Source of the DNA: [Clostridium] ultunense DSM 10521
GTDB lineage: Bacteria > Bacillota > Clostridia > Tissierellales > Tepidimicrobiaceae
Direction of reading: 5' to 3'
DNA length: 64,000 nt
NCBI RefSeq assembly: GCF_000511955.1
Contig: NZ_AZSU01000002.1
Location: 302,223 to 366,222 of the forward strand
In this document: one piece after another, positions 1 to 64,000 of the stretch
Layout: each line of letters starts with the position of its first letter
Numbering within the stretch: the first letter of the stretch is position 1
Notes under the pieces: model-generated
What the model was told of the DNA's origin: nothing
Seen by the model: only the letters and a program-made list of their open reading frames with translations
Database searches by the model: none
Position numbers and translations under genes: made by a program

Positions 1-806
1 TGGTAATAGGTTCCTATATGGTAATAAAGAATAATTTCCCCTCTATTACAAATGCTTATACAGAGGCATTTAAGGTTATTCCCGAACATTTTACACTACC
101 TGGGCCAAATGGTGTAGTTACATCAGCAGATTGGATTTCTAGGTGGGTTGTTATTACCATTGGAATGATGATGTTTCCTCATATAACTCTAAGGTTTTTT
201 TCTGGCCGCTCTTTAAAGGTTTTGAAATGGTCGTCGGTATTTTCCTCTATATATCTAACTTCTATATATGTATTTACACCTGCAATTGGATTTATAGGAA
301 ATATATTGTTTCCAAATATAGCTGCTCCTGATACTATATTTCCGGAAATGCTAATGGCTTATACTCCTATTGTATTTGCAGCTCTTGTAATATCTGGAGC
401 ATTAGCAGCATCTATGTCAACAGGAGACTCCCAGCTACATGCTGTTAGTAGTATGGTTTCTACCGATATTTATAAAAAACATATTAATCGAGAAGCAGAT
501 GAATATAAACAATATTGGATGGAGTATGTATATTTGGACAATATTAATAGATTTGCCCAGTTTGCTATGAGGGTCTGGGGGGTTGAACTAGATTTACAAG
601 ATCCTAGAAAAACAGCCCTTGAAGGCATTAAAAGAACAAAGGAATTTTTCAATAAAGTCGGCATGCCTACTAGTCTGGCTCAAGCAAATATTTCAAGGGG
701 TAGAATCGAAGAAATGGCTGAAAAATGTACGGAAGCAGGACCAATTGGTAGTTTTAAAAAGTTATATAAGGATGATGTGGTGAAAATTCTAGAAATGGCA
801 CTCTAG
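1..806 (+). pseudogene. Chimera: sodium/solute symporter (SSS) core fused to the C-terminus of an iron-containing alcohol dehydrogenase
   Basis: The open frame enters from the left edge (codons run in frame from position 3). The first ~165 residues are an SSS-family symporter: several hydrophobic segments and the family stretch ISGALAASMSTGDSQLHAVS, then STDIYK. From about residue 170 the protein switches to the tail of a butanol-dehydrogenase-type Fe-ADH (RFAQFAMRVWGVE, TALEGIKRTKEFFNKVGMPT, and an ending in DDVVKILEMAL). The switch lies near position 505-520 and keeps the frame. No natural family has this architecture, so I read it as a deletion that fused two neighbouring genes. The symporter lacks its last helices and the ADH lacks its nucleotide- and iron-binding parts, so neither activity should survive. 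Identity of both halves is confident; the exact junction is not. Confidence 0.8.
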
Positions 807-843
807 ATATAATAATTAGAATTAGTATTCAGGAGGGATTTAA

Positions 844-1887
844 ATGACAGTTGATAAGATGAGGTTCGCCGTTTTGACAAAAGCTAAGGTGGCAGAAGTG
901 CATGAAAGGCCTTTACCTGAAATTGGTGACTACCAGGTACTGGTAAAGCAGGAAGCTTGTAATATATGTACTACCGATTATGGACAATGGCTAGGCTTAA
1001 GGGAACATCAACCATATCCTATGGCTGGTGGCCACGAAGGTGCAGGCGTTATTGTAAAAAAGGGAGCTAAGGTTAGAGATGACCTAGAAATAGGGGACAA
1101 GGTGGCAATAGCTTATAATTATTGTGGGGAATGTGACCCTTGTAAATCAGGGGCTACAAGCGAATGTACTCAGGTAAAACATGAACCTTCAGAAGATGGA
1201 TACTATGGAAATTTTGGTTTTGCTGACTATTGTGTAAGAGATTCTAGAGTATTGATAAAGATGGGCAAAGATCTATCTTCTAGTGAAGCTGCTTTCCTAG
1301 AACCTTTAGCAACGGTAATAAAAGGCTTTAGAAAATTGAGGTTAAAACCATTGGAAACAGTTGTAATAATAGGGGCTGGAACCATGGGAGTTGTCAATGC
1401 CCAAGCTGCACGAGCCTATGGATGTCGTGTAATAATAACAGAGGTAATGGAAGATAAAGTAAAAGCAGCTAGAGATATGGGATTTGAAGTAGTAAATGCA
1501 AAGGAAAATGATCCGGTTAAGAAGGTAAGAGAGCTTACAAATGGTATTGGTGCAGATGCTGTAATTGTTGCAGTTGGGGTAAGCCAGGCAAATCAACAAG
1601 CTTTAGAAATGTTGAAAAGAGTAGAAGGAAGAATATTATTATTTGCAGCAGGATATCCGGTACCAAAGCTTGAAGTTGACTCAAACTATATACATTATAG
1701 GAAGATGGAATTAATCGGTACCTATGGAGCCGATATGCAGGATTTTATTATTTCTGCAAAATTGCTCAATGAAAAACTAGTAGATATGTCCAAGTTAGTT
1801 GAAGCTACTTTCCCCTTGGACAAGATTCAGGAGGCTTATGAAGTAGCAAGTGATCCTGCAAGCTATAGGGTAAGTGTATTATTATAA
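844..1887 (+). CDS. Zinc-dependent medium-chain alcohol/polyol dehydrogenase
   Basis: Member of the threonine/sorbitol dehydrogenase-like MDR superfamily, 347 aa, the normal length. Seen: the GHEGAG motif around residue 62 (catalytic zinc glutamate), the structural-zinc cysteines in CGECDPCKSGATSEC around residues 95-110, and a Rossmann loop GAGTMG near residue 177. It should oxidise or reduce a secondary alcohol or polyol with NAD(P) in the cytoplasm; the substrate cannot be read from sequence. The start is set by AGGAGGG 8 bases upstream. It follows the broken symporter/ADH chimera and is followed by a nagB scrap, so its original operon partners may have been lost. Confidence 0.85.
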   Translation: MTVDKMRFAVLTKAKVAEVHERPLPEIGDYQVLVKQEACNICTTDYGQWLGLREHQPYPMAGGHEGAGVIVKKGAKVRDDLEIGDKVAIAYNYCGECDPCKSGATSECTQVKHEPSEDGYYGNFGFADYCVRDSRVLIKMGKDLSSSEAAFLEPLATVIKGFRKLRLKPLETVVIIGAGTMGVVNAQAARAYGCRVIITEVMEDKVKAARDMGFEVVNAKENDPVKKVRELTNGIGADAVIVAVGVSQANQQALEMLKRVEGRILLFAAGYPVPKLEVDSNYIHYRKMELIGTYGADMQDFIISAKLLNEKLVDMSKLVEATFPLDKIQEAYEVASDPASYRVSVLL

Positions 1888-1898
1888 GTAGTAAAATA

Positions 1899-1979
1899 AC
1901 AACAAAATTACCAGCAAGTATGCTTTTATTACATCCCGATGTCATAGTTATTGTTGATGAGGAGGCATACAATAATTAA
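1899..1979 (+). pseudogene. nagB: Remnant of the C-terminus of glucosamine-6-phosphate deaminase
   Basis: The intergenic stretch after the dehydrogenase reads, in one frame up to a TAA at 1977-1979, KLPASMLLLHPDVIVIVDEE followed by AYNN. This resembles the conserved end of NagB-type deaminases (typically PAS.LQLHPNVTVIVDEEA). There is no start codon and the rest of the gene is absent. I take it as the 3' end of a deleted nagB. That would make sense beside the HPr gene, but the link is inference. The match rests on about 20 residues recognised by eye. Confidence 0.55.
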
Positions 1980-2003
1980 AACAAGGTTAAGGAGGAACAA
2001 ATA

Positions 2004-2267
2004 ATGTATAAAGAAAAAGTAACACTAAAAAACGAGACAGGTCTTCACGCTAGACCAGCAAGCTTGTTTGTAAAAGAGGCTGCTAGGTTTACATCTGGGA
2101 TAACTGTAATAAAAGATGATAAAGAATACAATGCAAAGAGTATTATGGGAATATTAAGCATGGGGGCAGGTAAGGGAGATACAATTTTAATTCAAGCTGA
2201 AGGAAGTGATGCTGAGGAAGCTGTAAAGGCATTGGTAAAATTAGTTGATGATAATTTCAATGAATAA
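2004..2267 (+). CDS. ptsH: Phosphocarrier protein HPr
   Basis: 87-aa phosphotransferase-system carrier. The phosphorylated histidine lies in TGLHARPA (His at about residue 15), and the regulatory serine region NAKSIMGILSMG (Ser about 46), the target of HPr kinase in Gram-positives, is intact. It moves phosphate from Enzyme I to sugar-specific EII proteins and, when Ser-phosphorylated, acts as co-repressor with CcpA. Start ATG with AAGGAGG spaced 8. No ptsI follows; a strong terminator comes directly after, so it is monocistronic or the last gene of its unit. Confidence 0.95.
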   Translation: MYKEKVTLKNETGLHARPASLFVKEAARFTSGITVIKDDKEYNAKSIMGILSMGAGKGDTILIQAEGSDAEEAVKALVKLVDDNFNE

Positions 2268-2299
2268 GATGGAAAGTCTGTCCATATATAGAAAGATAA

Positions 2300-2347
2300 A
2301 AGTTAAACCTAGCCAATGGTGCCGGATTGGCTAGGTTTAACTTTTTT
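2300..2347 (+). terminator. Strong Rho-independent terminator after ptsH
   Basis: An 18-bp near-perfect stem (AAGTTAAACCTAGCCAAT pairing with its complement) with an 8-nt loop, followed by a T run. It separates ptsH from the toxin-antitoxin pair. Confidence 0.9.
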
Positions 2348-2437
2348 AAAGCCAAAAAAATTTTATCCATTCCTTCTTTTATGGTATTATAATATTAGGA
2401 TATTTATGGAATCGAAAGTATATAGGGAAGTGATTAG

Positions 2438-2842
2438 ATGTTAAGTGAAAGCCAATTGGAAACCCTTAATAAAATATTTTCTAAACATAAGGTTGTAAAA
2501 GGGGCCTATCTATTTGGCTCTTATGCAGAGGGGAAAGAAAATAAATTTAGCGATCTAGATATAGGGATAATTTTAGATGAAGTCTATGAAAAAAACATAA
2601 AGATACAATTGTTAAAGGAACTATCTTATAATGGGTTTTGTAATGTAGATTTAGTTCTACTCAACGAAGCACCAACAATGATTGAGTTTGAAATTGTTAA
2701 GCATAATAAACTTATATACAGGAGAGAGGATTTTAATCATCCAGTTTACTTTTCTAATATAATAAGAAAAGGTCTGGATTTTAAACCATTGGTAAAGGTT
2801 CAAAGGAAATTTTATAAGGAGAGACTATTAAATGGTAAATAA
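2438..2842 (+). CDS. mntA: MntA-type nucleotidyltransferase antitoxin
   Basis: 134-aa minimal nucleotidyltransferase. The polymerase-beta-like motif FGSYAEGKENKFSDLDIG (residues ~27-44) carries the GS and D-x-D catalytic residues. In characterised HepT-MntA systems MntA neutralises HepT by adding AMP near the HEPN active site. The overlap with the next gene (11 nt) is the usual arrangement of such modules and supports the pairing. TA activity itself is inferred from family and context. Confidence 0.85.
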   Translation: MLSESQLETLNKIFSKHKVVKGAYLFGSYAEGKENKFSDLDIGIILDEVYEKNIKIQLLKELSYNGFCNVDLVLLNEAPTMIEFEIVKHNKLIYRREDFNHPVYFSNIIRKGLDFKPLVKVQRKFYKERLLNGK

Positions 2843-3248
2843 AGATATACTTTATAAGAGAATTGAGAGAGCACAGGAATATATTCTAATATTAAAAGAT
2901 ATAAGGGAGAATTTATCTTTAGAAGATTTCAAGAAGGATTTAATTATTCAAGGAAGTGTAGAAAGGTATCTTCATCTTACTATTGAGGCGCTTTTGGATA
3001 TAGGGAACCATATAATTGCTGATGAAGGATTAGGGAAAGTAGAAGTCTATAGTGATATAGCTAAAATATTATCTTTAAATAAGTATATAAATAAAGAACA
3101 AGAAGAAATTTTTGTGAAAATTATAGGCTTTAGAAATATATTAGTACATGATTATCTTAGTATAGACAAAGATATAGTATATGAAATACTTGAAAATGGT
3201 TTAGGAGATTTGGAGGATATCCTAAGAGAATTTGGTAAATTGCTGTAA
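2832..3248 (+). CDS. hepT: HepT-like HEPN ribonuclease toxin (DUF86)
   Basis: 138-aa all-helical HEPN protein. The catalytic R-x4-H-x-Y signature is visible as RNILVHDY (residues ~111-118), and the YLHLTIEALLDIGNHI helix is typical of the DUF86 family. Expected to be an RNase toxin controlled by the upstream MntA. Starts inside the mntA 3' end with GGAGAG upstream. Followed by a two-way terminator shared with the convergent deacetylase gene. Confidence 0.85.
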   Translation: MVNKDILYKRIERAQEYILILKDIRENLSLEDFKKDLIIQGSVERYLHLTIEALLDIGNHIIADEGLGKVEVYSDIAKILSLNKYINKEQEEIFVKIIGFRNILVHDYLSIDKDIVYEILENGLGDLEDILREFGKLL

Positions 3249-3273
3249 CGAGTTTCTAGTGTTTACTTAAGGG

Positions 3274-3311
3274 CTAAAGGGAACTAATCACTGTTGATTG
3301 GCTCCCTTTAG
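3274..3311. terminator. Bidirectional hairpin terminator
   Basis: The stem CTAAAGGGA...TCCCTTTAG with a second inner pairing of TAATCA with TTGATT lies between convergent genes. The A/T-rich flanks allow use from both sides. Confidence 0.75.
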
Positions 3312-3321
3312 AGATAAACTT

Positions 3322-4218
3322 TTATATATTTTCAATTCCATTTACAATTCTTTTAAACTTGCTTAAAGGGCTATGAGGGGATATGGCAAACCTTGGAAGA
3401 TCATATTTATCCGATTCCCTGGTAACATATCCAGCTTCTATGGTAAAGGCCATATCATATCCTGTTTGTTTTAAATACTGGATAGTATTTTCATTATATT
3501 TTCCATAAGGATAAGCAAAGTATTTAGCATCTACTAATTCCTTGCTTTTTATTAAATCCTGAAGGATAATTTCCTCTTCTGAGGATATTAGAAGTTTCTC
3601 ACCCTTATCATTTACATCATGCAGTTCATAGGTATGGCTTTCATAATCGAATACATCTTCGTATTTATATGCTTCATATATACTTAAAGATTGGGTGTCA
3701 CTAGGATCAAAGGGAACCTGAACACCATCTACCCTGTATCCTAACATAAATATGGTTCCTCTAAAATTATATTTTTGCATAATGGGATAAGCATATAGGG
3801 CATTGCTCAAATAACCATCATCAAAGGTAATAACTACAGTTTTTTCCGGTAGAGTAATTTCTCCCTCTAAAAAGGATTGCAATTCATCTAGAGTTGCAGT
3901 GTAATATTCATTTTCATATAAATAGTCCATTTGCTCTTCAAAGGCTTCCACCGATATAACACTACCGTTGTTAGACCAATTATATCTATCTATATCTTCT
4001 TGTTCTAGTATATGGTGGTACATTAGCACGGGAATTTTTTCGGCCTTCTTTTCGCTTAATCGATTCCTTAACTCTAGTATTTCCTTTCTTAACCTTATAC
4101 TGTGTTCTTTATGTAATTGGTATCTTCCTTCTGCAGTATTGTTTTCTCCATAGGCTGCAATTGGTGCCTGTACTACTAGTGTAATCATTATCAATAATAT
4201 TATTCCAAATCTTTTCAT
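3322..4218 (-). CDS. Secreted polysaccharide deacetylase
   Basis: NodB-homology (CE4) deacetylase, ~298 aa from the preferred ATG at 4218, which has AAGGAG upstream; an in-frame codon further up would add 11 residues before the signal peptide. Seen: an N-terminal hydrophobic signal segment (FGIILLIMITLVVQAPIAA), the VPVLMYHHI entry motif and the metal-binding TFDDGY motif. It probably removes acetyl groups from N-acetylglucosamine in peptidoglycan or an exopolysaccharide outside the cell. Monocistronic between two terminators. Confidence 0.85.
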   Translation of the reverse strand: MKRFGIILLIMITLVVQAPIAAYGENNTAEGRYQLHKEHSIRLRKEILELRNRLSEKKAEKIPVLMYHHILEQEDIDRYNWSNNGSVISVEAFEEQMDYLYENEYYTATLDELQSFLEGEITLPEKTVVITFDDGYLSNALYAYPIMQKYNFRGTIFMLGYRVDGVQVPFDPSDTQSLSIYEAYKYEDVFDYESHTYELHDVNDKGEKLLISSEEEIILQDLIKSKELVDAKYFAYPYGKYNENTIQYLKQTGYDMAFTIEAGYVTRESDKYDLPRFAISPHSPLSKFKRIVNGIENI

Positions 4219-4436
4219 GTATCTGCTCCTTCCTTGTCTAATGTAATACATATATTATATATTTTTTATGCCAGGCTGTAAATGAAAAAAAGCATAAAAG
4301 GATAGGTAATACATGGATTGATTCTTATGATTAAATTTACCTATACTAGCCTATTGAACTATAAATATAATCAATTTGTTTTAGAGGGAATCTTATCATA
4401 AAATTAATATGAGTAAATTCTAGGAGGTATTGAATA

Positions 4437-4898
4437 ATGACTAAAGAACAATTAGTTGAAGAGGTTAAAAAAGAAGCTGAAGGGTATTTTGAGCGAGGTG
4501 AGTTTTTCTGTTCAGAAGCTGTAGCTCAGACTATAAATAATCTTCTTGGCAAACCATATGATGATAAGATTGTAAAAATGGCTTCTGGCTTCCCAATAGG
4601 TATGGGAAAATCTGGCTGTTTATGTGGTGCAGTAAGTGGTGGGCAAATGGCCCTTGGAATGGTCTATGGCAGGGTTCATGGTGAACCTATGAATGAAAAG
4701 ATGTTCCCACTGGCTGCAGAATTACACGATTATATTAAAGAAGAATATGGTTCCACATGTTGTAGAGTTATGACTAGACAATGGGCAGGAGATAATTTCC
4801 AAAGTCCTGAAAGGAAGAAACATTGTATAGCTATAACAGGAAAAGTTGCAGAATGGATAGCAGAAAAATTAATTGAAGATGGACAAGTTGAATTATAA
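4437..4898 (+). CDS. C-GCAxxG-C-C family redox-type protein
   Basis: 153-aa member of the conserved C_GCAxxG_C_C family (PF09719-like). The family cysteines are all present: FFCSEAV, the pair in GCLCGAVSGG, CC in STCCRVMTR and the late HC. Function is not established; the cysteine set suggests metal or redox chemistry in the cytoplasm. Start ATG with AGGAGG 7 nt upstream. Single-gene unit ending at a shared terminator. Confidence 0.8.
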   Translation: MTKEQLVEEVKKEAEGYFERGEFFCSEAVAQTINNLLGKPYDDKIVKMASGFPIGMGKSGCLCGAVSGGQMALGMVYGRVHGEPMNEKMFPLAAELHDYIKEEYGSTCCRVMTRQWAGDNFQSPERKKHCIAITGKVAEWIAEKLIEDGQVEL

Positions 4899-4931
4899 AT
4901 AAACACCACTTAAATATTAGTGGTGTTTATT
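4899..4931. terminator. Bidirectional terminator between convergent genes
   Basis: Perfect 10-bp stem AAACACCACT / AGTGGTGTTT with an 8-nt AT loop and T/A-rich flanks on both sides. Confidence 0.85.
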
Positions 4932-4938
4932 TTATAGA

Positions 4939-5868
4939 TTATTTGGCAGTTTCAGTTTTAGAAAATAGGAATCCAATATACCTTAATAATACATAGAGTA
5001 CCATTATTACCGCCAAAACTTCTTCAAATTTTACTATATATTTTAATATAAATAATTCCTTTCCAGCATTAATCAAGAAGCCATTAGTTAATTTTATGGA
5101 TATTCCACTGATGACTAAAGGAAAAGTAAAGGCTGAATAACTTGGATAAAAGGGTAGTTTCAGCAGTTTAGGAAGTTGTAGTAATACGCAAAGTAAAGTA
5201 AACTGAGACAAAACTAATAATAACCAAACTATAAACATATTTTTATCTTGGAATGAATTCATGTATCCGGCTAAACAAAGGCTGGCTGGTGCAGCTAAAA
5301 TTACTATTGTTGGCAATGCTGGCTCTGGGATCTCTTTAACCCTTACAACCCTATATAGGACTATTGGCAGTAATATTAAATAGGATATAAAACCGAACCA
5401 GAACAATATTCGACCTATATTTCCCATCTCAAAGGCAGGGGCAGTTACAGACCCAACTACGATTCCAACGTATACGATATACCAACTGGGAAACACTTTC
5501 TTAATATTGAAATTAAATACATGTTTTCCTGTAAAATAAAGAATTAGAATAATGTGCAAGACTAATCCGATAACCCATATGCTAAAGGCCAATGAGGGCA
5601 TAAAAGGCTTAATATATGTAGCTATAAGCATAATCCCCATAGAAAGAGCAGGAAAAACACTGGCAACTACTGGGTTATTTAAGTCTTGGACTACTTTTTT
5701 TGGGTACTTTATGATTTTAATTAATATTAAAACTAAAAGGATCGCTGCCAGGACGCCAAAGACATTTCTGTAGATATTGCCATAGGATAGTACCAGATTA
5801 CCAGTAGCTGCTAAGGCTAACATTAAAGCTACAGCTGGTAATGGCAATTTTTTTACAATTTCCTTCAT
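4939..5868 (-). CDS. TDT/SLAC1-family transporter
   Basis: 309-aa integral membrane protein with about ten hydrophobic segments, resembling the tellurite-resistance/dicarboxylate transporter (TDT, TehA/SLAC1) family. Expected to move small anions across the membrane; the substrate is unknown. Start ATG at 5868 preceded by GGAGAG. The region immediately upstream contains degraded sequence. Family assignment is from overall membrane pattern and length, so moderately sure. Confidence 0.65.
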   Translation of the reverse strand: MKEIVKKLPLPAVALMLALAATGNLVLSYGNIYRNVFGVLAAILLVLILIKIIKYPKKVVQDLNNPVVASVFPALSMGIMLIATYIKPFMPSLAFSIWVIGLVLHIILILYFTGKHVFNFNIKKVFPSWYIVYVGIVVGSVTAPAFEMGNIGRILFWFGFISYLILLPIVLYRVVRVKEIPEPALPTIVILAAPASLCLAGYMNSFQDKNMFIVWLLLVLSQFTLLCVLLQLPKLLKLPFYPSYSAFTFPLVISGISIKLTNGFLINAGKELFILKYIVKFEEVLAVIMVLYVLLRYIGFLFSKTETAK

Positions 5869-6198
5869 CAGTACATCTCTCCTTTTTCTTAAATTTAAAT
5901 AATAGGGCTAATGTCTGCTAAGAACTTCTTCCCAGGATAGATTAGCATAGAATTGACAACAAATCCAATAAAGATTATCTATACTAAAAAGGGATTTTTA
6001 AAATATTCCCTATAGTAATAGGCTCTTAAACCTAGATGGTTTTTTAAACGTTTTTCCATGATTTCTCTATATTTTTCTAATTATAATACATCGTTAGGAA
6101 ATGGATTAAATATTAAAAAATACAAAATTATGGTATAATATATTTAGGCTTTATGAGGAGGGAAATAACCAGCCTATTTAGGGCTGGTTTTTCAAAAA
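5869..6198. other. Intergenic region with degraded coding traces
   Basis: No intact gene. On the minus strand, from an ATG at 6057-6059, a 26-codon run (MEKRLKNHLGLRAYYYREYF...) ends in a stop, and reading past it continues as a hydrophobic stretch (IIFIGFVVNSMLIYPG). This looks like a decayed membrane-protein gene. A hairpin (AACCAGCC...GGGCTGGTTTTT) lies near 6168-6193. The identity of the remnant is unknown. Confidence 0.4.
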
Positions 6199-6282
6199 AC
6201 AAGACATGCATTGCCAGTAGGATTATTAGCAGATTTAGCTGGTCTATTAACTGCTAACTACGTTTCTAGAATATTCTTTTAG
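6199..6282 (+). pseudogene. spmB: C-terminal remnant of spore maturation protein B
   Basis: In one frame ending at TAG 6280-6282 the DNA reads LPVGLLADLAGLLTANYVSR followed by IFF. This resembles the conserved end of SpmB (…GLLADLAGLxAxVxxCRLLF). There is no start and no upstream part, so only about 27 codons survive. It suggests a spore-forming ancestry and another deletion scar. Recognition is by eye on a short segment. Confidence 0.5.
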
Positions 6283-6301
6283 ATAGTATTGGAGGGTAGA
6301 A

Positions 6302-7234
6302 ATGATAAAACCAAAAGGGTTAAAAATTGGAGATACCATAGGGGTGGTTGCCCCTGCTAGCCCTACTACTATAGATAGGGTTGAAAAGGCATATGAAAAG
6401 CTAATTGAAATGGGCTTTAAGGTGATTATGGGGGAAAGCTGTTATTCAAATTATGGATACTTGGCAGGGACAGATGATGTAAGGGCAGAAGATTTGAATA
6501 AAATGTTTAAAAATCAGGAAATAGACGGAATCATATGTTTAAGAGGTGGATATGGGACACCGCGTATATTAGATTTGTTGGATTATGATTTAATTAAAAA
6601 TAATCCAAAAGTATTCATTGGATATAGCGATATAACAGCTTTACATATTGCCTTTAATAAATTGTCAACCTTAGTAACCTTCCATGGTCCTATGGTATCA
6701 TCGGATTTAATTGGAGAATTTAGTGAGTTTTCTAAGAAGAGTTTATACAACTCTATCTTAGAAGGAAAGTTTCAGCCAATTATAAAGGACCCGTTAGATG
6801 AAATAACAATCATAAATGGAGGAAAGGCAGAAGGGGCTATAATAGGTGGTAATCTATCTTTGATAACTAGCACCATTGGTACTCCTTATGAGATAGATTC
6901 AAAGGGGAAAATCCTATTTATTGAAGAAATAGGAGAAGAACCCTATAGAATAGATAGAATGCTTACCCAACTGAGATTATCAAAAAAATTAGAGGAAGCA
7001 GAGGGAATTATATTAGGAGATTTCAATAACTGTGTAGCTGAAAGTTCCGAATATGATGATTCCTTGACTTTAGAGGAAGTAATAGATCAAATAATAAAAC
7101 CCTTGGGAAAGGCAACCATATTTAATTTTAAAGCAGGCCATTGCGAGCCAACGGTTACTATTCCCTTTGGGGTAAAAGCAAAGCTTGATGCAGACAATAA
7201 AGTATTGACTTTATTGGAAAAGCCTATAGTATAG
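6302..7234 (+). CDS. LD-carboxypeptidase (S66 family, MccF/LdcA-like)
   Basis: 310-aa serine peptidase. Seen: the N-terminal GDTIGVVAPASP motif, CLRGGYGTPRILDLLDYD and the nucleophile-elbow GYSDITALH (Ser ~112), plus the late GHCEP histidine region, giving the Ser-Glu-His set of family S66. These enzymes cleave the L,D bond of murein tetrapeptides in the cytoplasm during peptidoglycan recycling, or give resistance to microcin C-type compounds. Start ATG with TTGGAGGG upstream. Confidence 0.85.
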   Translation: MIKPKGLKIGDTIGVVAPASPTTIDRVEKAYEKLIEMGFKVIMGESCYSNYGYLAGTDDVRAEDLNKMFKNQEIDGIICLRGGYGTPRILDLLDYDLIKNNPKVFIGYSDITALHIAFNKLSTLVTFHGPMVSSDLIGEFSEFSKKSLYNSILEGKFQPIIKDPLDEITIINGGKAEGAIIGGNLSLITSTIGTPYEIDSKGKILFIEEIGEEPYRIDRMLTQLRLSKKLEEAEGIILGDFNNCVAESSEYDDSLTLEEVIDQIIKPLGKATIFNFKAGHCEPTVTIPFGVKAKLDADNKVLTLLEKPIV

Positions 7235-7247
7235 ATTAATCATTGGA

Positions 7248-7272
7248 AAACCAGTCTTCAAGGACTGGTTTT
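7248..7272 (+). terminator. Rho-independent terminator
   Basis: Perfect 9-bp stem AAACCAGTC / GACTGGTTT followed by TTTT, directly after the carboxypeptidase gene. Confidence 0.9.
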
Positions 7273-7315
7273 TCTGTAGGTTTTTGGGGGAACTAAAAAA
7301 TTTTTAATAAAAAAC

Positions 7316-7370
7316 TTGACCATTGGTCATTTTAGTATTATAATGTTAACTATGAAATGACCAATGGTCA
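7316..7370 (+). promoter_or_regulatory. Promoter with two palindromic TetR operators
   Basis: A -35 TTGACC (7316-7321) and -10 TATAAT (7339-7344) with 17-bp spacing. A 13-bp palindrome TGACCATTGGTCA (7317-7329) covers the -35 box, and a second, TGACCAATGGTCA (7358-7370), lies downstream of the -10. This arrangement fits autorepression by the TetR protein encoded next. Confidence 0.85.
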
Positions 7371-7398
7371 TTTTCATTTTGTAAAAGGAGGTGTGTTT

Positions 7399-7980
7399 AT
7401 GGTATCTAAGGTTGAAATGAACAAAAGGAAGAAGGAGAACTCTTTCTATGAGGCTGCCTATGATCTATTTACTACTAAGGGAATCCATAATACAGCCATA
7501 AACGATATAGTGAAAAAAGCTGGAGTAGCTAAGGGCACTTTTTATTTGTATTTTAAGGATAAATACGATCTATTGGATAAGATAGTCCTAAATAAATCTG
7601 CCCATGTACTTTGTGAGGCAGTTAAATGTAATAAACTGAAAAGTTTTCATACTTTTGAAGAAGAACTTTTAAGTTTTGTAAACTATATAATAGAGTACTT
7701 TAAAGAGGATAACTTGCTTTTAAAGCTAATATATAAGAATCTATCTTGGGGCACTTTTAAAAAGGCCTATAAAGATTATGGAGAGATTCATGAAATATAT
7801 CAGATGTTTGAAAGAGGCTATGAAGGCTCTTCTACACCTAGAGATCAGGTAGAAAAGATTCTGTTTATGATAGTAGAACTGACAGGTTCCGTATGCTATA
7901 GTTGCATAATATTAAATGAACCTACCAACATAGATGAGATGAAACCTGTTCTATTTGATACTATTAAGAAGATGATTTAG
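7399..7980 (+). CDS. TetR-family transcriptional repressor
   Basis: 193 aa from ATG 7399, chosen because AAAGGAGG sits 7 nt upstream; the longer frame from 7357 would begin inside the operator. The N-terminal helix-turn-helix is clear (TAINDIVKKAGVAKGTFYLYF). The C-terminal half is a divergent ligand domain. It very likely represses its own operon, including the MMPL transporter and the repeat protein, and is released by an unknown hydrophobic inducer. Confidence 0.9.
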   Translation: MVSKVEMNKRKKENSFYEAAYDLFTTKGIHNTAINDIVKKAGVAKGTFYLYFKDKYDLLDKIVLNKSAHVLCEAVKCNKLKSFHTFEEELLSFVNYIIEYFKEDNLLLKLIYKNLSWGTFKKAYKDYGEIHEIYQMFERGYEGSSTPRDQVEKILFMIVELTGSVCYSCIILNEPTNIDEMKPVLFDTIKKMI

Positions 7981-7991
7981 GAGATGATTTT

Positions 7992-10100
7992 ATGAATAAA
8001 TTTGGCTTATTTATTGCAAAACATAGAAAAATGGTTTTGATAATTGCTACATTATTATTACTGCCCTCTTTATATGGGACAGTTAAAACTAAAATAAATT
8101 ATGATATACTTACCTATTTACCAAAGGACTTGGAATCGGTAAAGGGACAGGAAATATTGAATGATGTATTCAACAGCTCCTCTACCGGTATGTTGGTTAT
8201 AGAAAATATGGAACCAAAGGATGTAGTAAAAGTAAAGGAAAATATCAGTCAGATCCATGGAGTAGAAAGTGTAATATGGGTAGACGATTTTTTAGATATT
8301 AGTGTTCCAAAGGATATGCTTCCAGGGGAGCTAAAGAAGATGTTTTATAGGGAAAATTCCACTTTGGTCATGATAAAATTCACGAACGAATCTTCTTCTC
8401 CAATAACCCAACAGGCTATAGTAGATATAAGAGGGGTATTGGATAAACAATCTTTCTTAAGTGGTATGGCTGCAGTTCTTAAGGATACAAAGGATTTAGC
8501 CGATAAACAAACCCCTATATATGTAGCTTTGGCAGTAGTATTGGCGACTATAATACTTATGCTAACTTTAGAATCTACTATTATACCCTTCATAATACTT
8601 ATAAGTATAGGTTATGCCATATTATATAATTTTGGAACCAATATACTGCTAGGGGATATTTCCTATATTACTAAATCCTTAGCCGCTGTATTGCAGCTGG
8701 GAGTTACCTTAGACTATTCCATATTCCTACTTCACAGATATGAGGAAGAATGTGAAAAGTTAGATAACAAAGAAGAGGCTATGGGACATGCTATAGCTAT
8801 GACTGCTTCTTCTATAGTAGGCAGTTCTTTGACCACTATTGCAGGATTTTTAGCCATAGCATTTATGGAATTGACTATAGGTAAGGATATAGGTCTGGTA
8901 ATGGCTAAAGGGGTAGTCTTTGGTGTTATATCCGTATTAACGGTATTACCAGCCTTAATCCTAGTATTTGATAAGCTTATTAACCGTTTCAATCACGGGA
9001 CTATATTGCCAGAGTTTAATGGATTAGGAAAGGCGGTTACTAAACATTACAGATTATTCATATTAATAGGTATACTTATTTTTCTGCCAGCTTTCTATGG
9101 ACAGAGGAATAATGATGTATATTACAATTTAGATGAATCCTTACCTGATGATATGGAATCTATAGTAGCCTTTAGAAAATTAAAAGACGAATACGATATG
9201 ATGACTACCCATATGGTCATACTATCCAAGGATATACCTAATTATGAGATAAAACAGATGATAGGAGAGATTGAAAAATTAGAAGGTATAGAAAATGTAC
9301 TATCCTATCAAAAATTAATAGGGCCAAGTATACCAGAAAATTTCATTCCACAGGCCTTAAAGGATAGATTTGAACAGGGAGATTATAAGCAGGTAATTAT
9401 CAATTCTGAGTTCAAAGCGGCTACCCGTGAGGAAAATGCTCAAATAGAAGCAATTGAAAGTATAGTTAAGAAATACGATAAAGCCGGTATAGTTACAGGA
9501 GAAGGAGTGTTGACTAAGGATTTAATAGGTATTGCAGATAGGGATTTCAAAAGGGTAACTAGTATATCCAATGTAGCGGTCTTTGCTATAATACTTCTAG
9601 TTTTTACTTCTGTATCCATACCAATATTTTTAATATTAGCTATAACCTTGGCCATATTTATCAATATGGGAATTCCATATTATATGGGAAATTCCATTCC
9701 CTTTATAGCAAGCATAGTAATAGGTTCTATCCAATTAGGAGCTACAGTAGATTATGCCATATTATTGACTACTAGATTTAGAGAAGAGATAAAGAATGGC
9801 CGGGATAAATTCACTGCTATGGAGGTGGCCGTTAAGGAATCGGCAAAATCTATTATTACTAGCGGATTGGCCTTCTTTGGCTCAACCATCGGTGTAGCAA
9901 TTATTTCCGAGATGGAGTTGGTAAAGAGCTTATCGGCTATGATAGCTAGAGGAGCCTTGATATCTACAGGAGTAATCCTATTTATACTACCGGGAGTGCT
10001 AATAGCTGGGGAAAGCTTCATAAAGAATACAACTAAAAATTGGAACAGAGAAAAGACAGAGAAAGCTGAGAAAGGAAGGATTGTATATGAAAGCAAATAA
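7992..10100 (+). CDS. MMPL/RND-family membrane transporter
   Basis: 702 aa with two repeats of a membrane-anchored extracytoplasmic loop plus a helix bundle. Each half carries the MMPL signature in its transmembrane block: GVTLDYSIFLLHRYEEE (about 237-253) and GATVDYAILLTTRFREE (about 580-596), where the Asp-Tyr pair is the proton relay of RND proteins. Such proteins export lipids, surfactants or drugs. Starts 11 nt after tetR. Next comes a secreted repeat protein that overlaps its 3' end, so the two probably work together at the cell envelope. Confidence 0.9.
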   Translation: MNKFGLFIAKHRKMVLIIATLLLLPSLYGTVKTKINYDILTYLPKDLESVKGQEILNDVFNSSSTGMLVIENMEPKDVVKVKENISQIHGVESVIWVDDFLDISVPKDMLPGELKKMFYRENSTLVMIKFTNESSSPITQQAIVDIRGVLDKQSFLSGMAAVLKDTKDLADKQTPIYVALAVVLATIILMLTLESTIIPFIILISIGYAILYNFGTNILLGDISYITKSLAAVLQLGVTLDYSIFLLHRYEEECEKLDNKEEAMGHAIAMTASSIVGSSLTTIAGFLAIAFMELTIGKDIGLVMAKGVVFGVISVLTVLPALILVFDKLINRFNHGTILPEFNGLGKAVTKHYRLFILIGILIFLPAFYGQRNNDVYYNLDESLPDDMESIVAFRKLKDEYDMMTTHMVILSKDIPNYEIKQMIGEIEKLEGIENVLSYQKLIGPSIPENFIPQALKDRFEQGDYKQVIINSEFKAATREENAQIEAIESIVKKYDKAGIVTGEGVLTKDLIGIADRDFKRVTSISNVAVFAIILLVFTSVSIPIFLILAITLAIFINMGIPYYMGNSIPFIASIVIGSIQLGATVDYAILLTTRFREEIKNGRDKFTAMEVAVKESAKSIITSGLAFFGSTIGVAIISEMELVKSLSAMIARGALISTGVILFILPGVLIAGESFIKNTTKNWNREKTEKAEKGRIVYESK

Positions 10101-12264
10101 AACAATATCTAGAATATTAGCTATGGTAATGATTTTAACTTTGGTATCCTCAAACATGGTATTAGGGGAAGGGGTAGTTAAAAAGGAAGAGACTGTTTAT
10201 GTAAACTTGAACAATAATGGGGAAGATTTAGAGAAGATATCCAGTATATGGATCCATTCCAATTCCCCTTTAAAGAATTTAGAGGATAAGACCATATTGG
10301 AAGATGTGGTAAATGTTAAAGGTGAGGAAACACCAAAAGTGGAAGATGGCAAGTTAATGTGGAATACGGATAACAAGGATATCTATTATCAAGGAAAGGT
10401 AAAAAAACAAATACCTATAAAACCAAAAATTAAATATTATCTAGACGGAAAGAAAGTAGAACCAGAAGAAATAGTAGGACAATCGGGGGAAATAAGGATT
10501 AGAATAGATATTGAAAATAAGGATAATCGTTCCATTCATTTGAAAAAGGGTGAAACTAAGACTGGATATGCACCTTATTTAGTGGTTACTGTAGTAGATC
10601 TACCTATGGATAAGTTTAATAATGTAAAGATAAATACGGGGAAAATAGTATCTGATGGTAGCAATCAAATAATCACCTTCATATCCTTACCCGGTCTTAA
10701 AGACAGTTTAGGAGTAGATGACAATCTATTGGATTTGGAGGAATATCTAGAGATAATTGCAGATGTAGAAGATTTTGAGATGAGGCCAATTGTATTTACA
10801 GCTACATCGAAGATACCGGAAATCGACGCATTGGATGATGCAGAGGATTTAGATCAATTGATAGATGGAGTGGAGAAGATTAAAGAAGCCAGTGAAAAGT
10901 TGACAGAGGCAACCCAAAAATTATATGAAGGTCAATTAGAGTTAGATAAAGGTCTTGATGAATTTATCCAAGGAGTGGATAAGATAAAGTTTGGTTCCCA
11001 TACCTTGTTAGACGGTTCTCTAAAGTTAAAAGAAGGGCTAAATGTAACCTATGATGGTAGTAAAAAAATAGATGAAGGAGCTAATAGCCTATCCCAATCG
11101 GCTAATCAGTTAGGGGAAGGATTTGAAGGGTTAGGCAATGGTACAGTTGAGTTTAGCAATAAAGCAATGGAATTTTCCCAAGGGGCAGCCCAAGTAGCTG
11201 AAGGTGTAGATAAGATTCCAGAGAGTACTGAAGCCTTAAGGGGAGGAATGGAAGAATTAATTCAAGGTACTGATACCATTAAAAATGGGCAGGATAGCTT
11301 AAGTAAAGGATTAGGTAAAAGCCTTGAAGCTATAGAAAAAATTAAAGAAGGAAAGGAAAAGGAAGGGAAAGTAGTGGATCTACTATTAAAGGGAGTAGGG
11401 GGATTGGATAAAATAGCGGCTGCTATTGAAAACTTTCCTGGTGGCACTGCCTTATCCCAAAGCATGAAGGAAGCCTTGGAACAACAAAGGTTGGCTTTAG
11501 AAGGCCTTAAAAGCTCTAGTCAACAGCTAGTATTAGCTTTGGAACAGCTAGAGGAAGGGCTAATACAGGCAGAAGGAGCTTCAATAGAATTGGCTCAAGG
11601 TATTGAAAATCTAAATATAGGCCAAAAGAGAATCTCCGGTGGTTTAGGAGAACTAGCACAGGGAACGAAGGGATTAAAGGGAGCTTCTAGCCAATTAATA
11701 GAAGGTAGCTCAGGTTTGCAACAAGGGGCTGGTACTATAAATGAGAATGCTCAAAAGGCTAAAGAAGGAGCAGGAAAGTTTTCGCAAGGCTCAAAGGCCT
11801 TATCCCAAGGAGCAAAGGAGTTTACCGAAGGACTGGGGGAATTGAATAAGGGTGCAGATAGGCTTCATGGTGGAATAGAAGAATTATCTAAGGGAGCAAG
11901 CCAATTGACTGAAGGCGGTGGAAAGCTAAGAGAAGGTAGCCAAAGGCTTACAGAAGGTTCAAGGGAATTAAATGAAGGTATGAATCAATTTCATGATGAT
12001 GGTATAAATAAGATGTGGGAAGAGGTAAAAGATGTAGATATGGATATTGTACAGGTAATAGATATAAAGGATGAACTGGTTAGAATATCTAAGGAAAATA
12101 ATTCCTTCTCTGGTATATCGGATAATATGGAGGGAAGCTTAAAATTCATCATGAAGACAGAGGGAGTAAAGGGAATAGAAAAGGAAGAAAAACTAGTAGT
12201 CAATAATGAAACAGAAGAAGAAAGTGGTTTCTTAGCCTGGATTAAAGAGATATTTAAAAGATAA
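10087..12264 (+). CDS. Secreted YhgE-like repeat protein partnering the MMPL transporter
   Basis: 725 aa from ATG 10087 (GGAAGGA upstream), overlapping the transporter by 14 nt. A signal peptide (ISRILAMVMILTLVSSNMVLG) is followed by a ~220-residue beta-rich domain. Residues ~260-650 are many imperfect 7-residue units of the type G-x-x-x-L-x-x-G (for example EGLGELNKGADRLHGGIEEL), as in YhgE/Pip and X-x-x-leader MMPL companions. This should form a long helical stalk. No C-terminal membrane anchor is seen. A periplasm-like or wall-spanning partner of the transporter is the likeliest role; no enzymatic motif is visible. Confidence 0.75.
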   Translation: MKANKTISRILAMVMILTLVSSNMVLGEGVVKKEETVYVNLNNNGEDLEKISSIWIHSNSPLKNLEDKTILEDVVNVKGEETPKVEDGKLMWNTDNKDIYYQGKVKKQIPIKPKIKYYLDGKKVEPEEIVGQSGEIRIRIDIENKDNRSIHLKKGETKTGYAPYLVVTVVDLPMDKFNNVKINTGKIVSDGSNQIITFISLPGLKDSLGVDDNLLDLEEYLEIIADVEDFEMRPIVFTATSKIPEIDALDDAEDLDQLIDGVEKIKEASEKLTEATQKLYEGQLELDKGLDEFIQGVDKIKFGSHTLLDGSLKLKEGLNVTYDGSKKIDEGANSLSQSANQLGEGFEGLGNGTVEFSNKAMEFSQGAAQVAEGVDKIPESTEALRGGMEELIQGTDTIKNGQDSLSKGLGKSLEAIEKIKEGKEKEGKVVDLLLKGVGGLDKIAAAIENFPGGTALSQSMKEALEQQRLALEGLKSSSQQLVLALEQLEEGLIQAEGASIELAQGIENLNIGQKRISGGLGELAQGTKGLKGASSQLIEGSSGLQQGAGTINENAQKAKEGAGKFSQGSKALSQGAKEFTEGLGELNKGADRLHGGIEELSKGASQLTEGGGKLREGSQRLTEGSRELNEGMNQFHDDGINKMWEEVKDVDMDIVQVIDIKDELVRISKENNSFSGISDNMEGSLKFIMKTEGVKGIEKEEKLVVNNETEEESGFLAWIKEIFKR

Positions 12265-12278
12265 TTTAAGAAAAAATG

Positions 12279-12310
12279 TGTCGTTGACTATTTATAGTCG
12301 ACGACATTTA
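12279..12310 (+). terminator. Rho-independent terminator closing the tetR-MMPL operon
   Basis: Stem TGTCGTTGACT / AGTCGACGACA (one mismatch) with a short AT loop, followed by a T-rich run. Confidence 0.85.
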
Positions 12311-12338
12311 TTTTTAAAGATGGAAAAAATTAAAACTT

Positions 12339-12367
12339 TTGACTTTTATCTAGTATTGCCTTATAAT
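12339..12367 (+). promoter_or_regulatory. Sigma-A type promoter of the YjiH-like gene
   Basis: TTGACT (12339-12344) and TATAAT (12362-12367) with 17-bp spacing, about 105 nt upstream of the start codon. Confidence 0.7.
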
Positions 12368-12477
12368 ATATATTTAGTAACATTCTGTATAATTGGAATT
12401 GTCTCAATATTGACAAATCTTTCAGAAGGGAGGGAAAATGGATAAAGAGTAAATAATTTAAAAAAAGGAGGTATTAT

Positions 12478-13839
12478 ATGGGAAATTCCTATGAAAAGAA
12501 AAAATTTTCAGCTGGAGATTACTTAAAGTTTATTGTGCCTTCAGTTATTGGTGTGCTTTTATTGATGTTTCCTTTCAAATATGAAGGTGAAACGACCATT
12601 CTAGTTGCCTTATTGGCAGGAGGATTAACAGGCCTATTAGAATCAATTTTACCTATCATCATTGTAATTGTAATAACTTTAACTGGAATTATGACTCTCG
12701 CTTACAAGTTTTCTAAACCCGCATTTATTGAGAATAGTGAATTTTTAAAATCTATATTTGATGTATCTAATTTTTGGATTATAACTAGAATAGTTGGCGT
12801 CCTACTCAGTATTTTAGTATATTTTGAAATAGGACCTGAATGGATCTGGTCTGAAGATACTGGAGGATTAATACTCCACGATTTAATATTGGGGCTGTTC
12901 TCCATATTCCTATTTGCAGGATTTTTACTACCTTTTCTAACAGACTTTGGATTATTAGAGTTCATCGGTGCCTTGCTTACCCCTGTAATGAGGCCAGTGT
13001 TCCAATTACCTGGACGTTCATCTATTGACTGTATTGCTTCTTGGGTAGGAGATGGGACTATTGGTGTAGCTTTAACCAACAAGCAGTACGAAGATGGATA
13101 TTATACTGCTAAGGAAGCATCTATTATTTCTACTACCTTCTCGGCTGTATCTATTACCTTTAGCTTAGTAGTATTAAATCAGGTAGACTTAGCCCATTTA
13201 TTTGGCCCTTACTATCTGACTATAGTCATATCTGGAGTAGTTGCAGCTATTATAATGCCTAGAATTCCACCTTTATCTAGAAAGAAAGATACCTATTTTA
13301 CAGGAAAAAAGATGGATGTAGGAGAAGATGTGCCTGAAGGTTTTACAAATTCTCAATGGGGAGCTTATCTTGCTATTAAGAAGGCAGAGGAAAGTGGAAA
13401 TGTTAAGAACTTCATCATAAATGGAATTAAAACCGTTCTAGATATGTGGTTAGGGGTATTACCTGTAATAATGGCCTTTGGTACTATAGCCCTTATAATT
13501 GCAGAGGCTACCCCAGTATTTGACTGGTTAGGAATGCCTTTTATTCCAATACTAAAATTATTCCAAGTTCCACATGCAGTAGAGGCTTCTAAAACCATGG
13601 TAGTAGGATTTGCAGACATGTTCCTTCCTTCAGTTATAGGCGCTAGTATCCCAAGTGAGATGACTCGTTTTGTTGTAGCTACTGTTTCTGTAACCCAATT
13701 AGTTTATCTATCGGAAGTTGGAGCTGTAATTTTAGGATCCAGAATACCTGTATCTTTAAAGGAGTTATTTATCATATTTATAGAGAGAACTCTAATCACA
13801 TTACCTATTGCAGCCATAGCTGCCCATATTATATTTTAA
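12478..13839 (+). CDS. YjiH-family nucleoside-recognition-domain membrane protein
   Basis: 453-aa polytopic membrane protein of the YjiH/nucleoside-recognition (Gate-domain) family. The characteristic SSIDCIASWVGDGTIGVALT stretch lies around residue 182, and a second Gate-like half is near residues 320-450 (VVGFADMFLPSVIGASIPSE). Family members are thought to transport nucleosides or small metabolites, but no substrate is established. AAAGGAGG precedes ATG 12478. Monocistronic between its own promoter and terminator. Given the purine genes later in the window a nucleobase-related role is possible, but that is speculation. Confidence 0.8.
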   Translation: MGNSYEKKKFSAGDYLKFIVPSVIGVLLLMFPFKYEGETTILVALLAGGLTGLLESILPIIIVIVITLTGIMTLAYKFSKPAFIENSEFLKSIFDVSNFWIITRIVGVLLSILVYFEIGPEWIWSEDTGGLILHDLILGLFSIFLFAGFLLPFLTDFGLLEFIGALLTPVMRPVFQLPGRSSIDCIASWVGDGTIGVALTNKQYEDGYYTAKEASIISTTFSAVSITFSLVVLNQVDLAHLFGPYYLTIVISGVVAAIIMPRIPPLSRKKDTYFTGKKMDVGEDVPEGFTNSQWGAYLAIKKAEESGNVKNFIINGIKTVLDMWLGVLPVIMAFGTIALIIAEATPVFDWLGMPFIPILKLFQVPHAVEASKTMVVGFADMFLPSVIGASIPSEMTRFVVATVSVTQLVYLSEVGAVILGSRIPVSLKELFIIFIERTLITLPIAAIAAHIIF

Positions 13840-13852
13840 AAGTCTATAATAG

Positions 13853-13880
13853 AAGCCATTCCTTTTTAGGAGTGGCTTTT
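13853..13880 (+). terminator. Rho-independent terminator
   Basis: Stem AAGCCATTCCT / AGGAGTGGCTT (one mismatch) followed by a T-rich run after the YjiH-like gene. Confidence 0.8.
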
Positions 13881-13952
13881 TCTTTTTTAAAAGGAAGGAA
13901 AAAAGGATTCTATGTCTAATATAGTAAGGAGGAATAAAAAAGAGGTGGGACC

Positions 13953-15074
13953 ATGTGTAAGATGAGGAACAGAAGTAAATTTGTCATATTGGCTGTGTTA
14001 ATATTAGTTAATGCAATATTTATATCCTCTGAAATGACAGCTGAAGAGGGAGATTCTATGGAGGAGATTGAAGGAAAATTAGAGGATATTTCTGATGAGG
14101 AAAGGAAGATTTTAGACTCTTTGTTTATCCAAGCACAGGAAATTGAAGCATTGGAGAGGGAAAAGGGAAAAATTGTTCTAGATATTGAAGACATGGAAAA
14201 GGAAATAGAGGATATAGATAAAAAAATTCATAAGGAGACTAAAAACTATGAAGAAAAGCTGAATTTGCTGAAACAGGTCCTTAGATCTTATCAGAGGATG
14301 GGGCCTGGTTCTTATATTGAGATAATTTTAGATGCAGATAATATAAATAATCTATTGAGAAGGATAAATACTTTAAGGGATTTAACCAGAAATACGGGAG
14401 GGTTATTAGACTCTATAGATGAGATTAAGAATAGGCTAATTCTAGAAAAGGCTAATTTAGATGAAAAGCTTAACCTTTTAGAAGAAAAGGAAAATCAGTT
14501 GGCAAAAACTATAGAAGAAGGGCAACAAAAAGTACAGGATATGGAAGAATATTTAGCTTCTTTGGAAGGAGATAGAGAATATTATGAAGAACGATTAGAT
14601 AGTATTCTTAAGATGATGGATGAACTGACCCTCTTGATAAAGGATGCAACAAAGGAGTTTACTCATATAATAAAAGAAGGAGATTTACCTGAGGATAAGG
14701 TAGAAATAAAATTAGCAGAAAAGGGAGTAAAGGCTACTATCGATGAAGATGTATTTAATGAAATAATCCAAACTAATTCTAATTTACCAAAGATCATACT
14801 CCATTTCAATTTAGATAGGGTAGGGATGGAATTCCCAGAAAAAAACCTTTTACTACAGGGTTCCTTCCTCATTTTAGATGGCCAAACTTTAAAGTTTCAA
14901 GTGGAAGAAGGAAGTTTCTATGGTTTTGTTCTTAAAAAAGGGACTATTGATAAATTTTTCGAAGAAGGGGATTTTGTTCTAGATATTCAACCATTAATAG
15001 GGAAAAATGTGATGAAAAAAGTAGAGGTCAGAGAAGGTTATATGGAATTGATGGTTGATATTAAGCTGTTTTAA
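13953..15074 (+). CDS. Secreted coiled-coil protein, probable FtsEX partner
   Basis: 373 aa. An N-terminal signal/anchor (KFVILAVLILVNAIFISS) precedes a long charged coiled coil (~residues 30-215, rich in Glu/Lys heptads), like the N-terminal part of PcsB/EnvC/CwlO-type murein hydrolase regulators. Residues ~220-373 form a beta-rich domain I do not recognise; there is no NlpC/P60 or M23 catalytic motif. It directly precedes ftsE-ftsX, whose extracellular loop in other bacteria binds coiled-coil hydrolase activators. The best guess is a non-catalytic activator linking FtsEX to the glucosaminidase encoded downstream. Confidence 0.65.
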   Translation: MCKMRNRSKFVILAVLILVNAIFISSEMTAEEGDSMEEIEGKLEDISDEERKILDSLFIQAQEIEALEREKGKIVLDIEDMEKEIEDIDKKIHKETKNYEEKLNLLKQVLRSYQRMGPGSYIEIILDADNINNLLRRINTLRDLTRNTGGLLDSIDEIKNRLILEKANLDEKLNLLEEKENQLAKTIEEGQQKVQDMEEYLASLEGDREYYEERLDSILKMMDELTLLIKDATKEFTHIIKEGDLPEDKVEIKLAEKGVKATIDEDVFNEIIQTNSNLPKIILHFNLDRVGMEFPEKNLLLQGSFLILDGQTLKFQVEEGSFYGFVLKKGTIDKFFEEGDFVLDIQPLIGKNVMKKVEVREGYMELMVDIKLF

Positions 15075-15097
15075 TATATTGTTGGAGGTTTTTTATT

Positions 15098-15778
15098 ATG
15101 ATTGAAGCTAAAAATATATCCTTAGTATATGGGGATGGGACAAAGGCTTTAAAGGAAGTAAATTTACATATTAAAAGGGGAGAAATTGCTTACATAACAG
15201 GGCCTAGTGGTTCTGGAAAGACTAGTTTACTAAAGCTAATAATGGGGATGGAATACCCTACGGAAGGTTCTTTAAAGGTAATGGGACAGTCTATGGTAAA
15301 GGAACAGGCGTCAAATATTAGAAAACTTAGAAGGAATATGGGACCGGTTTTCCAAGAATTTAAACTCATAAAGGGCAGGACTGCTTTGGAAAATATTGTA
15401 TTGGGCATGAGATTTTTAAACTTTAATCCAAAGGAGATGGAGGCAAATGCTAATAAGGCTTTAGAGAAGGTTGGGCTAAGCCATAAAAGGAATTCCTTGG
15501 TAGAAAAGCTATCCTGGGGTGAAAGTCAAAGGATTGCCATTGCTAGGGCTATAGCTAGAAAACCATCCTTGGTTTTAGCCGACGAACCTACGGGAAATTT
15601 GGATATAGATAATGCTTTGAACATATTGGATATTTTAACTTCCCTTAAGGATGAAGAAACTACTGTCATAATAACCACCCATGCAACCCATTTAATAAGG
15701 GATAGGGAGGAAGGACTGTTTATCCGAATTGAAGAAGGAGACCTTCAATGGGAAAGACGGGAGGTTATGGCAATATGA
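15098..15778 (+). CDS. ftsE: FtsE-like ABC ATPase
   Basis: 226-aa ATPase. Walker A GPSGSGKTS (~36-44), Q-loop in VFQEFKL, signature LSWGESQRIAIARA (~143-156) and Walker B LVLADEPTGNLD (~167-178). The signature has Trp in place of the usual first Gly (LSGGE). FtsE works with FtsX at the membrane to switch peptidoglycan hydrolases on. Preceded by the coiled-coil gene (23-nt gap, GGAGG) and overlapping ftsX by four bases (ATGA). Confidence 0.88.
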   Translation: MIEAKNISLVYGDGTKALKEVNLHIKRGEIAYITGPSGSGKTSLLKLIMGMEYPTEGSLKVMGQSMVKEQASNIRKLRRNMGPVFQEFKLIKGRTALENIVLGMRFLNFNPKEMEANANKALEKVGLSHKRNSLVEKLSWGESQRIAIARAIARKPSLVLADEPTGNLDIDNALNILDILTSLKDEETTVIITTHATHLIRDREEGLFIRIEEGDLQWERREVMAI

Positions 15779-16665
15779 AGAAGGTAGCTTATAATCTAGG
15801 TTATTTTTTCAGGGAGGCAAGGACCTTATTTAAAATAGATTTTTTTCCTAATATATTTTCCATAATAAGTATTGGATTAATATTTTTTATTCTGGCTTTA
15901 GTTATTTCCGGATGGGGAATTAGCAATTATATTATAGGAATAGTAGAGAAGGAAGCGGAGATAAATGTATATTTTAACGATGGATTACAGGATGGAGAGA
16001 TTAACAGATTGATGGAGGATATTAAAAGGATAGATGGAGTAGGTAAGGTTATATTAGTAAGGCAAGATGAAGCTTATAATAGGATGGCAGAAATATTGGG
16101 GAAGGAAGCCAGTATTTTGGAATTATTTGATGATAATCCCTTCACTTCCTTCATAGAGGTACAGATCCAAATAGAAGAAGCGGATTCCATATTGGATAGA
16201 TTGGAAAGGATGGAAGATATAGATTATATAAGGGATAATAAGAAGGTTATAGACCGGCTACAGGATATTGTAATTATACTTAAAGTTTTAGGAGTTTTGG
16301 CTGTAATAGCTGTTGGTGTTTCTACTTTAATAGTAGTATCCCATATTATTAGACAGGGGATATATAACAATAGGGAACAGATAAATACATTAGAATTATT
16401 AGGGGCTCCGGAATTTTTCATAGGTTTTCCGTTCTTATTGGAAGGGCTATTTTTGACTTTAGTAGGTGGAATTTTAGCCTCACTACTATTGATATTGATC
16501 TTTAAAATAGGCTATGGGCAGATGGAAATAGCCCTACCTTTTATACCTTTGCCACCTAGTGAAAGTTTGACTATCAATATGGTATTTTTGATTTTAGCTA
16601 TGAGTGGGATTCTAGGGATAGTTGGAAGTCTATTTGGTTTAGCTAAACATAATATTAATCATTGA
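15775..16665 (+). CDS. ftsX: FtsX-like permease
   Basis: 296 aa from ATG 15775, which overlaps the ftsE stop (ATGA); an in-frame codon at 15748 would put nine residues inside ftsE. Topology is typical: one N-terminal helix (~20-50), an extracellular domain (~55-165) and three C-terminal helices, the first around residues 170-195. It transmits ATP-driven motion from FtsE to an extracellular hydrolase activator. The operon context with a coiled-coil secreted protein upstream and a glucosaminidase downstream supports the role. Confidence 0.88.
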   Translation: MKKVAYNLGYFFREARTLFKIDFFPNIFSIISIGLIFFILALVISGWGISNYIIGIVEKEAEINVYFNDGLQDGEINRLMEDIKRIDGVGKVILVRQDEAYNRMAEILGKEASILELFDDNPFTSFIEVQIQIEEADSILDRLERMEDIDYIRDNKKVIDRLQDIVIILKVLGVLAVIAVGVSTLIVVSHIIRQGIYNNREQINTLELLGAPEFFIGFPFLLEGLFLTLVGGILASLLLILIFKIGYGQMEIALPFIPLPPSESLTINMVFLILAMSGILGIVGSLFGLAKHNINH

Positions 16666-16722
16666 ACCATGGTAAAATTTCTCCCTAATCTCCATATAAT
16701 ATATGGAAGGGGGTGGATTATC

Positions 16723-17322
16723 ATGGACAAAGATAAATTTATTGAAATGGTAGGGAAGGTGGCTATTGAATATTATTCTGAATACAATATATTGCCTAGC
16801 CTAGTCGTAAGTCAGGCTATCCTTGAATCAGGCTGGGGGGTCAAACATATAGAGAACAATATATTTGGCATTAAGGCTGGGCCCTCATGGCCGGGGAAAG
16901 TGGCTTTGAGACGGACTACTGAATGGGATGGAACTAGGTATGTGGTTAAAGTAGATAAATTTAGGGCCTATGATAGCATGGAGGATAGTATAAAGGATTA
17001 TTTGAAATTAATAGGAGGTTCTAAAAGATATGAAAAGGTCAAAAAGGCTAAGGATTATAAGGAGGCAGCTAGATTAATATATGAGGCAGGTTATGCTACA
17101 GATCCTAAATATGTGCATAAGCTGATTAATATAATTGAAAGCAATAAATTATATGAATACGATAAAAGGGCAGAACCCATTAGTTCTTGGGCAGTAGAGG
17201 CTTGGGAATGGGGAAAATCTGAAGGAATAACTGATGGAAGGAAACCTAAAACCTATGCTACAAGGGAACAGGTTGTGACTATGCTTTATAGAATTGTAAA
17301 GAAAATAACCAACTTTAAGTAG
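16723..17322 (+). CDS. N-acetylglucosaminidase with SLH tail
   Basis: 199 aa from ATG 16723 (AAGGGGGTGG upstream); the longer frame from 16669 lacks an RBS. Residues ~1-140 are a LytG/FlgJ-type glucosaminidase domain with the catalytic Glu in SQAILESGWGV and the NNIFGIKA motif. Residues ~150-199 form a single S-layer-homology-like segment (SSWAVEAWEWGKSEGITDGR) that should dock to wall polymers. No signal peptide is visible, so export may be non-classical or the annotated start may be too short. Likely a wall hydrolase served by the FtsEX module upstream. Confidence 0.8.
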   Translation: MDKDKFIEMVGKVAIEYYSEYNILPSLVVSQAILESGWGVKHIENNIFGIKAGPSWPGKVALRRTTEWDGTRYVVKVDKFRAYDSMEDSIKDYLKLIGGSKRYEKVKKAKDYKEAARLIYEAGYATDPKYVHKLINIIESNKLYEYDKRAEPISSWAVEAWEWGKSEGITDGRKPKTYATREQVVTMLYRIVKKITNFK

Positions 17323-17336
17323 TTGGTTATTTTTTG
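17304..17336 (+). terminator. Terminator overlapping the glucosaminidase stop codon
   Basis: AATAACCAACT / AGTTGGTTATT stem with the TAG stop in the loop region and a T run after it. Confidence 0.88.
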
Positions 17337-17389
17337 TGGTATAATATATAGGCAGGCTAATTAGGAATAAAACTTAAGGGGGCCAGAGG

Positions 17390-18748
17390 ATGCGTTTAGA
17401 GATATTTGATTTTATTGATGATACCATAGTTTTGGTAGACGGGATGAGGGATTTATTAGAGGAAGGCAATAGGGAGTTAGAATATTTCTTTAAAGAAAAA
17501 TTTTTAGACTTGGATAATATACTAAATATTAGTTCGAGAGTTAAATCTTCCATGAGTTTAAAGGAAAAGATATTTAGAAACAATTTTTATTTAAAATATG
17601 ATTCGCCAGGGGAGCTGATTGAGAATCTATCGGATCTAATTGGAGTAAGGATTGAATGTAGATTTATTGAAGATGAAGAAGAGGTATATGGTAAGCTATT
17701 TGAAATATTCAATAAACCTGAAGGAAATGGTTATTATTATAATGAAGGAAAGCCTAATATATTGCTTAAATTAGATGAAAAACAGCCCCAGCTACAAAAA
17801 AACGGTTTTGGTATATATAAAATTGATGGGAAATATATTAAAGATAATAGGGTATTAAAATTTGAATTACAGATCAAATCTCTTGTAAACGTATTTTGGG
17901 GGGAAGTAGAACATAAGGTATTGTATAAAAATTACAAATATCTACTTACAGAGGAATTGTTTAAGGACGTAATGTATTCCTTGAGGGAAAATTTAAGTAT
18001 GGTGGATAGACAACTGATGATTCTGTTTAATCATTTGAAGGATATGGATGAGTCCAATATAGATAAGAGAAGGGAACAATTAGAGTCCATCCTATCCAAG
18101 TTAATATATGAGATATATTCAGAAAAGACAAAAAAGGAATTTGGTTTTGTTGTGGATTATAGGAAATCCTGTGATGTAATTGTATCCTATGTTTTAAGGA
18201 AAAATGGTTCTAAGGAGCCACAAAGTTATGATGAAGTGTTTTTAAAAGTTCTAGAAAGACTTTATAGAATAAAGGAAAATGAGATATATTTGGATAGACA
18301 TATAGAGTTTGAAAGGGAAATAGAATACGAAGATGATTTTTGTGAAAAAATTGGGGAGGCTATTTTAGAGATAATAAACAAGGATTTCAAATGGAACCTA
18401 TTCTTTAAGATAATATTCCAATTGGAAACGGGTAATAATGCAGAAGAATTTGAAGGGTTCCTAGTATTCCTGAGAAATCGTTTTCATGACAATTTAAAAC
18501 TTAATCAAGGGCTAAATGCTAAATTTTCTCAAGGAGAAAGGGAAGAGATTATAGAATATATTATGAATTTAGTAGCGGATAGTTTTATAAATAATAGAGA
18601 AATAGAGTTTATAAATGATGATAATATAGATTGCATGAATCATAAGATAAATGTAACCTTAAACAAGGTTATGAATTATGATATGTGGAAGGAGAATATC
18701 AAATATTTTACCGACGAGTTTATGATGAAACTTAATAATTATAAATAA
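17390..18748 (+). CDS. RelA/SpoT-domain alarmone synthetase-like protein
   Basis: 452 aa. Residues ~35-215 carry the (p)ppGpp synthetase fold: RVKSSMSLKEKIFRNN (ATP/Arg region), DLIGVRIEC (catalytic Asp region) and ELQIKSLVNVFWGEVEHKV (conserved Glu-Gln). There is no HD hydrolase domain upstream and no recognisable TGS/ACT tail; the C-terminal ~230 residues are helical and unrecognised. It may make alarmone in response to an unknown signal. Longer than typical small alarmone synthetases (~210-250 aa). Its convergent neighbour is rhaA, separated by a palindromic repeat. Confidence 0.8.
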   Translation: MRLEIFDFIDDTIVLVDGMRDLLEEGNRELEYFFKEKFLDLDNILNISSRVKSSMSLKEKIFRNNFYLKYDSPGELIENLSDLIGVRIECRFIEDEEEVYGKLFEIFNKPEGNGYYYNEGKPNILLKLDEKQPQLQKNGFGIYKIDGKYIKDNRVLKFELQIKSLVNVFWGEVEHKVLYKNYKYLLTEELFKDVMYSLRENLSMVDRQLMILFNHLKDMDESNIDKRREQLESILSKLIYEIYSEKTKKEFGFVVDYRKSCDVIVSYVLRKNGSKEPQSYDEVFLKVLERLYRIKENEIYLDRHIEFEREIEYEDDFCEKIGEAILEIINKDFKWNLFFKIIFQLETGNNAEEFEGFLVFLRNRFHDNLKLNQGLNAKFSQGEREEIIEYIMNLVADSFINNREIEFINDDNIDCMNHKINVTLNKVMNYDMWKENIKYFTDEFMMKLNNYK

Positions 18749-18753
18749 TAATA

Positions 18754-18797
18754 AATAAGTTCCTTTTTGGTGCCTGGCACCGAAAAAGGAACTTATT
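18754..18797. repeat. Palindromic repeat, copy A (GGTGCC-GGCACC family)
   Basis: 44-bp near-perfect hairpin AATAAGTTCCTTTTTGGTGCC ... GGAACTTATT with a GGTGCC/GGCACC centre. It lies between convergent genes, where it can end transcription from both sides. Related copies are at 31962, 35897 and 55104. Confidence 0.9.
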
Positions 18798-18801
18798 GTT
18801 C

Positions 18802-20055
18802 TTATTTTCTTTTAGATAATTCTTCTTCTTCATATTTTTTAACTATACTATACCATTCATCTTGGATTGGAACATTGTTAATATTACAATAGTAGTTCCA
18901 AATATCACCAAAAGGATAAGATTTAAGCTCTTCCATTAATACTAATCTTTTAGTGAAATCTCCTTCTTCTTGTAGTTTTTTCAATTCTCCATTGGGCATT
19001 AAAAGGGCAAATAATAATGCTTTTATCATATTTCTAGTGCCTAAAACCCAGGCGGCAACTCGATTGATACTTGCGTCAAAGAAATCTAAACCAATAATTA
19101 CCCTATCTAATGCATCGTTTCTAACAATTTCTTTGGCAATTTCTTGCAGTTCGTCATCAAAAGTAATAACATGATCGCTATCCCAGCGAACAGGTCTACT
19201 AACATGTAATGCTACCTTATCGTTAAATAACAGCATAGATGGTATTTTATCTGATATAACTTCAGTAGGATGGAAATGCCCAGCGTCTAATAGATATATT
19301 TTGTTGTTCTTAGCTGCATAATTCATATAGAACTCATGGGATCCAACAGTATAGGATTCTACACCTATTCCAAATAATTTGGATTCAACTGAGTCTATAT
19401 TATATTTTTCATCTATTTCTTCTTCGAATATTTTATCTAATGAATCCTTAAGCCTTTTTCTTGGAGTAAGTCTATCGCTAGGTATATCCTTAAACCCATC
19501 AGGGATCCAAATATTGGTTAAGCAAGGTTGGCCTAATTCCTTTCCAAAATATTCTCCAATCTTTCTAGACCTTTTACAATGTTCTATCCAGAAGGTTCTT
19601 ATATCTTCATCTGAATGGGAAAGGGTGGCTTCTTCAGCTTTTGGATGGGAGAATAGGGTAGGGTTAAAATCCAATCCTAGGCCCATCTTTTTTGCCCATT
19701 CCACCCAGTTTTGAAAATGTTTAGGTTCAATTTCATCTCTATCAACGGCTTCACCATCGGTTTCTGCATAGATGGCATGTAGATTAACCTTGTGTTTTCC
19801 TGGAATCAAACTTAATGCTTTTTCTAAATCCTTTCTCAATTCTTCAGGATTTCTAGCTTTTCCGGGATAATTTCCCGTTACATCGATTCCACCAGATAGT
19901 GAACGTTCTTCAACCTCAAAACCGGTAATATCATCACCTTGCCAACAATGGATTGATATTTTAACTTTAGATAATTTTTCAAGAGCATGGTCCACATCTA
20001 TACCTAATTTTTCATAATCCTTTTTTGCTAATTGGAATCTTTCATTAATATTCAT
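18802..20055 (-). CDS. rhaA: L-rhamnose isomerase
   Basis: 417 aa, full family length. Seen: [10 protein letters not shown] near the start, the LHAIYAET region, the metal-ligand stretches [11 protein letters not shown] and [11 protein letters not shown], and [16 protein letters not shown]. Converts L-rhamnose to L-rhamnulose (Mn-dependent) in the cytoplasm. RBS GGAGGT 7 nt before the ATG. No rhamnulokinase or aldolase is next to it; the AraB-type kinase at 28.8 kb is internally deleted, so the pathway may be interrupted here. Confidence 0.93.
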
Positions 20056-20249
20056 CTTATACCTCCTGATTGACGTTATTTATCAAAATCTATACTATCT
20101 ATTTTAATTTACTATCTATTTTAGTTTAGGAGATTACATATGAAATCGGTTCCATGATAAGCTATTAACTAAATTATATATTTTAAAAGGAGGCATTTTA
20201 ATATCCATATTTGTTAAGTTTATTAACCTTATTTGCAAAAAGGAATATT

Positions 20250-21209
20250 TTAACTAACGGTATCCCTATATTTTTTCGGAGTTTTATTATACTTTTCTTT
20301 AAAAATTTTATAGAAATAGGTCAAATTCTCATAGCCTATAGATTGGGCGGTTTCTGATATAGGTAAATTAGTAGATTTAAGTAGCTCTGCAGCTTTACTT
20401 AAACGTTTTTCTTGCAGTAATTCATTGAAGGTTAATTCTGTATATTTTTTGATGATTCGACTTAATTTATAATGGGGTTGCATTAGTTTATCTGATATTT
20501 CATATAAGGTTGCAGTTTTATAATTTGTATCAATATAGTTTAAAGTATCTAAAACCAATTTCTTTTCATAATCATTGGCAGAATAGCCTTCAATAGAATC
20601 GGAGTTTTTGGCCAATTCAATTAATAATAGACCTACTAATAATTTTATTGTAGCCTCACTCATGGTAGAAGGCTTGTACAATTCCCACATGATTTTATCT
20701 ATAGTCTCATGAATTTCTTTGTTTTGCGATACCTTAAAATATAGATACTCGGCTCTCGCGTCGTTTGTATACAATGTGGTCAATAGGAAGTCACAAATAA
20801 TATTATCGTTATCTAAGAAGGTTAAAATATAATTGAAAAATTCAGGCTTTATTATAAAATTAATTGCAATATCCCTGTATTCCGACGGAAGGACTTCATG
20901 GGAGATTTGCTGGTTTAAAAAGATCAACTCCCCCTCTTTTAGGGTTAATTTTTGAGAATTAACTACCTGCCTAAAACTACCTTTATACACATATATAAGT
21001 TCAATAAAATTATGCTTATGTTCAGGAAAATGTACGAATCTAGGATGTTTACGAATATCTATTAATTTATTCTTAGTCAATAGTTTATTGCTATCAACGA
21101 TAAAATCAACATCGTCTGTATATAAGCTTTGGTTAACATCAGCTCCCTCTAAAATATCAATTTCCTCTTTGGTTAATGCCAGTAATTTATAATACATTTG
21201 CTTTTTCAA
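20250..21209 (-). CDS. AraC-family transcriptional activator (RhaS/RhaR-like)
   Basis: 319 aa. N-terminal cupin sensor (HPRFVHFPEHKHNFIELIYV, residues ~55-75) and C-terminal double helix-turn-helix (~residues 215-315) with the family pattern SISETAQSIGYENLTYFYKIFKEKY-like. TTG start at 21209 with GGGTGAT upstream; ATG 21197 is an alternative. Upstream of rhaA on the same strand with a 194-bp gap, so it probably activates rhamnose genes. Divergent from the LacI gene. Confidence 0.88.
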   Translation of the reverse strand: MKKQMYYKLLALTKEEIDILEGADVNQSLYTDDVDFIVDSNKLLTKNKLIDIRKHPRFVHFPEHKHNFIELIYVYKGSFRQVVNSQKLTLKEGELIFLNQQISHEVLPSEYRDIAINFIIKPEFFNYILTFLDNDNIICDFLLTTLYTNDARAEYLYFKVSQNKEIHETIDKIMWELYKPSTMSEATIKLLVGLLLIELAKNSDSIEGYSANDYEKKLVLDTLNYIDTNYKTATLYEISDKLMQPHYKLSRIIKKYTELTFNELLQEKRLSKAAELLKSTNLPISETAQSIGYENLTYFYKIFKEKYNKTPKKYRDTVS

Positions 21210-21324
21210 GGAATCACCCTTTCCATTGTGATTATATATATCTTACTAGATATTGAGGACATAGTTCAAGGGTAGAATGGGAGGTAAAATTTACTTTTGC
21301 CTATATATTCAAATAGTAATTTTC

Positions 21325-21353
21325 TTGACAATGAAGATTTAATTATGTAATAT
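21325..21353 (+). promoter_or_regulatory. Sigma-A type promoter of the LacI-family gene
   Basis: TTGACA (21325-21330) and TAATAT (21348-21353) with 17-bp spacing, 43 nt before the ATG. Confidence 0.7.
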
Positions 21354-21396
21354 ATATGTAAATCCTTTGGACAACCTAGAAGGATGGAGATTACAT

Positions 21397-22413
21397 ATGA
21401 GAGTGACTAGGAATGATGTAGCTAAAAGGGCAGGAGTTTCTACTGCCACCGTATCCTATGTTATTAATAACAAGGATAATATTTCAGAAAAAACAAAGAA
21501 AAAAGTATTAGAAGCAGTCCGGGAATTAAATTATAAGCCGGACATGATTGCACGTAGCATGGTAACCAAAGAAACTAAACAATTGAGTATAATACTCAAT
21601 GATATTGCAAATCCATTCTATAGCGAGATGGTATTAGGATTTGAAAACATAGCTATGGAAAAAGGTTACTTTGTCAATGTGTGCACTGGTTATAAAAATT
21701 TAACTAAGTATTTAGATAGTTTTATTGAAAGAAGAATAGATGGAGTCTTTATGGCTGCTATTCCCTATAAATTTGATGTAAACAAGATGTATGAGTTAAC
21801 CAATGTAGGGATAAAAGTTGTAATGTTTGGGGATTCAAAGGCTGATATTAAGAGGATATCTTCTATTGAAAACGATCACATTCAAGGGATGGATATAGCC
21901 ATCAAACATTTAAAAGATTTAGGCCATAAACGGATAGCCTATGTAAGTGGTTTTGGGTTAGAACATAGATTTGATAAAAGGTTGGAAGGCTACTTAAAAG
22001 CTATAAAAAAGTACAATCTTTGTGAAGATATGGGTTTAATCGTTACTAATACCAAGGAACCATATGATACCACTATAGATACGGGTATTAGACTTACTAG
22101 GAAATTGTTAAATTCAGGACAAGAATTTACTGCAATAGTATGTACCAATGATTTAATGGCCTTTGGAGCCATTCATGCATTGAAGCAAAATAATTTAAAG
22201 ATTCCAAGGGATGTTTCAGTTGTAGGAATAGACGATATAAGTATGGCTAAAATATGGAATCCTTCCTTAACTACATTACAGGTACCTAAAATAGATACTG
22301 GGAGGAAGGCATTTCAATTCTTGTATTCCAATATTAAAAATGGGGATACAGGATACCATGTAAACGATTTGGAATTAATCGTGAGAGATTCTACAGGACC
22401 AGCAGCCACTTAA
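21397..22413 (+). CDS. LacI-family transcriptional regulator
   Basis: 338 aa from ATG 21397 (AGAAGGATGGAGA upstream; a TTG ten codons earlier is less likely). The N-terminal LacI helix-turn-helix VTRNDVAKRAGVSTATVSYV (2-21) and hinge region are canonical, and the periplasmic-binding-protein core ends with GIDDISMAKIWNPSLTTLQV. It should repress sugar genes until a sugar ligand binds. It precedes the damaged ABC system; candidate operators lie in the gap to that system. Confidence 0.9.
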   Translation: MRVTRNDVAKRAGVSTATVSYVINNKDNISEKTKKKVLEAVRELNYKPDMIARSMVTKETKQLSIILNDIANPFYSEMVLGFENIAMEKGYFVNVCTGYKNLTKYLDSFIERRIDGVFMAAIPYKFDVNKMYELTNVGIKVVMFGDSKADIKRISSIENDHIQGMDIAIKHLKDLGHKRIAYVSGFGLEHRFDKRLEGYLKAIKKYNLCEDMGLIVTNTKEPYDTTIDTGIRLTRKLLNSGQEFTAIVCTNDLMAFGAIHALKQNNLKIPRDVSVVGIDDISMAKIWNPSLTTLQVPKIDTGRKAFQFLYSNIKNGDTGYHVNDLELIVRDSTGPAAT

Positions 22414-22458
22414 AAATACAGGATAAGTGGGGTAAATAAGAAATATTATATTGATAAA

Positions 22459-22625
22459 AATTTACACGAGTAAGTAAAATGAAAATATTAACCAAAAGAT
22501 TACCTATAAAAATAAATAATTGAGGATTTTATAATTTCGTGAAAGGGATACAGATATTGAAAACGCTAATGCATAAATAATGAGAGGATTATCTTTCAAA
22601 TTTTGCGCTAAATTTATGCGAGTAA
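22459..22625 (+). promoter_or_regulatory. Candidate LacI-family operators (two direct repeats plus a cre-like site)
   Basis: AATTTACACGAGTAA near 22459-22474 and AATTTATGCGAGTAA at 22611-22625 differ at two bases. Between them, TTGAAAACGCTAATGCA (22557-22573) resembles a cre/LacI-type operator with a central CG. They lie between the LacI gene and the ABC operon. The assignment is positional; no binding partner can be proved from sequence. Confidence 0.45.
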
Positions 22626-22647
22626 ATTACCTTAGGGAGGGATTGTT

Positions 22648-24021
22648 TTGAGCAATGCTTTGGAACTTAAAAATATCACTAAGACTTTTCCGGGGGTAAA
22701 GGCTTTAGATAATATGCAGCTCTCTTTAGAGAAGGGTGAAATTCATGCTATATGTGGAGAAAACGGAGCAGGGAAGTCTACCCTTATGAAGATCATAACG
22801 GGAGTCTATCAGCCAGATAAAGGAGATATTATTTTAAATGGAGAAAAGGTTACCTTTAAAAATCCAAATGAGGCTTATGATAAGGGTATTTCCATAATCT
22901 ATCAGGAGAATAGTCTATTTCCAGATTTAACGGTATTGGAAAACATGTTTATTGGCCATGAACCGACAAAGAGCATAGGGCCAATAAAGGCTATTGATTA
23001 TAAGGCTATGACCTATGATGCTGATATATTAATATTAGATGAACCTACTGCAGCATTGACTAATAGGGAGACAGAAGCTTTATTTAGGATAATCGATAGG
23101 CTGAAATCGGAGGGTGTATCCATGCTTTACATAAGCCATAGACTGGAAGAGATATTTGAAATTGCAGATAGGGTTACGGTTATTCGAGATGGTGAATATG
23201 TGGCGACCAGTGATACTAAATCCGTTACAGAAGAACAACTTATAGCTTGGATGGTTGGAAGAAATGTAGATAATTTATATCCTAAGTTCCATGTGGATAT
23301 AGGAGAAAATGTATTGGAGTTAAGGAATGTAAATCAAGAAGGAGTATTAAAAAATATTAATTTAAATCTGAAAAGGGGAGAAATTTTGGGTATATCCGGT
23401 TTGGCTGGTTCTGGTAGGACTGAATTGGCTGAAGCCATATCTGGTTTAACCCAAATAGAATCAGGTGAAATCATTTTAAATGGTGAAAAAGTGGAAATAA
23501 AAGATTATTCTAGTGCTTTAGAATATGGTATGGTATATGTTTCGGAAGATAGGAAGGAGAAGGGATTAGTAATTCCCATGGATATTAAGGAGAATATCAC
23601 GATGCCTATCTTACAAAAACTATCTAATAGCAAGGTTATAGATTTTCAAGAGGAAAGAACTATTTCCAATCATTATATGGAACAGCTTTCAATAAAGGCT
23701 CCTAGCATTGATAGTATAGTTGGGAATCTATCTGGTGGTAACCAACAGAAAGTTGCTATTGCCAAAGCCCTAGCGTGTAAACCAAAGATTTTAATTTTAG
23801 ATGAACCAACTAGAGGGGTAGATGTAGGTGCTAAATCTGAAATCCATAGACTAATAAGCCAACTTGCAAAAGAAGGATTATCTATAATTATGGTTTCTAG
23901 TGATTTGCCAGAGATTTTAGGGATGGCAGATAGGGTTTGTGTAATGAAGAATGGAACTATTGTAAAAACATTTTCTAGAGAAGAAGCCACCCAGGAAAAA
24001 GTTTTGGCTGTTTCATTATAA
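22648..24021 (+). pseudogene. Sugar ABC transporter ATPase (RbsA/RhaT type) with internal deletion
   Basis: Dual-ATPase RbsA-family protein, 457 aa against ~500 for the family. NBD1 has Walker A GENGAGKSTL (~38-47) and Q-loop IYQENS. At residue ~121 the sequence jumps from DYKAM straight to TYDADILILDEPT, losing ~40 residues that should include the LSVGQQQ signature. NBD2 is complete, with signature LSGGNQQK and DEPTRGVDVGAK. The join near 23004-23013 is in frame. Loss of the NBD1 signature should cripple the composite ATP site. TTG start with GGGAGGGA. Confidence 0.8.
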
Positions 24022-24039
24022 AAGGTGAGGGTGATATAT

Positions 24040-24738
24040 ATGGAAAGGATTAAGAATGATAGGAATAAACGAGAACTTATTTTAGGATTGTTTACCTTTG
24101 CAGCTTTTATGGTTTTATACATATTTACAAATTTTAAAACGGCTGCAGGTACAATGATGGGACTTTGTGGGTATACTGCTGCCTATTTGTCCCAGAAAGG
24201 TTTTAACTTTTTAGTTTTTATACCTGCAGCTATTATAGTAGGAGTTCTATTTGCATCTATAAATGGAATTTTAATTACTAAGTTTAAGGTTCCTGCCATG
24301 GTAGCTACCTTAGCTATGGTAAATGTCCATTTAGGTATATTTATTTTACTTCCCCATGGAGGTTGGGTTGAAAATTTACAATCTAATTTTACTAAGATAG
24401 GTAGAACCTCCTTTTTTACTGCTATACCTTTAGTATTCGTGCTTTCGTTAATACTTACAGCTATTTTACTTTGGTTTATGAAATATAGTAGATTTTCTAA
24501 AAAAATATATGCTGTTGGTGGAAATGCGGAGGCGGCTATATTATCTGGTATCCAGCCAGAGAAAGTGATTATGCAAACATATATATTAGAGGGAATACTT
24601 ATTGGAATAGCTTCTGTATTATTCTATACTCCTAAATCCATCGTTCAAGCAAACTCTACTCATGGAATGGAAATGTTATTTATTACTGCAACGGTAGTAG
24701 GGGGAACAAATATTGCTGGAGGAGAAGACTTGGTATAG
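24040..24738 (+). pseudogene. Sugar ABC transporter permease (RbsC type), deleted and truncated
   Basis: The open frame from ATG 24040 encodes RbsC-like helices: a start like ELILGLFTFAAFMVLYIFTN, VPAMVATLAMVNVHLGIF, and ATVVGGTNIAGG near the end. After the first helix it skips the family block containing TGGIDLSVGS and re-enters at MMGLCGYTAAYLS, so ~30-50 residues are missing. After VVGGTNIAGG the frame ends within four codons at the join to the binding-protein fragment, losing the last helices. Not expected to be functional. Confidence 0.75.
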
Positions 24739-25135
24739 TGATGGAATTGAAAGCAAAGCCTATAGAGAAGCTTTAGATATTTTAAATGAACATAAGGATA
24801 TTAGTGGAATATTTGGAACCAATGAAAAAACCGTTATGGGCATAGCAAGGGCTATTGAGGAAAGGGGGTTAAAGGATCAGATAAGTTTGTTTGGTTTTGA
24901 TGGAAATTACGAAGAGGTTTATTATATGGAAAAGGATATTTTATCAGCGCTAGTAGTGCAAAGACCATTTAATATGGGATACTTAGGGATTAAAACTGTG
25001 GTAGAAGAAGCAAGAAATGGACAAAAACCTCAGTATATTGATACAGGATGTAAACTAATAACAAAGGACAATCTATTTACTCCAGAAAATAACAAACTAT
25101 TATTTCCATTAATAAATAGTGGTTTTAAACAATAG
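24722..25135 (+). pseudogene. C-terminal fragment of a sugar-binding protein
   Basis: The readable frame from about 24722 begins mid-protein (TWYSDGIESKAYREALDIL) and continues through the second lobe of an RbsB-type binding protein (FGTNEKTVMGIARAIEE, LFGFDGN, VVQRPFNMGYLGIKTV). No start, signal peptide or first lobe is present, and it is joined directly to the truncated permease in a different frame. A single deletion removing the permease 3' end and the binding-protein 5' half explains both fragments. Confidence 0.8.
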
Positions 25136-25171
25136 ATACAAAAAAGAGTTTTTTAAACTTTTTATGGACGA

Positions 25172-25196
25172 AATTCCCTTCGAGGGAATTTTTTTT
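25172..25196 (+). terminator. Rho-independent terminator
   Basis: AATTCCCT / AGGGAATT stem with a TCG loop and eight T residues. It ends the first damaged ABC operon. A further AAACGTTT palindrome at ~25222-25229 upstream of the next gene could be a LacI/CcpA-type operator. Confidence 0.88.
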
Positions 25197-25258
25197 AGTA
25201 TATTATATATCTACAACAGGAAAACGTTTAAAAAGGCAAATTGAAAGGTGGGATGATA

Positions 25259-26752
25259 ATGGAGCCATATCTAGTTTCTATGGAAAATATAAGTAAATTT
25301 TTTCCAGGAGTTAAAGCATTAGATCAAGTTTCTTTCCAATTAAAAGCTGGAGAAGTACATGCTTTGTTAGGAGAGAATGGAGCGGGCAAATCCACTTTGA
25401 TGAAAGTGCTTACAGGTGTTTACCATAAAGATAATGGAGTTATAAAAATAAATGGAAAGGAAGTAGATATTGCAGATCCTAAAGCAGCACAGGAACTAGG
25501 GATAAGTATTATACATCAAGAGTTTAATCTACTTCCCCATTTGACAGTGGCTCAAAATATATTCATAGGTAGAGAACCTAGAAAAGTAAAAGGAATTTTA
25601 GATGAAAAGAAGTTAAATGAAGATGCAAAGAAGATTTTAAAAAGATTAGATTTAGATCTAGAACCAACAGATATAGTTAAAGACCTTAGTGTAGCTGAGC
25701 AACAGATGGTGGAGATTGCAAAGGCCATTTCTGTTGATAGTAGGGTATTGATTATGGACGAACCAACCGCCGCCCTTACAGAGGGAGAAGTTGAAAAACT
25801 ATTTGAAATAATTAAAACTTTTAGGAATGAGGGAATTGGGATAGTGTATATTTCCCACAAGATGGAAGAGTTTCAACATATAGTAGATAGAGCAACTGTT
25901 ATGAGGGATGGGCAGTATATTGGAACAGTAAATTTTAAAGAAACAACTTTAGACCATCTTATCCAAATGATGGTTGGAAGGGATCTGAAAGACAAATATC
26001 CAGAAAAACATGCAAAAATAGGAGAGAATTTTTTAGAAGTAAAAAACATTTCAAGAGAAAATGTTTTGGATAATATAAGCTTTAATCTTAGAAAAGGAGA
26101 AATACTAGGCATAGCAGGATTGATGGGTTCAGGTAGAACAGAACTTGCTAGGGCAATATTTGGGGCTGACCCTATAGATAAAGGAGAAATATATCTACAT
26201 GGGAAAAAAATAAATATATCTAACCCAGGAGATGCAATATCTGAAGGAATCGGCTATTTGTCAGAAGATAGGAAAAGAGATGGCCTAGCTTTAGGGTTAG
26301 ATGTAGAAGATAATATAGTGCTTGCTAGTTTGAAAGATTTTGCAAACAAATTTGGAATAGTCCAAAGGGATAAAACCCTTAAAGAAAGCGAAAAACAGGT
26401 TAAAGACTTGAAAGTAAAGACTCCTAGTTTAGCACAGAAGGTAGGTAATCTTAGTGGAGGTAATCAACAAAAAGTTATTATTGGAAAATGGTTGTGTAAG
26501 AATATGGAGGTATTTATTTTTGATGAACCAACTCGTGGAATAGATGTTGGTGCCAAGTATGAGGTTTATAATTTAATGAATCAATTGGCAGATGATGGGG
26601 CAGGAATTATAATGATTTCTTCGGAGCTACCGGAAATTCTAGGTATGAGTGATAGGGTTTTAGTAATGTGTGAAGGCAGAATAGCTGCTGAGTTAGATAT
26701 AGAGGAAGCTGATCAAGAAACGATTATGTTTTATGCAACAGGTGGAAAATAA
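25259..26752 (+). CDS. rbsA: Ribose-type sugar ABC transporter ATP-binding protein
   Basis: 497 aa from ATG 25259 (AAAGGTGGG upstream), full length for RbsA/MglA. Two ABC domains: NBD1 with GENGAGKSTL, signature LSVAEQQMVEIAKAIS and Walker B VLIMDEPTAAL; NBD2 with a degenerate Walker A (GLMGSGRTEL), LSGGNQQKVIIGKWL and FDEPTRGIDVGAK, as is normal for this family. It energises uptake of a pentose or related sugar. This is the only intact gene of its transport operon; the permease and binding protein behind it are broken. Confidence 0.9.
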   Translation: MEPYLVSMENISKFFPGVKALDQVSFQLKAGEVHALLGENGAGKSTLMKVLTGVYHKDNGVIKINGKEVDIADPKAAQELGISIIHQEFNLLPHLTVAQNIFIGREPRKVKGILDEKKLNEDAKKILKRLDLDLEPTDIVKDLSVAEQQMVEIAKAISVDSRVLIMDEPTAALTEGEVEKLFEIIKTFRNEGIGIVYISHKMEEFQHIVDRATVMRDGQYIGTVNFKETTLDHLIQMMVGRDLKDKYPEKHAKIGENFLEVKNISRENVLDNISFNLRKGEILGIAGLMGSGRTELARAIFGADPIDKGEIYLHGKKINISNPGDAISEGIGYLSEDRKRDGLALGLDVEDNIVLASLKDFANKFGIVQRDKTLKESEKQVKDLKVKTPSLAQKVGNLSGGNQQKVIIGKWLCKNMEVFIFDEPTRGIDVGAKYEVYNLMNQLADDGAGIIMISSELPEILGMSDRVLVMCEGRIAAELDIEEADQETIMFYATGGK

Positions 26753-26788
26753 AGCAGAAAGTATATATTAGAAAAGGAAGTGGTTTTA

Positions 26789-27761
26789 ATGGGAAAAGGG
26801 AAGCAAAATGTGAAAAAAATTAGCAGAGATTCAATACAAAAAATAGCAGCATTATTAAGTCTAGTAGTTTTAATCGTATTTTTCTCTATTGCTGCTGCGC
26901 CAAATTTTTTGGCACCACAAAACTTGATCAATATTATGATGCAAACAACTGTAACGGGAATTTTGGCTCTTGGAATGACTTTTGTCCTAATTACAGGCGG
27001 TATTGACTTATCCATAGGGTCTTTAATAGCTTTTTCTGGTGTAATAACTGCAGTTACAATAACAAATGGTATGTCACCAGTTATGGGATCTATAATTGGC
27101 TTAATATCAGGAGTGATCCTAGGAATTATTTCTGGATTACTAATTTCTAAAGGAAAATTACCTCCTTTTATAGCTACTTTAGGGATGATGATGTTTGCTA
27201 GAGGGGTAACATTATTGATTACTGAAGGGACACCTTTATATTTTCAAAATGCACCAAATTTCAAATATTTATCTCAAGGTAAATTAGGTCTGGTTCCTTA
27301 TCCAGTAATTTATTTCATCCTATTAGCAATAGTAAGCCATTTTATTTTGAAAAAGACGGTAATTGGAAGGTATATATTTGCAACAGGAAGTAATGAAGAA
27401 GCTGCAAGATTATCGGGAATACCTGTAGATAAGGTAAAAACTTTTGTATATATTTATTCAGGGTTGTTTGCTGCCATAGCTGGTATTATATTAGCTGCTA
27501 GATTAAACTCAGCTCAACCTACTGTTGGTGAAGGATATGAATTAGATGCTGTAGCGGCAGCTGTTATTGGTGGGACAAGCCTTGTAGGTGGAGAGGGGAA
27601 CAATAGCAGGTACAATTATAGGTGCATTTATAATGAGTATCCTTAAAAATGGACTAAACTTAATGAGTATCTCTCAGTTTTGGCAAAAAGTATTAATGGG
27701 AATAGTAATAATTGGTGCAGTATATGTAGATAGTTCTAAAAAACGTAAGTCTAAAAAATAA
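26789..27761 (+). pseudogene. rbsC: Ribose-type ABC permease with frameshift near the 3' end
   Basis: From ATG 26789 the frame encodes an RbsC-like permease (GMTFVLITGGIDLSIGSLIA, and AAAVIGGTSLVGGEG near the end). At the run GGGG (27595-27598) the frame is lost and ends at 27646. Removing one G restores GEGTIAGTIIGAFIMSILKN and the remaining helix to a TAA at 27759-27761. The change is a single-base insertion in a homopolymer, so either a real mutation or a sequencing error. Nothing else in the gene is abnormal. Confidence 0.8.
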
Positions 27762-27824
27762 AGTTTAACAAATACTAGCATCAATTATTATTAAAGTAAT
27801 AAATAAAAGAATGGGGGAAAAGGT

Positions 27825-28727
27825 ATGAAAAAAAGATTAAGTTTATTTTTAGTTCTTGTACTTATGTTTTCGCTATTGGTAGGTTGTAGTGGTGATAATG
27901 GGGAACCAGCAGCAACATCAGAAGGTAGCGAAGGTACTGAAGAAACCGACGGAGTAAAGGATGAAGATATTTATGTAGCTGTAATCAGTAAAGGATTTCA
28001 ACATGAGTTTTGGCAAACAGTAAAGATGGGTTGCGATAAAGCAGGAGAAGAATTAGGGATTCGTGTAACCTTTGAAGGGCCAGAAGCTAAGGAAAAAGGA
28101 ATGCCAGTACTAACCTTTGATTCAAGTTTAAAAAGTGATATACCCCTAAGTTTTGTGGCAACTGATAATAAGCAAGTTGGAGCAATAGCCGCTTAAAGGA
28201 TGGCAGAATTAATAGGAGGAAAAGGTAAAGTAGGCATAATTGCCCATAATGAAGGAACTTCTACTGCAATAGATAGAAGAGATGGATTTATTGAGAAAAT
28301 GGAGGCAGATTATCCAGATATTGAAATAGTAGGGGTAAGATATAGCGATGGAGATCATCAAAAAGCTTTAAATGAAACAACAGATATGCTTACAAGAACT
28401 CCAGACTTAGCTGGAATTTATGCTACAAATGAAGGAGCTGTAGTTGGAACAGCAACTGCAGTACAGGAAAACAACAAAGCTGGAGAATTAGTACTAATCG
28501 GTGTAGATAGCTCTGAAGCAGAAATCAACTTCTTAAAGGATGGAGTTATAACAGGATTTGTTGTACAAAATCCATATAATATGGGATATCTTGGAGTTAA
28601 AGCAACTTATGATGCCATTAAAGGAAAAAGTATTGAATCCAGAATTGATACAGGAGCTACTTATATAGATTTAAATAATTTAGAAGATGAAGATATTCAA
28701 AAATTATTGTATCCTTTAGGAAAATAG
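27825..28727 (+). pseudogene. rbsB: Ribose-type sugar-binding lipoprotein, deleted and interrupted by a stop
   Basis: Starts well, with a lipoprotein signal (LLVGC lipobox at ~17-21) and the RbsB entry sequence VAVISKGFQHEFWQTV. At residue ~88 it jumps from VTFEGPEA to KEKGMPVLTFDS, missing ~40 residues in frame. An in-frame TAA at 28194-28196 (…GAIAA-stop-RMAELIGG) then interrupts the protein; the conserved context suggests it replaced a sense codon. The second lobe continues to 28727. Two independent lesions make a functional product very unlikely. Confidence 0.85.
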
Positions 28728-28734
28728 TAAAAAT

Positions 28735-28764
28735 AATAAGGGCAGACATATCTGTCCTTATTTT
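28735..28764 (+). terminator. Rho-independent terminator
   Basis: Perfect 12-bp stem AATAAGGGCAGA / TCTGTCCTTATT with a CATA loop and a T-rich tail after the binding-protein gene. Confidence 0.88.
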
Positions 28765-28802
28765 AATATTGAACTTTAAGTATATTATGTGAGGTGATTA
28801 AT

Positions 28803-30311
28803 TTGGATAGATATTCAATAGGTGTGGATTTTGGCACATTATCAGGTAGGGCTGTATTGGTAAATGTTAATACAGGTGAAGAGGTGGCATATAGCGTATA
28901 CGAATATCCCCATCAAGTTATGGATAATCAACTGCCTTCAGGTAAAAAGCTTCCTCATGATTGGGCATTGCAACATCCCCAAGATTATCTAGATGTATTA
29001 TCCAATACAATACCATCCCTCTTAAAGAAAACCAATATTAGTCCAGACAAGGTGATTGGGTTAGGGATAGATTTTACAGCCTGTACAGTAATACCCATTA
29101 AAAAGGATGGTACCCCTTTGTGTTTTATAGACAAGTATAAAGATAGGCCCCATGCCTATGTAAAGCTGTGGAAACACCATGCAGCTCAAGATTTAGCAAA
29201 CCAATTGAATAGTATAGGAAAAGAAATAAGAAGTTCCTGTATGGCAGGATATAAGGCCATTTGGCATAAGGAAAAGGGCTATCCAAATAAGGAGTTCTTC
29301 AAGGCCTTAGATGAAGGATTGGAAAATGTAATAGAAGAAAAATTGTCTAAAGACATAGTTTCTATTGGAGAAAAAGCAGGGGAGATTACAGAATATGGCG
29401 CTAAGTTAACAGGATTAAATATAGGGACGGCAGTAGCGGTACCTATTATAGATGCCCATGCCTTTGCTCCAGCTGTTAAACTATATGAACCGGGAAAAAT
29501 GCTTGCTATTATTGGAACCTCATCTTGTCATATAGTCTTAAGTAAAGAGGAGAAAAAGGTTCCAGGAATATGTGGAGTAGTAGAAGATGGAGTTATACCT
29601 GGCTATTTTGGATATGAAGCAGGACAACCTGGGGTAGGAGATAGTTTTGCCTGGTTTGTAGATAATTGCGTGTCAGCTGAATATATTGAAAGAGCCAAGG
29701 AAGAAGGATTAGATATACATCAATATTTAGGGGAAAAGGCGGAAAGGTTAAAGGCTGGCGAAAGTGGATTATTGGCTCTAGACTGGTGGAATGGAAATAG
29801 GTCTGTATTAGTAGATGTAGATTTATCTGGATTAATAATAGGCATGGACCTTCAAACAAAACCAGAGGAAATATATCGGGCTTTAATAGAATCTACAGCC
29901 TTTGGTACAAGGGTTATAGTGGAAGCGTTTAATGAAAATGGGATACCTGTGGAAGAATTTTATGCTTCAGGTGGAATACCTAAAAAGAATCCACTTATGA
30001 TGCAAATATATGCAGATGTACTAAATATTCCTGTGCGTATAGCGGGAACTGACCAAGGTGGAGCCCTAGGTTCTGCAATATTTGGTGCAGTGGCAGCAGG
30101 AAAGGACAAAGGTGGATATGATAGCGTTACCGAAGCGTCTAAAATTATGGGAAAAGTGGACGAAACTATCTATAGGCCCATTAAGGAGAATGTAGAGATC
30201 TATAATATATTATTTGAAGAATATAGGAAACTCTATGATTATTTTGGGCAAGGGGGAAACAATATAATGAAAAGATTGAAAAATATTAAAAAGAATGTAG
30301 ATACTCTATAA
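28803..30311 (+). pseudogene. Ribulokinase-type FGGY kinase with an internal deletion
   Basis: AraB-like sugar kinase. GVDFGTLSGRAVLV at the start, GIDFTACTVIP, SSCMAGYKAIWHKEKGYP, and the C-terminal GTDQGGALGSAIFGAVAAG are all present. Between LANQLNSIGKE (~residue 140) and IRSSCMAGYK the ~50-residue block that normally reads like RYGGKISSEW...EAADWIVWQLTG is absent. This leaves ~502 aa instead of ~550, in frame. The missing part lies at the sugar-site side of domain 1, so activity is doubtful but not excluded. TTG 28803 is preferred over GTG 28794 because GAGGTGA lies just before it. Confidence 0.75.
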
Positions 30312-30451
30312 ATAATACCATTAAACGCCATGATTTTTCCTTTAGTTTAATATTCTTTTTCGAAAAATAGAGGATTTTACTATATTTTGTCGAATATGAT
30401 AATGTTAAACTATTATTCTAAGTAATATTATTGCAAAGGAGCTGGTAATTA

Positions 30452-31952
30452 GTGGTACCAAAATTCAAAAAAATAAAATTCCCATTATTTAAAAAGAAAC
30501 CCAAAGGAAAAAATACTAAGGATTCAACTAAAATCAACAGTATAAGCAAAAAGATGGGTATATCTATTACTGCTATCCTTATATCCTTAACCCTTGTAGT
30601 GGGTCTTATTTCATACTTTATTGCTAAAGAAGAGTTAATAGAATCTACTAATGAATTATTGCTTCATAAAGCAATAGATTCAGCCACAATTGTAGATGAA
30701 CAAATAAAAAGCTATACTTTGTCCATTGAGACTTTAGGAAATTTAAATGTTATAGCAGATCCCGATATTTCTAAGAAAGAGAAATTTGATATATTAAAAT
30801 CGGAAAAATCTAGGTTGAAACTCTATGGCATTGGATTGGCCGATATGGAAGGGGATATGGTGCTAGATTATGGTACTAATAGGAATATTCAAGGGAAGGA
30901 GTTCTTTGAAAAAGCTAAATCTGGTCATACTTATTTTTCCGAGCCAATGAGGAATGATATTACGGGATATAATGAAATAGTCATATCTGCACCTTTAAAA
31001 TATAATGAAGATATTGTAGGTGTTATAATAGGATTTAAAGATGCTAAGGACTTTTATAGCATTGCAGAAAATATCGTTATTGGGGAAAATGGCCTATTCA
31101 TTACAAGTGGTTATAGATAATATGAGGAACTTTGCCAAAGAAATGAGGGATTCTTCCCATCAAGTAGCAGCTTCCTCAGAGGAATTGGCAGCTATTTCTG
31201 AAGAATCTACTGCAGCAGCTACAAATATTGCAGAAAACTCAAATGAAATCGCGGAAAGTTCAAACTTACAGCTAGAGGAAATACTAAAGGTAGCCTCTTC
31301 AATAAGAGAAATATCAACACAAATAGACTATGTATCTACGCAAACTGATAATGCAGAAAATTATAGCAGAAATGTATTTGAGAAAACTGAACTAGGTAAA
31401 GAAAAAATAGAAGAGGTAATTACCCAGATGGATAATATTGAAAATAGTACTTCTAGTGTGAAATCATCATTAAACCATATTAATGCTAGTTCTAATAAAA
31501 TGAATCAAATGTTAGAAATTATAGAAAATATTGCAGAGGAAACTCAAAAATCCACTGAAGAAATAAACTCTCTCATTAAGAATAACAATTTATTAATAGA
31601 AGAAGCCAATAATAAAATGGATTTGAATAATCAGGAAGTAGAACTTGGAGTTAGCAGGGTAAATGAAACTAAGGAAACTTTTGATGAAATTGCAAATTCT
31701 ATCCTTCAAGTAACGGTAGGTATAAATGAAGTTGTTGCAGCTATAAAAAATGTGGAAAACTATATGGATTCCTTAATGAATTCATCAAATTCCATAGAAA
31801 ATATGAGTAAAAATATAGCCGCCCAAATCCAAAATTCCTCTGCCGCTTCAGAAGAACAGATGGCATCTATGGAAGAGATTACTTCTTCTACAGAAAGCCT
31901 TGCAACATTGGCAGAAGAGTTACAATTGATGATTGGGAATATAAAATTATAA
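30452..31952 (+). pseudogene. Methyl-accepting chemotaxis protein disrupted by a deletion
   Basis: Frame 1 (GTG 30452, RBS AAAGGAG) gives a basic N-terminus, a transmembrane helix and the first half of a Cache sensor (YFSEPMRNDITGYNEIVIS), then breaks at about 31085-31095. A second frame continues with the chemoreceptor signalling coiled coil (MRDSSHQVAASSEELAAISE ... SSAASEEQMASMEEITSS) to 31952. The second half of Cache, the second transmembrane helix and HAMP are missing, about 200 residues, and the frame shifts at the join. Neither half could make a working receptor. Confidence 0.82.
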
Positions 31953-31961
31953 GCAGTAATT

Positions 31962-32006
31962 AATAAGTTCCTTTTTCGGTGCCAGGCACCAAAAAAGGAA
32001 CTTATT
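31962..32006. repeat. Palindromic repeat, copy B
   Basis: 45-bp hairpin of the AATAAGTTCC...GGTGCC/GGCACC...GGAACTTATT family, between the convergent chemoreceptor remnant and transporter gene; suited to act as a two-way terminator. Confidence 0.9.
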
Positions 32007-32010
32007 GTTT

Positions 32011-33312
32011 TTATAACACCAATGCTGCTATTGTTCCAAATATTAGTAATGGTATATTATAATGGATAAATGTAGGTATAACTGTATCACGAATATGGTC
32101 ATGTTGTCCGTCTACATTTAATCCTGCTGTTGGTCCTAAAGTACTATCGGAGGCAGGGGAACCTGCATCTCCAAGGGCGCCTGCAGTACCAACTAATGCA
32201 ATGGTGGCAGCAGGGCTAAAGCCTAAGGTCATACATAGAGGAACATATATGGCTGCAATTATTGGTACTGTACCAAAGGAAGTTCCAATACCCATGGTGA
32301 TTATAAGGCCAATTAATAGCATTAGGAAGGCAGCCACTAGCTTACTTCCAGCCATTAATCCGGCAGCACCTTCTACTAAGGTTTCAACTCCACCAGTAGC
32401 CCTTATAACGGCACCATAACCAGAGGCTACTAACATTACGAAAGCAATGAATCCCATCATTCCTATACCACTATCTATCAAATTATCAATTTCATTGAAT
32501 TTAAAGGAACCGAAAGCTAACATTATAAATATGGCTGCTAGTATACCCAATGGTAAAGAGTCAGTCAGTATCTGTATGACTAAGGCTATTACTGCTCCTA
32601 CTAAAGCTCCTATTTCTCCCTTGGTCATTGGTGTATTTTCTTCCCTGGTGGCAGCAACCTCTCCAATACTGATGGATTCATATTCTCTTGGTTTCCTATA
32701 GGTAATTAATATAGCAATAAATAATCCTACAATCATACCAATTCCAGGTAAAAGCATGGATTTCCATACCATACCGAGCTCTATATCCATACCATTATCT
32801 ACAATTGCACTAGTTATAATATCGTGAAATATCCATCCAAAACCTACTGGAAGCATAACATAGGGTGCTTTTAAACCAAAAGTTAAGGCACAAGCAACGG
32901 CACGTCTGTCGATTTTTAAATCATTCATTACACCAATTAATGGTGGAATTAATATTGGAATAAAGGCAATATGAACTGGTACTAGATTTTGTGAAAAACA
33001 AGATATAATAGCAATTAGAAATACAAACATGGTTTTCATGTCTTTCATAGATTCAGATAAGCTTCGCGCTAATCTATCAGCAGCTCCAGTTTTATTAATA
33101 GCGGTAGCCAATGCACCTAATAGAATATAGCTTAAAGCCGTTTGGGCATTGCCTCCCATGCCTCCAATGAGAGTAGTCATAGTATCTGTAAATCCCATAC
33201 CAGCAATTAATCCACCTGAAAGGGCTGCTAAAAGTAAGGCAAGGAGCACATTCAATTTAAATAGACATAAAACAATTAATATTAAAACCGATACAATAAC
33301 TGGGTTAAACAT
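32011..33312 (-). CDS. Na+/H+ antiporter-superfamily (NhaC/YuiF-type) transporter, probable histidine transporter
   Basis: 433-aa polytopic membrane protein of the ion-transporter superfamily (YuiF/NhaC-like). About ten to twelve helices are visible, with the conserved GTAGALGDAGSPASDSTLGP stretch near residue 385. It starts 22 nt downstream of hutH on the same strand, so the two are almost certainly co-transcribed. I infer amino-acid (histidine) uptake coupled to Na+ or H+, because YuiF-like proteins often accompany amino-acid catabolic genes. Pure ion exchange cannot be excluded. Confidence 0.75.
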   Translation of the reverse strand: MFNPVIVSVLILIVLCLFKLNVLLALLLAALSGGLIAGMGFTDTMTTLIGGMGGNAQTALSYILLGALATAINKTGAADRLARSLSESMKDMKTMFVFLIAIISCFSQNLVPVHIAFIPILIPPLIGVMNDLKIDRRAVACALTFGLKAPYVMLPVGFGWIFHDIITSAIVDNGMDIELGMVWKSMLLPGIGMIVGLFIAILITYRKPREYESISIGEVAATREENTPMTKGEIGALVGAVIALVIQILTDSLPLGILAAIFIMLAFGSFKFNEIDNLIDSGIGMMGFIAFVMLVASGYGAVIRATGGVETLVEGAAGLMAGSKLVAAFLMLLIGLIITMGIGTSFGTVPIIAAIYVPLCMTLGFSPAATIALVGTAGALGDAGSPASDSTLGPTAGLNVDGQHDHIRDTVIPTFIHYNIPLLIFGTIAALVL

Positions 33313-33334
33313 TAAATCACCTCTCTTTTAAATT

Positions 33335-34861
33335 TTACAATAATTTACCTAATCCCTTTTCTACTGCATTTAATATAGTATTGTCTTCTATCAATATTGC
33401 GCAAGTATTAATATCTACATTCATAATCCTATCATCGTATAGCCTATCTACCTTTTCACGGATTGCTTCATAGGCTATTTTAGTACCTTCCCCCAATTTT
33501 TTAGGTTCATCAAAGTCGATGGCTTGGGCTGCTGCATATAATTCGATGGCTAATACTCTGGTAGTATTATATAGTATTTCTTTGGCTTTTCTAGCAGCTA
33601 TAGTTCCCATGCTTACATGGTCTTCTTGGTTAGCTGAAGATGGTATAGAATCTACACTGGCAGGATGGGCTAATACCTTATTTTCAGAAACTAAGGCTGC
33701 CGCAGTATATTGGGGAATCATAAAACCAGAGTTTAATCCTCCTTTTTCAGTCAAGAATCCAGGTAGACCGCTAAGTTGAGGATTTACTAATCTTTCTATC
33801 CGTCTTTCTGAAGAGTTGGCTAATTCGGATAAGGCTATTCCTAAAAAGTCGAAGGCTAATGCCATTGGTTGTCCATGAAAATTACCTCCAGAGATTACCT
33901 TTTTGTCGTCGGCAAAAATTAATGGATTATCCGTTACCGAATTGAGTTCAATATTTATTTTTTCTATTACATAGTTTATAGCATCTCTGCTAGCTCCGTG
34001 GATTTGTGGGATACATCTTAGAGTGTAGGCATCTTGTACCCTGATTTCTCCTTGTTTAGATGTGAGTTGACTTGATTTGGTAAGATTTAATAAGTTTTTA
34101 GCACAGTCTATTTGGCCTTTGTGAGGTCTAATAGTGTGAACTCTTTCATCATAGGCGTCTATTATGCCATTTAGAGCTTCTATGGTTAAAGCGGCGGATA
34201 TATCGGCTATCTTCGTTAGATTTAGAGCATCGTAAGCTGCTAATCCACCTATGGCTGTCATGACTGGAGTTCCATTTATTAATGCTAATCCTTCCTTTGA
34301 GGTTAGTTGAATAGTTGGGATACCAGCTTTTTCCATAGCTTCTTTTCCTGACATTCTTATCCCTTGGTAATAGGCTTCCCCTTCTCCTAACATTACCAAT
34401 ACCATATGGGCTAATGGGGCTAAATCGCCGCTGGCACCTAAGGATCCTTTTTCCGGTATTACTGGATGGACTCCTTTATTGAGCATCTCCATTAGAACAT
34501 TGATGGTTTCTAATCGGATGCCCGAATATCCTTTGACTAAAGTGTTGATCCTTAAAAGCATTGTACCTCGGACATCTTCTTCTGCCAAAGGCTTACCTAC
34601 GCCACAGGCATGACTCCTAATCAAATTAGTCTGTAGGGTTTCAGTGTCTTCTTTGGAAATGGTTACATCGCTAAATTTTCCAAAACCTGTGGTTATTCCA
34701 TAGACAACTTCCTCATTTTCAACAAATTCGTCTACTAGGGCTCTAGATTTTTTTATCTTAGAAATGGCTTCTTCAGATAATTGGACCTTTGCATTATGTC
34801 TTGCCACATCTACCAAATCCTTAAGGGTTAAGCTATTTCCGTCAATATAGATGGTATGCAA
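33335..34861 (-). CDS. hutH: Histidine ammonia-lyase
   Basis: 508 aa. The self-forming MIO cofactor triad Ala-Ser-Gly is in GSLGASGDLAPLAHM (~residues 143-145). Other family motifs: YGITTGFGKF, GNFHGQPMALAFDFL and SIPSSANQEDHVSMG. Converts L-histidine to urocanate and ammonia in the cytoplasm. TTG start with GGGAGGGG upstream. No hutU, hutI or hutG is present in the window, so urocanate processing must be encoded elsewhere. Divergent from a DapF-fold racemase, with a palindromic control region between them. Confidence 0.95.
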   Translation of the reverse strand: MHTIYIDGNSLTLKDLVDVARHNAKVQLSEEAISKIKKSRALVDEFVENEEVVYGITTGFGKFSDVTISKEDTETLQTNLIRSHACGVGKPLAEEDVRGTMLLRINTLVKGYSGIRLETINVLMEMLNKGVHPVIPEKGSLGASGDLAPLAHMVLVMLGEGEAYYQGIRMSGKEAMEKAGIPTIQLTSKEGLALINGTPVMTAIGGLAAYDALNLTKIADISAALTIEALNGIIDAYDERVHTIRPHKGQIDCAKNLLNLTKSSQLTSKQGEIRVQDAYTLRCIPQIHGASRDAINYVIEKINIELNSVTDNPLIFADDKKVISGGNFHGQPMALAFDFLGIALSELANSSERRIERLVNPQLSGLPGFLTEKGGLNSGFMIPQYTAAALVSENKVLAHPASVDSIPSSANQEDHVSMGTIAARKAKEILYNTTRVLAIELYAAAQAIDFDEPKKLGEGTKIAYEAIREKVDRLYDDRIMNVDINTCAILIEDNTILNAVEKGLGKLL

Positions 34862-34890
34862 AAAACCCCTCCCTTCTTAAATTTTGGTAC

Positions 34891-34952
34891 TAATCACTAT
34901 AATCTATTGCTCACAGTGATTAGTTAGAACTTTACTGTGATATTACAGTAAA
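34891..34952. promoter_or_regulatory. Two inverted repeats in the hutH/racemase divergent region
   Basis: TAATCACT...AGTGATTA (34891-34922) and TTTACTGT-6 nt-ACAGTAAA (34931-34952, perfect 8-bp arms) lie between the divergent starts. Their position suggests operators for a histidine-responsive regulator; no regulator gene is adjacent. Further right, a TATAAT near 35014 could serve the racemase. Confidence 0.55.
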
Positions 34953-35050
34953 TATTTGCGTTTATATAATGTTATCAGAATATTAAGTTTTCGTCAATTG
35001 TCAAAATATGATATAATTAGGTAACTAATAGATATAAGGGGATGGTTACC

Positions 35051-35872
35051 ATGAAATTGCGTTTTGTCAAGGTAAACCCAGTGGAAAATATGACTCTATT
35101 TGTGTTGGATCCAGTACCTAGGGAAGAACAGATGAATGTAGCAAATAAATTAATGAAATATAGTAATATCCATGGGGAACAGGTAGGTTTTATTGAAAGA
35201 GAAGGTTCTTATATAAGGCTCCAGATGATGGGGGGAGAATTTTGTGGAAATGCTAGCAGGTCTTTGGCTGCCTGGATGGTCTATAATGAATATCCGACTG
35301 TAGAAAGAATGGATGAAGGCTATAAGGTTAAATTAAAGGTATCAGGAGTGGAGGGAATTATAGAATGTGTAGTTCTACCCACTGATAAAAGGAATAGTTT
35401 TTGGTCCACGGTTCATATGCCATTGCCTTTAGCTGTTGAGGAAAATTCTATTGAATACGGAGGTAGTTTGGTTAAAACTATTAGGGTGGATTTTCCAGGC
35501 ATAACCCATTTTATTGTTGATGGAAAGGGTATAGAGGATAAAGAGAAATTTTATAATAAATTGAAATGGGAAATGGACCAGGATGAATATGAAGCCTTTG
35601 GGATCATGTATTACGATTATGAGAAGAACTTTTTAACCCCTTTAGTATATGTAAAGGCAACGGATAGCCTTTATTGGGAGAGGAGTTGTGCTTCTGGAAC
35701 TTCTGCCTTGGGCGCGGCCTTAGCCTTTGAAAAGAATACTCCACTAAGTAAGAATGTTTCCCAACCAGGAAGAAACTTAGAGGTTTTAGTAGATTGGACA
35801 AAAGATAGCCTATCCAATATTGGATTAAAAGGGTTGGTAGATATAGTAGCCGAGGGAACAGTATATATTTAA
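35051..35872 (+). CDS. Diaminopimelate-epimerase-fold racemase, probable histidine racemase
   Basis: 273 aa from ATG 35051 (AAGGGGATGG upstream). The two-base cofactor-independent racemase motifs are visible: first cysteine in GGEFCGNASRS (~residue 74) and second in ERSCASGTSALGAAL (~residue 215), matching the CGN and ER-x-GxT motifs of DapF. It departs from true DapF in several flanking residues. Histidine racemases of the CntK/HisR type share this fold. The divergent pairing with hutH and a transporter makes D/L-histidine interconversion the best hypothesis; other amino acids are possible. Confidence 0.7.
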   Translation: MKLRFVKVNPVENMTLFVLDPVPREEQMNVANKLMKYSNIHGEQVGFIEREGSYIRLQMMGGEFCGNASRSLAAWMVYNEYPTVERMDEGYKVKLKVSGVEGIIECVVLPTDKRNSFWSTVHMPLPLAVEENSIEYGGSLVKTIRVDFPGITHFIVDGKGIEDKEKFYNKLKWEMDQDEYEAFGIMYYDYEKNFLTPLVYVKATDSLYWERSCASGTSALGAALAFEKNTPLSKNVSQPGRNLEVLVDWTKDSLSNIGLKGLVDIVAEGTVYI

Positions 35873-35896
35873 AGTTTATATTACAGAATTATTACA

Positions 35897-35941
35897 AATA
35901 AGTTTCATTTTTGGTGCCTGGCACCGAAAATGAAACTTATT
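35897..35941. repeat. Palindromic repeat, copy C (covarying arms)
   Basis: Same family as copy A, but the arms read AAGTTTCATTTTTGGTGCC and GGCACCGAAAATGAAACTT: both sides changed together, so the hairpin is preserved. Located right after the racemase gene as a terminator. Confidence 0.9.
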
Positions 35942-35972
35942 TTATTTGTATAGATTTTACATATGTTTATAA

Positions 35973-36000
35973 TTCCTATGATATTATAATATAATAGGAA
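35973..36000 (+). promoter_or_regulatory. Inverted repeat around the guanine deaminase -10 region
   Basis: TTCCTATGATATTATAATAT followed by AATAGGAA forms an interrupted palindrome enclosing a TATAAT. It sits 35 nt before the guaD start and could be an operator of the PucR regulator or another repressor. Confidence 0.45.
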
Positions 36001-36034
36001 AATTTTGCTTTTCAATATATAAGGGGTGGTAAAT

Positions 36035-37309
36035 GTGAATAAAATTGTACTAAAAGGGGATATAGTTTTTACTCCAGATAAGGACAATTTTAAGACCTAT
36101 AAAAATTCCTATTTAGTGGCAGAAGAAGGGAAGGTAATAGGAATATATAGGAAGTTGAAGGAGGAATTTAAGTCTTATCCTATTAAGGACTTTACAGAAA
36201 AGTTAATAATCCCAGGGTTTGTTGATATACATCTCCATGCCCCTCAGTATCCTAATCGAGGATTAGGATATGATGAGGAATTAATACCTTGGTTGGATAC
36301 CTATACCTTTCCTGAAGAGGCTAAGTATGATGATTTAGATTATGCTAAAAAAGTTTATAAAAGAGTAGTTAAGGACTTATGGAGACATGGAACTACTAGT
36401 GCCATAGTCTATAGTAGTATTTATAAGGAGAGTACTAAACTTTTAATGGAACTGTTTATCGAAGCAAATTTAAGAGCCTATATAGGAAAGGTAAATATGG
36501 ATAGAAATACATCAGATAAGCTTAAAGAAGATACGGAAAAATCCCTATTGGATACAGAGGAGATTATATTAGAGTATAAGGACAGATCAACTTTAGTAAA
36601 ACCTATAATTACTCCAAGGTTTGTACCTACTTGTACAAGCGATCTTATGGAAGGGTTAGGGAATTTAGCCATGAAATATGGTATTCCAGTCCAATCCCAT
36701 TTAAGTGAGAATAGGCAGGAGGTGGAGTGGGTCAATAGACTTCATCCAGATTTAAAGGATTATGCTTCTGTCTATAATGAATATAATCTATTTGGTCAGA
36801 CTAAGACCATAATGGCCCATTGTATATATAATACTCAGGAGGAAATGGATTTAATGGCAAAAAATCAAGTCTTTGCCGCCCATTGTCCTTATTCCAATTA
36901 TAATCTTTCCAGTGGAATAATGCCAGTAAGGAAATTTTTAGATAGGGGAATTCCAGTAGGTTTAGGTTCCGATATATCTGGTGGTCATAATCTAAGTATC
37001 CCAAATATAATGGTGGGGGCTATACAGGCTTCTAAGATGAAATGGCTACATACTAATAAGGGATTAAAACCTTTAACCAGTTCCGAAGCCTTCTTCTTAG
37101 GAACTAAAGGAGGAGGTAGTTTCTTCGGAAAGGTAGGCAGTTTTGAAGAAGGATACGCTTTGGATGCATTGATAATAGACGATTCTACCCTAGGGGATAC
37201 AGAAGGATTATCCTTAGAAGAAAGGGTCCAAAGATTCATATATATTGGTGATGATAGGAATATTGTAGAAATATATGTTGAAGGTAAAAAGGTCGATGAA
37301 CCCATGTAG
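36035..37309 (+). CDS. guaD: Guanine deaminase
   Basis: 424 aa from GTG 36035 (AAGGGGTGG upstream). Amidohydrolase-superfamily signatures: GFVDIHLHAPQYPNRGLGYD (metal HxH and guanine-deaminase PQ motif, ~59-78), QSHLSEN, IMAHCIY, FAAHCPYSNYNLSSG and LGSDISGGH (last metal Asp). Hydrolyses guanine to xanthine plus ammonia in the cytoplasm. It is followed 59 nt later by pucR and opens the purine supercluster, supplying xanthine to the compartment operon downstream. Confidence 0.93.
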   Translation: MNKIVLKGDIVFTPDKDNFKTYKNSYLVAEEGKVIGIYRKLKEEFKSYPIKDFTEKLIIPGFVDIHLHAPQYPNRGLGYDEELIPWLDTYTFPEEAKYDDLDYAKKVYKRVVKDLWRHGTTSAIVYSSIYKESTKLLMELFIEANLRAYIGKVNMDRNTSDKLKEDTEKSLLDTEEIILEYKDRSTLVKPIITPRFVPTCTSDLMEGLGNLAMKYGIPVQSHLSENRQEVEWVNRLHPDLKDYASVYNEYNLFGQTKTIMAHCIYNTQEEMDLMAKNQVFAAHCPYSNYNLSSGIMPVRKFLDRGIPVGLGSDISGGHNLSIPNIMVGAIQASKMKWLHTNKGLKPLTSSEAFFLGTKGGGSFFGKVGSFEEGYALDALIIDDSTLGDTEGLSLEERVQRFIYIGDDRNIVEIYVEGKKVDEPM

Positions 37310-37335
37310 ACAGAATATTCTGACTGTGATATAAT
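37307..37335 (+). promoter_or_regulatory. pucR promoter with a CAGAATATTCTG palindrome
   Basis: TAGACA (37307-37312) and TATAAT (37330-37335) at 17-bp spacing; the perfect 12-bp palindrome CAGAATATTCTG (37311-37322) overlaps the -35 end and spacer, as expected for an autoregulatory site. Confidence 0.6.
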
Positions 37336-37368
37336 TTCAAAAAAGGGTGGATGAGGGGTAGATAAATT

Positions 37369-39036
37369 ATGTCTAGACAAAATGGTATTAGCGTGGAAGA
37401 TATGTTGAATTTAGAGGTGATGGGAGATTGCAATATGATTGCTGGGTTTAAAGGTGTTAAGAATACCATAGCCAGGGTTAATATTATGGCAGACCCAGAT
37501 ATATTTGATTGGGTTCAGGAAGGGGAGTTTTTATTGACTACAGCCTATTTTTTTGAAAAGGATAATGTAGAGGCTCAAAAGAAACTGATTAAGAATGCCT
37601 CTGATAAAAAGTTGGCTGGTATTGGCATTAAAGTTTCCCCTTATTTGGATGCCCTTTCCGGGGAAGTCCTTAGTTTAGCAGAGGAGTTGAATTTTCCCTT
37701 AATCGATATTCATTATTCTATTCCTCTGTCGGATATTATGATGTCTATTTTTAAAGAGATATTTAATAAACAGGCTTCCCTATTGGAGAGAATAGAAAAG
37801 GTCCATGAACGGTTCATGGAGGTAATGTTGGAAGGCAAGGGTATAGGAGAGGTTATCCAGGTCATTCATGAAAATATAAAGAATCCAGTAGTATTGAATC
37901 TAAAATTCTCTAATCAAAGATTTAGTCAGCTAAAGGGTCTAGATGATAGTACAAAGGATGAACTTTTGCAGGATATGAAAGGGTTTTATGAATCTAATGA
38001 TGGTAGGAGTAAGTTAAAAAGGTTAGATGAGGATAAGGTTCTTGTTAAAGGAAAATTTGTCAAAAGGATGGTTATGCCCATAGTATTAAAGGATAATGTC
38101 TATGGGCATATATTTACTTGGTCTACTACTACGCCTTTGGGAGGCTTTGATCTATCCATTATTGAATCGGCTTCCACTACAATAGCTTTAGCAGTATTGC
38201 AAGAATTATCTATTAAGGAAGTGGAAATTAGATATAGATCGGAGTTTTTTGAGGATTTAATATCCGTAGATATTAAGAGAAAGAAAAAGGCTTTAGATAG
38301 GGCCCATTTTTTCAACTTAAAACCCAATGATTATTATGTAATAGAGGTAATGAGTTTTAAATTGAAATTTGAGGAGGAAGAAGATGACGAGTACTTCTTT
38401 GAATATTTAAAGGATTATGCTAATACTACGGTAATGGTGGCAGAGGATATAATGGGCTATTTAGGTTTAAGTGGAATAGTTTCTACTAAATTAAATGGAA
38501 TTCAAATACTATTGGGATTTGAGGAACCTTTTAATATTAACAGCAGGTTGGAAGATTTTAACCAAAGGTTATATAGGGTATTAGAGGAAAAGTTTAAAAA
38601 TATGGAAATAAGAATAGGAGTAGGAAGAGTTTATAAGGGTTTGGAGAAAGTAAACAAAAGTTTCTCCGATGCATTAAAGACTATAAGGACGGGGAAGGTA
38701 CTTACTGATAAAGAGGTAGTCACCTTTAATGAGCTAGGAATATTTAAAATATTATGCCAAGATTTTTTAACAGACGAATTGGAGGATTTCTACAATACTA
38801 CCTTAAAACCCTTAGTAGAATACGATGAAAAAAAATCTACTGAATTGGTAAAAACTTTAGAAGCCTATTATAAATTTAATGGGAATCTAACTAGAATGTC
38901 AGAATATCTCTACACCCATTATAATACCATTTTATACAGAATCAACAGAATAAAAGAGATAACTAAAATGGAACTAGACAATCCTAATGATAGATTGAAT
39001 TTGGAAATAGCATTAAAGATTAGAGAACTACTATGA
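37369..39036 (+). CDS. pucR: PucR-family purine catabolism regulator
   Basis: 555 aa. N-terminal PucR ligand-like domain (ISVEDMLNLEVMGDCNMIAG onward, ~1-125), a central GAF-like/CdaR-like region, and the C-terminal PucR helix-turn-helix (NGNLTRMSEYLYTHYNTILY, ~505-525). Family members activate purine or amino-acid catabolic genes in response to pathway intermediates. It lies between guaD and the divergent cyclase/BMC operon, so it probably controls both. Ends exactly where a GGGACA-type repeat begins. Confidence 0.88.
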   Translation: MSRQNGISVEDMLNLEVMGDCNMIAGFKGVKNTIARVNIMADPDIFDWVQEGEFLLTTAYFFEKDNVEAQKKLIKNASDKKLAGIGIKVSPYLDALSGEVLSLAEELNFPLIDIHYSIPLSDIMMSIFKEIFNKQASLLERIEKVHERFMEVMLEGKGIGEVIQVIHENIKNPVVLNLKFSNQRFSQLKGLDDSTKDELLQDMKGFYESNDGRSKLKRLDEDKVLVKGKFVKRMVMPIVLKDNVYGHIFTWSTTTPLGGFDLSIIESASTTIALAVLQELSIKEVEIRYRSEFFEDLISVDIKRKKKALDRAHFFNLKPNDYYVIEVMSFKLKFEEEEDDEYFFEYLKDYANTTVMVAEDIMGYLGLSGIVSTKLNGIQILLGFEEPFNINSRLEDFNQRLYRVLEEKFKNMEIRIGVGRVYKGLEKVNKSFSDALKTIRTGKVLTDKEVVTFNELGIFKILCQDFLTDELEDFYNTTLKPLVEYDEKKSTELVKTLEAYYKFNGNLTRMSEYLYTHYNTILYRINRIKEITKMELDNPNDRLNLEIALKIRELL

Positions 39037-39074
39037 TGGGACAGGGGGACAGGTAGAACTGTCCCTGTTGTCCT
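39037..39074. repeat. GGGACA-type palindromic intergenic repeat
   Basis: GGGACAGGGGGACAG / CTGTCCCTGTTGTCC hairpin placed between the convergent pucR and cyclase genes. Same family as the element at 46217-46303. REP-like; can act as a terminator. Confidence 0.7.
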
Positions 39075-39078
39075 AGGA

Positions 39079-39774
39079 CTACTCTTCTACCAAACCTACT
39101 GCTCTTATGGGAGAGCCGGAGCCGTCTCTTATTTTTAATGGTAGGCCAATATATAGAAATCTTTTGTTTACCACCTGGTCTAAATTACATAGGTTTTCCG
39201 TATTGGTAATATTGTATTCTCCACATACCAAATGGCCAGAGAATCTGATATCGTCGGGGGTTTGGTCTATGGCTGGAGCATCTACTCCTATATTTACTAC
39301 TCCTTTTTCGGCTAACCATTTAGCCCCTTCGTAGCTTAATCCTGTATAGTCGGTTTGAAATTTATCCGTTCCATAGGTTCTATTATGATGGCCTGTATAT
39401 AATAGGACTATATCTCCTTTTTTGATCTCTTGTCCAGATTTCTTTTCAGCTTCTTCTAAATCCTTTGGCTCTATGTAGTCTGGATATCTAATATGGCTTA
39501 AATCAATACAGATGGCACTACCCCAAAAATATTCTAAAGGCATTTTATCAATGGTAGGGCCTCCTGGTTTGAATTCAGAAACTCCATCGCTATGGGTGCC
39601 ACAATGTTCAGATATAAGGAGATTTCTAGCAGAGAAACCAACAGTAGGGCTCCCAGTCATTTCCATATTTTCTTCATGGCTCATATTGGTCATAATAAAG
39701 GTTTTCTGATGCATTGGGAAAACGGACATGCCTTGGAAGATCTCCTGGGATAGATCGATTAATTTTAATCCCAT
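39079..39774 (-). CDS. Cyclase-family metal-dependent hydrolase, candidate imidazolone ring-opening enzyme
   Basis: 231 aa, kynurenine formamidase/isatin hydrolase family. The metal motif HCGTHSDG (~residues 57-64), GDIVLLYTGHHNRTYG and GVDAPAIDQ are present. Members hydrolyse cyclic or linear amides; isatin hydrolase opens a lactam ring. Divergent from the BMC operon with 225 bp between them. In the clostridial xanthine pathway the ring opening of 4-imidazolone to formiminoglycine is the lactam-type step that lacks an obvious enzyme here, so this gene is my candidate. RBS GAAAGGGG before ATG 39774. The family call is firm; the substrate is inference. Confidence 0.75.
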   Translation of the reverse strand: MGLKLIDLSQEIFQGMSVFPMHQKTFIMTNMSHEENMEMTGSPTVGFSARNLLISEHCGTHSDGVSEFKPGGPTIDKMPLEYFWGSAICIDLSHIRYPDYIEPKDLEEAEKKSGQEIKKGDIVLLYTGHHNRTYGTDKFQTDYTGLSYEGAKWLAEKGVVNIGVDAPAIDQTPDDIRFSGHLVCGEYNITNTENLCNLDQVVNKRFLYIGLPLKIRDGSGSPIRAVGLVEE

Positions 39775-39999
39775 AATTATTCCCCTTTCATTAATTCTAT
39801 TCTTATACTTTAATTATAACTATCCTAAAGGGAAGTTCTTTATATAAAACCCACAAAAGTATTAGATGAGTTTCACAAAACCCTTTGATGGATTAATTTA
39901 ATATGGGGATTTTTTTATAGGATATTAACAAAGTCTATTTCCAAATATTATGCTATTATGTTTGAAATGGATTTCCATAATATAAAAGGGGGTTTTAAA

Positions 40000-41412
40000 A
40001 TGTATCAAGTTATAGTAAAGAACGCTAGAATCCCACAAGGAGATGAAACAGTACTAACCAATATATTGATTAAAGATGAGAGGATTGCAGGATTTGTAGA
40101 TGGGATTGATGGTATAGAGGCTGAAGAAATAATCGATGCTGAAGGTCATTTAACTTTACCTGGATGTATAGATTCCCATACCCATTTCATGGATCCAGGG
40201 TTTACCCATAGAGAGAATTTCCTAACGGGAACTTCTTCAGCAGCAGCAGGTGGTTTAACTACTATTGTTGACATGCCTTGTTGCTCCGTTCCTTCAGTAA
40301 GATCTATTCCTGAGCTAGAAAATAAATTGGAGAAAATTAAGGATAAGGCTATAATCGATTATGGTTTTTGGGGTGGGGTTACGGGGGAAGATGTAAGGGA
40401 AGGCTGGCTTCATAATGTTAAAGAACAAGCAGATTATGGAGTAATTGGTTTTAAAGTATATATGACTCCTTCAGTACCTACCTATCCAAGAGTTACAGAT
40501 CCAGAAATGTATGAAGCCTTTAAAGCAGTGGCAGAGACGGGACTTCCTATTGGTATCCATGCTGAGAATTTTGCCATATGTGATTATTTTGTGAAAAAGT
40601 TTCAAAAAGAAGGAAGAATGGATGGACCAGCTTGGGCTGAGGCTAGAATGGAACTAGCAGAAAAAGTTGCAATCCAATTGGGAATAAGTTTTGCTGAAGA
40701 TACGGGGGCAAGACTTCATATTGTCCATATGAGTACAGGAATAGGGGCTAAGTTGGTTAAGGAGGCCAAATTAAGAGGGTTAGATGTGACTAGTGAAACC
40801 TGTCCTCATTATCTAACTTTAAACTACGAAGAAGCTATGAGTGAATATGGTGCCTTTGCTAAGATTGCACCACCTTTAAGGACTAAAAGGGATAATAAAG
40901 AATTATGGGAAGGGCTAAGGGATGGTAGTGTAGATTTTATCGCCACAGACCACGCTCCATATCATATAGAAGATGAAAAGGCTAAAAAAGGTATGAATAT
41001 ATGGACAGCATTCCCAGGAATACCTGGAGTTGAGACTATGGTACCTATTATAGTTAGTGAAGGGTATAACAAGGGAAGGATTTCCCTATCAAAAATGGTA
41101 GAAATACTTAGTACCAATGCAGCTATCCACTATGGATTATATCCAAAGAAAGGTAGCTTGAATATTGGCGCTGATGCAGATTTAACCATTATAGATTTAG
41201 ATAAGGAATGGGCAATAGATCAGGAAAAAACCTACAGTATGGCTAAATATAATCCTTTACATGGATTGAAATTAAAAGGAAAAGTAGCCAAGACTGTAGT
41301 TAGAGGTAAGGTAGTATTTGATGAGAAGGAAGGAATTACAGTAAAAGAAGGCTATGGTCAATTTGTAAAAAGACAGAGTATACAAAAATTAGATAAAAAG
41401 ATTAAATTTTGA
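40000..41412 (+). CDS. Dihydropyrimidinase/allantoinase-like amidohydrolase, candidate xanthine amidohydrolase
   Basis: 470 aa from ATG 40000 (AAAGGGGG upstream; the longer frame lacks an RBS). Cyclic-amidohydrolase metal ligands are in place: CIDSHTHFMDPG, the carboxylated Lys in GVIGFKVYM, GIHAENF, LHIVHMSTG and FIATDHAPYH. First gene of the microcompartment operon. In the xanthine pathway of purinolytic clostridia the pyrimidine ring of xanthine is opened to 4-ureido-5-imidazolecarboxylate by an amidohydrolase, the reaction type of this family. The basic amphipathic tail after GYGQ (FVKRQSIQKLDKKIKF) could be an encapsulation peptide. Allantoinase or hydantoinase are alternatives. Confidence 0.85.
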   Translation: MYQVIVKNARIPQGDETVLTNILIKDERIAGFVDGIDGIEAEEIIDAEGHLTLPGCIDSHTHFMDPGFTHRENFLTGTSSAAAGGLTTIVDMPCCSVPSVRSIPELENKLEKIKDKAIIDYGFWGGVTGEDVREGWLHNVKEQADYGVIGFKVYMTPSVPTYPRVTDPEMYEAFKAVAETGLPIGIHAENFAICDYFVKKFQKEGRMDGPAWAEARMELAEKVAIQLGISFAEDTGARLHIVHMSTGIGAKLVKEAKLRGLDVTSETCPHYLTLNYEEAMSEYGAFAKIAPPLRTKRDNKELWEGLRDGSVDFIATDHAPYHIEDEKAKKGMNIWTAFPGIPGVETMVPIIVSEGYNKGRISLSKMVEILSTNAAIHYGLYPKKGSLNIGADADLTIIDLDKEWAIDQEKTYSMAKYNPLHGLKLKGKVAKTVVRGKVVFDEKEGITVKEGYGQFVKRQSIQKLDKKIKF

Positions 41413-41423
41413 GGGGGATTATA

Positions 41424-42035
41424 ATGACAAGGCATGCTATTTTAGTTATAGATATGTTAAATGATTTTGCCAATGAAAAGGGAGCTTTATATTGTCCTGG
41501 AGCTGCTAGGATAACTAAAAACCTTCAAGAATTATTGAAATGGGCAAGAGATAGGAAAGCTGAAGGAAAAGATGATGTTCAAATAGTTCATATCCAAGAA
41601 GCCCATAGGGAAGATGATGCAGATTTTAGAGTTAGACCTCGTCATGCAGTTAGAGGAACCTGGGGTTCAGATTTTATAGAAGAATTATATCCAGAAAGAG
41701 GAGAATATATTGTACCTAAGAGAAGACATAGCGGCTTTGCTTATACGGATTTAGACCTATATTTAAGGGAGGAGGGCATAGATACAGTAGTGGTAACAGG
41801 GGTATGGACTAATGTATGTGTAAGGAGTACAGCTACCGATGCTCTAGCTAGGGCCTATAAGGTTATTACATTAAGTGATGGATGCGATTCTAAGACGGAA
41901 GAGATGCATGAATACGGGTTGAAGGATTTAAGTATCTTTAGCAAGGTGATGACCATAGATGAATATATAGACGCCTGGCAAAAAGGCCTAGACCCATGGG
42001 AAGGCGGCGGAGATCCAGAGAATAAGGTGGAATAA
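41424..42035 (+). CDS. Isochorismatase-family cysteine hydrolase, candidate ureidoimidazole-carboxylate amidohydrolase
   Basis: 203 aa from ATG 41424 (GAGGGGGA upstream). Catalytic triad visible: Asp in LVIDMLNDFA (~10), Lys in IVPKRRHSGF (~95) and Cys in GVWTNVCVRSTATDAL (~133). Closest functional types are N-carbamoylsarcosine amidase and biuret hydrolase, which remove carbamoyl groups. Here it would turn 4-ureido-5-imidazolecarboxylate into 4-amino-5-imidazolecarboxylate, CO2 and ammonia. Second gene of the BMC operon, 11 nt after the amidohydrolase. Confidence 0.85.
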   Translation: MTRHAILVIDMLNDFANEKGALYCPGAARITKNLQELLKWARDRKAEGKDDVQIVHIQEAHREDDADFRVRPRHAVRGTWGSDFIEELYPERGEYIVPKRRHSGFAYTDLDLYLREEGIDTVVVTGVWTNVCVRSTATDALARAYKVITLSDGCDSKTEEMHEYGLKDLSIFSKVMTIDEYIDAWQKGLDPWEGGGDPENKVE

Positions 42036-42062
42036 ACAATTTCAGAAAGGCGTGGAGTTAGT

Positions 42063-42620
42063 ATGAAAATAGTGGTTGGAATATCTGGGGGAAGTGGTTC
42101 TATTTATGCAGTATCCCTTTTAAAGGCCCTTCAACAATTGGATATAGAAACCCATCTAGTGGTGACTACTATGGGAGGATATGTGACGGAACATGAATGT
42201 GGAATAGGTTTAGAGGAATTAAAAGGTATGGCTACCTATTTTCATGATAATAAAAATTTTGCTGCTCCAATAGCCAGTGGGTCTTTTAAGGTAGATGGAA
42301 TGGTGGTAATTCCTTGCTCCATGAAAACATTGTCCTCCGTTGCTAATGGGTTTTCCGATAGTCTACTTACTAGGGCATGTGATGTGACTATTAAGGAGAA
42401 AAGGAAGATGGTATTGGTACCAAGGGAGACTCCCCTAAGCCCTATACATTTAGAAAATATGCTGAAATTGTCTAAAATAGGGGTTACCATTTTTCCCCCT
42501 AGTCCTGGCTTTTATAATCATCCGGAATCCATTGAGGATATAGTCTTAAATATGACAGGAAGAATATTGGATATGTTGGGTATAGATAATAATTTGGTAA
42601 ATAGGTGGAAGGGTCAGTAG
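42063..42620 (+). CDS. ubiX: UbiX-type flavin prenyltransferase
   Basis: 185 aa. FMN-binding GISGGSGSIYAV at the N-terminus, IPCSMKTLSSVANGFSDSLL (~84-103) and the signature LVPRETPLSPIHLENMLKL (~120-138). Makes prenylated FMN for UbiD decarboxylases. Directly upstream of a UbiD gene (15-nt gap), which confirms the pairing. In this operon it would serve aminoimidazole-carboxylate decarboxylation. Confidence 0.92.
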   Translation: MKIVVGISGGSGSIYAVSLLKALQQLDIETHLVVTTMGGYVTEHECGIGLEELKGMATYFHDNKNFAAPIASGSFKVDGMVVIPCSMKTLSSVANGFSDSLLTRACDVTIKEKRKMVLVPRETPLSPIHLENMLKLSKIGVTIFPPSPGFYNHPESIEDIVLNMTGRILDMLGIDNNLVNRWKGQ

Positions 42621-42635
42621 AAGGGAGGGGATTTG

Positions 42636-43988
42636 TTGGAGAGGCAAATGCTTAGATATACCTTAGAAGAATTGAGAAGTATGGGAGAGCTTTTAGTATG
42701 TGATAGGGAAGTAAATTCAGAATATGAATTAGGGGCAGTTTTAAAATATTTTAGGAATAAAAGGCCTATTCTATTCAATAAGGTTAAAGGAAGCACCCTT
42801 AAGGGTGCAGGAGGTCTTTATGGAAATAGAGAAATACTATATAAGCTGCTACATATAAATCATGAGAACCGATTGTTTAAATTTATGGATGCTATTGCTA
42901 ACCCTAAATCCTATAAAGTAGTAGATGGAGGCCCAGTAAAGGAGAATATAATACGAAGAAACATTGATTTACCTAAAATATTCCCTATTCCTAAATTTCA
43001 ACAAAAGGATTCTTCTAGTTTTATTACTGCAGGGGTGTTGGTGGTAAAGGATCCAGAGACGGGTAAATATTTTACCTCTATTAGGAGATTCCAAGTAAAC
43101 GGAAGGAACCAGCTTTCAGCTCTTATAGCTTCCTCAAAACTTACTGGGGATTTTCTAAAACTAGAAAAGGAAAATAAGCCTTTGGAAGTAGCCATAGTTC
43201 TTGGTTATGATGCTCTCTTTTTAATGGCTAGTCAAATAAGTTCTGCTACTTATGGAGTAGATAAATACCAGATAGATAGTGCCTTAAGGGGAGAACCATT
43301 AGAATTAGTACCTTGTGAAACTGTAGATTTACTGGTGCCAGCCTATTGTGAAATAGTACTAGAGGGTAGGATAGTTCCAGGAAAGAGGGAAATGGAAGGT
43401 CCCTTTGGAGAATTAATGGGCTATTATGGCGGGGTAGCACCTCATCCAATTATTGAAGTAGATGCTATTATGCATAGGGATGACCCTATATTTCAAATTG
43501 CATTTCCTTGTAGAGAGGAGCATCTTTCTAACGGCCTTATAAGGGAAGTGGAATTATATAACCAATTAAAAAATCAGGTTAATGTAATAGATGTAAACGT
43601 TACAGAAGGAGGAGGCTATAGGTTTAATGCTTTTGCTTCCATAGATAAACAGAAGGAGGGCGACGGGAAATCGGCTATTATAGCAGCTTTAGGTTCTAAT
43701 AAGGATTTAAAACAGGTGGTAATCGTAGATGGAGATGTGGATATATTTGATCTTCAGGATATAGAATGGGCTATTACTACTAGGACTCAAGGCAGTCAGG
43801 ATTTTGTAGTTATACCAGGAGCCTTAGGTTCATCCTTAGAACCTTCCCACCATTTGAGAGGAATAACGGATAAGGTAGGAATTGATGCTACTAAACCTTT
43901 AGGAGAGAAGGCCATTGAGTTTGAAAGGGCTATAATCCCAGGGCATGAAAATATAGATATTAGTAGGTATTTCCCAAATATTGTATAG
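42636..43988 (+). CDS. ubiD: UbiD-family prFMN decarboxylase, candidate 4-amino-5-imidazolecarboxylate decarboxylase
   Basis: 450 aa from TTG 42636 (AAGGGAGGGG upstream). UbiD landmarks: PKIFPIPKFQQKDSSSFITA (prFMN/metal region), the Arg-containing TSIRRFQV, MEGPFGELMGYYGG (catalytic Glu region ~250) and DVDIFDLQDIEWAITTRTQG (~365-385). Removes carboxylate from aromatic or heteroaromatic acids. Between ureido hydrolase and shell genes it fits decarboxylation of 4-amino-5-imidazolecarboxylate to 4-aminoimidazole. Substrate is inferred from pathway order, not from active-site reading. Confidence 0.9.
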   Translation: MERQMLRYTLEELRSMGELLVCDREVNSEYELGAVLKYFRNKRPILFNKVKGSTLKGAGGLYGNREILYKLLHINHENRLFKFMDAIANPKSYKVVDGGPVKENIIRRNIDLPKIFPIPKFQQKDSSSFITAGVLVVKDPETGKYFTSIRRFQVNGRNQLSALIASSKLTGDFLKLEKENKPLEVAIVLGYDALFLMASQISSATYGVDKYQIDSALRGEPLELVPCETVDLLVPAYCEIVLEGRIVPGKREMEGPFGELMGYYGGVAPHPIIEVDAIMHRDDPIFQIAFPCREEHLSNGLIREVELYNQLKNQVNVIDVNVTEGGGYRFNAFASIDKQKEGDGKSAIIAALGSNKDLKQVVIVDGDVDIFDLQDIEWAITTRTQGSQDFVVIPGALGSSLEPSHHLRGITDKVGIDATKPLGEKAIEFERAIIPGHENIDISRYFPNIV

Positions 43989-44003
43989 AGAAGGTGAGGT
44001 AAT

Positions 44004-44267
44004 ATGAAGGAAGCTATAGGGATGGTAGAAACTAGATCTTTGGTAGGAGCCATCCAGGCTGCAGATGCAATGGTTAAAGCTGCCAATGTTAAGGTTTTGG
44101 ATTTTCAGTTTGTAGGTTCTGGACTAGTGGCAGTTACCGTTACAGGAGATGTGGCTGCAGTGAAGGCAGCTGTTGAATCTGGTGAAGAAGAAGCAGCTAA
44201 GGTAGCAGAAGTCATCTCCACTAATGTAATACCAAGGCCTCATGATGAAGTGGATAAAATATTTTAG
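44004..44267 (+). CDS. BMC-H shell hexamer protein 1
   Basis: 87-aa single-domain (Pf00936) shell protein. AIGMVETRSLVGAIQAADAM, the pore-loop region [18 protein letters not shown] and the conserved end [10 protein letters not shown]. Forms hexagonal tiles of a microcompartment shell, passing small polar metabolites through the central pore. Starts 15 nt after ubiD with AAGGTGAGG. First of three BMC-H genes; sequences differ at the pore, suggesting different permeabilities. Confidence 0.95.
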   Translation: MKEAIGMVETRSLVGAIQAADAMVKAANVKVLDFQFVGSGLVAVTVTGDVAAVKAAVESGEEEAAKVAEVISTNVIPRPHDEVDKIF

Positions 44268-44284
44268 CATGGTGGTGAAATATT

Positions 44285-44506
44285 ATGGTCAATCCATTGG
44301 CGAGAGTGGTTATGAATAATGTGATAAAAAAGACTGATGATTTTAGGCCTTATGTTGATGAAAATAAGGTGGCCAATCTAACGAGTAAAGAAGAAAAGCT
44401 ATTAATGGATATTGTAAATAGAGATAAACAGGTTAAAAACTATGGCGGAAAACCAAATATGATTACCTTAGATGAAGCAGTAAAAAGAATAAAAGAGAGC
44501 CGTTAA
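44285..44506 (+). CDS. 73-aa protein of unknown function embedded in the shell operon
   Basis: Not recognised. 73 aa, charged, probably helical, with a hydrophobic/basic N-terminus (MVNPLARVVMNNVIKKTDDF) that could form an amphipathic helix, then a Lys/Glu-rich helix (LTSKEEKLLMDIVNRD) and a second short helix at the end. No cysteine, no transmembrane helix. Good RBS (ATGGTGG) and tight spacing (17 and 18 nt) between two BMC-H genes argue that it is translated. A lumen adaptor, scaffold or cargo-shell linker is possible but unproven. Confidence 0.75.
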   Translation: MVNPLARVVMNNVIKKTDDFRPYVDENKVANLTSKEEKLLMDIVNRDKQVKNYGGKPNMITLDEAVKRIKESR

Positions 44507-44524
44507 TAAAGGAGGTTTTAAGGA

Positions 44525-44893
44525 ATGGAAAAAGCTGTAGGACTTATTGAAGCATTAGGCCTTACTACTGCCGTTTCTGCATTAGACGCAGCTAGTAAAG
44601 CAGCAGATATAACCTTAATAGGGTTAGAGAAGGTAATCGGAGTAGGCAAGGCAGTTGGTGTAAATATTCAAATTGCAGGGGAAGTAGCAGCGGTAAAGGC
44701 GGCAGTAGAGGCAGGGGTGGAGGCAGGTAATAGGGTAGGGACTATAATTGCCAGCCATGTAATACCAAGGCCTCATGATGAGGTAGATAAATTAATTGAA
44801 AGATTTACCGAAAATTTGAAAGAGAATAAAGCTAAAGGGGAAAGAAAGGAAGAAGTGAAAACTAAAAATGAAAAATCAAATAAGGAGGAATAA
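44525..44893 (+). CDS. BMC-H shell protein 2 with charged C-terminal tail
   Basis: 122 aa: a normal ~92-residue BMC-H domain ([20 protein letters not shown] ... [16 protein letters not shown]) followed by a ~30-residue tail rich in Lys and Glu ([20 protein letters not shown]). The pore region reads [10 protein letters not shown], longer and more hydrophobic than in the other two. The tail probably projects from one hexamer face, where it could recruit cargo or the 73-aa protein. AAAGGAGG upstream. Confidence 0.93.
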
Positions 44894-44895
44894 GC

Positions 44896-45174
44896 ATGAG
44901 TCAAGCTTTAGGTTTAGTTGAAACAAAAGGATTGGTAGGTTCAATAGAGGCAGCAGATGCTATGGTAAAGGCTGCTAATGTAACTTTAGTTGCTTATGAA
45001 AAGATAGGTTTTGGTCTTGTTACCGTAATGGTAAGGGGAGATGTAGGAGCAGTTAAGGCAGCTGTAGATGCAGGAGCAGAGGCAGCTAGGGCTGTAGGAG
45101 AACTCCATTCTGTCCACGTAATACCAAGACCTCACTCAGAAGTCGAGAGAGTTATTTTAAAACAATTTGAATAA
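44896..45174 (+). CDS. BMC-H shell hexamer protein 3
   Basis: 92-aa canonical [24 protein letters not shown], pore [20 protein letters not shown] and ending [13 protein letters not shown]. Begins two bases after the previous stop (TAAGC-ATG; RBS AAGGAGG inside the previous gene). The most typical of the three and likely the major facet protein. Confidence 0.95.
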
Positions 45175-45193
45175 TCCCATTGGGGTGTATTAA

Positions 45194-45937
45194 ATGGTTA
45201 AAAATAAAATAACTTTAAATATTTTGGCAGATATAACTAAAAAAATTGGAAAAGTAGATTCTACCCCATCAGATAATAGAATTTTAGTAGTTTTTACCGG
45301 TTCTAATATTGAATTAGATGAAAGAATAGAAGAATTAAAGCAATTAAAGGGAAAGGGTATGGATTTTTCACTGGCTTTCTCTTTTATGGGGGAAAGGATT
45401 TTAAATGTAGAAAGTATAATCAATTCTTTAAATCCTATAGAAATATATAGGGAAGAAGATATATTTCAATTAGAGAAAATAGTAGAAAAACATTCCTCTA
45501 TTATTGGACCAAATATTACCATGAATACTCTATCTAAGGTGTCTTTAGGTATGATAGATAGTTTCGCACCTAATATTATTTGGACTTTCCTATATAAGGG
45601 GAAGCCAGCATATTTAGACTTTACTTCTACAAGAAACTATTTAGGAGCTCCATCGAAGAATAAGGAAATAAAAGATATTATAGAAAATTATATTGATAAA
45701 TTAAAAAGGATGGGAGCAATGGAAATAAAGACAGGAAGTTATGGGGTGCAAATACTGAAGGACCAGGACTTTACTATTCAAAAGGGGGAAAATGGTTTTA
45801 ATAAGGTAATTACTGAAAGGGATTTGATTAACTATAACTTAAGGGAGTCATTAATACTGCCAAAGGGTACAATAATTACCCCTTTGGCAAAGGATAGGGC
45901 TAAGGAATTAGGGATTAAAATAGAAATAGAAAAATAG
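45194..45937 (+). CDS. BMC-associated flavoprotein-like protein with a PduM-like C-terminus
   Basis: 247 aa. The middle (~40-165) reads like the UbiX/Dfp flavoprotein fold (ILVVFTGSNIEL; IIGPNITMNTLSKVSLGMID; NIIWTFLYKGKPAYLDF). The last ~50 residues (LPKGTIITPLAKDRAKELGI) match the motif found at the end of PduM/EutQ-associated BMC proteins. No enzymatic activity is established for these; they may organise the core or bind a flavin. Sits between the last BMC-H and the BMC-P gene. The N-terminal helix (ITLNILADITKKIGKV) is amphipathic. Confidence 0.65.
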   Translation: MVKNKITLNILADITKKIGKVDSTPSDNRILVVFTGSNIELDERIEELKQLKGKGMDFSLAFSFMGERILNVESIINSLNPIEIYREEDIFQLEKIVEKHSSIIGPNITMNTLSKVSLGMIDSFAPNIIWTFLYKGKPAYLDFTSTRNYLGAPSKNKEIKDIIENYIDKLKRMGAMEIKTGSYGVQILKDQDFTIQKGENGFNKVITERDLINYNLRESLILPKGTIITPLAKDRAKELGIKIEIEK

Positions 45938-45951
45938 AGGGAGGGGACAAA

Positions 45952-46242
45952 ATGTATTTAGGCAAGGTAATTGGAACTATAGTGGCAACAAGGAAGGACG
46001 AAAATTTAATTGGTTCAAAACTTATGATTACCCAACCTCTAAATATGGAGTTAGAACCAATAGGTGAACCATTAATTGCCGTAGATACAGTAGGAGCAGG
46101 AATAGGAGAATTAGTAATCTTCACCAAAGGGACTGCAGCAAGAATAGCAGCCAGAAAAATGGATGCCCCTATAGATATTTCCATAGTAGGAATAGTAGAC
46201 CAGTTGACAATTGACCATTGGGACAACAGGGACGGTTCCTAA
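45952..46242 (+). CDS. BMC-P (EutN/CcmL) vertex pentamer protein
   Basis: 96 aa. EutN/CcmL signatures: YLGKVIGTIVATRKDENLIG at the start, PLIAVDTVGAGIGELVIF (~residues 45-62) and VGIVDQL at the end of the core. Caps the 12 vertices of the shell. The last nine residues (HWDNRDGS and stop) are encoded by the beginning of a GGGACA-type repeat, so the native C-terminus appears to have been replaced. GGGAGGGG upstream. Last gene of the BMC operon; no second pentamer gene is seen. Confidence 0.95.
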   Translation: MYLGKVIGTIVATRKDENLIGSKLMITQPLNMELEPIGEPLIAVDTVGAGIGELVIFTKGTAARIAARKMDAPIDISIVGIVDQLTIDHWDNRDGS

Positions 46243-46303
46243 TGTCCCCAAAATAGTATATCAAAAGAAAATGGGACAAGAGAACTGTCCCCAATGTCCC
46301 AAT
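46217..46303. repeat. GGGACA-type repeat with ATTGGGACA termini
   Basis: 87-bp element with inverted ends ATTGGGACA / TGTCCCAAT and two inner hairpins. It begins inside the BMC-P gene and provides its stop codon. Resembles REP/BIME elements mobilised by Y1-type (RAYT) transposases; no transposase is in the window. Confidence 0.75.
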
Positions 46304-46309
46304 GGCTAT

Positions 46310-46387
46310 TGTCATTCTGAACGAAGTGAAGAATCTTAAAAGAGATCCTTCAATGGTGAGTCTAATACTTACAGTCTCAGGATGACA
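46310..46387. repeat. TGTCATTCTGA-type intergenic repeat
   Basis: 78-bp element with imperfect inverted ends TGTCATTCTGA / TCAGGATGACA and the internal stretch ACGAAGTGAAGAATCT. A related half-element occurs at about 48294-48322. Looks like a short non-autonomous repeat. Confidence 0.7.
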
Positions 46388-46431
46388 GGGGAATGTCAAT
46401 TATCATACATTAAATAGAAAGGGGGATGGGA

Positions 46432-48240
46432 TTGGAAACTAAATATCTAAAGATGTCTATGGAGTATAGAAATTTAATCGACATACTTATGAGTGATAAG
46501 GATTATGCAGATATTGTTCTATATGATGGAGAAATTGTAAATGTTATCACCAGGGAAATTTATAGAGGGGATATTGCCATAAAAGAAAAATATATTTTAT
46601 TAGTAGGGGATTGTAAGGATTTAATTGGGCCAGATACTTTAGTTATAGATGTAAAGGGCAAATATTTATCTCCTGGCTTCATTGATTCCCATATGCATTT
46701 TGAATCCAGTATGCTTACGGTAACAGAGTTTTCTAGATTATCTATTCCTTCTGGGACTACTACCTTAATTGCGGATCCCCATGAAATAGGGAATGCATTA
46801 GGACCAGTTGGGATGAAGGCTATGGCCGATGAGATAGACTCGGTCCCTAACAAAGTACATCTTGTAGTTCCAGCATTAACCCCAGATTGTCCTGATTTGG
46901 AAACTGCAGGCTATGATACTAGTTCTAAGGATATGGAGGATTTACTGAATTATAAACATATTATTGGAATAGGAGAATTGCAAGGTTTTAGCAATGCAAA
47001 ACATGTTTATAGAAATACTCCAGAGATAATTACAGATCTGCTGGCTTCCACTATATACGCTAAATCTAAGAATATGGTGGTAGATGGGAATGCACCTGAG
47101 CTATTTGGTGCTGAGTTAGCAGCCCATATAATATCCACTGGAGGAAAATGTTCTTGCCATGAAACTACTACTAAAGAAGAAGCAGTAGAAAAACTGCGGC
47201 AAGGAGTCTACCTATTTATGAGGGAAGGCTCTACCCAGAGGAATATGGCTGAATGTATTAGGGCAGTTACAGAAGAAAAAATGGATTCTAGAAGATGTAT
47301 TTTAGCTACAGATGATATGGTAGCAGCTGATTTAGAGACTATAGGCCATATGAATGAAATTGTAAGAAGAACTATAAAAGAAGGAGTAAACCCTGTAGAG
47401 GCTATTCAGATGGTTACCATAAATCCAGCTACCTATTTTGGATTAGATGATGTTGGAGTGTTGGCTCCTGGCAAGATTGCAGATATAGCCATTATAGATG
47501 ATTTAGAAGAGATGGTAGTAGAAGGGGTTTTCATAGATGGAAAGTTGGTAGCTTCGAAAGGAGAATTATTGATAGATTTACCTACCTATACCTATCCGGA
47601 ACAGGTGAAAAACTCTGTTAAAATTGGACCTATTTCTGAAAAAGATTTAGAAATAAGAGCAGAGGGAAGTACAGCAAAGGTACGATGTATAGAGGTTATT
47701 CCAGATCAAAACTTAACAGGGAAATTAGAAGAGACGGTAAAGGTATATAACGGAGTAGCTGAACCAGATGTATCGATGGATACATTGCAAATAGCTTGTA
47801 TAGAAAGGTATGGTAGAACAGGCAATATTGGCAAGGCATTTGTAAAGGGCTTTGGAATGAGAAATGGGGCCTTTGCCGAGTCAGTAGCCCATGATACCCA
47901 TAATATAATTGTGGTAGGTACTAATATTGGAGATATGACTTTGGCTGTAAATAGAGTCATAGAACTAGGTGGAGGTATTGCAATAGCCAATAAGGGAAGG
48001 ATATTATCTGATATGAGGCTGGCAGTAGGTGGATTGATTACTGACGAATTAGATGGACATGAAGTAAGTAGTAAAATTGCAGAATTGGAAAGGATAGTAA
48101 AAGAAGATTTAGGATGTAAAATCCATGCACCATTTATGCATCTATCCTTCTTAGCCTTATCCACATCACCAACATGGAAAATCACTGACAAAGGCCTAAT
48201 AGATGTGAACAACTTTAAAATTCTTCCACCAATAGTTTAA
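46432..48240 (+). CDS. Divergent adenine-deaminase-family amidohydrolase, candidate 4-aminoimidazole deaminase
   Basis: 602 aa from TTG 46432 (the ATG six bases earlier touches the RBS AAAGGGGG). Adenine-deaminase architecture: GFIDSHMHFESSML, DPHEIGNALG, bridging Glu in GIGELQ, CHETTT, REGSTQRNMAE and TDDMV. Compared with the canonical paralog at 53.4 kb, the conserved DGH motif is DGN here (VVDGNAP), the DDKHP stretch is lost (DDMVAADL), and it is ~30 residues longer. An altered metal/substrate pocket suggests another amine substrate. Its place right after the shell genes makes 4-aminoimidazole deamination to 4-imidazolone a reasonable hypothesis; an unusual adenine deaminase is the alternative. 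Confidence 0.75.
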   Translation: METKYLKMSMEYRNLIDILMSDKDYADIVLYDGEIVNVITREIYRGDIAIKEKYILLVGDCKDLIGPDTLVIDVKGKYLSPGFIDSHMHFESSMLTVTEFSRLSIPSGTTTLIADPHEIGNALGPVGMKAMADEIDSVPNKVHLVVPALTPDCPDLETAGYDTSSKDMEDLLNYKHIIGIGELQGFSNAKHVYRNTPEIITDLLASTIYAKSKNMVVDGNAPELFGAELAAHIISTGGKCSCHETTTKEEAVEKLRQGVYLFMREGSTQRNMAECIRAVTEEKMDSRRCILATDDMVAADLETIGHMNEIVRRTIKEGVNPVEAIQMVTINPATYFGLDDVGVLAPGKIADIAIIDDLEEMVVEGVFIDGKLVASKGELLIDLPTYTYPEQVKNSVKIGPISEKDLEIRAEGSTAKVRCIEVIPDQNLTGKLEETVKVYNGVAEPDVSMDTLQIACIERYGRTGNIGKAFVKGFGMRNGAFAESVAHDTHNIIVVGTNIGDMTLAVNRVIELGGGIAIANKGRILSDMRLAVGGLITDELDGHEVSSKIAELERIVKEDLGCKIHAPFMHLSFLALSTSPTWKITDKGLIDVNNFKILPPIV

Positions 48241-48241
48241 T

Positions 48242-48355
48242 CAATTCACAATGCACGATGCACAATTGTAAGGACGATTGACAATTAATGAGATGTCATC
48301 CTGAGGGAAGCGAAGGATCTAGACCCAAAAGCTAGACCCTAATAATTGTGAATTG
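48242..48355. repeat. Composite repeat: CAATTCACAAT element with a nested TGTCATCCTGAG element
   Basis: Outer inverted ends CAATTCACAAT (48242-48252) and ATTGTGAATTG (~48345-48355). Inside lies TGTCATCCTGAGGGAAGCGA, a relative of the repeat at 46310. This suggests one repeat inserted into another. It lies between the deaminase paralog and the permease. Confidence 0.65.
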
Positions 48356-48412
48356 AAGTGGAAAGGGGGATAGTAGATTATTGCCATTATTACAAATTAA
48401 AGGGGGATGGTT

Positions 48413-49747
48413 ATGCCAACTAAAACTGTGAGTAATGTAGGTTTTTTTGAAAGACAGTTTAAACTTAGTGAACATAATACGGATGTAAAGACGGAAATTT
48501 TAGCGGGTATTACAACTTTTATGACTATGGCCTATATTTTAATCGTAAATCCTAATATGTTAGCAGAAACGGGAATGGATTGGGGGGGAGTATTTACAGC
48601 CACGGCCGTATCATCTATAATTGCTACCCTTATAATGGCCTTTTTAGCCAATTATCCTTTTGCATTAGCTCCTGGTATGGGACTTAACGCTTTCTTTACC
48701 TATTCAGTAGTATTTGGAATGAGTAAATCCTGGCAGTTTGCTTTAACTGCAGTATTTATTGAGGGGATTATATTTATCATATTATCTCTATTTAAAGTTA
48801 GGGAGGCTATATTCGATGCTATTCCGATGAATTTGAAAAAGGCAGTATCAGTAGGTATAGGGTTGTTTATTGCACTAATAGGTTTTGTTAATGCAGGTAT
48901 AGTAGTAGCTGAAGGTGGGACTATAGTTAGCTTAGGAATTTTAACGGATAGAGGGCCTTTATTAGCTTTAATTGGCTTATTAATAATGGGAGTATTATTG
49001 GCTAAAAATGTTAAAGGAGCTTTATTAATTGGTATCATTGCAGCTACCCTAATTGGTATTCCTATGGGGATTACACCTCTTCCAGAGGGGGTATTTAAAG
49101 CGCCTCCATCGGTAAGTCAAGTAGCTTTCCAATTTGAATGGTCTAATATATTTACATGGGAAATGTTAATAGTAGTCTTCACCTTCTTATTTGTAGATGT
49201 ATTCGATACAGTAGGAACTTTAGTAGGAGTAGCCTCTAAGGCAGATATGTTAGACGAAGAAGGTAAACTTCCAAGGGTTAGTCAGGCTTTATTTGCCGAT
49301 GCAGTAGGTACAGTGGCGGGGGCTTGTTTAGGAACTAGTACGGTGACTACATATGTAGAATCAGCCTCTGGAGTAGCCGATGGTGGTAGAACTGGTCTTA
49401 CTGCCTTATCTACAGCTGCAATGTTTTTCTTAGCCCTATTCTTCTCTCCAATTTTCGGTATGATTCCAGGGCAGGCTACAGCACCGGCTCTAATTATTGT
49501 TGGACTTTTTATGATGAGCCCAATAAGGGATATTGATTTAGAGGATTTTACAGAAGCCATACCAGCATTTTTAACCATAGTAATGATGCCCTTTGCCTAT
49601 AGTATTGCAGAAGGTATAGTCTTTGGTATGGTTTCCTATGTACTGTTAAAATTGATAACTGGCAAACATAAGGATATTTCATTAGTAATGTATATACTAG
49701 CAGTTCTATTCATACTAAAAAATATACTTCCTTTGATTTTTAATTAA
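48413..49747 (+). CDS. NCS2/AzgA-type purine nucleobase permease
   Basis: 444 aa from ATG 48413 (AAAGGGGGATGG). AzgA/PbuG-like: ITTFMTMAYILIVNPNMLAE near the start, NYPFALAPGMGLNAFFTYSV (~80-100), DVFDTVGTLVGVASKA (~262) and GACLGTSTVTTYVESASGVA (~303). Around 12-14 helices. Imports adenine, guanine or hypoxanthine with protons. Between two deaminase/hydroxylase blocks, it should feed the purine pathway. I see no purine riboswitch upstream. Confidence 0.9.
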   Translation: MPTKTVSNVGFFERQFKLSEHNTDVKTEILAGITTFMTMAYILIVNPNMLAETGMDWGGVFTATAVSSIIATLIMAFLANYPFALAPGMGLNAFFTYSVVFGMSKSWQFALTAVFIEGIIFIILSLFKVREAIFDAIPMNLKKAVSVGIGLFIALIGFVNAGIVVAEGGTIVSLGILTDRGPLLALIGLLIMGVLLAKNVKGALLIGIIAATLIGIPMGITPLPEGVFKAPPSVSQVAFQFEWSNIFTWEMLIVVFTFLFVDVFDTVGTLVGVASKADMLDEEGKLPRVSQALFADAVGTVAGACLGTSTVTTYVESASGVADGGRTGLTALSTAAMFFLALFFSPIFGMIPGQATAPALIIVGLFMMSPIRDIDLEDFTEAIPAFLTIVMMPFAYSIAEGIVFGMVSYVLLKLITGKHKDISLVMYILAVLFILKNILPLIFN

Positions 49748-49754
49748 CATAAAC

Positions 49755-49786
49755 TAAGGCTGCCTTCCAAAGGGAGGTGGCCTTTT
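49755..49786 (+). terminator. Hairpin between permease and xanthine dehydrogenase genes
   Basis: AAGGC-TG-CCTTCC / GGGAGG-TG-GCCTT stem followed by TTTTT. May terminate most permease transcripts or tune read-through to the hydroxylase genes. Confidence 0.7.
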
Positions 49787-49819
49787 TCACAAAGTTTTAT
49801 GGAAGGAGGTCATAAAAAG

Positions 49820-50677
49820 ATGCAAGCTTATAGAGGTAAAACCATAGAAGAAGTCATCCAATTATTAGCTAAATATAAGGGAAAGGTTATCGCTGGAGGT
49901 ACGGATTTAATTATTGATTTGAGAAATGGAAAATTAACCTCAGATACATTGATAGATATATCTAGTATTGAAGAATTAAGAAGAGTTGAGGAATATGATG
50001 AGACAATAAATATAGGTGCTGCAACTACCTTTACCCAGATAATAGAAAATCCCTTATTTCAGGAAAACCTATATGGATTGAAGAGGGCCTGTAATACAGT
50101 TGGTTCTCCTCAGATAAGGAATAAAGGTACTATAGGTGGAAATATTGCCAACGGCTCTCCTGCTGCCGATTCCATACCTCCCCTTCTCTGTTTGGACAGT
50201 ATCATAGTTCTAGAAAGTATAAAGGGGAAAAGGGAAATAGGTCTAGAGGATTACTATAAAGATAATATTTCCATTAAAGAGGATGAGCTCATAATCTCTG
50301 TCCAATTTAAAAAACCTGATAAAGGTCAGATACTATCCTTTGCTAAATTAGGCCTTAGGAAGGCTTTAGCCATATCTAGATTGTCCATTGCTACTTTATT
50401 GGAATTGGATGAGAATAATAAAGTGAAAACCATAAAAATAGCTAGTGGTTCTTTGGGAAGGTATCCTATGAGGGAACCTATAGTAGAAGAATTTTTATTA
50501 GGAAGGGAATTAACAGTAGATGTAACGGATAAGGCAGTAAAAGTACTACAGCAGGTTATGGGTGAAAGATTAGGGGGAAGGTCAACTTTACCTTATAAGA
50601 GAATAGCCGTAGAGAGGATATTCAAGGAGGCTTTAGGCGATGGACTCAAAAGGCTAAAGGGGGTAGAGATATGGTAG
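49820..50677 (+). CDS. Molybdenum hydroxylase FAD-binding subunit (XdhB/NdhF type)
   Basis: 285 aa from ATG 49820 (GGAAGGAGG; an earlier in-frame ATG overlaps that RBS). FAD-binding domain of the CO-dehydrogenase/xanthine dehydrogenase flavoprotein family: KVIAGGTDLIIDLRNGKL (~23-40), RNKGTIGGNIANGSPAADS (~100-118) and LGLRKALAISRLS. Passes electrons from the Fe-S subunit to NAD(P) or another acceptor. First of four overlapping or adjacent genes forming one enzyme. Size matches the FAD subunit of nicotinate dehydrogenase (~33 kDa). Confidence 0.9.
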   Translation: MQAYRGKTIEEVIQLLAKYKGKVIAGGTDLIIDLRNGKLTSDTLIDISSIEELRRVEEYDETINIGAATTFTQIIENPLFQENLYGLKRACNTVGSPQIRNKGTIGGNIANGSPAADSIPPLLCLDSIIVLESIKGKREIGLEDYYKDNISIKEDELIISVQFKKPDKGQILSFAKLGLRKALAISRLSIATLLELDENNKVKTIKIASGSLGRYPMREPIVEEFLLGRELTVDVTDKAVKVLQQVMGERLGGRSTLPYKRIAVERIFKEALGDGLKRLKGVEIW

Positions 50678-51129
50678 AGATTAAATTAAAGGTAAATGGC
50701 AAAAGTTATATCTTAGAAATAGAAGAGGATATGAGGTTATTAGACTTGCTTCGGGAGAAATTAGGTCTCTTAGGAGTGAAGGAAGGTTGTAGTGAAGGAG
50801 AATGTGGGGCTTGTACTGTAATAATGGATGGGAAAGTAGTAAATTCTTGCCTGGTAATGGCTTTCCAAGCTGAAGGTAGTAGCATTACTACTATAGAAGG
50901 TCTTGAAAAAGAAGGAGAAATCCACCCTATACAACAGGCCTTCATAGAAGTAGGAGCAGTCCAATGTGGATATTGTACACCAGGAATGATCCTTTCTGCT
51001 AAGGCCTTACTCGATAAGAATCCTAATCCTACTGAAGAGGAGATTAGAGAAGGCATATCAGGTAATCTATGTAGATGCACTGGATACAATAAGATTATCC
51101 AAGCTGTGGAGAAAGGGAAGGGGGTGTAG
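50671..51129 (+). CDS. Molybdenum hydroxylase [2Fe-2S] subunit
   Basis: 152 aa. Plant-type ferredoxin cluster CSEGECGACTVIMDGKVVNSC (residues ~38-58; cysteines at positions 1, 6, 9 and 21 of that stretch) and the second, helical-domain cluster QCGYCTPGM ... GNLCRCTGY. Conducts electrons from the molybdenum site to FAD. Overlaps the FAD gene by 7 nt and is followed after two bases by the Mo subunit. Confidence 0.95.
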   Translation: MVEIKLKVNGKSYILEIEEDMRLLDLLREKLGLLGVKEGCSEGECGACTVIMDGKVVNSCLVMAFQAEGSSITTIEGLEKEGEIHPIQQAFIEVGAVQCGYCTPGMILSAKALLDKNPNPTEEEIREGISGNLCRCTGYNKIIQAVEKGKGV

Positions 51130-51131
51130 CT

Positions 51132-52397
51132 ATGAACCTGGATATAGTAGGTAGGAATATTTTAAGGATAGATGCCTTAAGCAAGGTCACTGGTAAGGCC
51201 TTATATCCTGAGGATATATTTATGGATAATATGGTCTATGGTAAAACCTTAAGGTCTAAAGTACCCCATGCCTATATTAGGATAGATACGGGAAAAGCGG
51301 AAAAAATAGATGGAGTAATTAAAGTTTTGACCCATAAGGATGTACCCAATAATGAACATGGGGTAATATTTAAAGATCATGAGGTATTCTGTAGTGAAAA
51401 GGTGCGGAGGATTGGAGATCCAATAGCTTTTGTAGTTGCCAAGAATAAAAAAATATGCGAATTAGCATTGAAGGAAATCCTTATAGAATATGAGGAAATA
51501 GAAGAGGTTTTTTGTCCAATAAAAGCTATGAAGGAGGATTCGCCTAAGGTACATGGAGATACTAATATAGTATACCATTATAAGATTAGAAAAGGTGATG
51601 TGGAAGAAGGTTTTAAAAATAGTTATGCCATTGCAGAAAATATTTATAGAACCCATATGGTAGACCATGCTTTTTTACAACCTGAAGCAGGGATATCTTT
51701 TATAGATGAGGAAGGTAGGGTTACCGTAATGGTAGCTACCCAATACCCCCATTATGATAGGGAGGAAATAGCCTCTGCACTGGAATTATCGGAAGAAAAG
51801 GTAAGAATAATCAATACCAATATAGGAGGGGCCTTTGGTGGTAGAGAAGATATTAGCCTTCAAATCCATTTAGCCTTAGCAGCAAAAGTTTTAAATAGAC
51901 CAATAAAAGCTATATATTCTAGGGAAGAATCTTTTATTGCCCATGCTAAAAGGCATTCTATGATAATGAAATATAAAACAGGAGCAGATAGAGATGGAAA
52001 ACTATTAGCTATGGAAGCAGAAATAGTTGGGGACACAGGGGCTTATGCTTCATGGGCTACTAATGTTTTAAGAAAATCAGGGGTTCATGCAACAGGTCCC
52101 TATTTTATTCCTAATGTAAAGGTAGATAGTATTGCAGTCTATACCAACAATCCCTTTGCAGGGGCCATGAGGGGGTTTGGTGCTACTCAAGTGCCCATAG
52201 CTCATGAACAACAGATGGATATTTTAGCAGAAAAACTAGGAATAGATCCAATAGCCATTAGGATGAAAAATATATTTAAACAGGGATCTATTACTGCTAC
52301 TGGTCAGGTGCTAACTGATAGTGTGCCCTTAGATAGATGTATAGAAAAAGTGGCAGAGAAAATAGACTTTTCCCTTGAGAGAGAGGAGGCCTATTGA
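51132..52397 (+). CDS. Molybdenum hydroxylase large subunit, N-terminal half (NdhL-like)
   Basis: 421 aa: aldehyde-oxidase a/b hammerhead domain (~15-120) and first molybdopterin-binding domain (~135-375), with NTNIGGAFGGREDISLQIHL (Mo-site Gly-rich loop) and NPFAGAMRGFGATQVPIAHE. It ends at a domain boundary, where single-chain xanthine dehydrogenases would continue. The other half is a separate gene overlapping by 4 nt. Eubacterium barkeri nicotinate dehydrogenase has the same division into a ~50-kDa and a ~37-kDa Mo subunit. The sequence after the TGA carries a second TGA, so selenocysteine read-through is excluded. Confidence 0.85.
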   Translation: MNLDIVGRNILRIDALSKVTGKALYPEDIFMDNMVYGKTLRSKVPHAYIRIDTGKAEKIDGVIKVLTHKDVPNNEHGVIFKDHEVFCSEKVRRIGDPIAFVVAKNKKICELALKEILIEYEEIEEVFCPIKAMKEDSPKVHGDTNIVYHYKIRKGDVEEGFKNSYAIAENIYRTHMVDHAFLQPEAGISFIDEEGRVTVMVATQYPHYDREEIASALELSEEKVRIINTNIGGAFGGREDISLQIHLALAAKVLNRPIKAIYSREESFIAHAKRHSMIMKYKTGADRDGKLLAMEAEIVGDTGAYASWATNVLRKSGVHATGPYFIPNVKVDSIAVYTNNPFAGAMRGFGATQVPIAHEQQMDILAEKLGIDPIAIRMKNIFKQGSITATGQVLTDSVPLDRCIEKVAEKIDFSLEREEAY

Positions 52398-53398
52398 TGA
52401 AGAAAAGAGGAAGGGGAATAGGATTATCTTTTTATGGAACTGGATATGGAAATGGATTTCCCGATGCATCTAAAGCAAAAGTAAAACTCCTTAAAGATGG
52501 TAAGGTTGGTATATATGTGGGGGGAACTGAGGTAGGTCAGGGAGCTAAAACCGTTCTTTCTCAAATTGGATCAGAAACTTTAAAATTGCCTCTAGATAAA
52601 ATAATATTTATTTCCGAAGACACTAGCCTAATGCCTGACTCAGGTACAGCAGCTGCCAGTCGCCAAACCTATAATACGGGAAATGCTATAAAGATAGCCT
52701 GTGAGAATTTTAAAAATAGATTGAGGGAAGCAGCTAGGGAGCAGTTAAAATTAAATGCAATCCATGGATTAACTGTGGAAAAGGGAGAAATATATTTAGA
52801 GTTTTTTCCTCAAAAAAGAATTTCCTTTAAAGAATTGTCCAAAATCTATGGTGATGATAATATAGAAGCAGAAGGCGAGTTCATTGCTCAAACGATAGAG
52901 ATGGATCCGGAAACTGGGCAAGGAGCTCCTTATTGGCCTTATACTTTCAATGCCTGTGGAGTAGAGCTAGAAGTGGATACTATTACTGGATTAGTTGAAA
53001 TAGAAAGGGCAGTTTTTGCTCAAGATGTAGGAAGAGCGATTAATCCCCATCTAGTAGAAGGACAAATGGATGGAGGTTTTGCCATGGCTTTAGGTTATGT
53101 TTTATTTGAAGATTTAAAACTGGAAAAGGGTAAAATATATAATAATAAGTTTTCAAAATATTTAATACCAACGGCCATGGATATGATTCAGATAGAAAAT
53201 ATAATAGTAGAAGAACCAGAGTATACAGCTCCCTTTGGTGCTAAAGGTATAGGAGAACCAGTGATGATACCTGTAGGGCCTGCCATATTAAATGCTATTT
53301 ATGATGCCATAGGGGTAAGGATTACTGAACTGCCTGTTACCCCCGAAAGGTTAATTAAGGCCATAGAAGAGGATGGAAAGAAGAAAGAGGAGATATAG
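52394..53398 (+). CDS. Molybdenum hydroxylase medium subunit, C-terminal half (NdhM-like)
   Basis: 334 aa, start TTG 52394 or ATG 52397, with GAGAGAGGAGG upstream inside the previous gene: a proper RBS, which argues for a true split rather than a frameshift. Contains the second molybdopterin-binding domain: GTEVGQGAKTVLSQIGSETL (~50-69), DTSLMPDSGTAAASRQTY and, near the end, PFGAKGIGEPVMIPVGPAIL with the catalytic Glu in the GxGE motif. Completes the Mo active site with the large subunit. Substrate probably hypoxanthine, xanthine or purine from context; nicotinate is the architectural precedent. Confidence 0.88.
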   Translation: MMKKRGRGIGLSFYGTGYGNGFPDASKAKVKLLKDGKVGIYVGGTEVGQGAKTVLSQIGSETLKLPLDKIIFISEDTSLMPDSGTAAASRQTYNTGNAIKIACENFKNRLREAAREQLKLNAIHGLTVEKGEIYLEFFPQKRISFKELSKIYGDDNIEAEGEFIAQTIEMDPETGQGAPYWPYTFNACGVELEVDTITGLVEIERAVFAQDVGRAINPHLVEGQMDGGFAMALGYVLFEDLKLEKGKIYNNKFSKYLIPTAMDMIQIENIIVEEPEYTAPFGAKGIGEPVMIPVGPAILNAIYDAIGVRITELPVTPERLIKAIEEDGKKKEEI

Positions 53399-55108
53399 AT
53401 GGAAAGAATTATAAAGATTGCTAAAGGAGAAATAAAAGCAGAATTGGTATTAAAGAATGCCAATATAATCAATGTATTCACTAATGAAATAATTAAAGGT
53501 GATATAGCTATTGAAAGAGGAAAGATAATAGGCATTGGTGAATATGAAGGCATAGAAGAGATGGATTTAGAAGGAAAATATCTATCTCCTGGATTCATAG
53601 ATTCCCATGTCCATATTGAATCCTCTATGGTAACTCCTGGTCAATTTGCAAAGGCTATTTTACCAAGGGGAGTCACTGCTGTAGTTACCGATCCTCATGA
53701 GATAGCTAATGTAAAGGGAATTGAGGGAATAAAATATATGCTAGATGAAAGCCAAGACCTACCTTTAGATGTATATGTAATGTTGCCTAGCTGTGTTCCT
53801 TCAACTCCCTTTGAAAATGCAGGAGCTGTACTTGAAGCAGAGGATTTAGAGAAATTGATGAATGAAGAAAGGGTTTTAGGCCTAGGAGAGATGATGAATT
53901 ATCCAGGAGTTATAGGGGGAGATGAAAAGGTACTAAAGAAACTGGATTTATTTCAAGATAAGGTTATAGATGGTCATGGACCTCTTATTACAGCCAAAGA
54001 ATTAAATGCCTATGTAGCTGCAGGAGTAAAAACGGAACATGAATGTTCTACAAAGGAAGAGATGATAGAAAGACTTAGGCTAGGGATGTACATCCATATT
54101 AGAGAAGGCTCTGCAGCTAGGAATTTGAAAGAATTGATTAAGGTAGTGGATAAAGATAATTTAAGAAGATGTTTATTTTGTACTGATGATAAACATCCTG
54201 GGGATCTATTAGTAGATGGGAGTATTGATCATAATATAAGACTAGCTATAAAAGAGGGAATAGACCCTATAGATTGTATTAAGATGGCTTCCTTAAATCC
54301 AGCAGAAGCTTATGGATTAAAAAGTAAAGGCGCTATAGCTCCTGGATATAAGGCGGATTTAGCAGTTATAGATAACCTAGAGGATTTTAATGTAATAAGG
54401 GTATTTAAGGAAGGTAAATTGGTAGCAGAAAACCATAAACCTTTATTCCAAATTCCAAGTAGGGATAATAGTTCTATGAAGAATACGGTAAATATTAAAA
54501 GAGTCGAAATAGAGAGTTTAAGAATTCCAATTAAAGGCGAAAAGGTAAATGTAATAAAGTTACTCCCTCATAGTTTGATTACAGAAAAGGTAGTAAAGGA
54601 TGTAAAGGATATGGTAGTGGAAGATGGTGCCTTTATAAGGGGAGACAATATATTAAAGGTAGCAGTAATTGAACGACATAATAGGACGGGAAATATTGGT
54701 TTAGCTTTAGTAGAGGATTTTGGTTTAGAAAATGGAGCTATAGCCTCTACCGTAGCCCATGATTCCCATAATATAATAGTAATTGGAGACAATGATGGGG
54801 ATATGCTCTTAGCTATAGAAGAACTGGAAAGGGTTGGAGGAGGGCTAACCATGGTATCGGAAGGGAAAGTGCTGGATACCTTAGCTTTAACTATTGCTGG
54901 CCTTATGTCAGAGGAACCTTTAGAACAGGTGGATAGAAAATTAAATAAGATGTTGGAAATTGCCTACGGGAAACTAAAGGTAAATGAAAACCTAGACCCC
55001 TTTATGACTTTATCTTTCATAGCATTACCTGTAATTCCAGATATTAAGGTAACGGATTTAGGTTTATTCCATGTAGGGGAATTTAAATTCATAAACCTAA
55101 CTGAATAA
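53399..55108 (+). CDS. ade: Adenine deaminase
   Basis: 569 aa, canonical family member. GFIDSHVHIESSMVTPGQFA (~60-79), DPHEIANVKG, PSCVPSTPFENAG, GLGEMMNYPGV, VIDGHGP, EHECSTKEE, REGSAARNLKEL and CTDDKHPGDLL, and a C-terminal domain with HDSHNIIVIG. Hydrolyses adenine to hypoxanthine and ammonia, with Mn/Fe. Starts one base after the NdhM-like stop, so co-translated with the hydroxylase that would act on its product. Its stop codon lies inside palindromic repeat copy D. Confidence 0.95.
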   Translation: MERIIKIAKGEIKAELVLKNANIINVFTNEIIKGDIAIERGKIIGIGEYEGIEEMDLEGKYLSPGFIDSHVHIESSMVTPGQFAKAILPRGVTAVVTDPHEIANVKGIEGIKYMLDESQDLPLDVYVMLPSCVPSTPFENAGAVLEAEDLEKLMNEERVLGLGEMMNYPGVIGGDEKVLKKLDLFQDKVIDGHGPLITAKELNAYVAAGVKTEHECSTKEEMIERLRLGMYIHIREGSAARNLKELIKVVDKDNLRRCLFCTDDKHPGDLLVDGSIDHNIRLAIKEGIDPIDCIKMASLNPAEAYGLKSKGAIAPGYKADLAVIDNLEDFNVIRVFKEGKLVAENHKPLFQIPSRDNSSMKNTVNIKRVEIESLRIPIKGEKVNVIKLLPHSLITEKVVKDVKDMVVEDGAFIRGDNILKVAVIERHNRTGNIGLALVEDFGLENGAIASTVAHDSHNIIVIGDNDGDMLLAIEELERVGGGLTMVSEGKVLDTLALTIAGLMSEEPLEQVDRKLNKMLEIAYGKLKVNENLDPFMTLSFIALPVIPDIKVTDLGLFHVGEFKFINLTE

Positions 55109-55148
55109 GTTCCCCCACCGGTGCCAGGCACCGGAAAAGGAACTTATT
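55104..55148. repeat. Palindromic repeat, copy D (weakened stem)
   Basis: 45-bp member of the GGTGCC-GGCACC family. Its AATAAG end supplies the TAA of ade. The left arm carries CCCCCACC opposite GGAAAAGG, leaving an internal mismatch, so the hairpin is weaker than in copies A to C. Confidence 0.88.
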
Positions 55149-55184
55149 TGTAATATAATTGTAATGTAAGGGGAGGTGGTGAGA

Positions 55185-55901
55185 ATGCGCATATATGAGA
55201 GTTTAGGGTTGGATATTTACAAAAGAGAAATATTATCATTAATAGGTGGTGGTGGAAAGACTACCACCATTTTTGCATTGGGAGAGGAATTAAAAGGGCT
55301 TAATAAAAAGGTACTTATTACAACTACAACGGCAATCTATAATCCGGAGAAGGATTACGATCATTATTTTTTAAGGGAAATAGAAGATTTTAATCCAAGG
55401 GAAGGGGGTATTACCATATTCGGGGATAGGGTGGAAAAAGGAAAGTTAAAAGGGGTGCCTCTTTCTAAATTTAAAGAGATTATAAATAGAGAATTATTCG
55501 ATTTTGTATTAATAGAAGCCGATGGGGCTAAGGGGAAACCAATAAAAGGGCATGCCCCCCATGAACCAGTAATACCTAAAAATACCACTAAGACCATAGG
55601 AATAATTGGATTAGATTCTTTAGGAAAGAAAATAGGAGATATAGTTCATAGACCAGAGATATTTACAAATATTACAAATACAAGATATTCTGATATAATA
55701 GACGAAGAAATTATAATTAGATATATTTTAGATCCAGAAGGTCTATTTAAAGTAACTCAAGGCAAAAGAATCCTTCTATTAAATAAGGCCTATAATGAAA
55801 AAACTATATTAAAGGGAAGTAGAATAAGGCGAATTTTATTAGCTAACGGTTTTAAGGATACTGTCCTGGTTACTGATATTAAAAGAAAAAAATTTTACTA
55901 G
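55185..55901 (+). CDS. yqeC: YqeC-like selenium-dependent hydroxylase accessory protein
   Basis: 238 aa from ATG 55185 (GGGGAGGTGG upstream). P-loop LIGGGGKTTTIFAL (~21-34), VLITTTTAIYNPE, FVLIEADGAKGKPIKGHAPHEP-like region (~113-135) and GLDSLG. This matches the YqeC family that accompanies selenium-dependent molybdenum hydroxylases. Role is thought to be in installing or handling the labile selenium/Mo cofactor; the mechanism is not settled. Followed by a MocA-like gene, the usual partner. Confidence 0.85.
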   Translation: MRIYESLGLDIYKREILSLIGGGGKTTTIFALGEELKGLNKKVLITTTTAIYNPEKDYDHYFLREIEDFNPREGGITIFGDRVEKGKLKGVPLSKFKEIINRELFDFVLIEADGAKGKPIKGHAPHEPVIPKNTTKTIGIIGLDSLGKKIGDIVHRPEIFTNITNTRYSDIIDEEIIIRYILDPEGLFKVTQGKRILLLNKAYNEKTILKGSRIRRILLANGFKDTVLVTDIKRKKFY

Positions 55902-55911
55902 GAGAATGAAT

Positions 55912-56481
55912 ATGATTGGTGGAATTATAATGGCTTCAGGTTTTTCAAAACGGATGGGAGAAGATAAGCTTTTAATGGAAATAGATGGAGTTAAAATGGT
56001 GGAAAGGGTTATTCGAAGTTGCAAAGACTCCTCTTTAGATGAAATAATATTAGTATATAGAAGAAAAGAGGTAAGAAAGATAGGAAAAAAATATTCTATT
56101 AAAACCATATATAATCCTAATGCCTATTTAGGTCAATCGGAGAGTATGAAATTAGGGATAAAGGCAATTAAAGATTGCCAAGCCTATATGTTTTTAATGG
56201 GGGATCAGCCTTTTATTACGAAGAGGTTAATTGATAGATTGATTGAGGAATATAAAAATGATAAATCTACCATTATTGTTCCTTATTATAATGGTAGAAA
56301 TGGAACGCCTACCATTTTTTCTTCCAAATTTAAAGATGATTTGTTACAGGTAGAAGGGGATAAAGGTGGAAGGGATATTATAAGGAGAAATGTATCTTCT
56401 GTAAAGAAGGTTATAATAGATGATGGGAAATTGGGGTTGGATGTGGATACACCTATAGACTTCAAAGGAGTGATATCATGA
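55912..56481 (+). CDS. MocA/YgfJ-like molybdenum cofactor cytidylyltransferase
   Basis: 189 aa from ATG 55912 (AGGAG 7 nt upstream). Nucleotidyltransferase N-terminus GIIMASGFSKRMGEDKLLME (sugar-phosphate NTP-transferase loop), FLMGDQPFIT (~87) and NGRNGTPTIFSSKF. Attaches CMP to molybdopterin for hydroxylase-type enzymes (MCD cofactor). Four bases of overlap with the next gene and position after yqeC place it in a hydroxylase maturation unit. Confidence 0.88.
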   Translation: MIGGIIMASGFSKRMGEDKLLMEIDGVKMVERVIRSCKDSSLDEIILVYRRKEVRKIGKKYSIKTIYNPNAYLGQSESMKLGIKAIKDCQAYMFLMGDQPFITKRLIDRLIEEYKNDKSTIIVPYYNGRNGTPTIFSSKFKDDLLQVEGDKGGRDIIRRNVSSVKKVIIDDGKLGLDVDTPIDFKGVIS

Positions 56482-58211
56482 CTTCGTTATTACAGGAAAT
56501 TAAGGAAGACGTTATTAAGTATGCTGAAGTAATATCTAATGTAATAAAGGTAGATGTTGAAATAGTAGATGAAGGCATGAGAAGAATTGCTGGAACCGGG
56601 ATATTTAAGGACCAGATAGATGCGGTAAATAAGGGTTCTGTATATAGAAAGGTAATAGAGGCAGGAAAACCTCAAATAATTGAAAATCCTAGAGAACATG
56701 AACTTTGTAGGGATTGTGTTGAAAAGGATAGCTGTATAGAGAAATTGGAAATATCAACTCCCCTTGTCTATGAGGAAGAAATTATAGGGGTAATAGGTTT
56801 AGTTTGTTCTACCGATGAACAAAAACAACTTATTTTAGAAAATATAGACTCCCAAATGCAATTTTTGCATCAAATAGGAGATTTTATATCTTCTAAGGTA
56901 TATCAGCATAATGAGACAAAAATGCAGATTGAAAGGGCTCAGGTACTAAGGAAAATATTAAATAATGTAGATAAAGGTGTGCTGGTATTAGACTCAGATG
57001 ATAAAATAACTATGGTCAATAATAATGCAATGAGAGAATTAAAACTATATTCTACTGAATTGGAGAAAAGAGTAAAGTTGATAGATAAATATGAATATAT
57101 AATGGGAGGGGAGCTTTACGAATTAAAGGTAGATAGAAAAAGTTTCTATTTAGTAGGAAATATTATACCTATCCACTCCATATCTAAGGAATATGCAAAA
57201 GTATTTATATTCAATAATATGAATAAGATAAACTCGGATATCTATAAGATAACCACTAGCGAAAAGAGGATAACCTTAGATTCTATAATTGGGGAATCTA
57301 AAGTTATGAAAGTATTAAAGGAAAAGATAAAAAGAATTGCCTCCACCCAATCCACAGTATTAATAACGGGAGAAAGTGGGACGGGAAAGGAATTAGTAGC
57401 AAGAGCAATCCACGATTTAAGCGATAGAAGGCATAAGCCATTTGTTGCTGTAAATTGTAGTGCTATGCCAGAAGCTTTAATGGAATCAGAGTTATTTGGT
57501 TATGTAAAGGGAGCTTTTACAGGAGCAAATCCTAATGGTAAAATAGGTAAATTCGAGCTTGCCAATGGAGGAGTTATATTATTAGACGAAATAGGAGATA
57601 TGCCCCTATATATGCAGGTCAAACTTTTACGGGTTCTGCAAGAAAGGACTGTAACCAGGATAGGATCTAATCAACCTATTGATTTAGATATTAGAGTTAT
57701 AGCCGCTACTAACTTAGACTTGGAACAAAGGATTAAAGAGAATAAATTTAGAGAGGATTTATATTATAGATTGAATGTAATCCCCATAGAAGTTCCTTCC
57801 TTAAGGGAAAGGGATGGGGATATAGAATTAATTATAAATATGTTAATCGACAAATATAATATCTTATTTGATAAATATATTCATGGTATTGAAGATGAGT
57901 GTAAAGAGATACTATTAGATTATTCCTGGCCTGGCAATGTAAGAGAGCTTCAAAATACTATTGAATATATGATAAATATAGCTAGTGATATAGGTATGTT
58001 GACAAAAGATATGTTACCAGAAAGCATTTTAAATAGTGTAGATATGAATTATTACGGAGATGAAATTGAAATTAAACCACTAAAGGAAGTAGAACAGGAA
58101 TATATAAAAAGAGCTCTTAGCATATATGGAAATAGTACAGAAGGAAAGAAATTAGCAGCAGAGAAATTAGGTATTGGTGTAGCTACTCTATATAGAAAGA
58201 TTAAAGAATAA
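56478..58211 (+). CDS. Sigma-54-dependent transcriptional activator, YgeV-like
   Basis: 577 aa. N-terminal GAF-like sensor (~1-150) with a Cys cluster (LCRDCVEKDSC, ~75-85) that could bind metal or sense redox, then a PAS-like segment (~155-250), the AAA+ domain (Walker A GESGTGKELV ~300, sigma-54 contact GAFTGA ~350, ILLDEIGDMP ~370) and a Fis-type helix-turn-helix at the end (GKKLAAEKLGIGVATLYRKI). E. coli YgeV has the same layout and lies beside ygeW-ygeX. It very likely binds the three palindromes immediately downstream and drives the promoter at 58601. Confidence 0.92.
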   Translation: MTSLLQEIKEDVIKYAEVISNVIKVDVEIVDEGMRRIAGTGIFKDQIDAVNKGSVYRKVIEAGKPQIIENPREHELCRDCVEKDSCIEKLEISTPLVYEEEIIGVIGLVCSTDEQKQLILENIDSQMQFLHQIGDFISSKVYQHNETKMQIERAQVLRKILNNVDKGVLVLDSDDKITMVNNNAMRELKLYSTELEKRVKLIDKYEYIMGGELYELKVDRKSFYLVGNIIPIHSISKEYAKVFIFNNMNKINSDIYKITTSEKRITLDSIIGESKVMKVLKEKIKRIASTQSTVLITGESGTGKELVARAIHDLSDRRHKPFVAVNCSAMPEALMESELFGYVKGAFTGANPNGKIGKFELANGGVILLDEIGDMPLYMQVKLLRVLQERTVTRIGSNQPIDLDIRVIAATNLDLEQRIKENKFREDLYYRLNVIPIEVPSLRERDGDIELIINMLIDKYNILFDKYIHGIEDECKEILLDYSWPGNVRELQNTIEYMINIASDIGMLTKDMLPESILNSVDMNYYGDEIEIKPLKEVEQEYIKRALSIYGNSTEGKKLAAEKLGIGVATLYRKIKE

Positions 58212-58310
58212 TTATCAAAATGATAATAAGCATATAAAAGTTTGTTAAACGCCTAACATATTAAGGGGTGGGGATTATCAAAATGATAAAATCTATTATC
58301 GTTTTGATAA
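58212..58310 (+). promoter_or_regulatory. Three phased palindromic enhancer sites for the sigma-54 activator
   Basis: TTATCAAAATGATAA at 58212-58226 and again at 58275-58289, and TTATCGTTTTGATAA at 58296-58310 (one change plus inversion). Centres are 63 and 21 bp apart, i.e. six and two helical turns, so all face the same side of the DNA. They lie ~290-390 bp upstream of the -24/-12 promoter, a normal enhancer distance. Confidence 0.85.
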
Positions 58311-58478
58311 TTATGCTTTTTAATATTGATAACAATAGATTTATAAGTACTTGTAAAAATAAAAAAATATAATATTGGAATTAGCTACAATGGTTGTAAA
58401 TACCGACCTTAAGAATTTATTCTCGACAGGTGCTTTTAATTTTGATATTTATAATTTTAATAAAAGTATAGATAAGGA

Positions 58479-58506
58479 ATTGCTGAGGGTCTTCAGCAAT
58501 TTTTTT
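58479..58506 (+). terminator. Terminator between the activator gene and the sigma-54 promoter
   Basis: Perfect 8-bp stem ATTGCTGA / TCAGCAAT with a GGGTCT loop and seven T residues. Isolates the ygeX operon from read-through. The small frame across it (58375-58572) is not a gene. Confidence 0.88.
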
Positions 58507-58600
58507 GTTAAAAATTTAATTATCAAAAAACCAATGGAAATGTTGAATTTTACACATTCAATGGAGAAATAAATAAAATTAACTTTAATAAAACGTAAGA

Positions 58601-58618
58601 TTGGCATATAAATTGCAA
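58601..58618 (+). promoter_or_regulatory. Sigma-54 (-24/-12) promoter
   Basis: TTGGCATATAAATTGCAA: GG at 58603-58604 and GC at 58615-58616, exactly 12 bp apart, matching TGGCAC-N5-TTGC closely. Predicted transcription start about 58628, leaving a ~35-nt leader before the ygeX ATG. Confidence 0.88.
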
Positions 58619-58662
58619 CTATATAAATATGAAAACAATAGTGAATGAAGGGAGAAATGTAG

Positions 58663-59913
58663 ATGAATGATGCTATATCAATAAAGGAAAAAGCATTTTC
58701 AGAAAATAATATTATTAAATGGAAGGAAAATCAACTTTCTAAAACGGATGTAGAAGGGTGTATAAAAATATTAAATAAAGATGAAATAAATAAAGCTAGA
58801 ACTTTCCATGAAAGTTTTGACCAATATTCAAAAACACCTTTACAAAATTTAAAGAAACTAGCAGAACATATTGGAGTTGGGGGAGTTTATTTAAAGGATG
58901 AATCTTATCGTTTTGGATTAAATGCCTTCAAGGTTTTAGGTGGTTCTTTTGCTATAGCTAAATATATGGCTAAAAAGCTTGGTAAAGATGTTTCGGAACT
59001 AGGATATGAAACACTGATATCTAATGAAACTAGAGAAAAGCTAGGAGATATGGTATTTGTGACTGCTACTGACGGCAACCATGGGCGTGGAGTAGCTTGG
59101 ACGGCTAATCAACTGAAGCAAAAATCTGTAGTATATATGCCAAAAGGTTCTTCGGGGGCAAGGGTGGAAAACATTAGAAAAGAAGGAGCAGAAGTTACAG
59201 TTCAGGATATGAACTACGATGATTGCGTTAGATTGGCAGCAAAATATGCTGAAGAAAATAATGGAGTAGTAATACAAGATACAGCTTGGGAAGGATACGA
59301 AGACATTCCCACATGGATTATGCAAGGATATGGCACTATGGCTTTGGAAGCAATAGAACAATTAGAGGAATTAGGAGTATATAAACCTACACATATTTTT
59401 ATTCAGGCTGGAGTAGGTTCATTAGCAGCGGCAGTTCAAGGAGTTTTTGCAAATATTTATGGGAAAGATTGTCCTACTACAACCATAGTTGAAGCAGATA
59501 TTGCAGATTGCTTTTATAGATCAGCAGTAGCAGGAGATGGAAAAGCAGTAGCAGTTGGGGGAGATTTACAAACTATAATGGCTGGATTGGCTTGTGGAGA
59601 AGCAAATACAATAGGATGGGAGATCCTTAAAAATCATAGTTCAATGTTTGTATCCTGTCCTGACTGGGTTGCAGCTAATGGTATGAGAATATTAGGGAAT
59701 CCATTGAAAAATGATCCTCATGTAATTTCAGGAGAATCAGGGGCTGTAACTACTGGTTTATTGGTAGAAATAATGAAGAATGATGAATACAAAGAATTAA
59801 GAGAAAAGCTAAATCTTAATAAGGATTCTAAAATATTATTATTTAGCACAGAAGGAGATACAGACCCAGATAAATATAGAAGCATTGTATGGCTGGGAGA
59901 ATGTACAAAATAA
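58663..59913 (+). CDS. ygeX: Diaminopropionate ammonia-lyase (YgeX/DpaL)
   Basis: 416 aa, fold-type II PLP enzyme. Schiff-base lysine in RFGLNAFKVLGGSFA (~residue 88), phosphate/substrate loop TATDGNHGRGVAWTA (~131-145), SSGARVENIRKEGAEV and a late Gly-rich SGESGAVTTGL. Breaks 2,3-diaminopropionate into pyruvate and two ammonia. In E. coli and gut bacteria ygeX belongs to the cluster linked to anaerobic uric-acid breakdown, which makes diaminopropionate a plausible intermediate here. First gene behind the sigma-54 promoter, RBS GAAGGGAG. Confidence 0.93.
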   Translation: MNDAISIKEKAFSENNIIKWKENQLSKTDVEGCIKILNKDEINKARTFHESFDQYSKTPLQNLKKLAEHIGVGGVYLKDESYRFGLNAFKVLGGSFAIAKYMAKKLGKDVSELGYETLISNETREKLGDMVFVTATDGNHGRGVAWTANQLKQKSVVYMPKGSSGARVENIRKEGAEVTVQDMNYDDCVRLAAKYAEENNGVVIQDTAWEGYEDIPTWIMQGYGTMALEAIEQLEELGVYKPTHIFIQAGVGSLAAAVQGVFANIYGKDCPTTTIVEADIADCFYRSAVAGDGKAVAVGGDLQTIMAGLACGEANTIGWEILKNHSSMFVSCPDWVAANGMRILGNPLKNDPHVISGESGAVTTGLLVEIMKNDEYKELREKLNLNKDSKILLFSTEGDTDPDKYRSIVWLGECTK

Positions 59914-59941
59914 GAATGTTTAAAAAGTGGAGGATGAGAGG

Positions 59942-61132
59942 ATGTTAACTGAAGTAAGAAAAGAAAAATTAGTTAAACTATGCCAAGAACTAATAAGAAA
60001 TCCTAGTGTTTCCGGTCAGGAAGATAAGGTGGTAGAAGCTATTAAAAAGGTTTTTAAAGAATTTAATTTTGATGAATACTTTGTAGATAGTTACGGAAAT
60101 ATTATAGGTCATATTAAGGGAAAAGGACCAGGTAAGACTATTTTATTTGATGGACATATAGACCATGTACCTGTAACTGATGAGCAAAAATGGAAGTTTG
60201 GTCCTTTTTGTGGCGAGATAGCAGAAGGAAGAATATATGGACGTGGTACTTCAGATATGAAAGGTCAAGTTAGTGCTATGATAACTGCAGCATCTTATTT
60301 TGCAGAAGATACTAATAGAAATTTTGATGGAGATATTTACGTAGCTGGAGTAGTCCACGAGGAGATATTTGAAGGAGTAGCTGCAAGGAAGATAAGCGAT
60401 GCTATTAATCCCGATTATGTAGTAATAGGAGAATCTTCAGAGTTAAATTTAAAAATTGGTCAAAGAGGTAGGGCAGAAATTGTAATAGAAGTATTTGGAA
60501 AGCCAGCCCACTCTGCTAATCCTGAGAAAGGTATTAATTCAGTCTATAAAATGGCTAATATAATAAAAAGAATTCAAGAACTAAAACCAATAGTACATGA
60601 AGAATTAGGAGAAGGTATTTTAGTGTTAACAGATATTAAATCTTCTCCTTATCCAGGAGCTTCAGTTGTACCAGAGTATTGTAAGGCTACTTTTGATAGG
60701 AGATTGTTAGTAGGGGAAACAAAGGAATCTGTGTTGACACCAATAGAGGAGTTATTAGACCAAATGATGAAGGAAGATCCAGAGCTAAATGCTAAGGTTT
60801 CCTATGCAATAGGAACTGAAATCTGCTATACAGGCCAAACTATCACTGGAGAAAGGTTTTTCCCAGGCTGGTTGTTTGACAAAGAGGATGAGTTTGTACA
60901 AGCTGCATATAAAGGATTGAAAGAAGTCGGTCTTGAACCTGAGGTAACTCATTATTCCTTCTGTACTAATGGAAGCCACTATGCAGGGGAAAAAGGAATA
61001 AAAACCATAGGCTTTGGTCCATCTCAAGAAAATCTAGCTCATACAATTAATGAATATATAGAGATAGAGCAATTGGAAAAAGGTGCTAAAGGATATTATG
61101 GGATATTGAAATCCGTTTTTAATATCTATTAA
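59942..61132 (+). CDS. ygeY: YgeY-family M20 metallohydrolase
   Basis: 396 aa from ATG 59942 (GTGGAGGATGAGAGG upstream). M20 peptidase/deacylase motifs: FDGHIDHVPVTD (~67-78), GRGTSDMKGQVSAM (~100-113), VVHEEIFEG (catalytic Glu, ~140) and late CTNGSHYAGEKG. Known as the selenium-metabolism-linked hydrolase YgeY. Likely hydrolyses an N-acyl or carbamoyl amino-acid intermediate of the purine route; the substrate is unproven. Second gene of the sigma-54 operon. Confidence 0.9.
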   Translation: MLTEVRKEKLVKLCQELIRNPSVSGQEDKVVEAIKKVFKEFNFDEYFVDSYGNIIGHIKGKGPGKTILFDGHIDHVPVTDEQKWKFGPFCGEIAEGRIYGRGTSDMKGQVSAMITAASYFAEDTNRNFDGDIYVAGVVHEEIFEGVAARKISDAINPDYVVIGESSELNLKIGQRGRAEIVIEVFGKPAHSANPEKGINSVYKMANIIKRIQELKPIVHEELGEGILVLTDIKSSPYPGASVVPEYCKATFDRRLLVGETKESVLTPIEELLDQMMKEDPELNAKVSYAIGTEICYTGQTITGERFFPGWLFDKEDEFVQAAYKGLKEVGLEPEVTHYSFCTNGSHYAGEKGIKTIGFGPSQENLAHTINEYIEIEQLEKGAKGYYGILKSVFNIY

Positions 61133-61162
61133 TTTATAAATTTCCAACATAAGGGTGATCAT

Positions 61163-61642
61163 ATGAAGGTAACACTAACTATAAATAATAGTAATAGAAC
61201 ACTGGATGTTAGGCCGGACGAATTTTTGCTTGATACTTTAAGAAGACTTGGGTATTTAAGTGTTCAAAGAGGATGTGATACAAGTTCCTGCGGTTTATGT
61301 GCAATATGGGTTGATGATGAGATTGTACTATCTTGCACCTATTTAACAGTACGAGCAACAGGGAAGAGTATAACAACCTTAGAAGGAGTAAGGGATGAAG
61401 CTAAGAAATTTACCGACTTTTTAGCTGATGAAGGTGCAGAACAATGTGGATATTGTGCTCCAGGATTTATAATGACGGTACTTGCTATGGAAAAAGAACT
61501 GATCAATCCTAGTGAAGAAGAAATATGCCATTATTTAAATGGCAATCTTTGCCGATGTACAGGATACAAGGGACAGATTAGGGCCGTTAAAAAATATTTA
61601 GAATCTAAGGTAGCGAGAGGGGAAGGAAGATGGTTACAATAA
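61163..61642 (+). CDS. xdhC: Second molybdenum hydroxylase, [2Fe-2S] subunit
   Basis: 159 aa. Clusters: RGCDTSSCGLCAIWVDDEIV (first ferredoxin cluster) and QCGYCAPGF ... GNLCRCTGYKG (second). The first cluster departs from the usual CxEGxCGAC wording (CDTSSCGLC), which separates it from the paralog at 50.7 kb. Third gene of the ygeX operon; overlaps the FAD subunit by 13 nt. Confidence 0.93.
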   Translation: MKVTLTINNSNRTLDVRPDEFLLDTLRRLGYLSVQRGCDTSSCGLCAIWVDDEIVLSCTYLTVRATGKSITTLEGVRDEAKKFTDFLADEGAEQCGYCAPGFIMTVLAMEKELINPSEEEICHYLNGNLCRCTGYKGQIRAVKKYLESKVARGEGRWLQ

Positions 61643-62424
61643 AGGAATATATTGCACCTAAAACCATAGAAGAAGCTTATGAGCTTCTCATAGCTAGAAA
61701 GAATAATTTAATATTAGGTGGATGCGGATTTATAAAAATAGGTTCTAGAAATATTAATACAGCTATAGATTTATGTAATCTGTCCTTAGACTATATTGTT
61801 GAAAATGAAGAAGAGATTTTAATTGGTGCAGATACCACTTTGAGGCAATTAGAAATTAATAATATCATTAAAAATCATTGTGGAGGGGCAATTAGTCAAG
61901 GAGTTTCTTATATTGTAGGAGTACAGTTTAGAAATATGGCTAGGGTTGGAGCCAGTGTATTTTCTAGATATGGGTTTTCCGATTTATTGCCATCTTTATT
62001 GGTATTAGATGCAAAAGTAAGACTTTATAAAGGTGGAGTTATGGATTTGAAAGATTTTTTAGAGAAAAAATATGAGAAAGATATATTATTGGAAGTAATA
62101 TTACCTAAAAAGGACGGTATAGCTGTATACGATTGTTTAAGAAAATCTTCTGGAGATTTGCCTATTATAAATGGAGCAATGTTCAAAGGAAATAATTGCG
62201 AATATGTAATTGCTATAGGTTCTCGACCTCAAAGAGCAAAATTAGCTGAAAAATCTATGGAAGCTTTAGAATATGGTGCAAGTATAGATAAAGTTGCAGA
62301 TATGGTGGTTGATGAATTACATTTTGGAACTAATATGAGAGGAAGTAGAGAATATAGAGAAGAGATGTGCAAAGTATTGATAAAAAGAATGCATGATAAG
62401 GTTGGTGGTTATCATGATAGGTAA
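61630..62424 (+). CDS. xdhB: Second molybdenum hydroxylase, FAD-binding subunit
   Basis: 264 aa, shorter than typical (~290). FAD-family signatures are weaker than in the first cluster: NLILGGCGFIKIG in place of a GGTDL motif, and GVQFRNMARVGASVFSRYGF in place of RNxGTIGGN. So the FAD site is divergent and could be altered or lost. Likely the electron-exit subunit of the purine/urate-linked hydroxylase. ATG overlaps the xdhC end; GGGGAAGGA upstream. Confidence 0.82.
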   Translation: MVTIKEYIAPKTIEEAYELLIARKNNLILGGCGFIKIGSRNINTAIDLCNLSLDYIVENEEEILIGADTTLRQLEINNIIKNHCGGAISQGVSYIVGVQFRNMARVGASVFSRYGFSDLLPSLLVLDAKVRLYKGGVMDLKDFLEKKYEKDILLEVILPKKDGIAVYDCLRKSSGDLPIINGAMFKGNNCEYVIAIGSRPQRAKLAEKSMEALEYGASIDKVADMVVDELHFGTNMRGSREYREEMCKVLIKRMHDKVGGYHDR

Positions 62425-64000
62425 AGGAATAAGGAAAGTAGATAGTGAGTCCATATTAAGTGGACAACCAATATATACAGATGATTTAGTTTTTCATAAA
62501 GATGTTTTAATAATTAAACTTTTAAGAAGTCCCCATGCTTTTGCTAGGATTAAGAATATTAATATTGATAGGGCTAAAAAGGTAGAGGGGATTGTAGAAA
62601 TATACACCTATAAAGATGTTCCTCAAGTTAGATACTCTGAATCAGGAGAATCTTATCCTGATCCTACACCTTATGACAGAATGTTATTGGAACCTATTGT
62701 AAGATATGTGGGAGATGAGGTTGCCATTATAGTTGGAGAAGATGAGGTAGCTGTTGAAAAGGCAATGAAATTAGTAAAAGTAGAATATGAAGTACTTGAG
62801 CCAGTATTAGACTTAATTAAGGCAGAAGGACATAGCTCTATCATACATCCAGAGGATGATATATTTTGTCCCTTTGATTTTGGATTTAATGGGAAAAAGA
62901 ATATTGTTTCAAGATTTAAATTAGGCAAAGGGGATGTGGAAGAAGAATTTAAAAACTGTGACCTTGTAATAGAGAGAACTTACCATACTCAGGCACAAGC
63001 TCATTGTATGATGGAAACTCATAGGGCATATTCCTATATAGATGCAAATGGGAGAATTGTTGTAATATCTTCTAATCAATCAGCCTACCACATGAGAAGA
63101 CAAACTGCTAAAGCTATTGGTCTACCTGTATCAAAGTTGAGGTTTATAAAACCAAGGATAGGTGGAGGTTTTGGAGGTAAAAATGTAGCGTTAGCTGAAC
63201 CTTATGTAGCTTTTGTTACATGGAAAACAAAAAGACCATCTAAACTTATATATACAAGGAAAGAAACTTTTGCAGCCTCTACAAGTAGACATGAAATGAA
63301 ATTTGATGTAAAAATTGGTTCGGATTTAGAAGGAAATATTAAAGCTATAGATATTAATTCCATAAACAACACAGGAGCTTATGGTGCTAATGGAACTGTA
63401 GTAACTATGGAAGCTGCACAAAATGTATTGCCTGTATATAATAAAGTACCAGCAATAAGGTATAGAGGAAAAACAGTTTATACCAATATAGTTTCAGCTG
63501 GACCTCTTAGAGGTTATGGTGCAACTCAAGGGACTTTTATTACTGATACAGCTATAAATGAACTTAGTAGTAAACTTGGAATAGAGCCTGTGGAAATTAA
63601 ACTTAATAATACAATACGAAAAGGAGCTGAAGGTGGGATATTAAAAAATCCTATTAAAAGTCTCAATGTAGAAAAATGTATTGAGAGAGGTAAAGAATTA
63701 ATAGGTTGGGATGAAAAATATCCTAACAAGGAAATTAACTCTACTAAAGTAAGAGCTGTTGGCATGAGTATAGCTATTCATGGCTCTGGAATTGCTAATA
63801 TAGATTCCGCTACAGTAATTGTCCAAATGGTAGAAGATGGAACATATATATTATTAACTGGTTCATCGGATTTAGGCACTGGTTCCGATACAGTTCTAGC
63901 ACAAATTACAGCTGAATCATTGAATACGAATATGGATAGAATTACAGTTTATTCAGGGGATACTGATGCATGCCCTTATGATACTGGTGCCTATGCTTCT
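62414..64000 (+). CDS. xdhA: Second molybdenum hydroxylase, molybdenum-binding subunit (truncated by window end)
   Basis: Open from ATG 62414 to the last base, 529 codons in frame with no stop. Hammerhead domain (~10-115), KPRIGGGFGGKNVALAEPYV (Mo-binding loop, ~250), SAGPLRGYGATQGTFITDTA (~365) and the start of the second Mo domain (GSSDLGTGSDTVLAQITAES). Unlike the enzyme at 51-53 kb this subunit is a single chain: it runs past the point where that one splits. Overlaps xdhB by 11 nt. Probably hydroxylates a purine; the C-terminal Glu motif lies outside the window. Confidence 0.93.
   Translation, partial: MIGKGIRKVDSESILSGQPIYTDDLVFHKDVLIIKLLRSPHAFARIKNINIDRAKKVEGIVEIYTYKDVPQVRYSESGESYPDPTPYDRMLLEPIVRYVGDEVAIIVGEDEVAVEKAMKLVKVEYEVLEPVLDLIKAEGHSSIIHPEDDIFCPFDFGFNGKKNIVSRFKLGKGDVEEEFKNCDLVIERTYHTQAQAHCMMETHRAYSYIDANGRIVVISSNQSAYHMRRQTAKAIGLPVSKLRFIKPRIGGGFGGKNVALAEPYVAFVTWKTKRPSKLIYTRKETFAASTSRHEMKFDVKIGSDLEGNIKAIDINSINNTGAYGANGTVVTMEAAQNVLPVYNKVPAIRYRGKTVYTNIVSAGPLRGYGATQGTFITDTAINELSSKLGIEPVEIKLNNTIRKGAEGGILKNPIKSLNVEKCIERGKELIGWDEKYPNKEINSTKVRAVGMSIAIHGSGIANIDSATVIVQMVEDGTYILLTGSSDLGTGSDTVLAQITAESLNTNMDRITVYSGDTDACPYDTGAYAS

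Follow-up and report, generated by a model that had tools for sequence, protein, structure and literature searches.

Why should one purine locus encode two proteins with the adenine deaminase fold, one of them beside BMC shell genes? The window, i.e., the whole 64,000-nucleotide stretch of [Clostridium] ultunense DSM 10521 that was analysed, contains a canonical adenine deaminase gene with the DGH motif (53399..55108, plus strand, 569 aa) and the gene of a paralog, XauE, a predicted 4-aminoimidazole deaminase (46426..48240, plus strand, 604 aa). They are the only two full-length members of the adenine deaminase family in the source genome. The sequence-only reading from which this work started had placed the beginning of the paralog at 46432, which is an in-frame TTG two codons inside the ORF; the ORF begins at 46426. 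The motif differences that it had described were confirmed in both ORFs: DGN, CHE, and TDDMVAADL in XauE (within VDGNAPELF, CSCHETTT, and LATDDMVAADL) versus DGH, EHE, and TDDKHPGDLL in the canonical copy (within IDGHGPLIT, KTEHECST, and FCTDDKHPGDL).

Both proteins contain the Pfam domains Amidohydro_1 and Adenine_deam_C. With the TIGR01178 'ade' profile, whose cut-off is 472.5 bits, the canonical copy scores 647.3 bits, far over that value, and XauE 482.3 bits, barely passing it. The AlphaFold2 model of XauE, built with 40 aligned sequences (pLDDT 93.6, pTM 0.92), has its best solved matches in 3nqb (Z 45.8, rmsd 2.8 over 578 residues, 30% identity) and the diiron structure 3t81; judged by this model, XauE has the adenine deaminase fold throughout, in both domains. 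One answer to the opening question would be that the locus simply has two adenine deaminases, with XauE perhaps enclosed in the shell and feeding adenine-derived hypoxanthine into the pathway, and the complete fold and the 10 bits by which XauE exceeds the equivalog cut-off speak for it. We nevertheless consider this answer quite improbable, as a canonical ade gene is present in the same locus, and the Xau loci of Bacilli contain the XauE gene with no canonical ade nearby; the phylogeny and the gene partners presented below also argue against it.

The statement of the sequence-only reading that no gene is generally assigned to the deamination of 4-aminoimidazole is out of date. Axen 2014 described the BUF locus type as comprising amidohydrolases, a deaminase, a carboxy-lyase, an isochorismatase, and a formiminotransferase, and Ravcheev 2019, in the passages available, predicted xanthine utilization for it from homologs only, naming the second amidohydrolase, Amet_4572, XauE and giving it the fifth step, the deamination of 4-aminoimidazole; the Xau/BUF locus of these two papers is of the same type and gene content as that in the window. 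According to PMC12507026, a xanthinase gene cluster was recently identified experimentally, with Tong 2023 cited as the source; as it appears there, the cluster represents the same pathway in the same taxa as here, Clostridia and Bacilli. Beyond Ravcheev 2019 and Tong 2023 as cited in PMC12507026, our literature search found no gene for 4-aminoimidazole deamination. The XauE gene itself was thus to be expected, since its role had already been predicted in 2019, and its function in the literature can be called predicted, perhaps proven.

The Xau locus and the proposed pathway

The locus, on the plus strand except for the cyclase gene, can account for every reaction of the Rabinowitz pathway with one candidate enzyme each, the final transferase excepted. 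A guanine deaminase (36026..37309), which feeds xanthine into the pathway, is followed by a PucR-family purine catabolism regulator (37369..39036). The xanthine ring would be opened by a hydantoinase/allantoinase-like amidohydrolase (39958..41412), the predicted xanthine amidohydrolase, and the product would then be decarbamoylated by an isochorismatase-family enzyme resembling RutB and biuret hydrolase (41409..42035), the predicted 4-ureido-5-imidazolecarboxylate hydrolase. Decarboxylation to 4-aminoimidazole would fall to UbiD (42633..43988), the predicted 4-amino-5-imidazolecarboxylate decarboxylase, together with the UbiX flavin prenyltransferase (42063..42620). XauE would next release the amino group of 4-aminoimidazole by hydrolysis with a metal-activated water and the strand-8 aspartate, as adenine deaminase does at C6 of adenine, yielding ammonia and 4-imidazolone. 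Finally, a PF04199 cyclase of the kynurenine formamidase/isatin hydrolase family (39079..39774, minus strand), the predicted 4-imidazolonase acting after XauE, would open the lactam to formiminoglycine, from which a dedicated formiminotransferase would move the formimino group to tetrahydrofolate. The abstract of Tong 2023 is said to report four hydrolases and a prenylated-FMN decarboxylase as characterised.

Between UbiD and XauE lie the genes of three BMC-H shell proteins (44004..44267, 44525..44893, and 44896..45174), a TIGR02536-like BMC-locus protein (45194..45937), and a BMC-P vertex protein (45952..46242), the last directly upstream of XauE at a distance of 183 bp. Among 75 loci of the XauE clade BMC-P is found nearby in 67, and UbiD and the cyclase in 65 each, versus none of the 14 control Ade loci for each of the three. 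The BMC-P gene adjoins the XauE gene in 68 of the 68 loci measured, and XauE starts at a median of 46 bp downstream of it. It is this gene position that suggests that XauE may be encapsulated, in which case the shell would probably hold the decarboxylation and the deamination with their unstable intermediates. An encapsulation peptide at the N terminus of XauE was also considered and is not supported; the BMC-linked proteins showed no extension of their own at this end, members of the clade from BMC-less loci having a comparable N-terminal stretch.

Downstream of XauE there are a xanthine/uracil-family purine permease (48407..49747) and the subunits of a xanthine dehydrogenase-like enzyme (49799..53398), comprising the FAD, FeS, and Mo subunits. 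The Mo subunit (51132-53398) is encoded by two ORFs that overlap and differ in frame; a conserved split gene is likelier than a sequencing error, as the halves are out of frame also in 20 of 26 related loci. It is also worth mentioning that the Xau locus is followed by genes for a diaminopropionate ammonia-lyase and a YgeY-family hydrolase (58663-61132). These enzymes are part of the reductive uric acid pathway (PMC12507026), so that two routes of purine degradation may stand side by side. On the other side, at 33335-35872, the purine locus adjoins a minus-strand gene for an ammonia-lyase of the aromatic amino acid (histidine) type, which neighbours a histidine racemase-like gene that scores below the curated cut-off.

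A ligand replaced in all members of the clade

The sequence-only reading had described all three motifs of XauE as an altered metal site, which holds for DGN and does not hold for CHE and TDDMVAADL. In YerA the metal ligands are His87, His89, Glu179 (bridging), His210, His231, and Asp283 (PMC12133300), and the residues of XauE were matched to them by ligand spacing, not by direct alignment, the strand-5 histidine corresponding to YerA His210. Asn222 of XauE (604-aa numbering; AAT codon at 47089..47091, plus strand) aligns opposite the strand-5 histidine of Atu4426 (3nqb), and DGN is for this reason a true metal-site change. The other five ligands of the binuclear six-ligand site (HxH, E, H, H, D) are kept: His89 and His91, the HxH pair of strand 1 (46690..46698), the bridging Glu184 (46975..46983, a segment that also covers Gln186 of GELQG), His245 of strand 6 (47158..47160), and the strand-8 metal/catalytic aspartates Asp296-Asp297 (47311..47316), all on the plus strand. 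CHE was rejected as a diagnostic motif, because its cysteine merely precedes the ligand and the motif is present in the proven E. coli AdeD, as well as in many GH-type relatives. TDDMVAADL was likewise rejected as a lost metal motif; its aspartates are kept, as in TDDVFPDDL of the adenine deaminase 3nqb.

Among 178 sequences, asparagine occupies the strand-5 position in 125 of 125 relatives with at least 44% identity and histidine in 53 of 53 other adenine deaminases, which argues that the asparagine is not there by chance. The same division is seen in a second motif: GELQG of XauE stands where all GH-type relatives of the set have GEMM, with GExQ in 125/125 members of the paralog group and GExM in 53/53 others. 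One could suppose that the loss of a ligand, one of six, has left a catalytically dead or structural paralog; the remaining five do not vary among the 125 members, however, and the gene is retained across phyla within an otherwise complete pathway, so that this seems extremely improbable. DGN was absent from both proven adenine deaminases examined, E. coli AdeD and Atu4426 (3nqb, 3t81). XauE shares with these two the two-domain fold, five of the six metal ligands, and a conserved Arg266; it differs from them in having Asn222 in place of the strand-5 histidine, in the GELQG motif, in its separate clade, and in an identity of only about 30% to 3nqb. That a paralog of the Ade family can act on another substrate is known from the N6-methyladenine(osine) deaminases YerA and Bh0637 (PMC12133300), although YerA, unlike XauE, keeps all six ligands, including His210.

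The homolog searches took in 398 genomes from the phylum and 120 from the order, and in them the relatives of the paralog (56-100% identity) are separated by a gap from all other adenine deaminases (at most 43%). A scan of GTDB genome contigs, with 80 named loci, adds members of 45-53% identity that also bear the asparagine. In a maximum-likelihood tree of 71 rows the paralogs form a clade of 44 rows with an SH-aLRT of 100 and a stem of 0.87. E. coli AdeD and Atu4426, both included, fall outside it; both are long branches, which makes their exact placement unsure. The protein in the XauE position of Siminovitchia (Bacillus) fordii DSM 16014 (L099), whose genome is among those named in Ravcheev 2019, is 61% identical and belongs to the same clade. 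Three subclades were distinguished: two with BMC, from Bacilli and from Clostridia (the latter including a Calditrichales contig), and a third that is BMC-less. The phylogenetic check proposed in the sequence-only reading, whether BMC-linked Ade sequences form their own clade with asparagine at this position, came out positive; that all members of the clade are linked to a BMC was rejected on account of the BMC-less subclade. In this separate clade the strand-5 histidine and GEMM are replaced in all members, contrary to what would be expected of a second adenine deaminase. XauE, then, lacks two defining traits of adenine deaminases, the six-ligand site and membership in their clade; the fold is shared with them, and so, probably, is the chemistry. 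DGN-type deaminases were also found outside Bacillota, in Mycolicibacterium litorale F4 (L132) at 53% identity and, with the asparagine, on a Thorarchaeota contig (L138) at 44-46% identity; no cyclase gene was seen near the deaminase gene on the latter.

Cyclase and formiminotransferase as partners of XauE

A cyclase of the XauE type, with at least 63% identity to that of the window, is encoded by 40 of the 42 genomes with XauE (in one of the 40 it is a fragment at a contig end) versus none of the 38 whose Ade is exclusively of the GH type, in which no match exceeds 37% (Fisher p 1.6e-20, which overstates independence, the genomes being related). The two XauE genomes without the cyclase are assemblies in many pieces, and each of the three subclades shows the link. 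The second partner is a clade of formiminotransferases found in most clostridial Xau loci and, in BMC-less loci, beside XauE and the cyclase. The source genome encodes a formiminotransferase of the Xau type (G000:C2:399795; L198/L199) about 34 kb beyond the end of the window; being 64% identical to a Xau-type enzyme, as against 41-44% for two ordinary copies, it is likely to be the formiminoglycine formiminotransferase of this genome, located outside the Xau locus. Neither the cyclase nor the formiminotransferase has a role in adenine deamination, and that XauE tracks both also tells against its being a second adenine deaminase.

In the Rabinowitz pathway the conversion of 4-aminoimidazole to 4-imidazolone lies between decarboxylation on one side and lactam opening and formimino transfer on the other. 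The association of XauE with a lactam hydrolase, a formiminotransferase, and, in BMC loci, a decarboxylase brackets this step. The solved relatives of the cyclase are kynurenine formamidase and isatin hydrolase, enzymes whose chemistry is the hydrolysis of amides or of a five-membered lactam, which leaves deamination to XauE. Since one of XauE and the cyclase is hardly ever found without the other, their order cannot be read from genomic context alone, and it could be proposed that XauE is the 4-imidazolonase, or that it both deaminates and opens the ring, with the cyclase doing something else; amidohydrolase-superfamily members that open lactam rings are indeed known. Such a division of labour is unlikely, given that the closest solved relatives of XauE are deaminases and those of the cyclase hydrolyse amides or lactams. 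4-Aminoimidazole as the substrate, which the sequence-only reading had suggested, is thus strongly supported by the context of the locus, the DGN clade, and the pairing with the cyclase and formiminotransferase, and we regard it as highly probable, on the strength of these sequence comparisons, that XauE is the predicted 4-aminoimidazole deaminase of the anaerobic xanthinase pathway.

The same partners bear on the step that follows. In Ravcheev 2019, as far as can be told from locus-tag order and the available text, the imidazolonase is the hydantoinase-like enzyme, whereas the co-occurrence observed here favours the PF04199 cyclase. The former assignment is disfavoured, as the hydantoinase-like enzyme can be missing from genomes that have XauE, the cyclase, and the formiminotransferase. 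Where it is absent, the cyclase is the likelier imidazolonase candidate, which argues against the 2019 assignment.

The BMC-less branch and its significance

The BMC-less DGN branch comprises the loci L116, L117, L131, L132, L137, L146, L147, L149, L150, L152, L153, and L154. The cyclase gene usually adjoins that of the deaminase in this branch, a formiminotransferase and an NCS1 permease often do so, the permease standing beside the XauE-cyclase pair in four BMC-less loci, and L152 has UbiD within the same gene run. The hydantoinase-like enzyme, UbiD, XauE, and the cyclase are all present, and BMC shell genes were not found in the genome, for Thermosyntropha lipolytica (G164/G515), L116, and L148; in T. 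lipolytica the first two are at 73-75% and 44%. Here the pathway may run without a compartment.

In seven genomes with XauE and the cyclase (G213, G188, G212, G047, G516, G517, and G518) the xanthinase-type hydantoinase-like enzyme is absent, and three of them (G516-518) also have no UbiD match, G516 and G518 being small assemblies that may be incomplete. In such genomes, without xanthinase and in three cases without UbiD, the substrate could differ. At least for the BMC-less subclade, XauE might accordingly deaminate some other small amino-heterocycle, imported perhaps by the NCS1-type permease that stands with XauE, the cyclase, and the formiminotransferase. This we hold to be very improbable, because the conserved formiminotransferase and cyclase point to an unchanged chain of products, and BMC-linked and BMC-less members do not differ in their active-site signature. 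A broader proposal is that the DGN clade represents a distinct subfamily of deaminases with an altered metal site, with asparagine as a ligand or with a single metal, and that deaminase, cyclase, and formiminotransferase form a portable, BMC-free module converting an aminoimidazole to a one-carbon unit and glycine, which in some genomes would operate apart from xanthine degradation and draw on a new source of the substrate; it is put forward tentatively, as a possibility about which we have more doubt than conviction.

To the earlier description of the locus this work adds the BMC-less branch, a His-to-Asn change that is invariant in the clade, and the reassignment of the cyclase; part of this may already be reported in Tong 2023, and the passages of Ravcheev 2019 available mention neither the His-to-Asn change nor the BMC-less subclade. 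As the curated 'ade' model calls XauE proteins adenine deaminases, the annotation error is a systematic one. XauE presents an adenine deaminase fold that has been adapted, probably to a five-membered ring, and in which one residue of the metal centre is changed throughout the clade; the likely imidazolonase of the xanthine pathway is now the cyclase instead of the hydantoinase-like enzyme. Clade members without BMC provide a natural comparison for the purpose of the shell, and the pathway as a whole, through the anaerobic breakdown of xanthine and uric acid, is of relevance to purine clearance in the gut and to gout.

Follow-up and report, generated by a model that had tools for sequence, protein, structure and literature searches.

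The 64,000-nucleotide stretch of the [Clostridium] ultunense DSM 10521 genome analyzed here (the window) carries near its end a gene for a sigma-54 enhancer-binding activator of the DioR/YgeV type (56478..58211, plus strand), recognized by its Pfam matches, an orthologue alignment, and the GAF fold of its product. A 451-bp intergenic region separates it from ygeX (dpaL), encoding diaminopropionate ammonia-lyase (58663..59913, plus strand). Between the two are three 15-bp palindromes, for which no strand is assigned. The distal one, site A (TTATCAAAATGATAA, 58212..58226), begins directly after the activator stop codon and is kept in relatives. Of the two proximal ones, site B (58275..58289) has the same sequence as A and corresponds to the first member of a tandem pair in relatives, while site C (TTATCGTTTTGATAA, 58296..58310) starts 21 bp after B and has a single mismatch (TTATCG...); its position holds a perfect site in relatives G001 and G241. 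The centers are at 58219, 58282, and 58303, with spacings of 63 and 21 bp, just where the first-pass annotation of this DNA had placed them. Farther downstream are a probable intrinsic terminator and a predicted -24/-12 promoter, considered below.

The clustering of these sites goes beyond what shuffled sequence produces. The pattern TTATCNNNNNGATAA has three copies in the 64-kb window, all in this intergenic region, compared to a mean of 0.20 in 100 dinucleotide shuffles of the window, none of which contained three. Within the 451-bp region itself, three sites match TTATCAnnnTGATAA with at most one mismatch, against 0.0095 per shuffle, and three together were seen in none of 2000 dinucleotide shuffles. 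A pattern search of the whole 3.2-Mb, AT-rich genome gave 14 matches to TTATCNNNNNGATAA. A genome search for the 15-mer had been suggested in the first-pass annotation; there are four perfect copies of TTATCANNNTGATAA, two of them at the ygeX locus and the other two (L002 and L008) inside coding sequence, where they look like chance occurrences. Since single sites are not rare genome-wide, it is the cluster that is informative, rather than any one site alone. A literature search for the palindrome had a fungal paper as its sole match.

Phylogenetic footprinting ties the sites to the activator gene. In a first set of 61 genomes, with orthologues ranked by identity to the 56478 activator, perfect-core sites were found near all ten orthologues of at least 47% identity (the window's own included) and near none of the 20 next-best homologues among the matches listed. 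A gene-blind search for paired perfect TTATCAnnnTGATAA sites was then extended to 249 genomes of the order, with the reversed pattern as a control. Close pairs are present in 16 genomes and wider ones in 26, for a union of 31, and the reversed pattern gave no pairs across the same 249. In every one of the 29 genomes whose loci were read, a pair adjoins a DioR-like gene and/or ygeX or ssnA. A reading of the repeats as chance occurrences or transcript hairpins would draw on the AT-richness of the intergenic region and the isolated sites within coding sequence, but is hardly credible against the shuffles, the empty control, and the conservation beside the activator in relatives, which contradicts it; nor did any RNA family match come near a curated threshold.

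Across 30 loci, the sites are usually arranged as a distal site followed by a tandem pair 18–22 bp apart, with a sigma-54 promoter 108–186 bp after the last perfect site. These loci were selected for perfect pairs, so an unvarying core is a product of the selection; spacing, order, and neighboring genes are not. The long spacing is 54–84 bp at most loci and 120–168 bp at four, with no helical phase (Rayleigh p ~0.5 at 10.5 bp over the 30 loci), and only that of the tandem pair is constrained. The two distances given earlier for the three palindromes are correct, but the helical phasing proposed from them fails for the longer one, which is unphased in relatives.

Beyond the order, close pairs occur in 5 of 391 genomes of the class Clostridia, at ten places. 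Seven of these, in three genomes, precede purine genes: ygeX, XDH (xanthine dehydrogenase), guaD, ssnA, an NCS2 permease gene, and a deaminase-like gene. One genome (G688) has a cluster before each of ygeX, XDH, and guaD, and another (G488) before each of ygeX, ssnA, and the NCS2 permease gene. The remaining three places, in G737 and G805, have pairs spaced 34–37 bp and no adjoining activator or purine gene. Two of these look-alike pairs (L229 and L230) are by cysK/cysE-like genes and one (L233) by other genes, with no DioR-type activator in view. The palindrome alone is therefore not unique to DioR, and another regulator can probably use a look-alike at these places. In a Desulfotomaculum metagenome-assembled genome whose homologue (L073) is 45% identical, the motif is absent, with TTCTCnnnnnGAGAA in its place; 3' of that gene (L073:7790-7830), TTCTC-n5-GAGAA palindromes replace TTATCA-n3-TGATAA, possibly a shift of specificity.

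Fur/PerR-type boxes are made up of half-sites in the order TGATAAT-n-ATTATCA, at a fixed spacing. The half-site TGATAA/TTATCA of the palindromes is similar, and tandem sites form TGATAA-n-TTATCA junctions between them, so they might bind some other regulator, for example a repressor of the Fur/PerR family, with the adjacency of the activator being incidental; the pairs before cysK/cysE-like genes, where the activator is absent, would be in keeping with this. The order of half-sites in a Fur-type box is however opposite to that within each 15-mer, the start-to-start distance at the tandem junction varies from 18 to 22 bp whereas every 15-mer, the isolated distal one included, is retained, and in the genomes read from the order the sites follow the activator and purine genes without exception. 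With TTATCAnnnTGATAA as the conserved unit and the reverse junction of varying length, identification as a Fur/PerR-type box was rejected, and binding by a different regulator at this locus is judged improbable.

The activator itself has a GAF domain (residues ~1–145), a PAS-like domain (~160–245), an AAA+ domain containing GAFTGA (as KGAFTGA), and a Fis-type helix-turn-helix (HTH) ending LGIGVATLYRKIKE. Pfam matches to Sigma54_activat (6.4e-74) and HTH_8 (7e-07) are above their cut-offs, and one to GAF_2 (8.1e-06) is just below. On these sequence features, namely GAFTGA within an AAA+ sigma-54 domain and an HTH of the Fis type, it is a bacterial enhancer-binding protein. A full-length structure model (mean pLDDT 70) was weak in the AAA+ part, and one of the sensor only was therefore made (mean pLDDT 86); in this the N-terminal domain has a GAF fold spanning residues 1 to ~150, with best Z scores of ~14–16 across 123–139 residues. 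The second domain has weak sequence matches to PAS domains. The Cys-containing, GAF-like sensor described in the first-pass annotation is borne out by C77, C80, and C86, which are invariant in 14 sequences, including clostridia, a Desulfotomaculum, and a Photobacterium. A fourth cysteine, C110, is shared by all of the ten closest sequences and missing from E. coli YgeV. The three-cysteine motif is also found in more distant homologues and in YgeV, which makes it a feature of the wider family; it may have a redox function or one involving a metal. Identity with PrdR, the proline reductase activator, was considered and rejected (NCBIfam NF041552, 394 bits against a cut-off of 795).

A regulator of this kind and its link to ygeX have already been predicted. 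Nie et al. (2019; PMC6615313) predicted a DioR regulon for the Clostridiales that includes dpaL, the same gene as ygeX, and derived a motif for its upstream activating sites. The predicted targets are dpaL (ygeX)-pyrC-argE, ygeW-ygfK-ssnA-ygeY, pbuX, yqeC-ygfJ-yqeB-xdhC, and dioR itself, and the function of DioR was listed as unknown in their 2019 table. In C. difficile, dpaL2 expression in a sigL mutant is 0.3 of wild type, and DioR2 is given as the regulator of its -24/-12 promoter; promoters are listed for both DioR1 and DioR2 (PMC7438776). A further paper calls DioR uncharacterized and suggests a role in purine metabolism (PMC11448449). The 56478–58211 activator adjoins, and is upstream of, predicted DioR-type targets, namely ygeX and further purine genes preceded by -24/-12 promoters, and fits the DioR type, an assignment by common targets. 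The earlier view of the family as poorly characterized thus holds for experiment, while its regulon had already been predicted. Shared with the published regulon are a sigma-54 activator, dpaL as a predicted target, adjacent genes, -24/-12 promoters, and multiple upstream sites, which are usual for such activators; here, in contrast, the target is a single operon with a UacX/UacY-type gene set, and a greater distance separates promoter and sites. Neither a site map for this organism nor the three-site layout was found in the literature searched, which left most subscription journals outside its scope.

The predicted promoter (TTGGCATATAAATTGCA, 58601..58617, plus strand) has one mismatch to TGGCACNNNNNTTGC, as expected from the near-consensus element of the first-pass annotation, and would place the transcription start at ~58628. 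At two mismatches, the -24/-12 pattern is no commoner in the window than expected by chance (30 against 24), so the case for the promoter is built on its position and on relatives, most of which have similar promoters 3' of the sites. It is ~306 bp past site C (start to start), compared to 108–186 bp in most relatives, and only G241 has a comparable distance. Between sites and promoter is the probable intrinsic terminator (TTGCTGAGGGTCTTCAGCAA followed by T7, 58480..58506, plus strand), whose inverted repeat was listed on the minus strand and whose T run was read on the plus strand; a comparable hairpin is present in G241. It would probably stop transcripts of the activator operon, and probably keeps the ygeX operon apart from the xanthine dehydrogenase-activator operon that precedes it. 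A riboswitch was also considered because of the stable fold in this interval (z -3.1), but no Rfam match approached threshold.

The unusual distance, the chance frequency of two-mismatch elements, and the autoregulation predicted for DioR could all be accommodated if the sites do belong to the activator but 58601 is not the relevant promoter, with ygeX reached by read-through or by transcription starting at a sigma-70 promoter, and the sites serving another promoter or the activator gene itself. The terminator-like hairpin between the upstream operon and ygeX counts against this. In addition, 58601 is the best -24/-12 match of the region, a very similar element is found in G001, and sigma-54 is encoded in the genome. 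Only a slim chance is therefore given to this alternative, and the 58601 element is retained as the candidate promoter.

The genes that it would drive begin with ygeX (NCBIfam equivalog TIGR03528, 666 bits against a cut-off of 532) and continue with ygeY, encoding an M20-family hydrolase (59942..61132, plus strand; NCBIfam equivalog NF009555, above cut-off), and a three-subunit xanthine dehydrogenase-type enzyme (61163..64000, plus strand). The operon runs on past the end of the window on the same strand (L200), with ssnA-like, UacX-like (DHO_dh-ferredoxin), and UacY-like (Amidohydro_3) genes, hyuA, and yqeB, for an overall order of ygeX-ygeY-XDH-ssnA-UacX-UacY-hyuA-yqeB. The UacX and UacY types were assigned by Pfam domain and gene order. 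By homology, this appears to be the C. difficile-type set for reductive degradation of uric acid: the cluster described for that pathway (PMC12507026) likewise has ygeX, ygeY, XDH, ssnA, hyuA, UacX (DHO_dh), and UacY (Amidohydro_3) domains in one gene run, with the difference that the ssnA-like protein here scores below the NCBIfam SsnA cut-offs. That paper does not treat control of the cluster, and the words regulator and sigma are absent from its text.

The target is not fixed. In G001, the nearest relative, the activator is 96% identical and both the sites and a sigma-54 promoter remain, but between that promoter and ygeX-ygeY comes a mannose-type PTS operon (L201:12335-18376; IIC, IID, an aldolase, a dehydrogenase, IIA/IIB-like proteins, and a sugar-binding regulator). 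Elsewhere in the neighborhood, at window positions 51132-53398, two overlapping frames (421 and 334 aa) share the molybdenum-binding subunit of the first xanthine dehydrogenase between them, a split that recurs in G001 (L201:3608-5874). There are also two different adenine deaminase genes ~5 kb apart (46426-48240 and 53399-55108), with NCS2-type permease and xanthine dehydrogenase genes amid them.

Taken together, the palindromes track activator orthologues and lie upstream of putative sigma-54 promoters of ygeX or ssnA, as the first-pass annotation had supposed for this pair of binding site and target, and the core of that proposal has good support from comparative genomics. The reading preferred, with a probability of about 90%, is that they are the upstream activating sites of the adjacent DioR/YgeV orthologue, with the element at 58601-58617 as the promoter under its control. 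One activator dimer may bind each palindrome through the Fis-type HTH. The GAF domain, with its cysteines, and the PAS-like domain would sense a signal, probably a purine or an intermediate of the pathway. DNA looping to sigma-54 polymerase and promoter opening are the established mechanism of bacterial enhancer-binding proteins, and as a member of that family the hexamer would be expected to reach the polymerase in this way and switch on the reductive uric acid degradation set. Three sites could hold three dimers, enough for an AAA+ hexamer, by analogy with NorR at norVW (PMC2941729), also a GAF-AAA+-HTH activator with three enhancer sites that scaffold its hexamer, and the closest case in the family to have been worked out. 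NorR has other sites and targets and a different sensor chemistry, that of nitric oxide, and the analogy is mechanistic only.

The E. coli homologue, YgeV, also named IsrR in EHEC (PMC9426417), is similar to the activator over nearly its full length (38% identity over 592 columns, E 2e-141), and the two share a purine gene neighborhood, as orthologues would. Its recognition helix (GIGIATLYRKIK) is nearly identical to that of the window activator. They also have in common the C-x2-C-x5-C motif and a link to ygeWXY, ygfK, ssnA, and xdh genes, and the YgeV iModulon contains the same pathway genes (PMC12132413). In E. coli K-12, the mocA-ygfK interval has a perfect site, TTATCATAATGATAA, upstream of ygfK, and 174 bp past it a near-consensus -24/-12 element (TGGCAAGAGTGGTGC); 5122 of 5426 E. 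coli genomes contain this region. The ygeW, xdhA, and uacT regions have only two-mismatch sites. In a set of ten intergenic regions at purine genes, drawn from E. coli and three further YgeV-bearing Gammaproteobacteria, there are five sites with at most one mismatch, compared to 0.03 in shuffles, and 13 with at most two, compared to 0.45. The regions were picked for purine genes, but some of them after a site was seen, and the enrichment is somewhat inflated for that reason. Identical 15-mers (ATATCAATATGAGAA) are found in the ygfT-uacT (L198:4160) and ygeV-ygeW (L071:9942) intergenic regions of E. coli, both adjoining YgeV iModulon genes. No earlier statement of the ygfK site, or of related sites at purine operons of other YgeV-bearing Gammaproteobacteria, was found in the same body of literature. 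In contrast to the clostridial system, E. coli has degenerate sites in its other regions, YgfK and YgeW enzymes instead of UacX and UacY, and a YgeV without the fourth cysteine.

On balance, DioR and YgeV are somewhat more likely than not to be one family of the Bacillota and Gammaproteobacteria that has retained the TTATCAnnnTGATAA site and would be a dedicated switch for anaerobic breakdown of purines and uric acid, with the layout of distal site and tandem pair being the clostridial one. The degradation of uric acid by anaerobes of the gut is relevant to gout, and the enzymes involved have been described only recently (PMC12507026). Its control is uncharacterized, and the predicted site, promoter, and operon make that control directly testable; the predicted site upstream of ygfK could be tested in E. 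coli with standard K-12 reporter strains.
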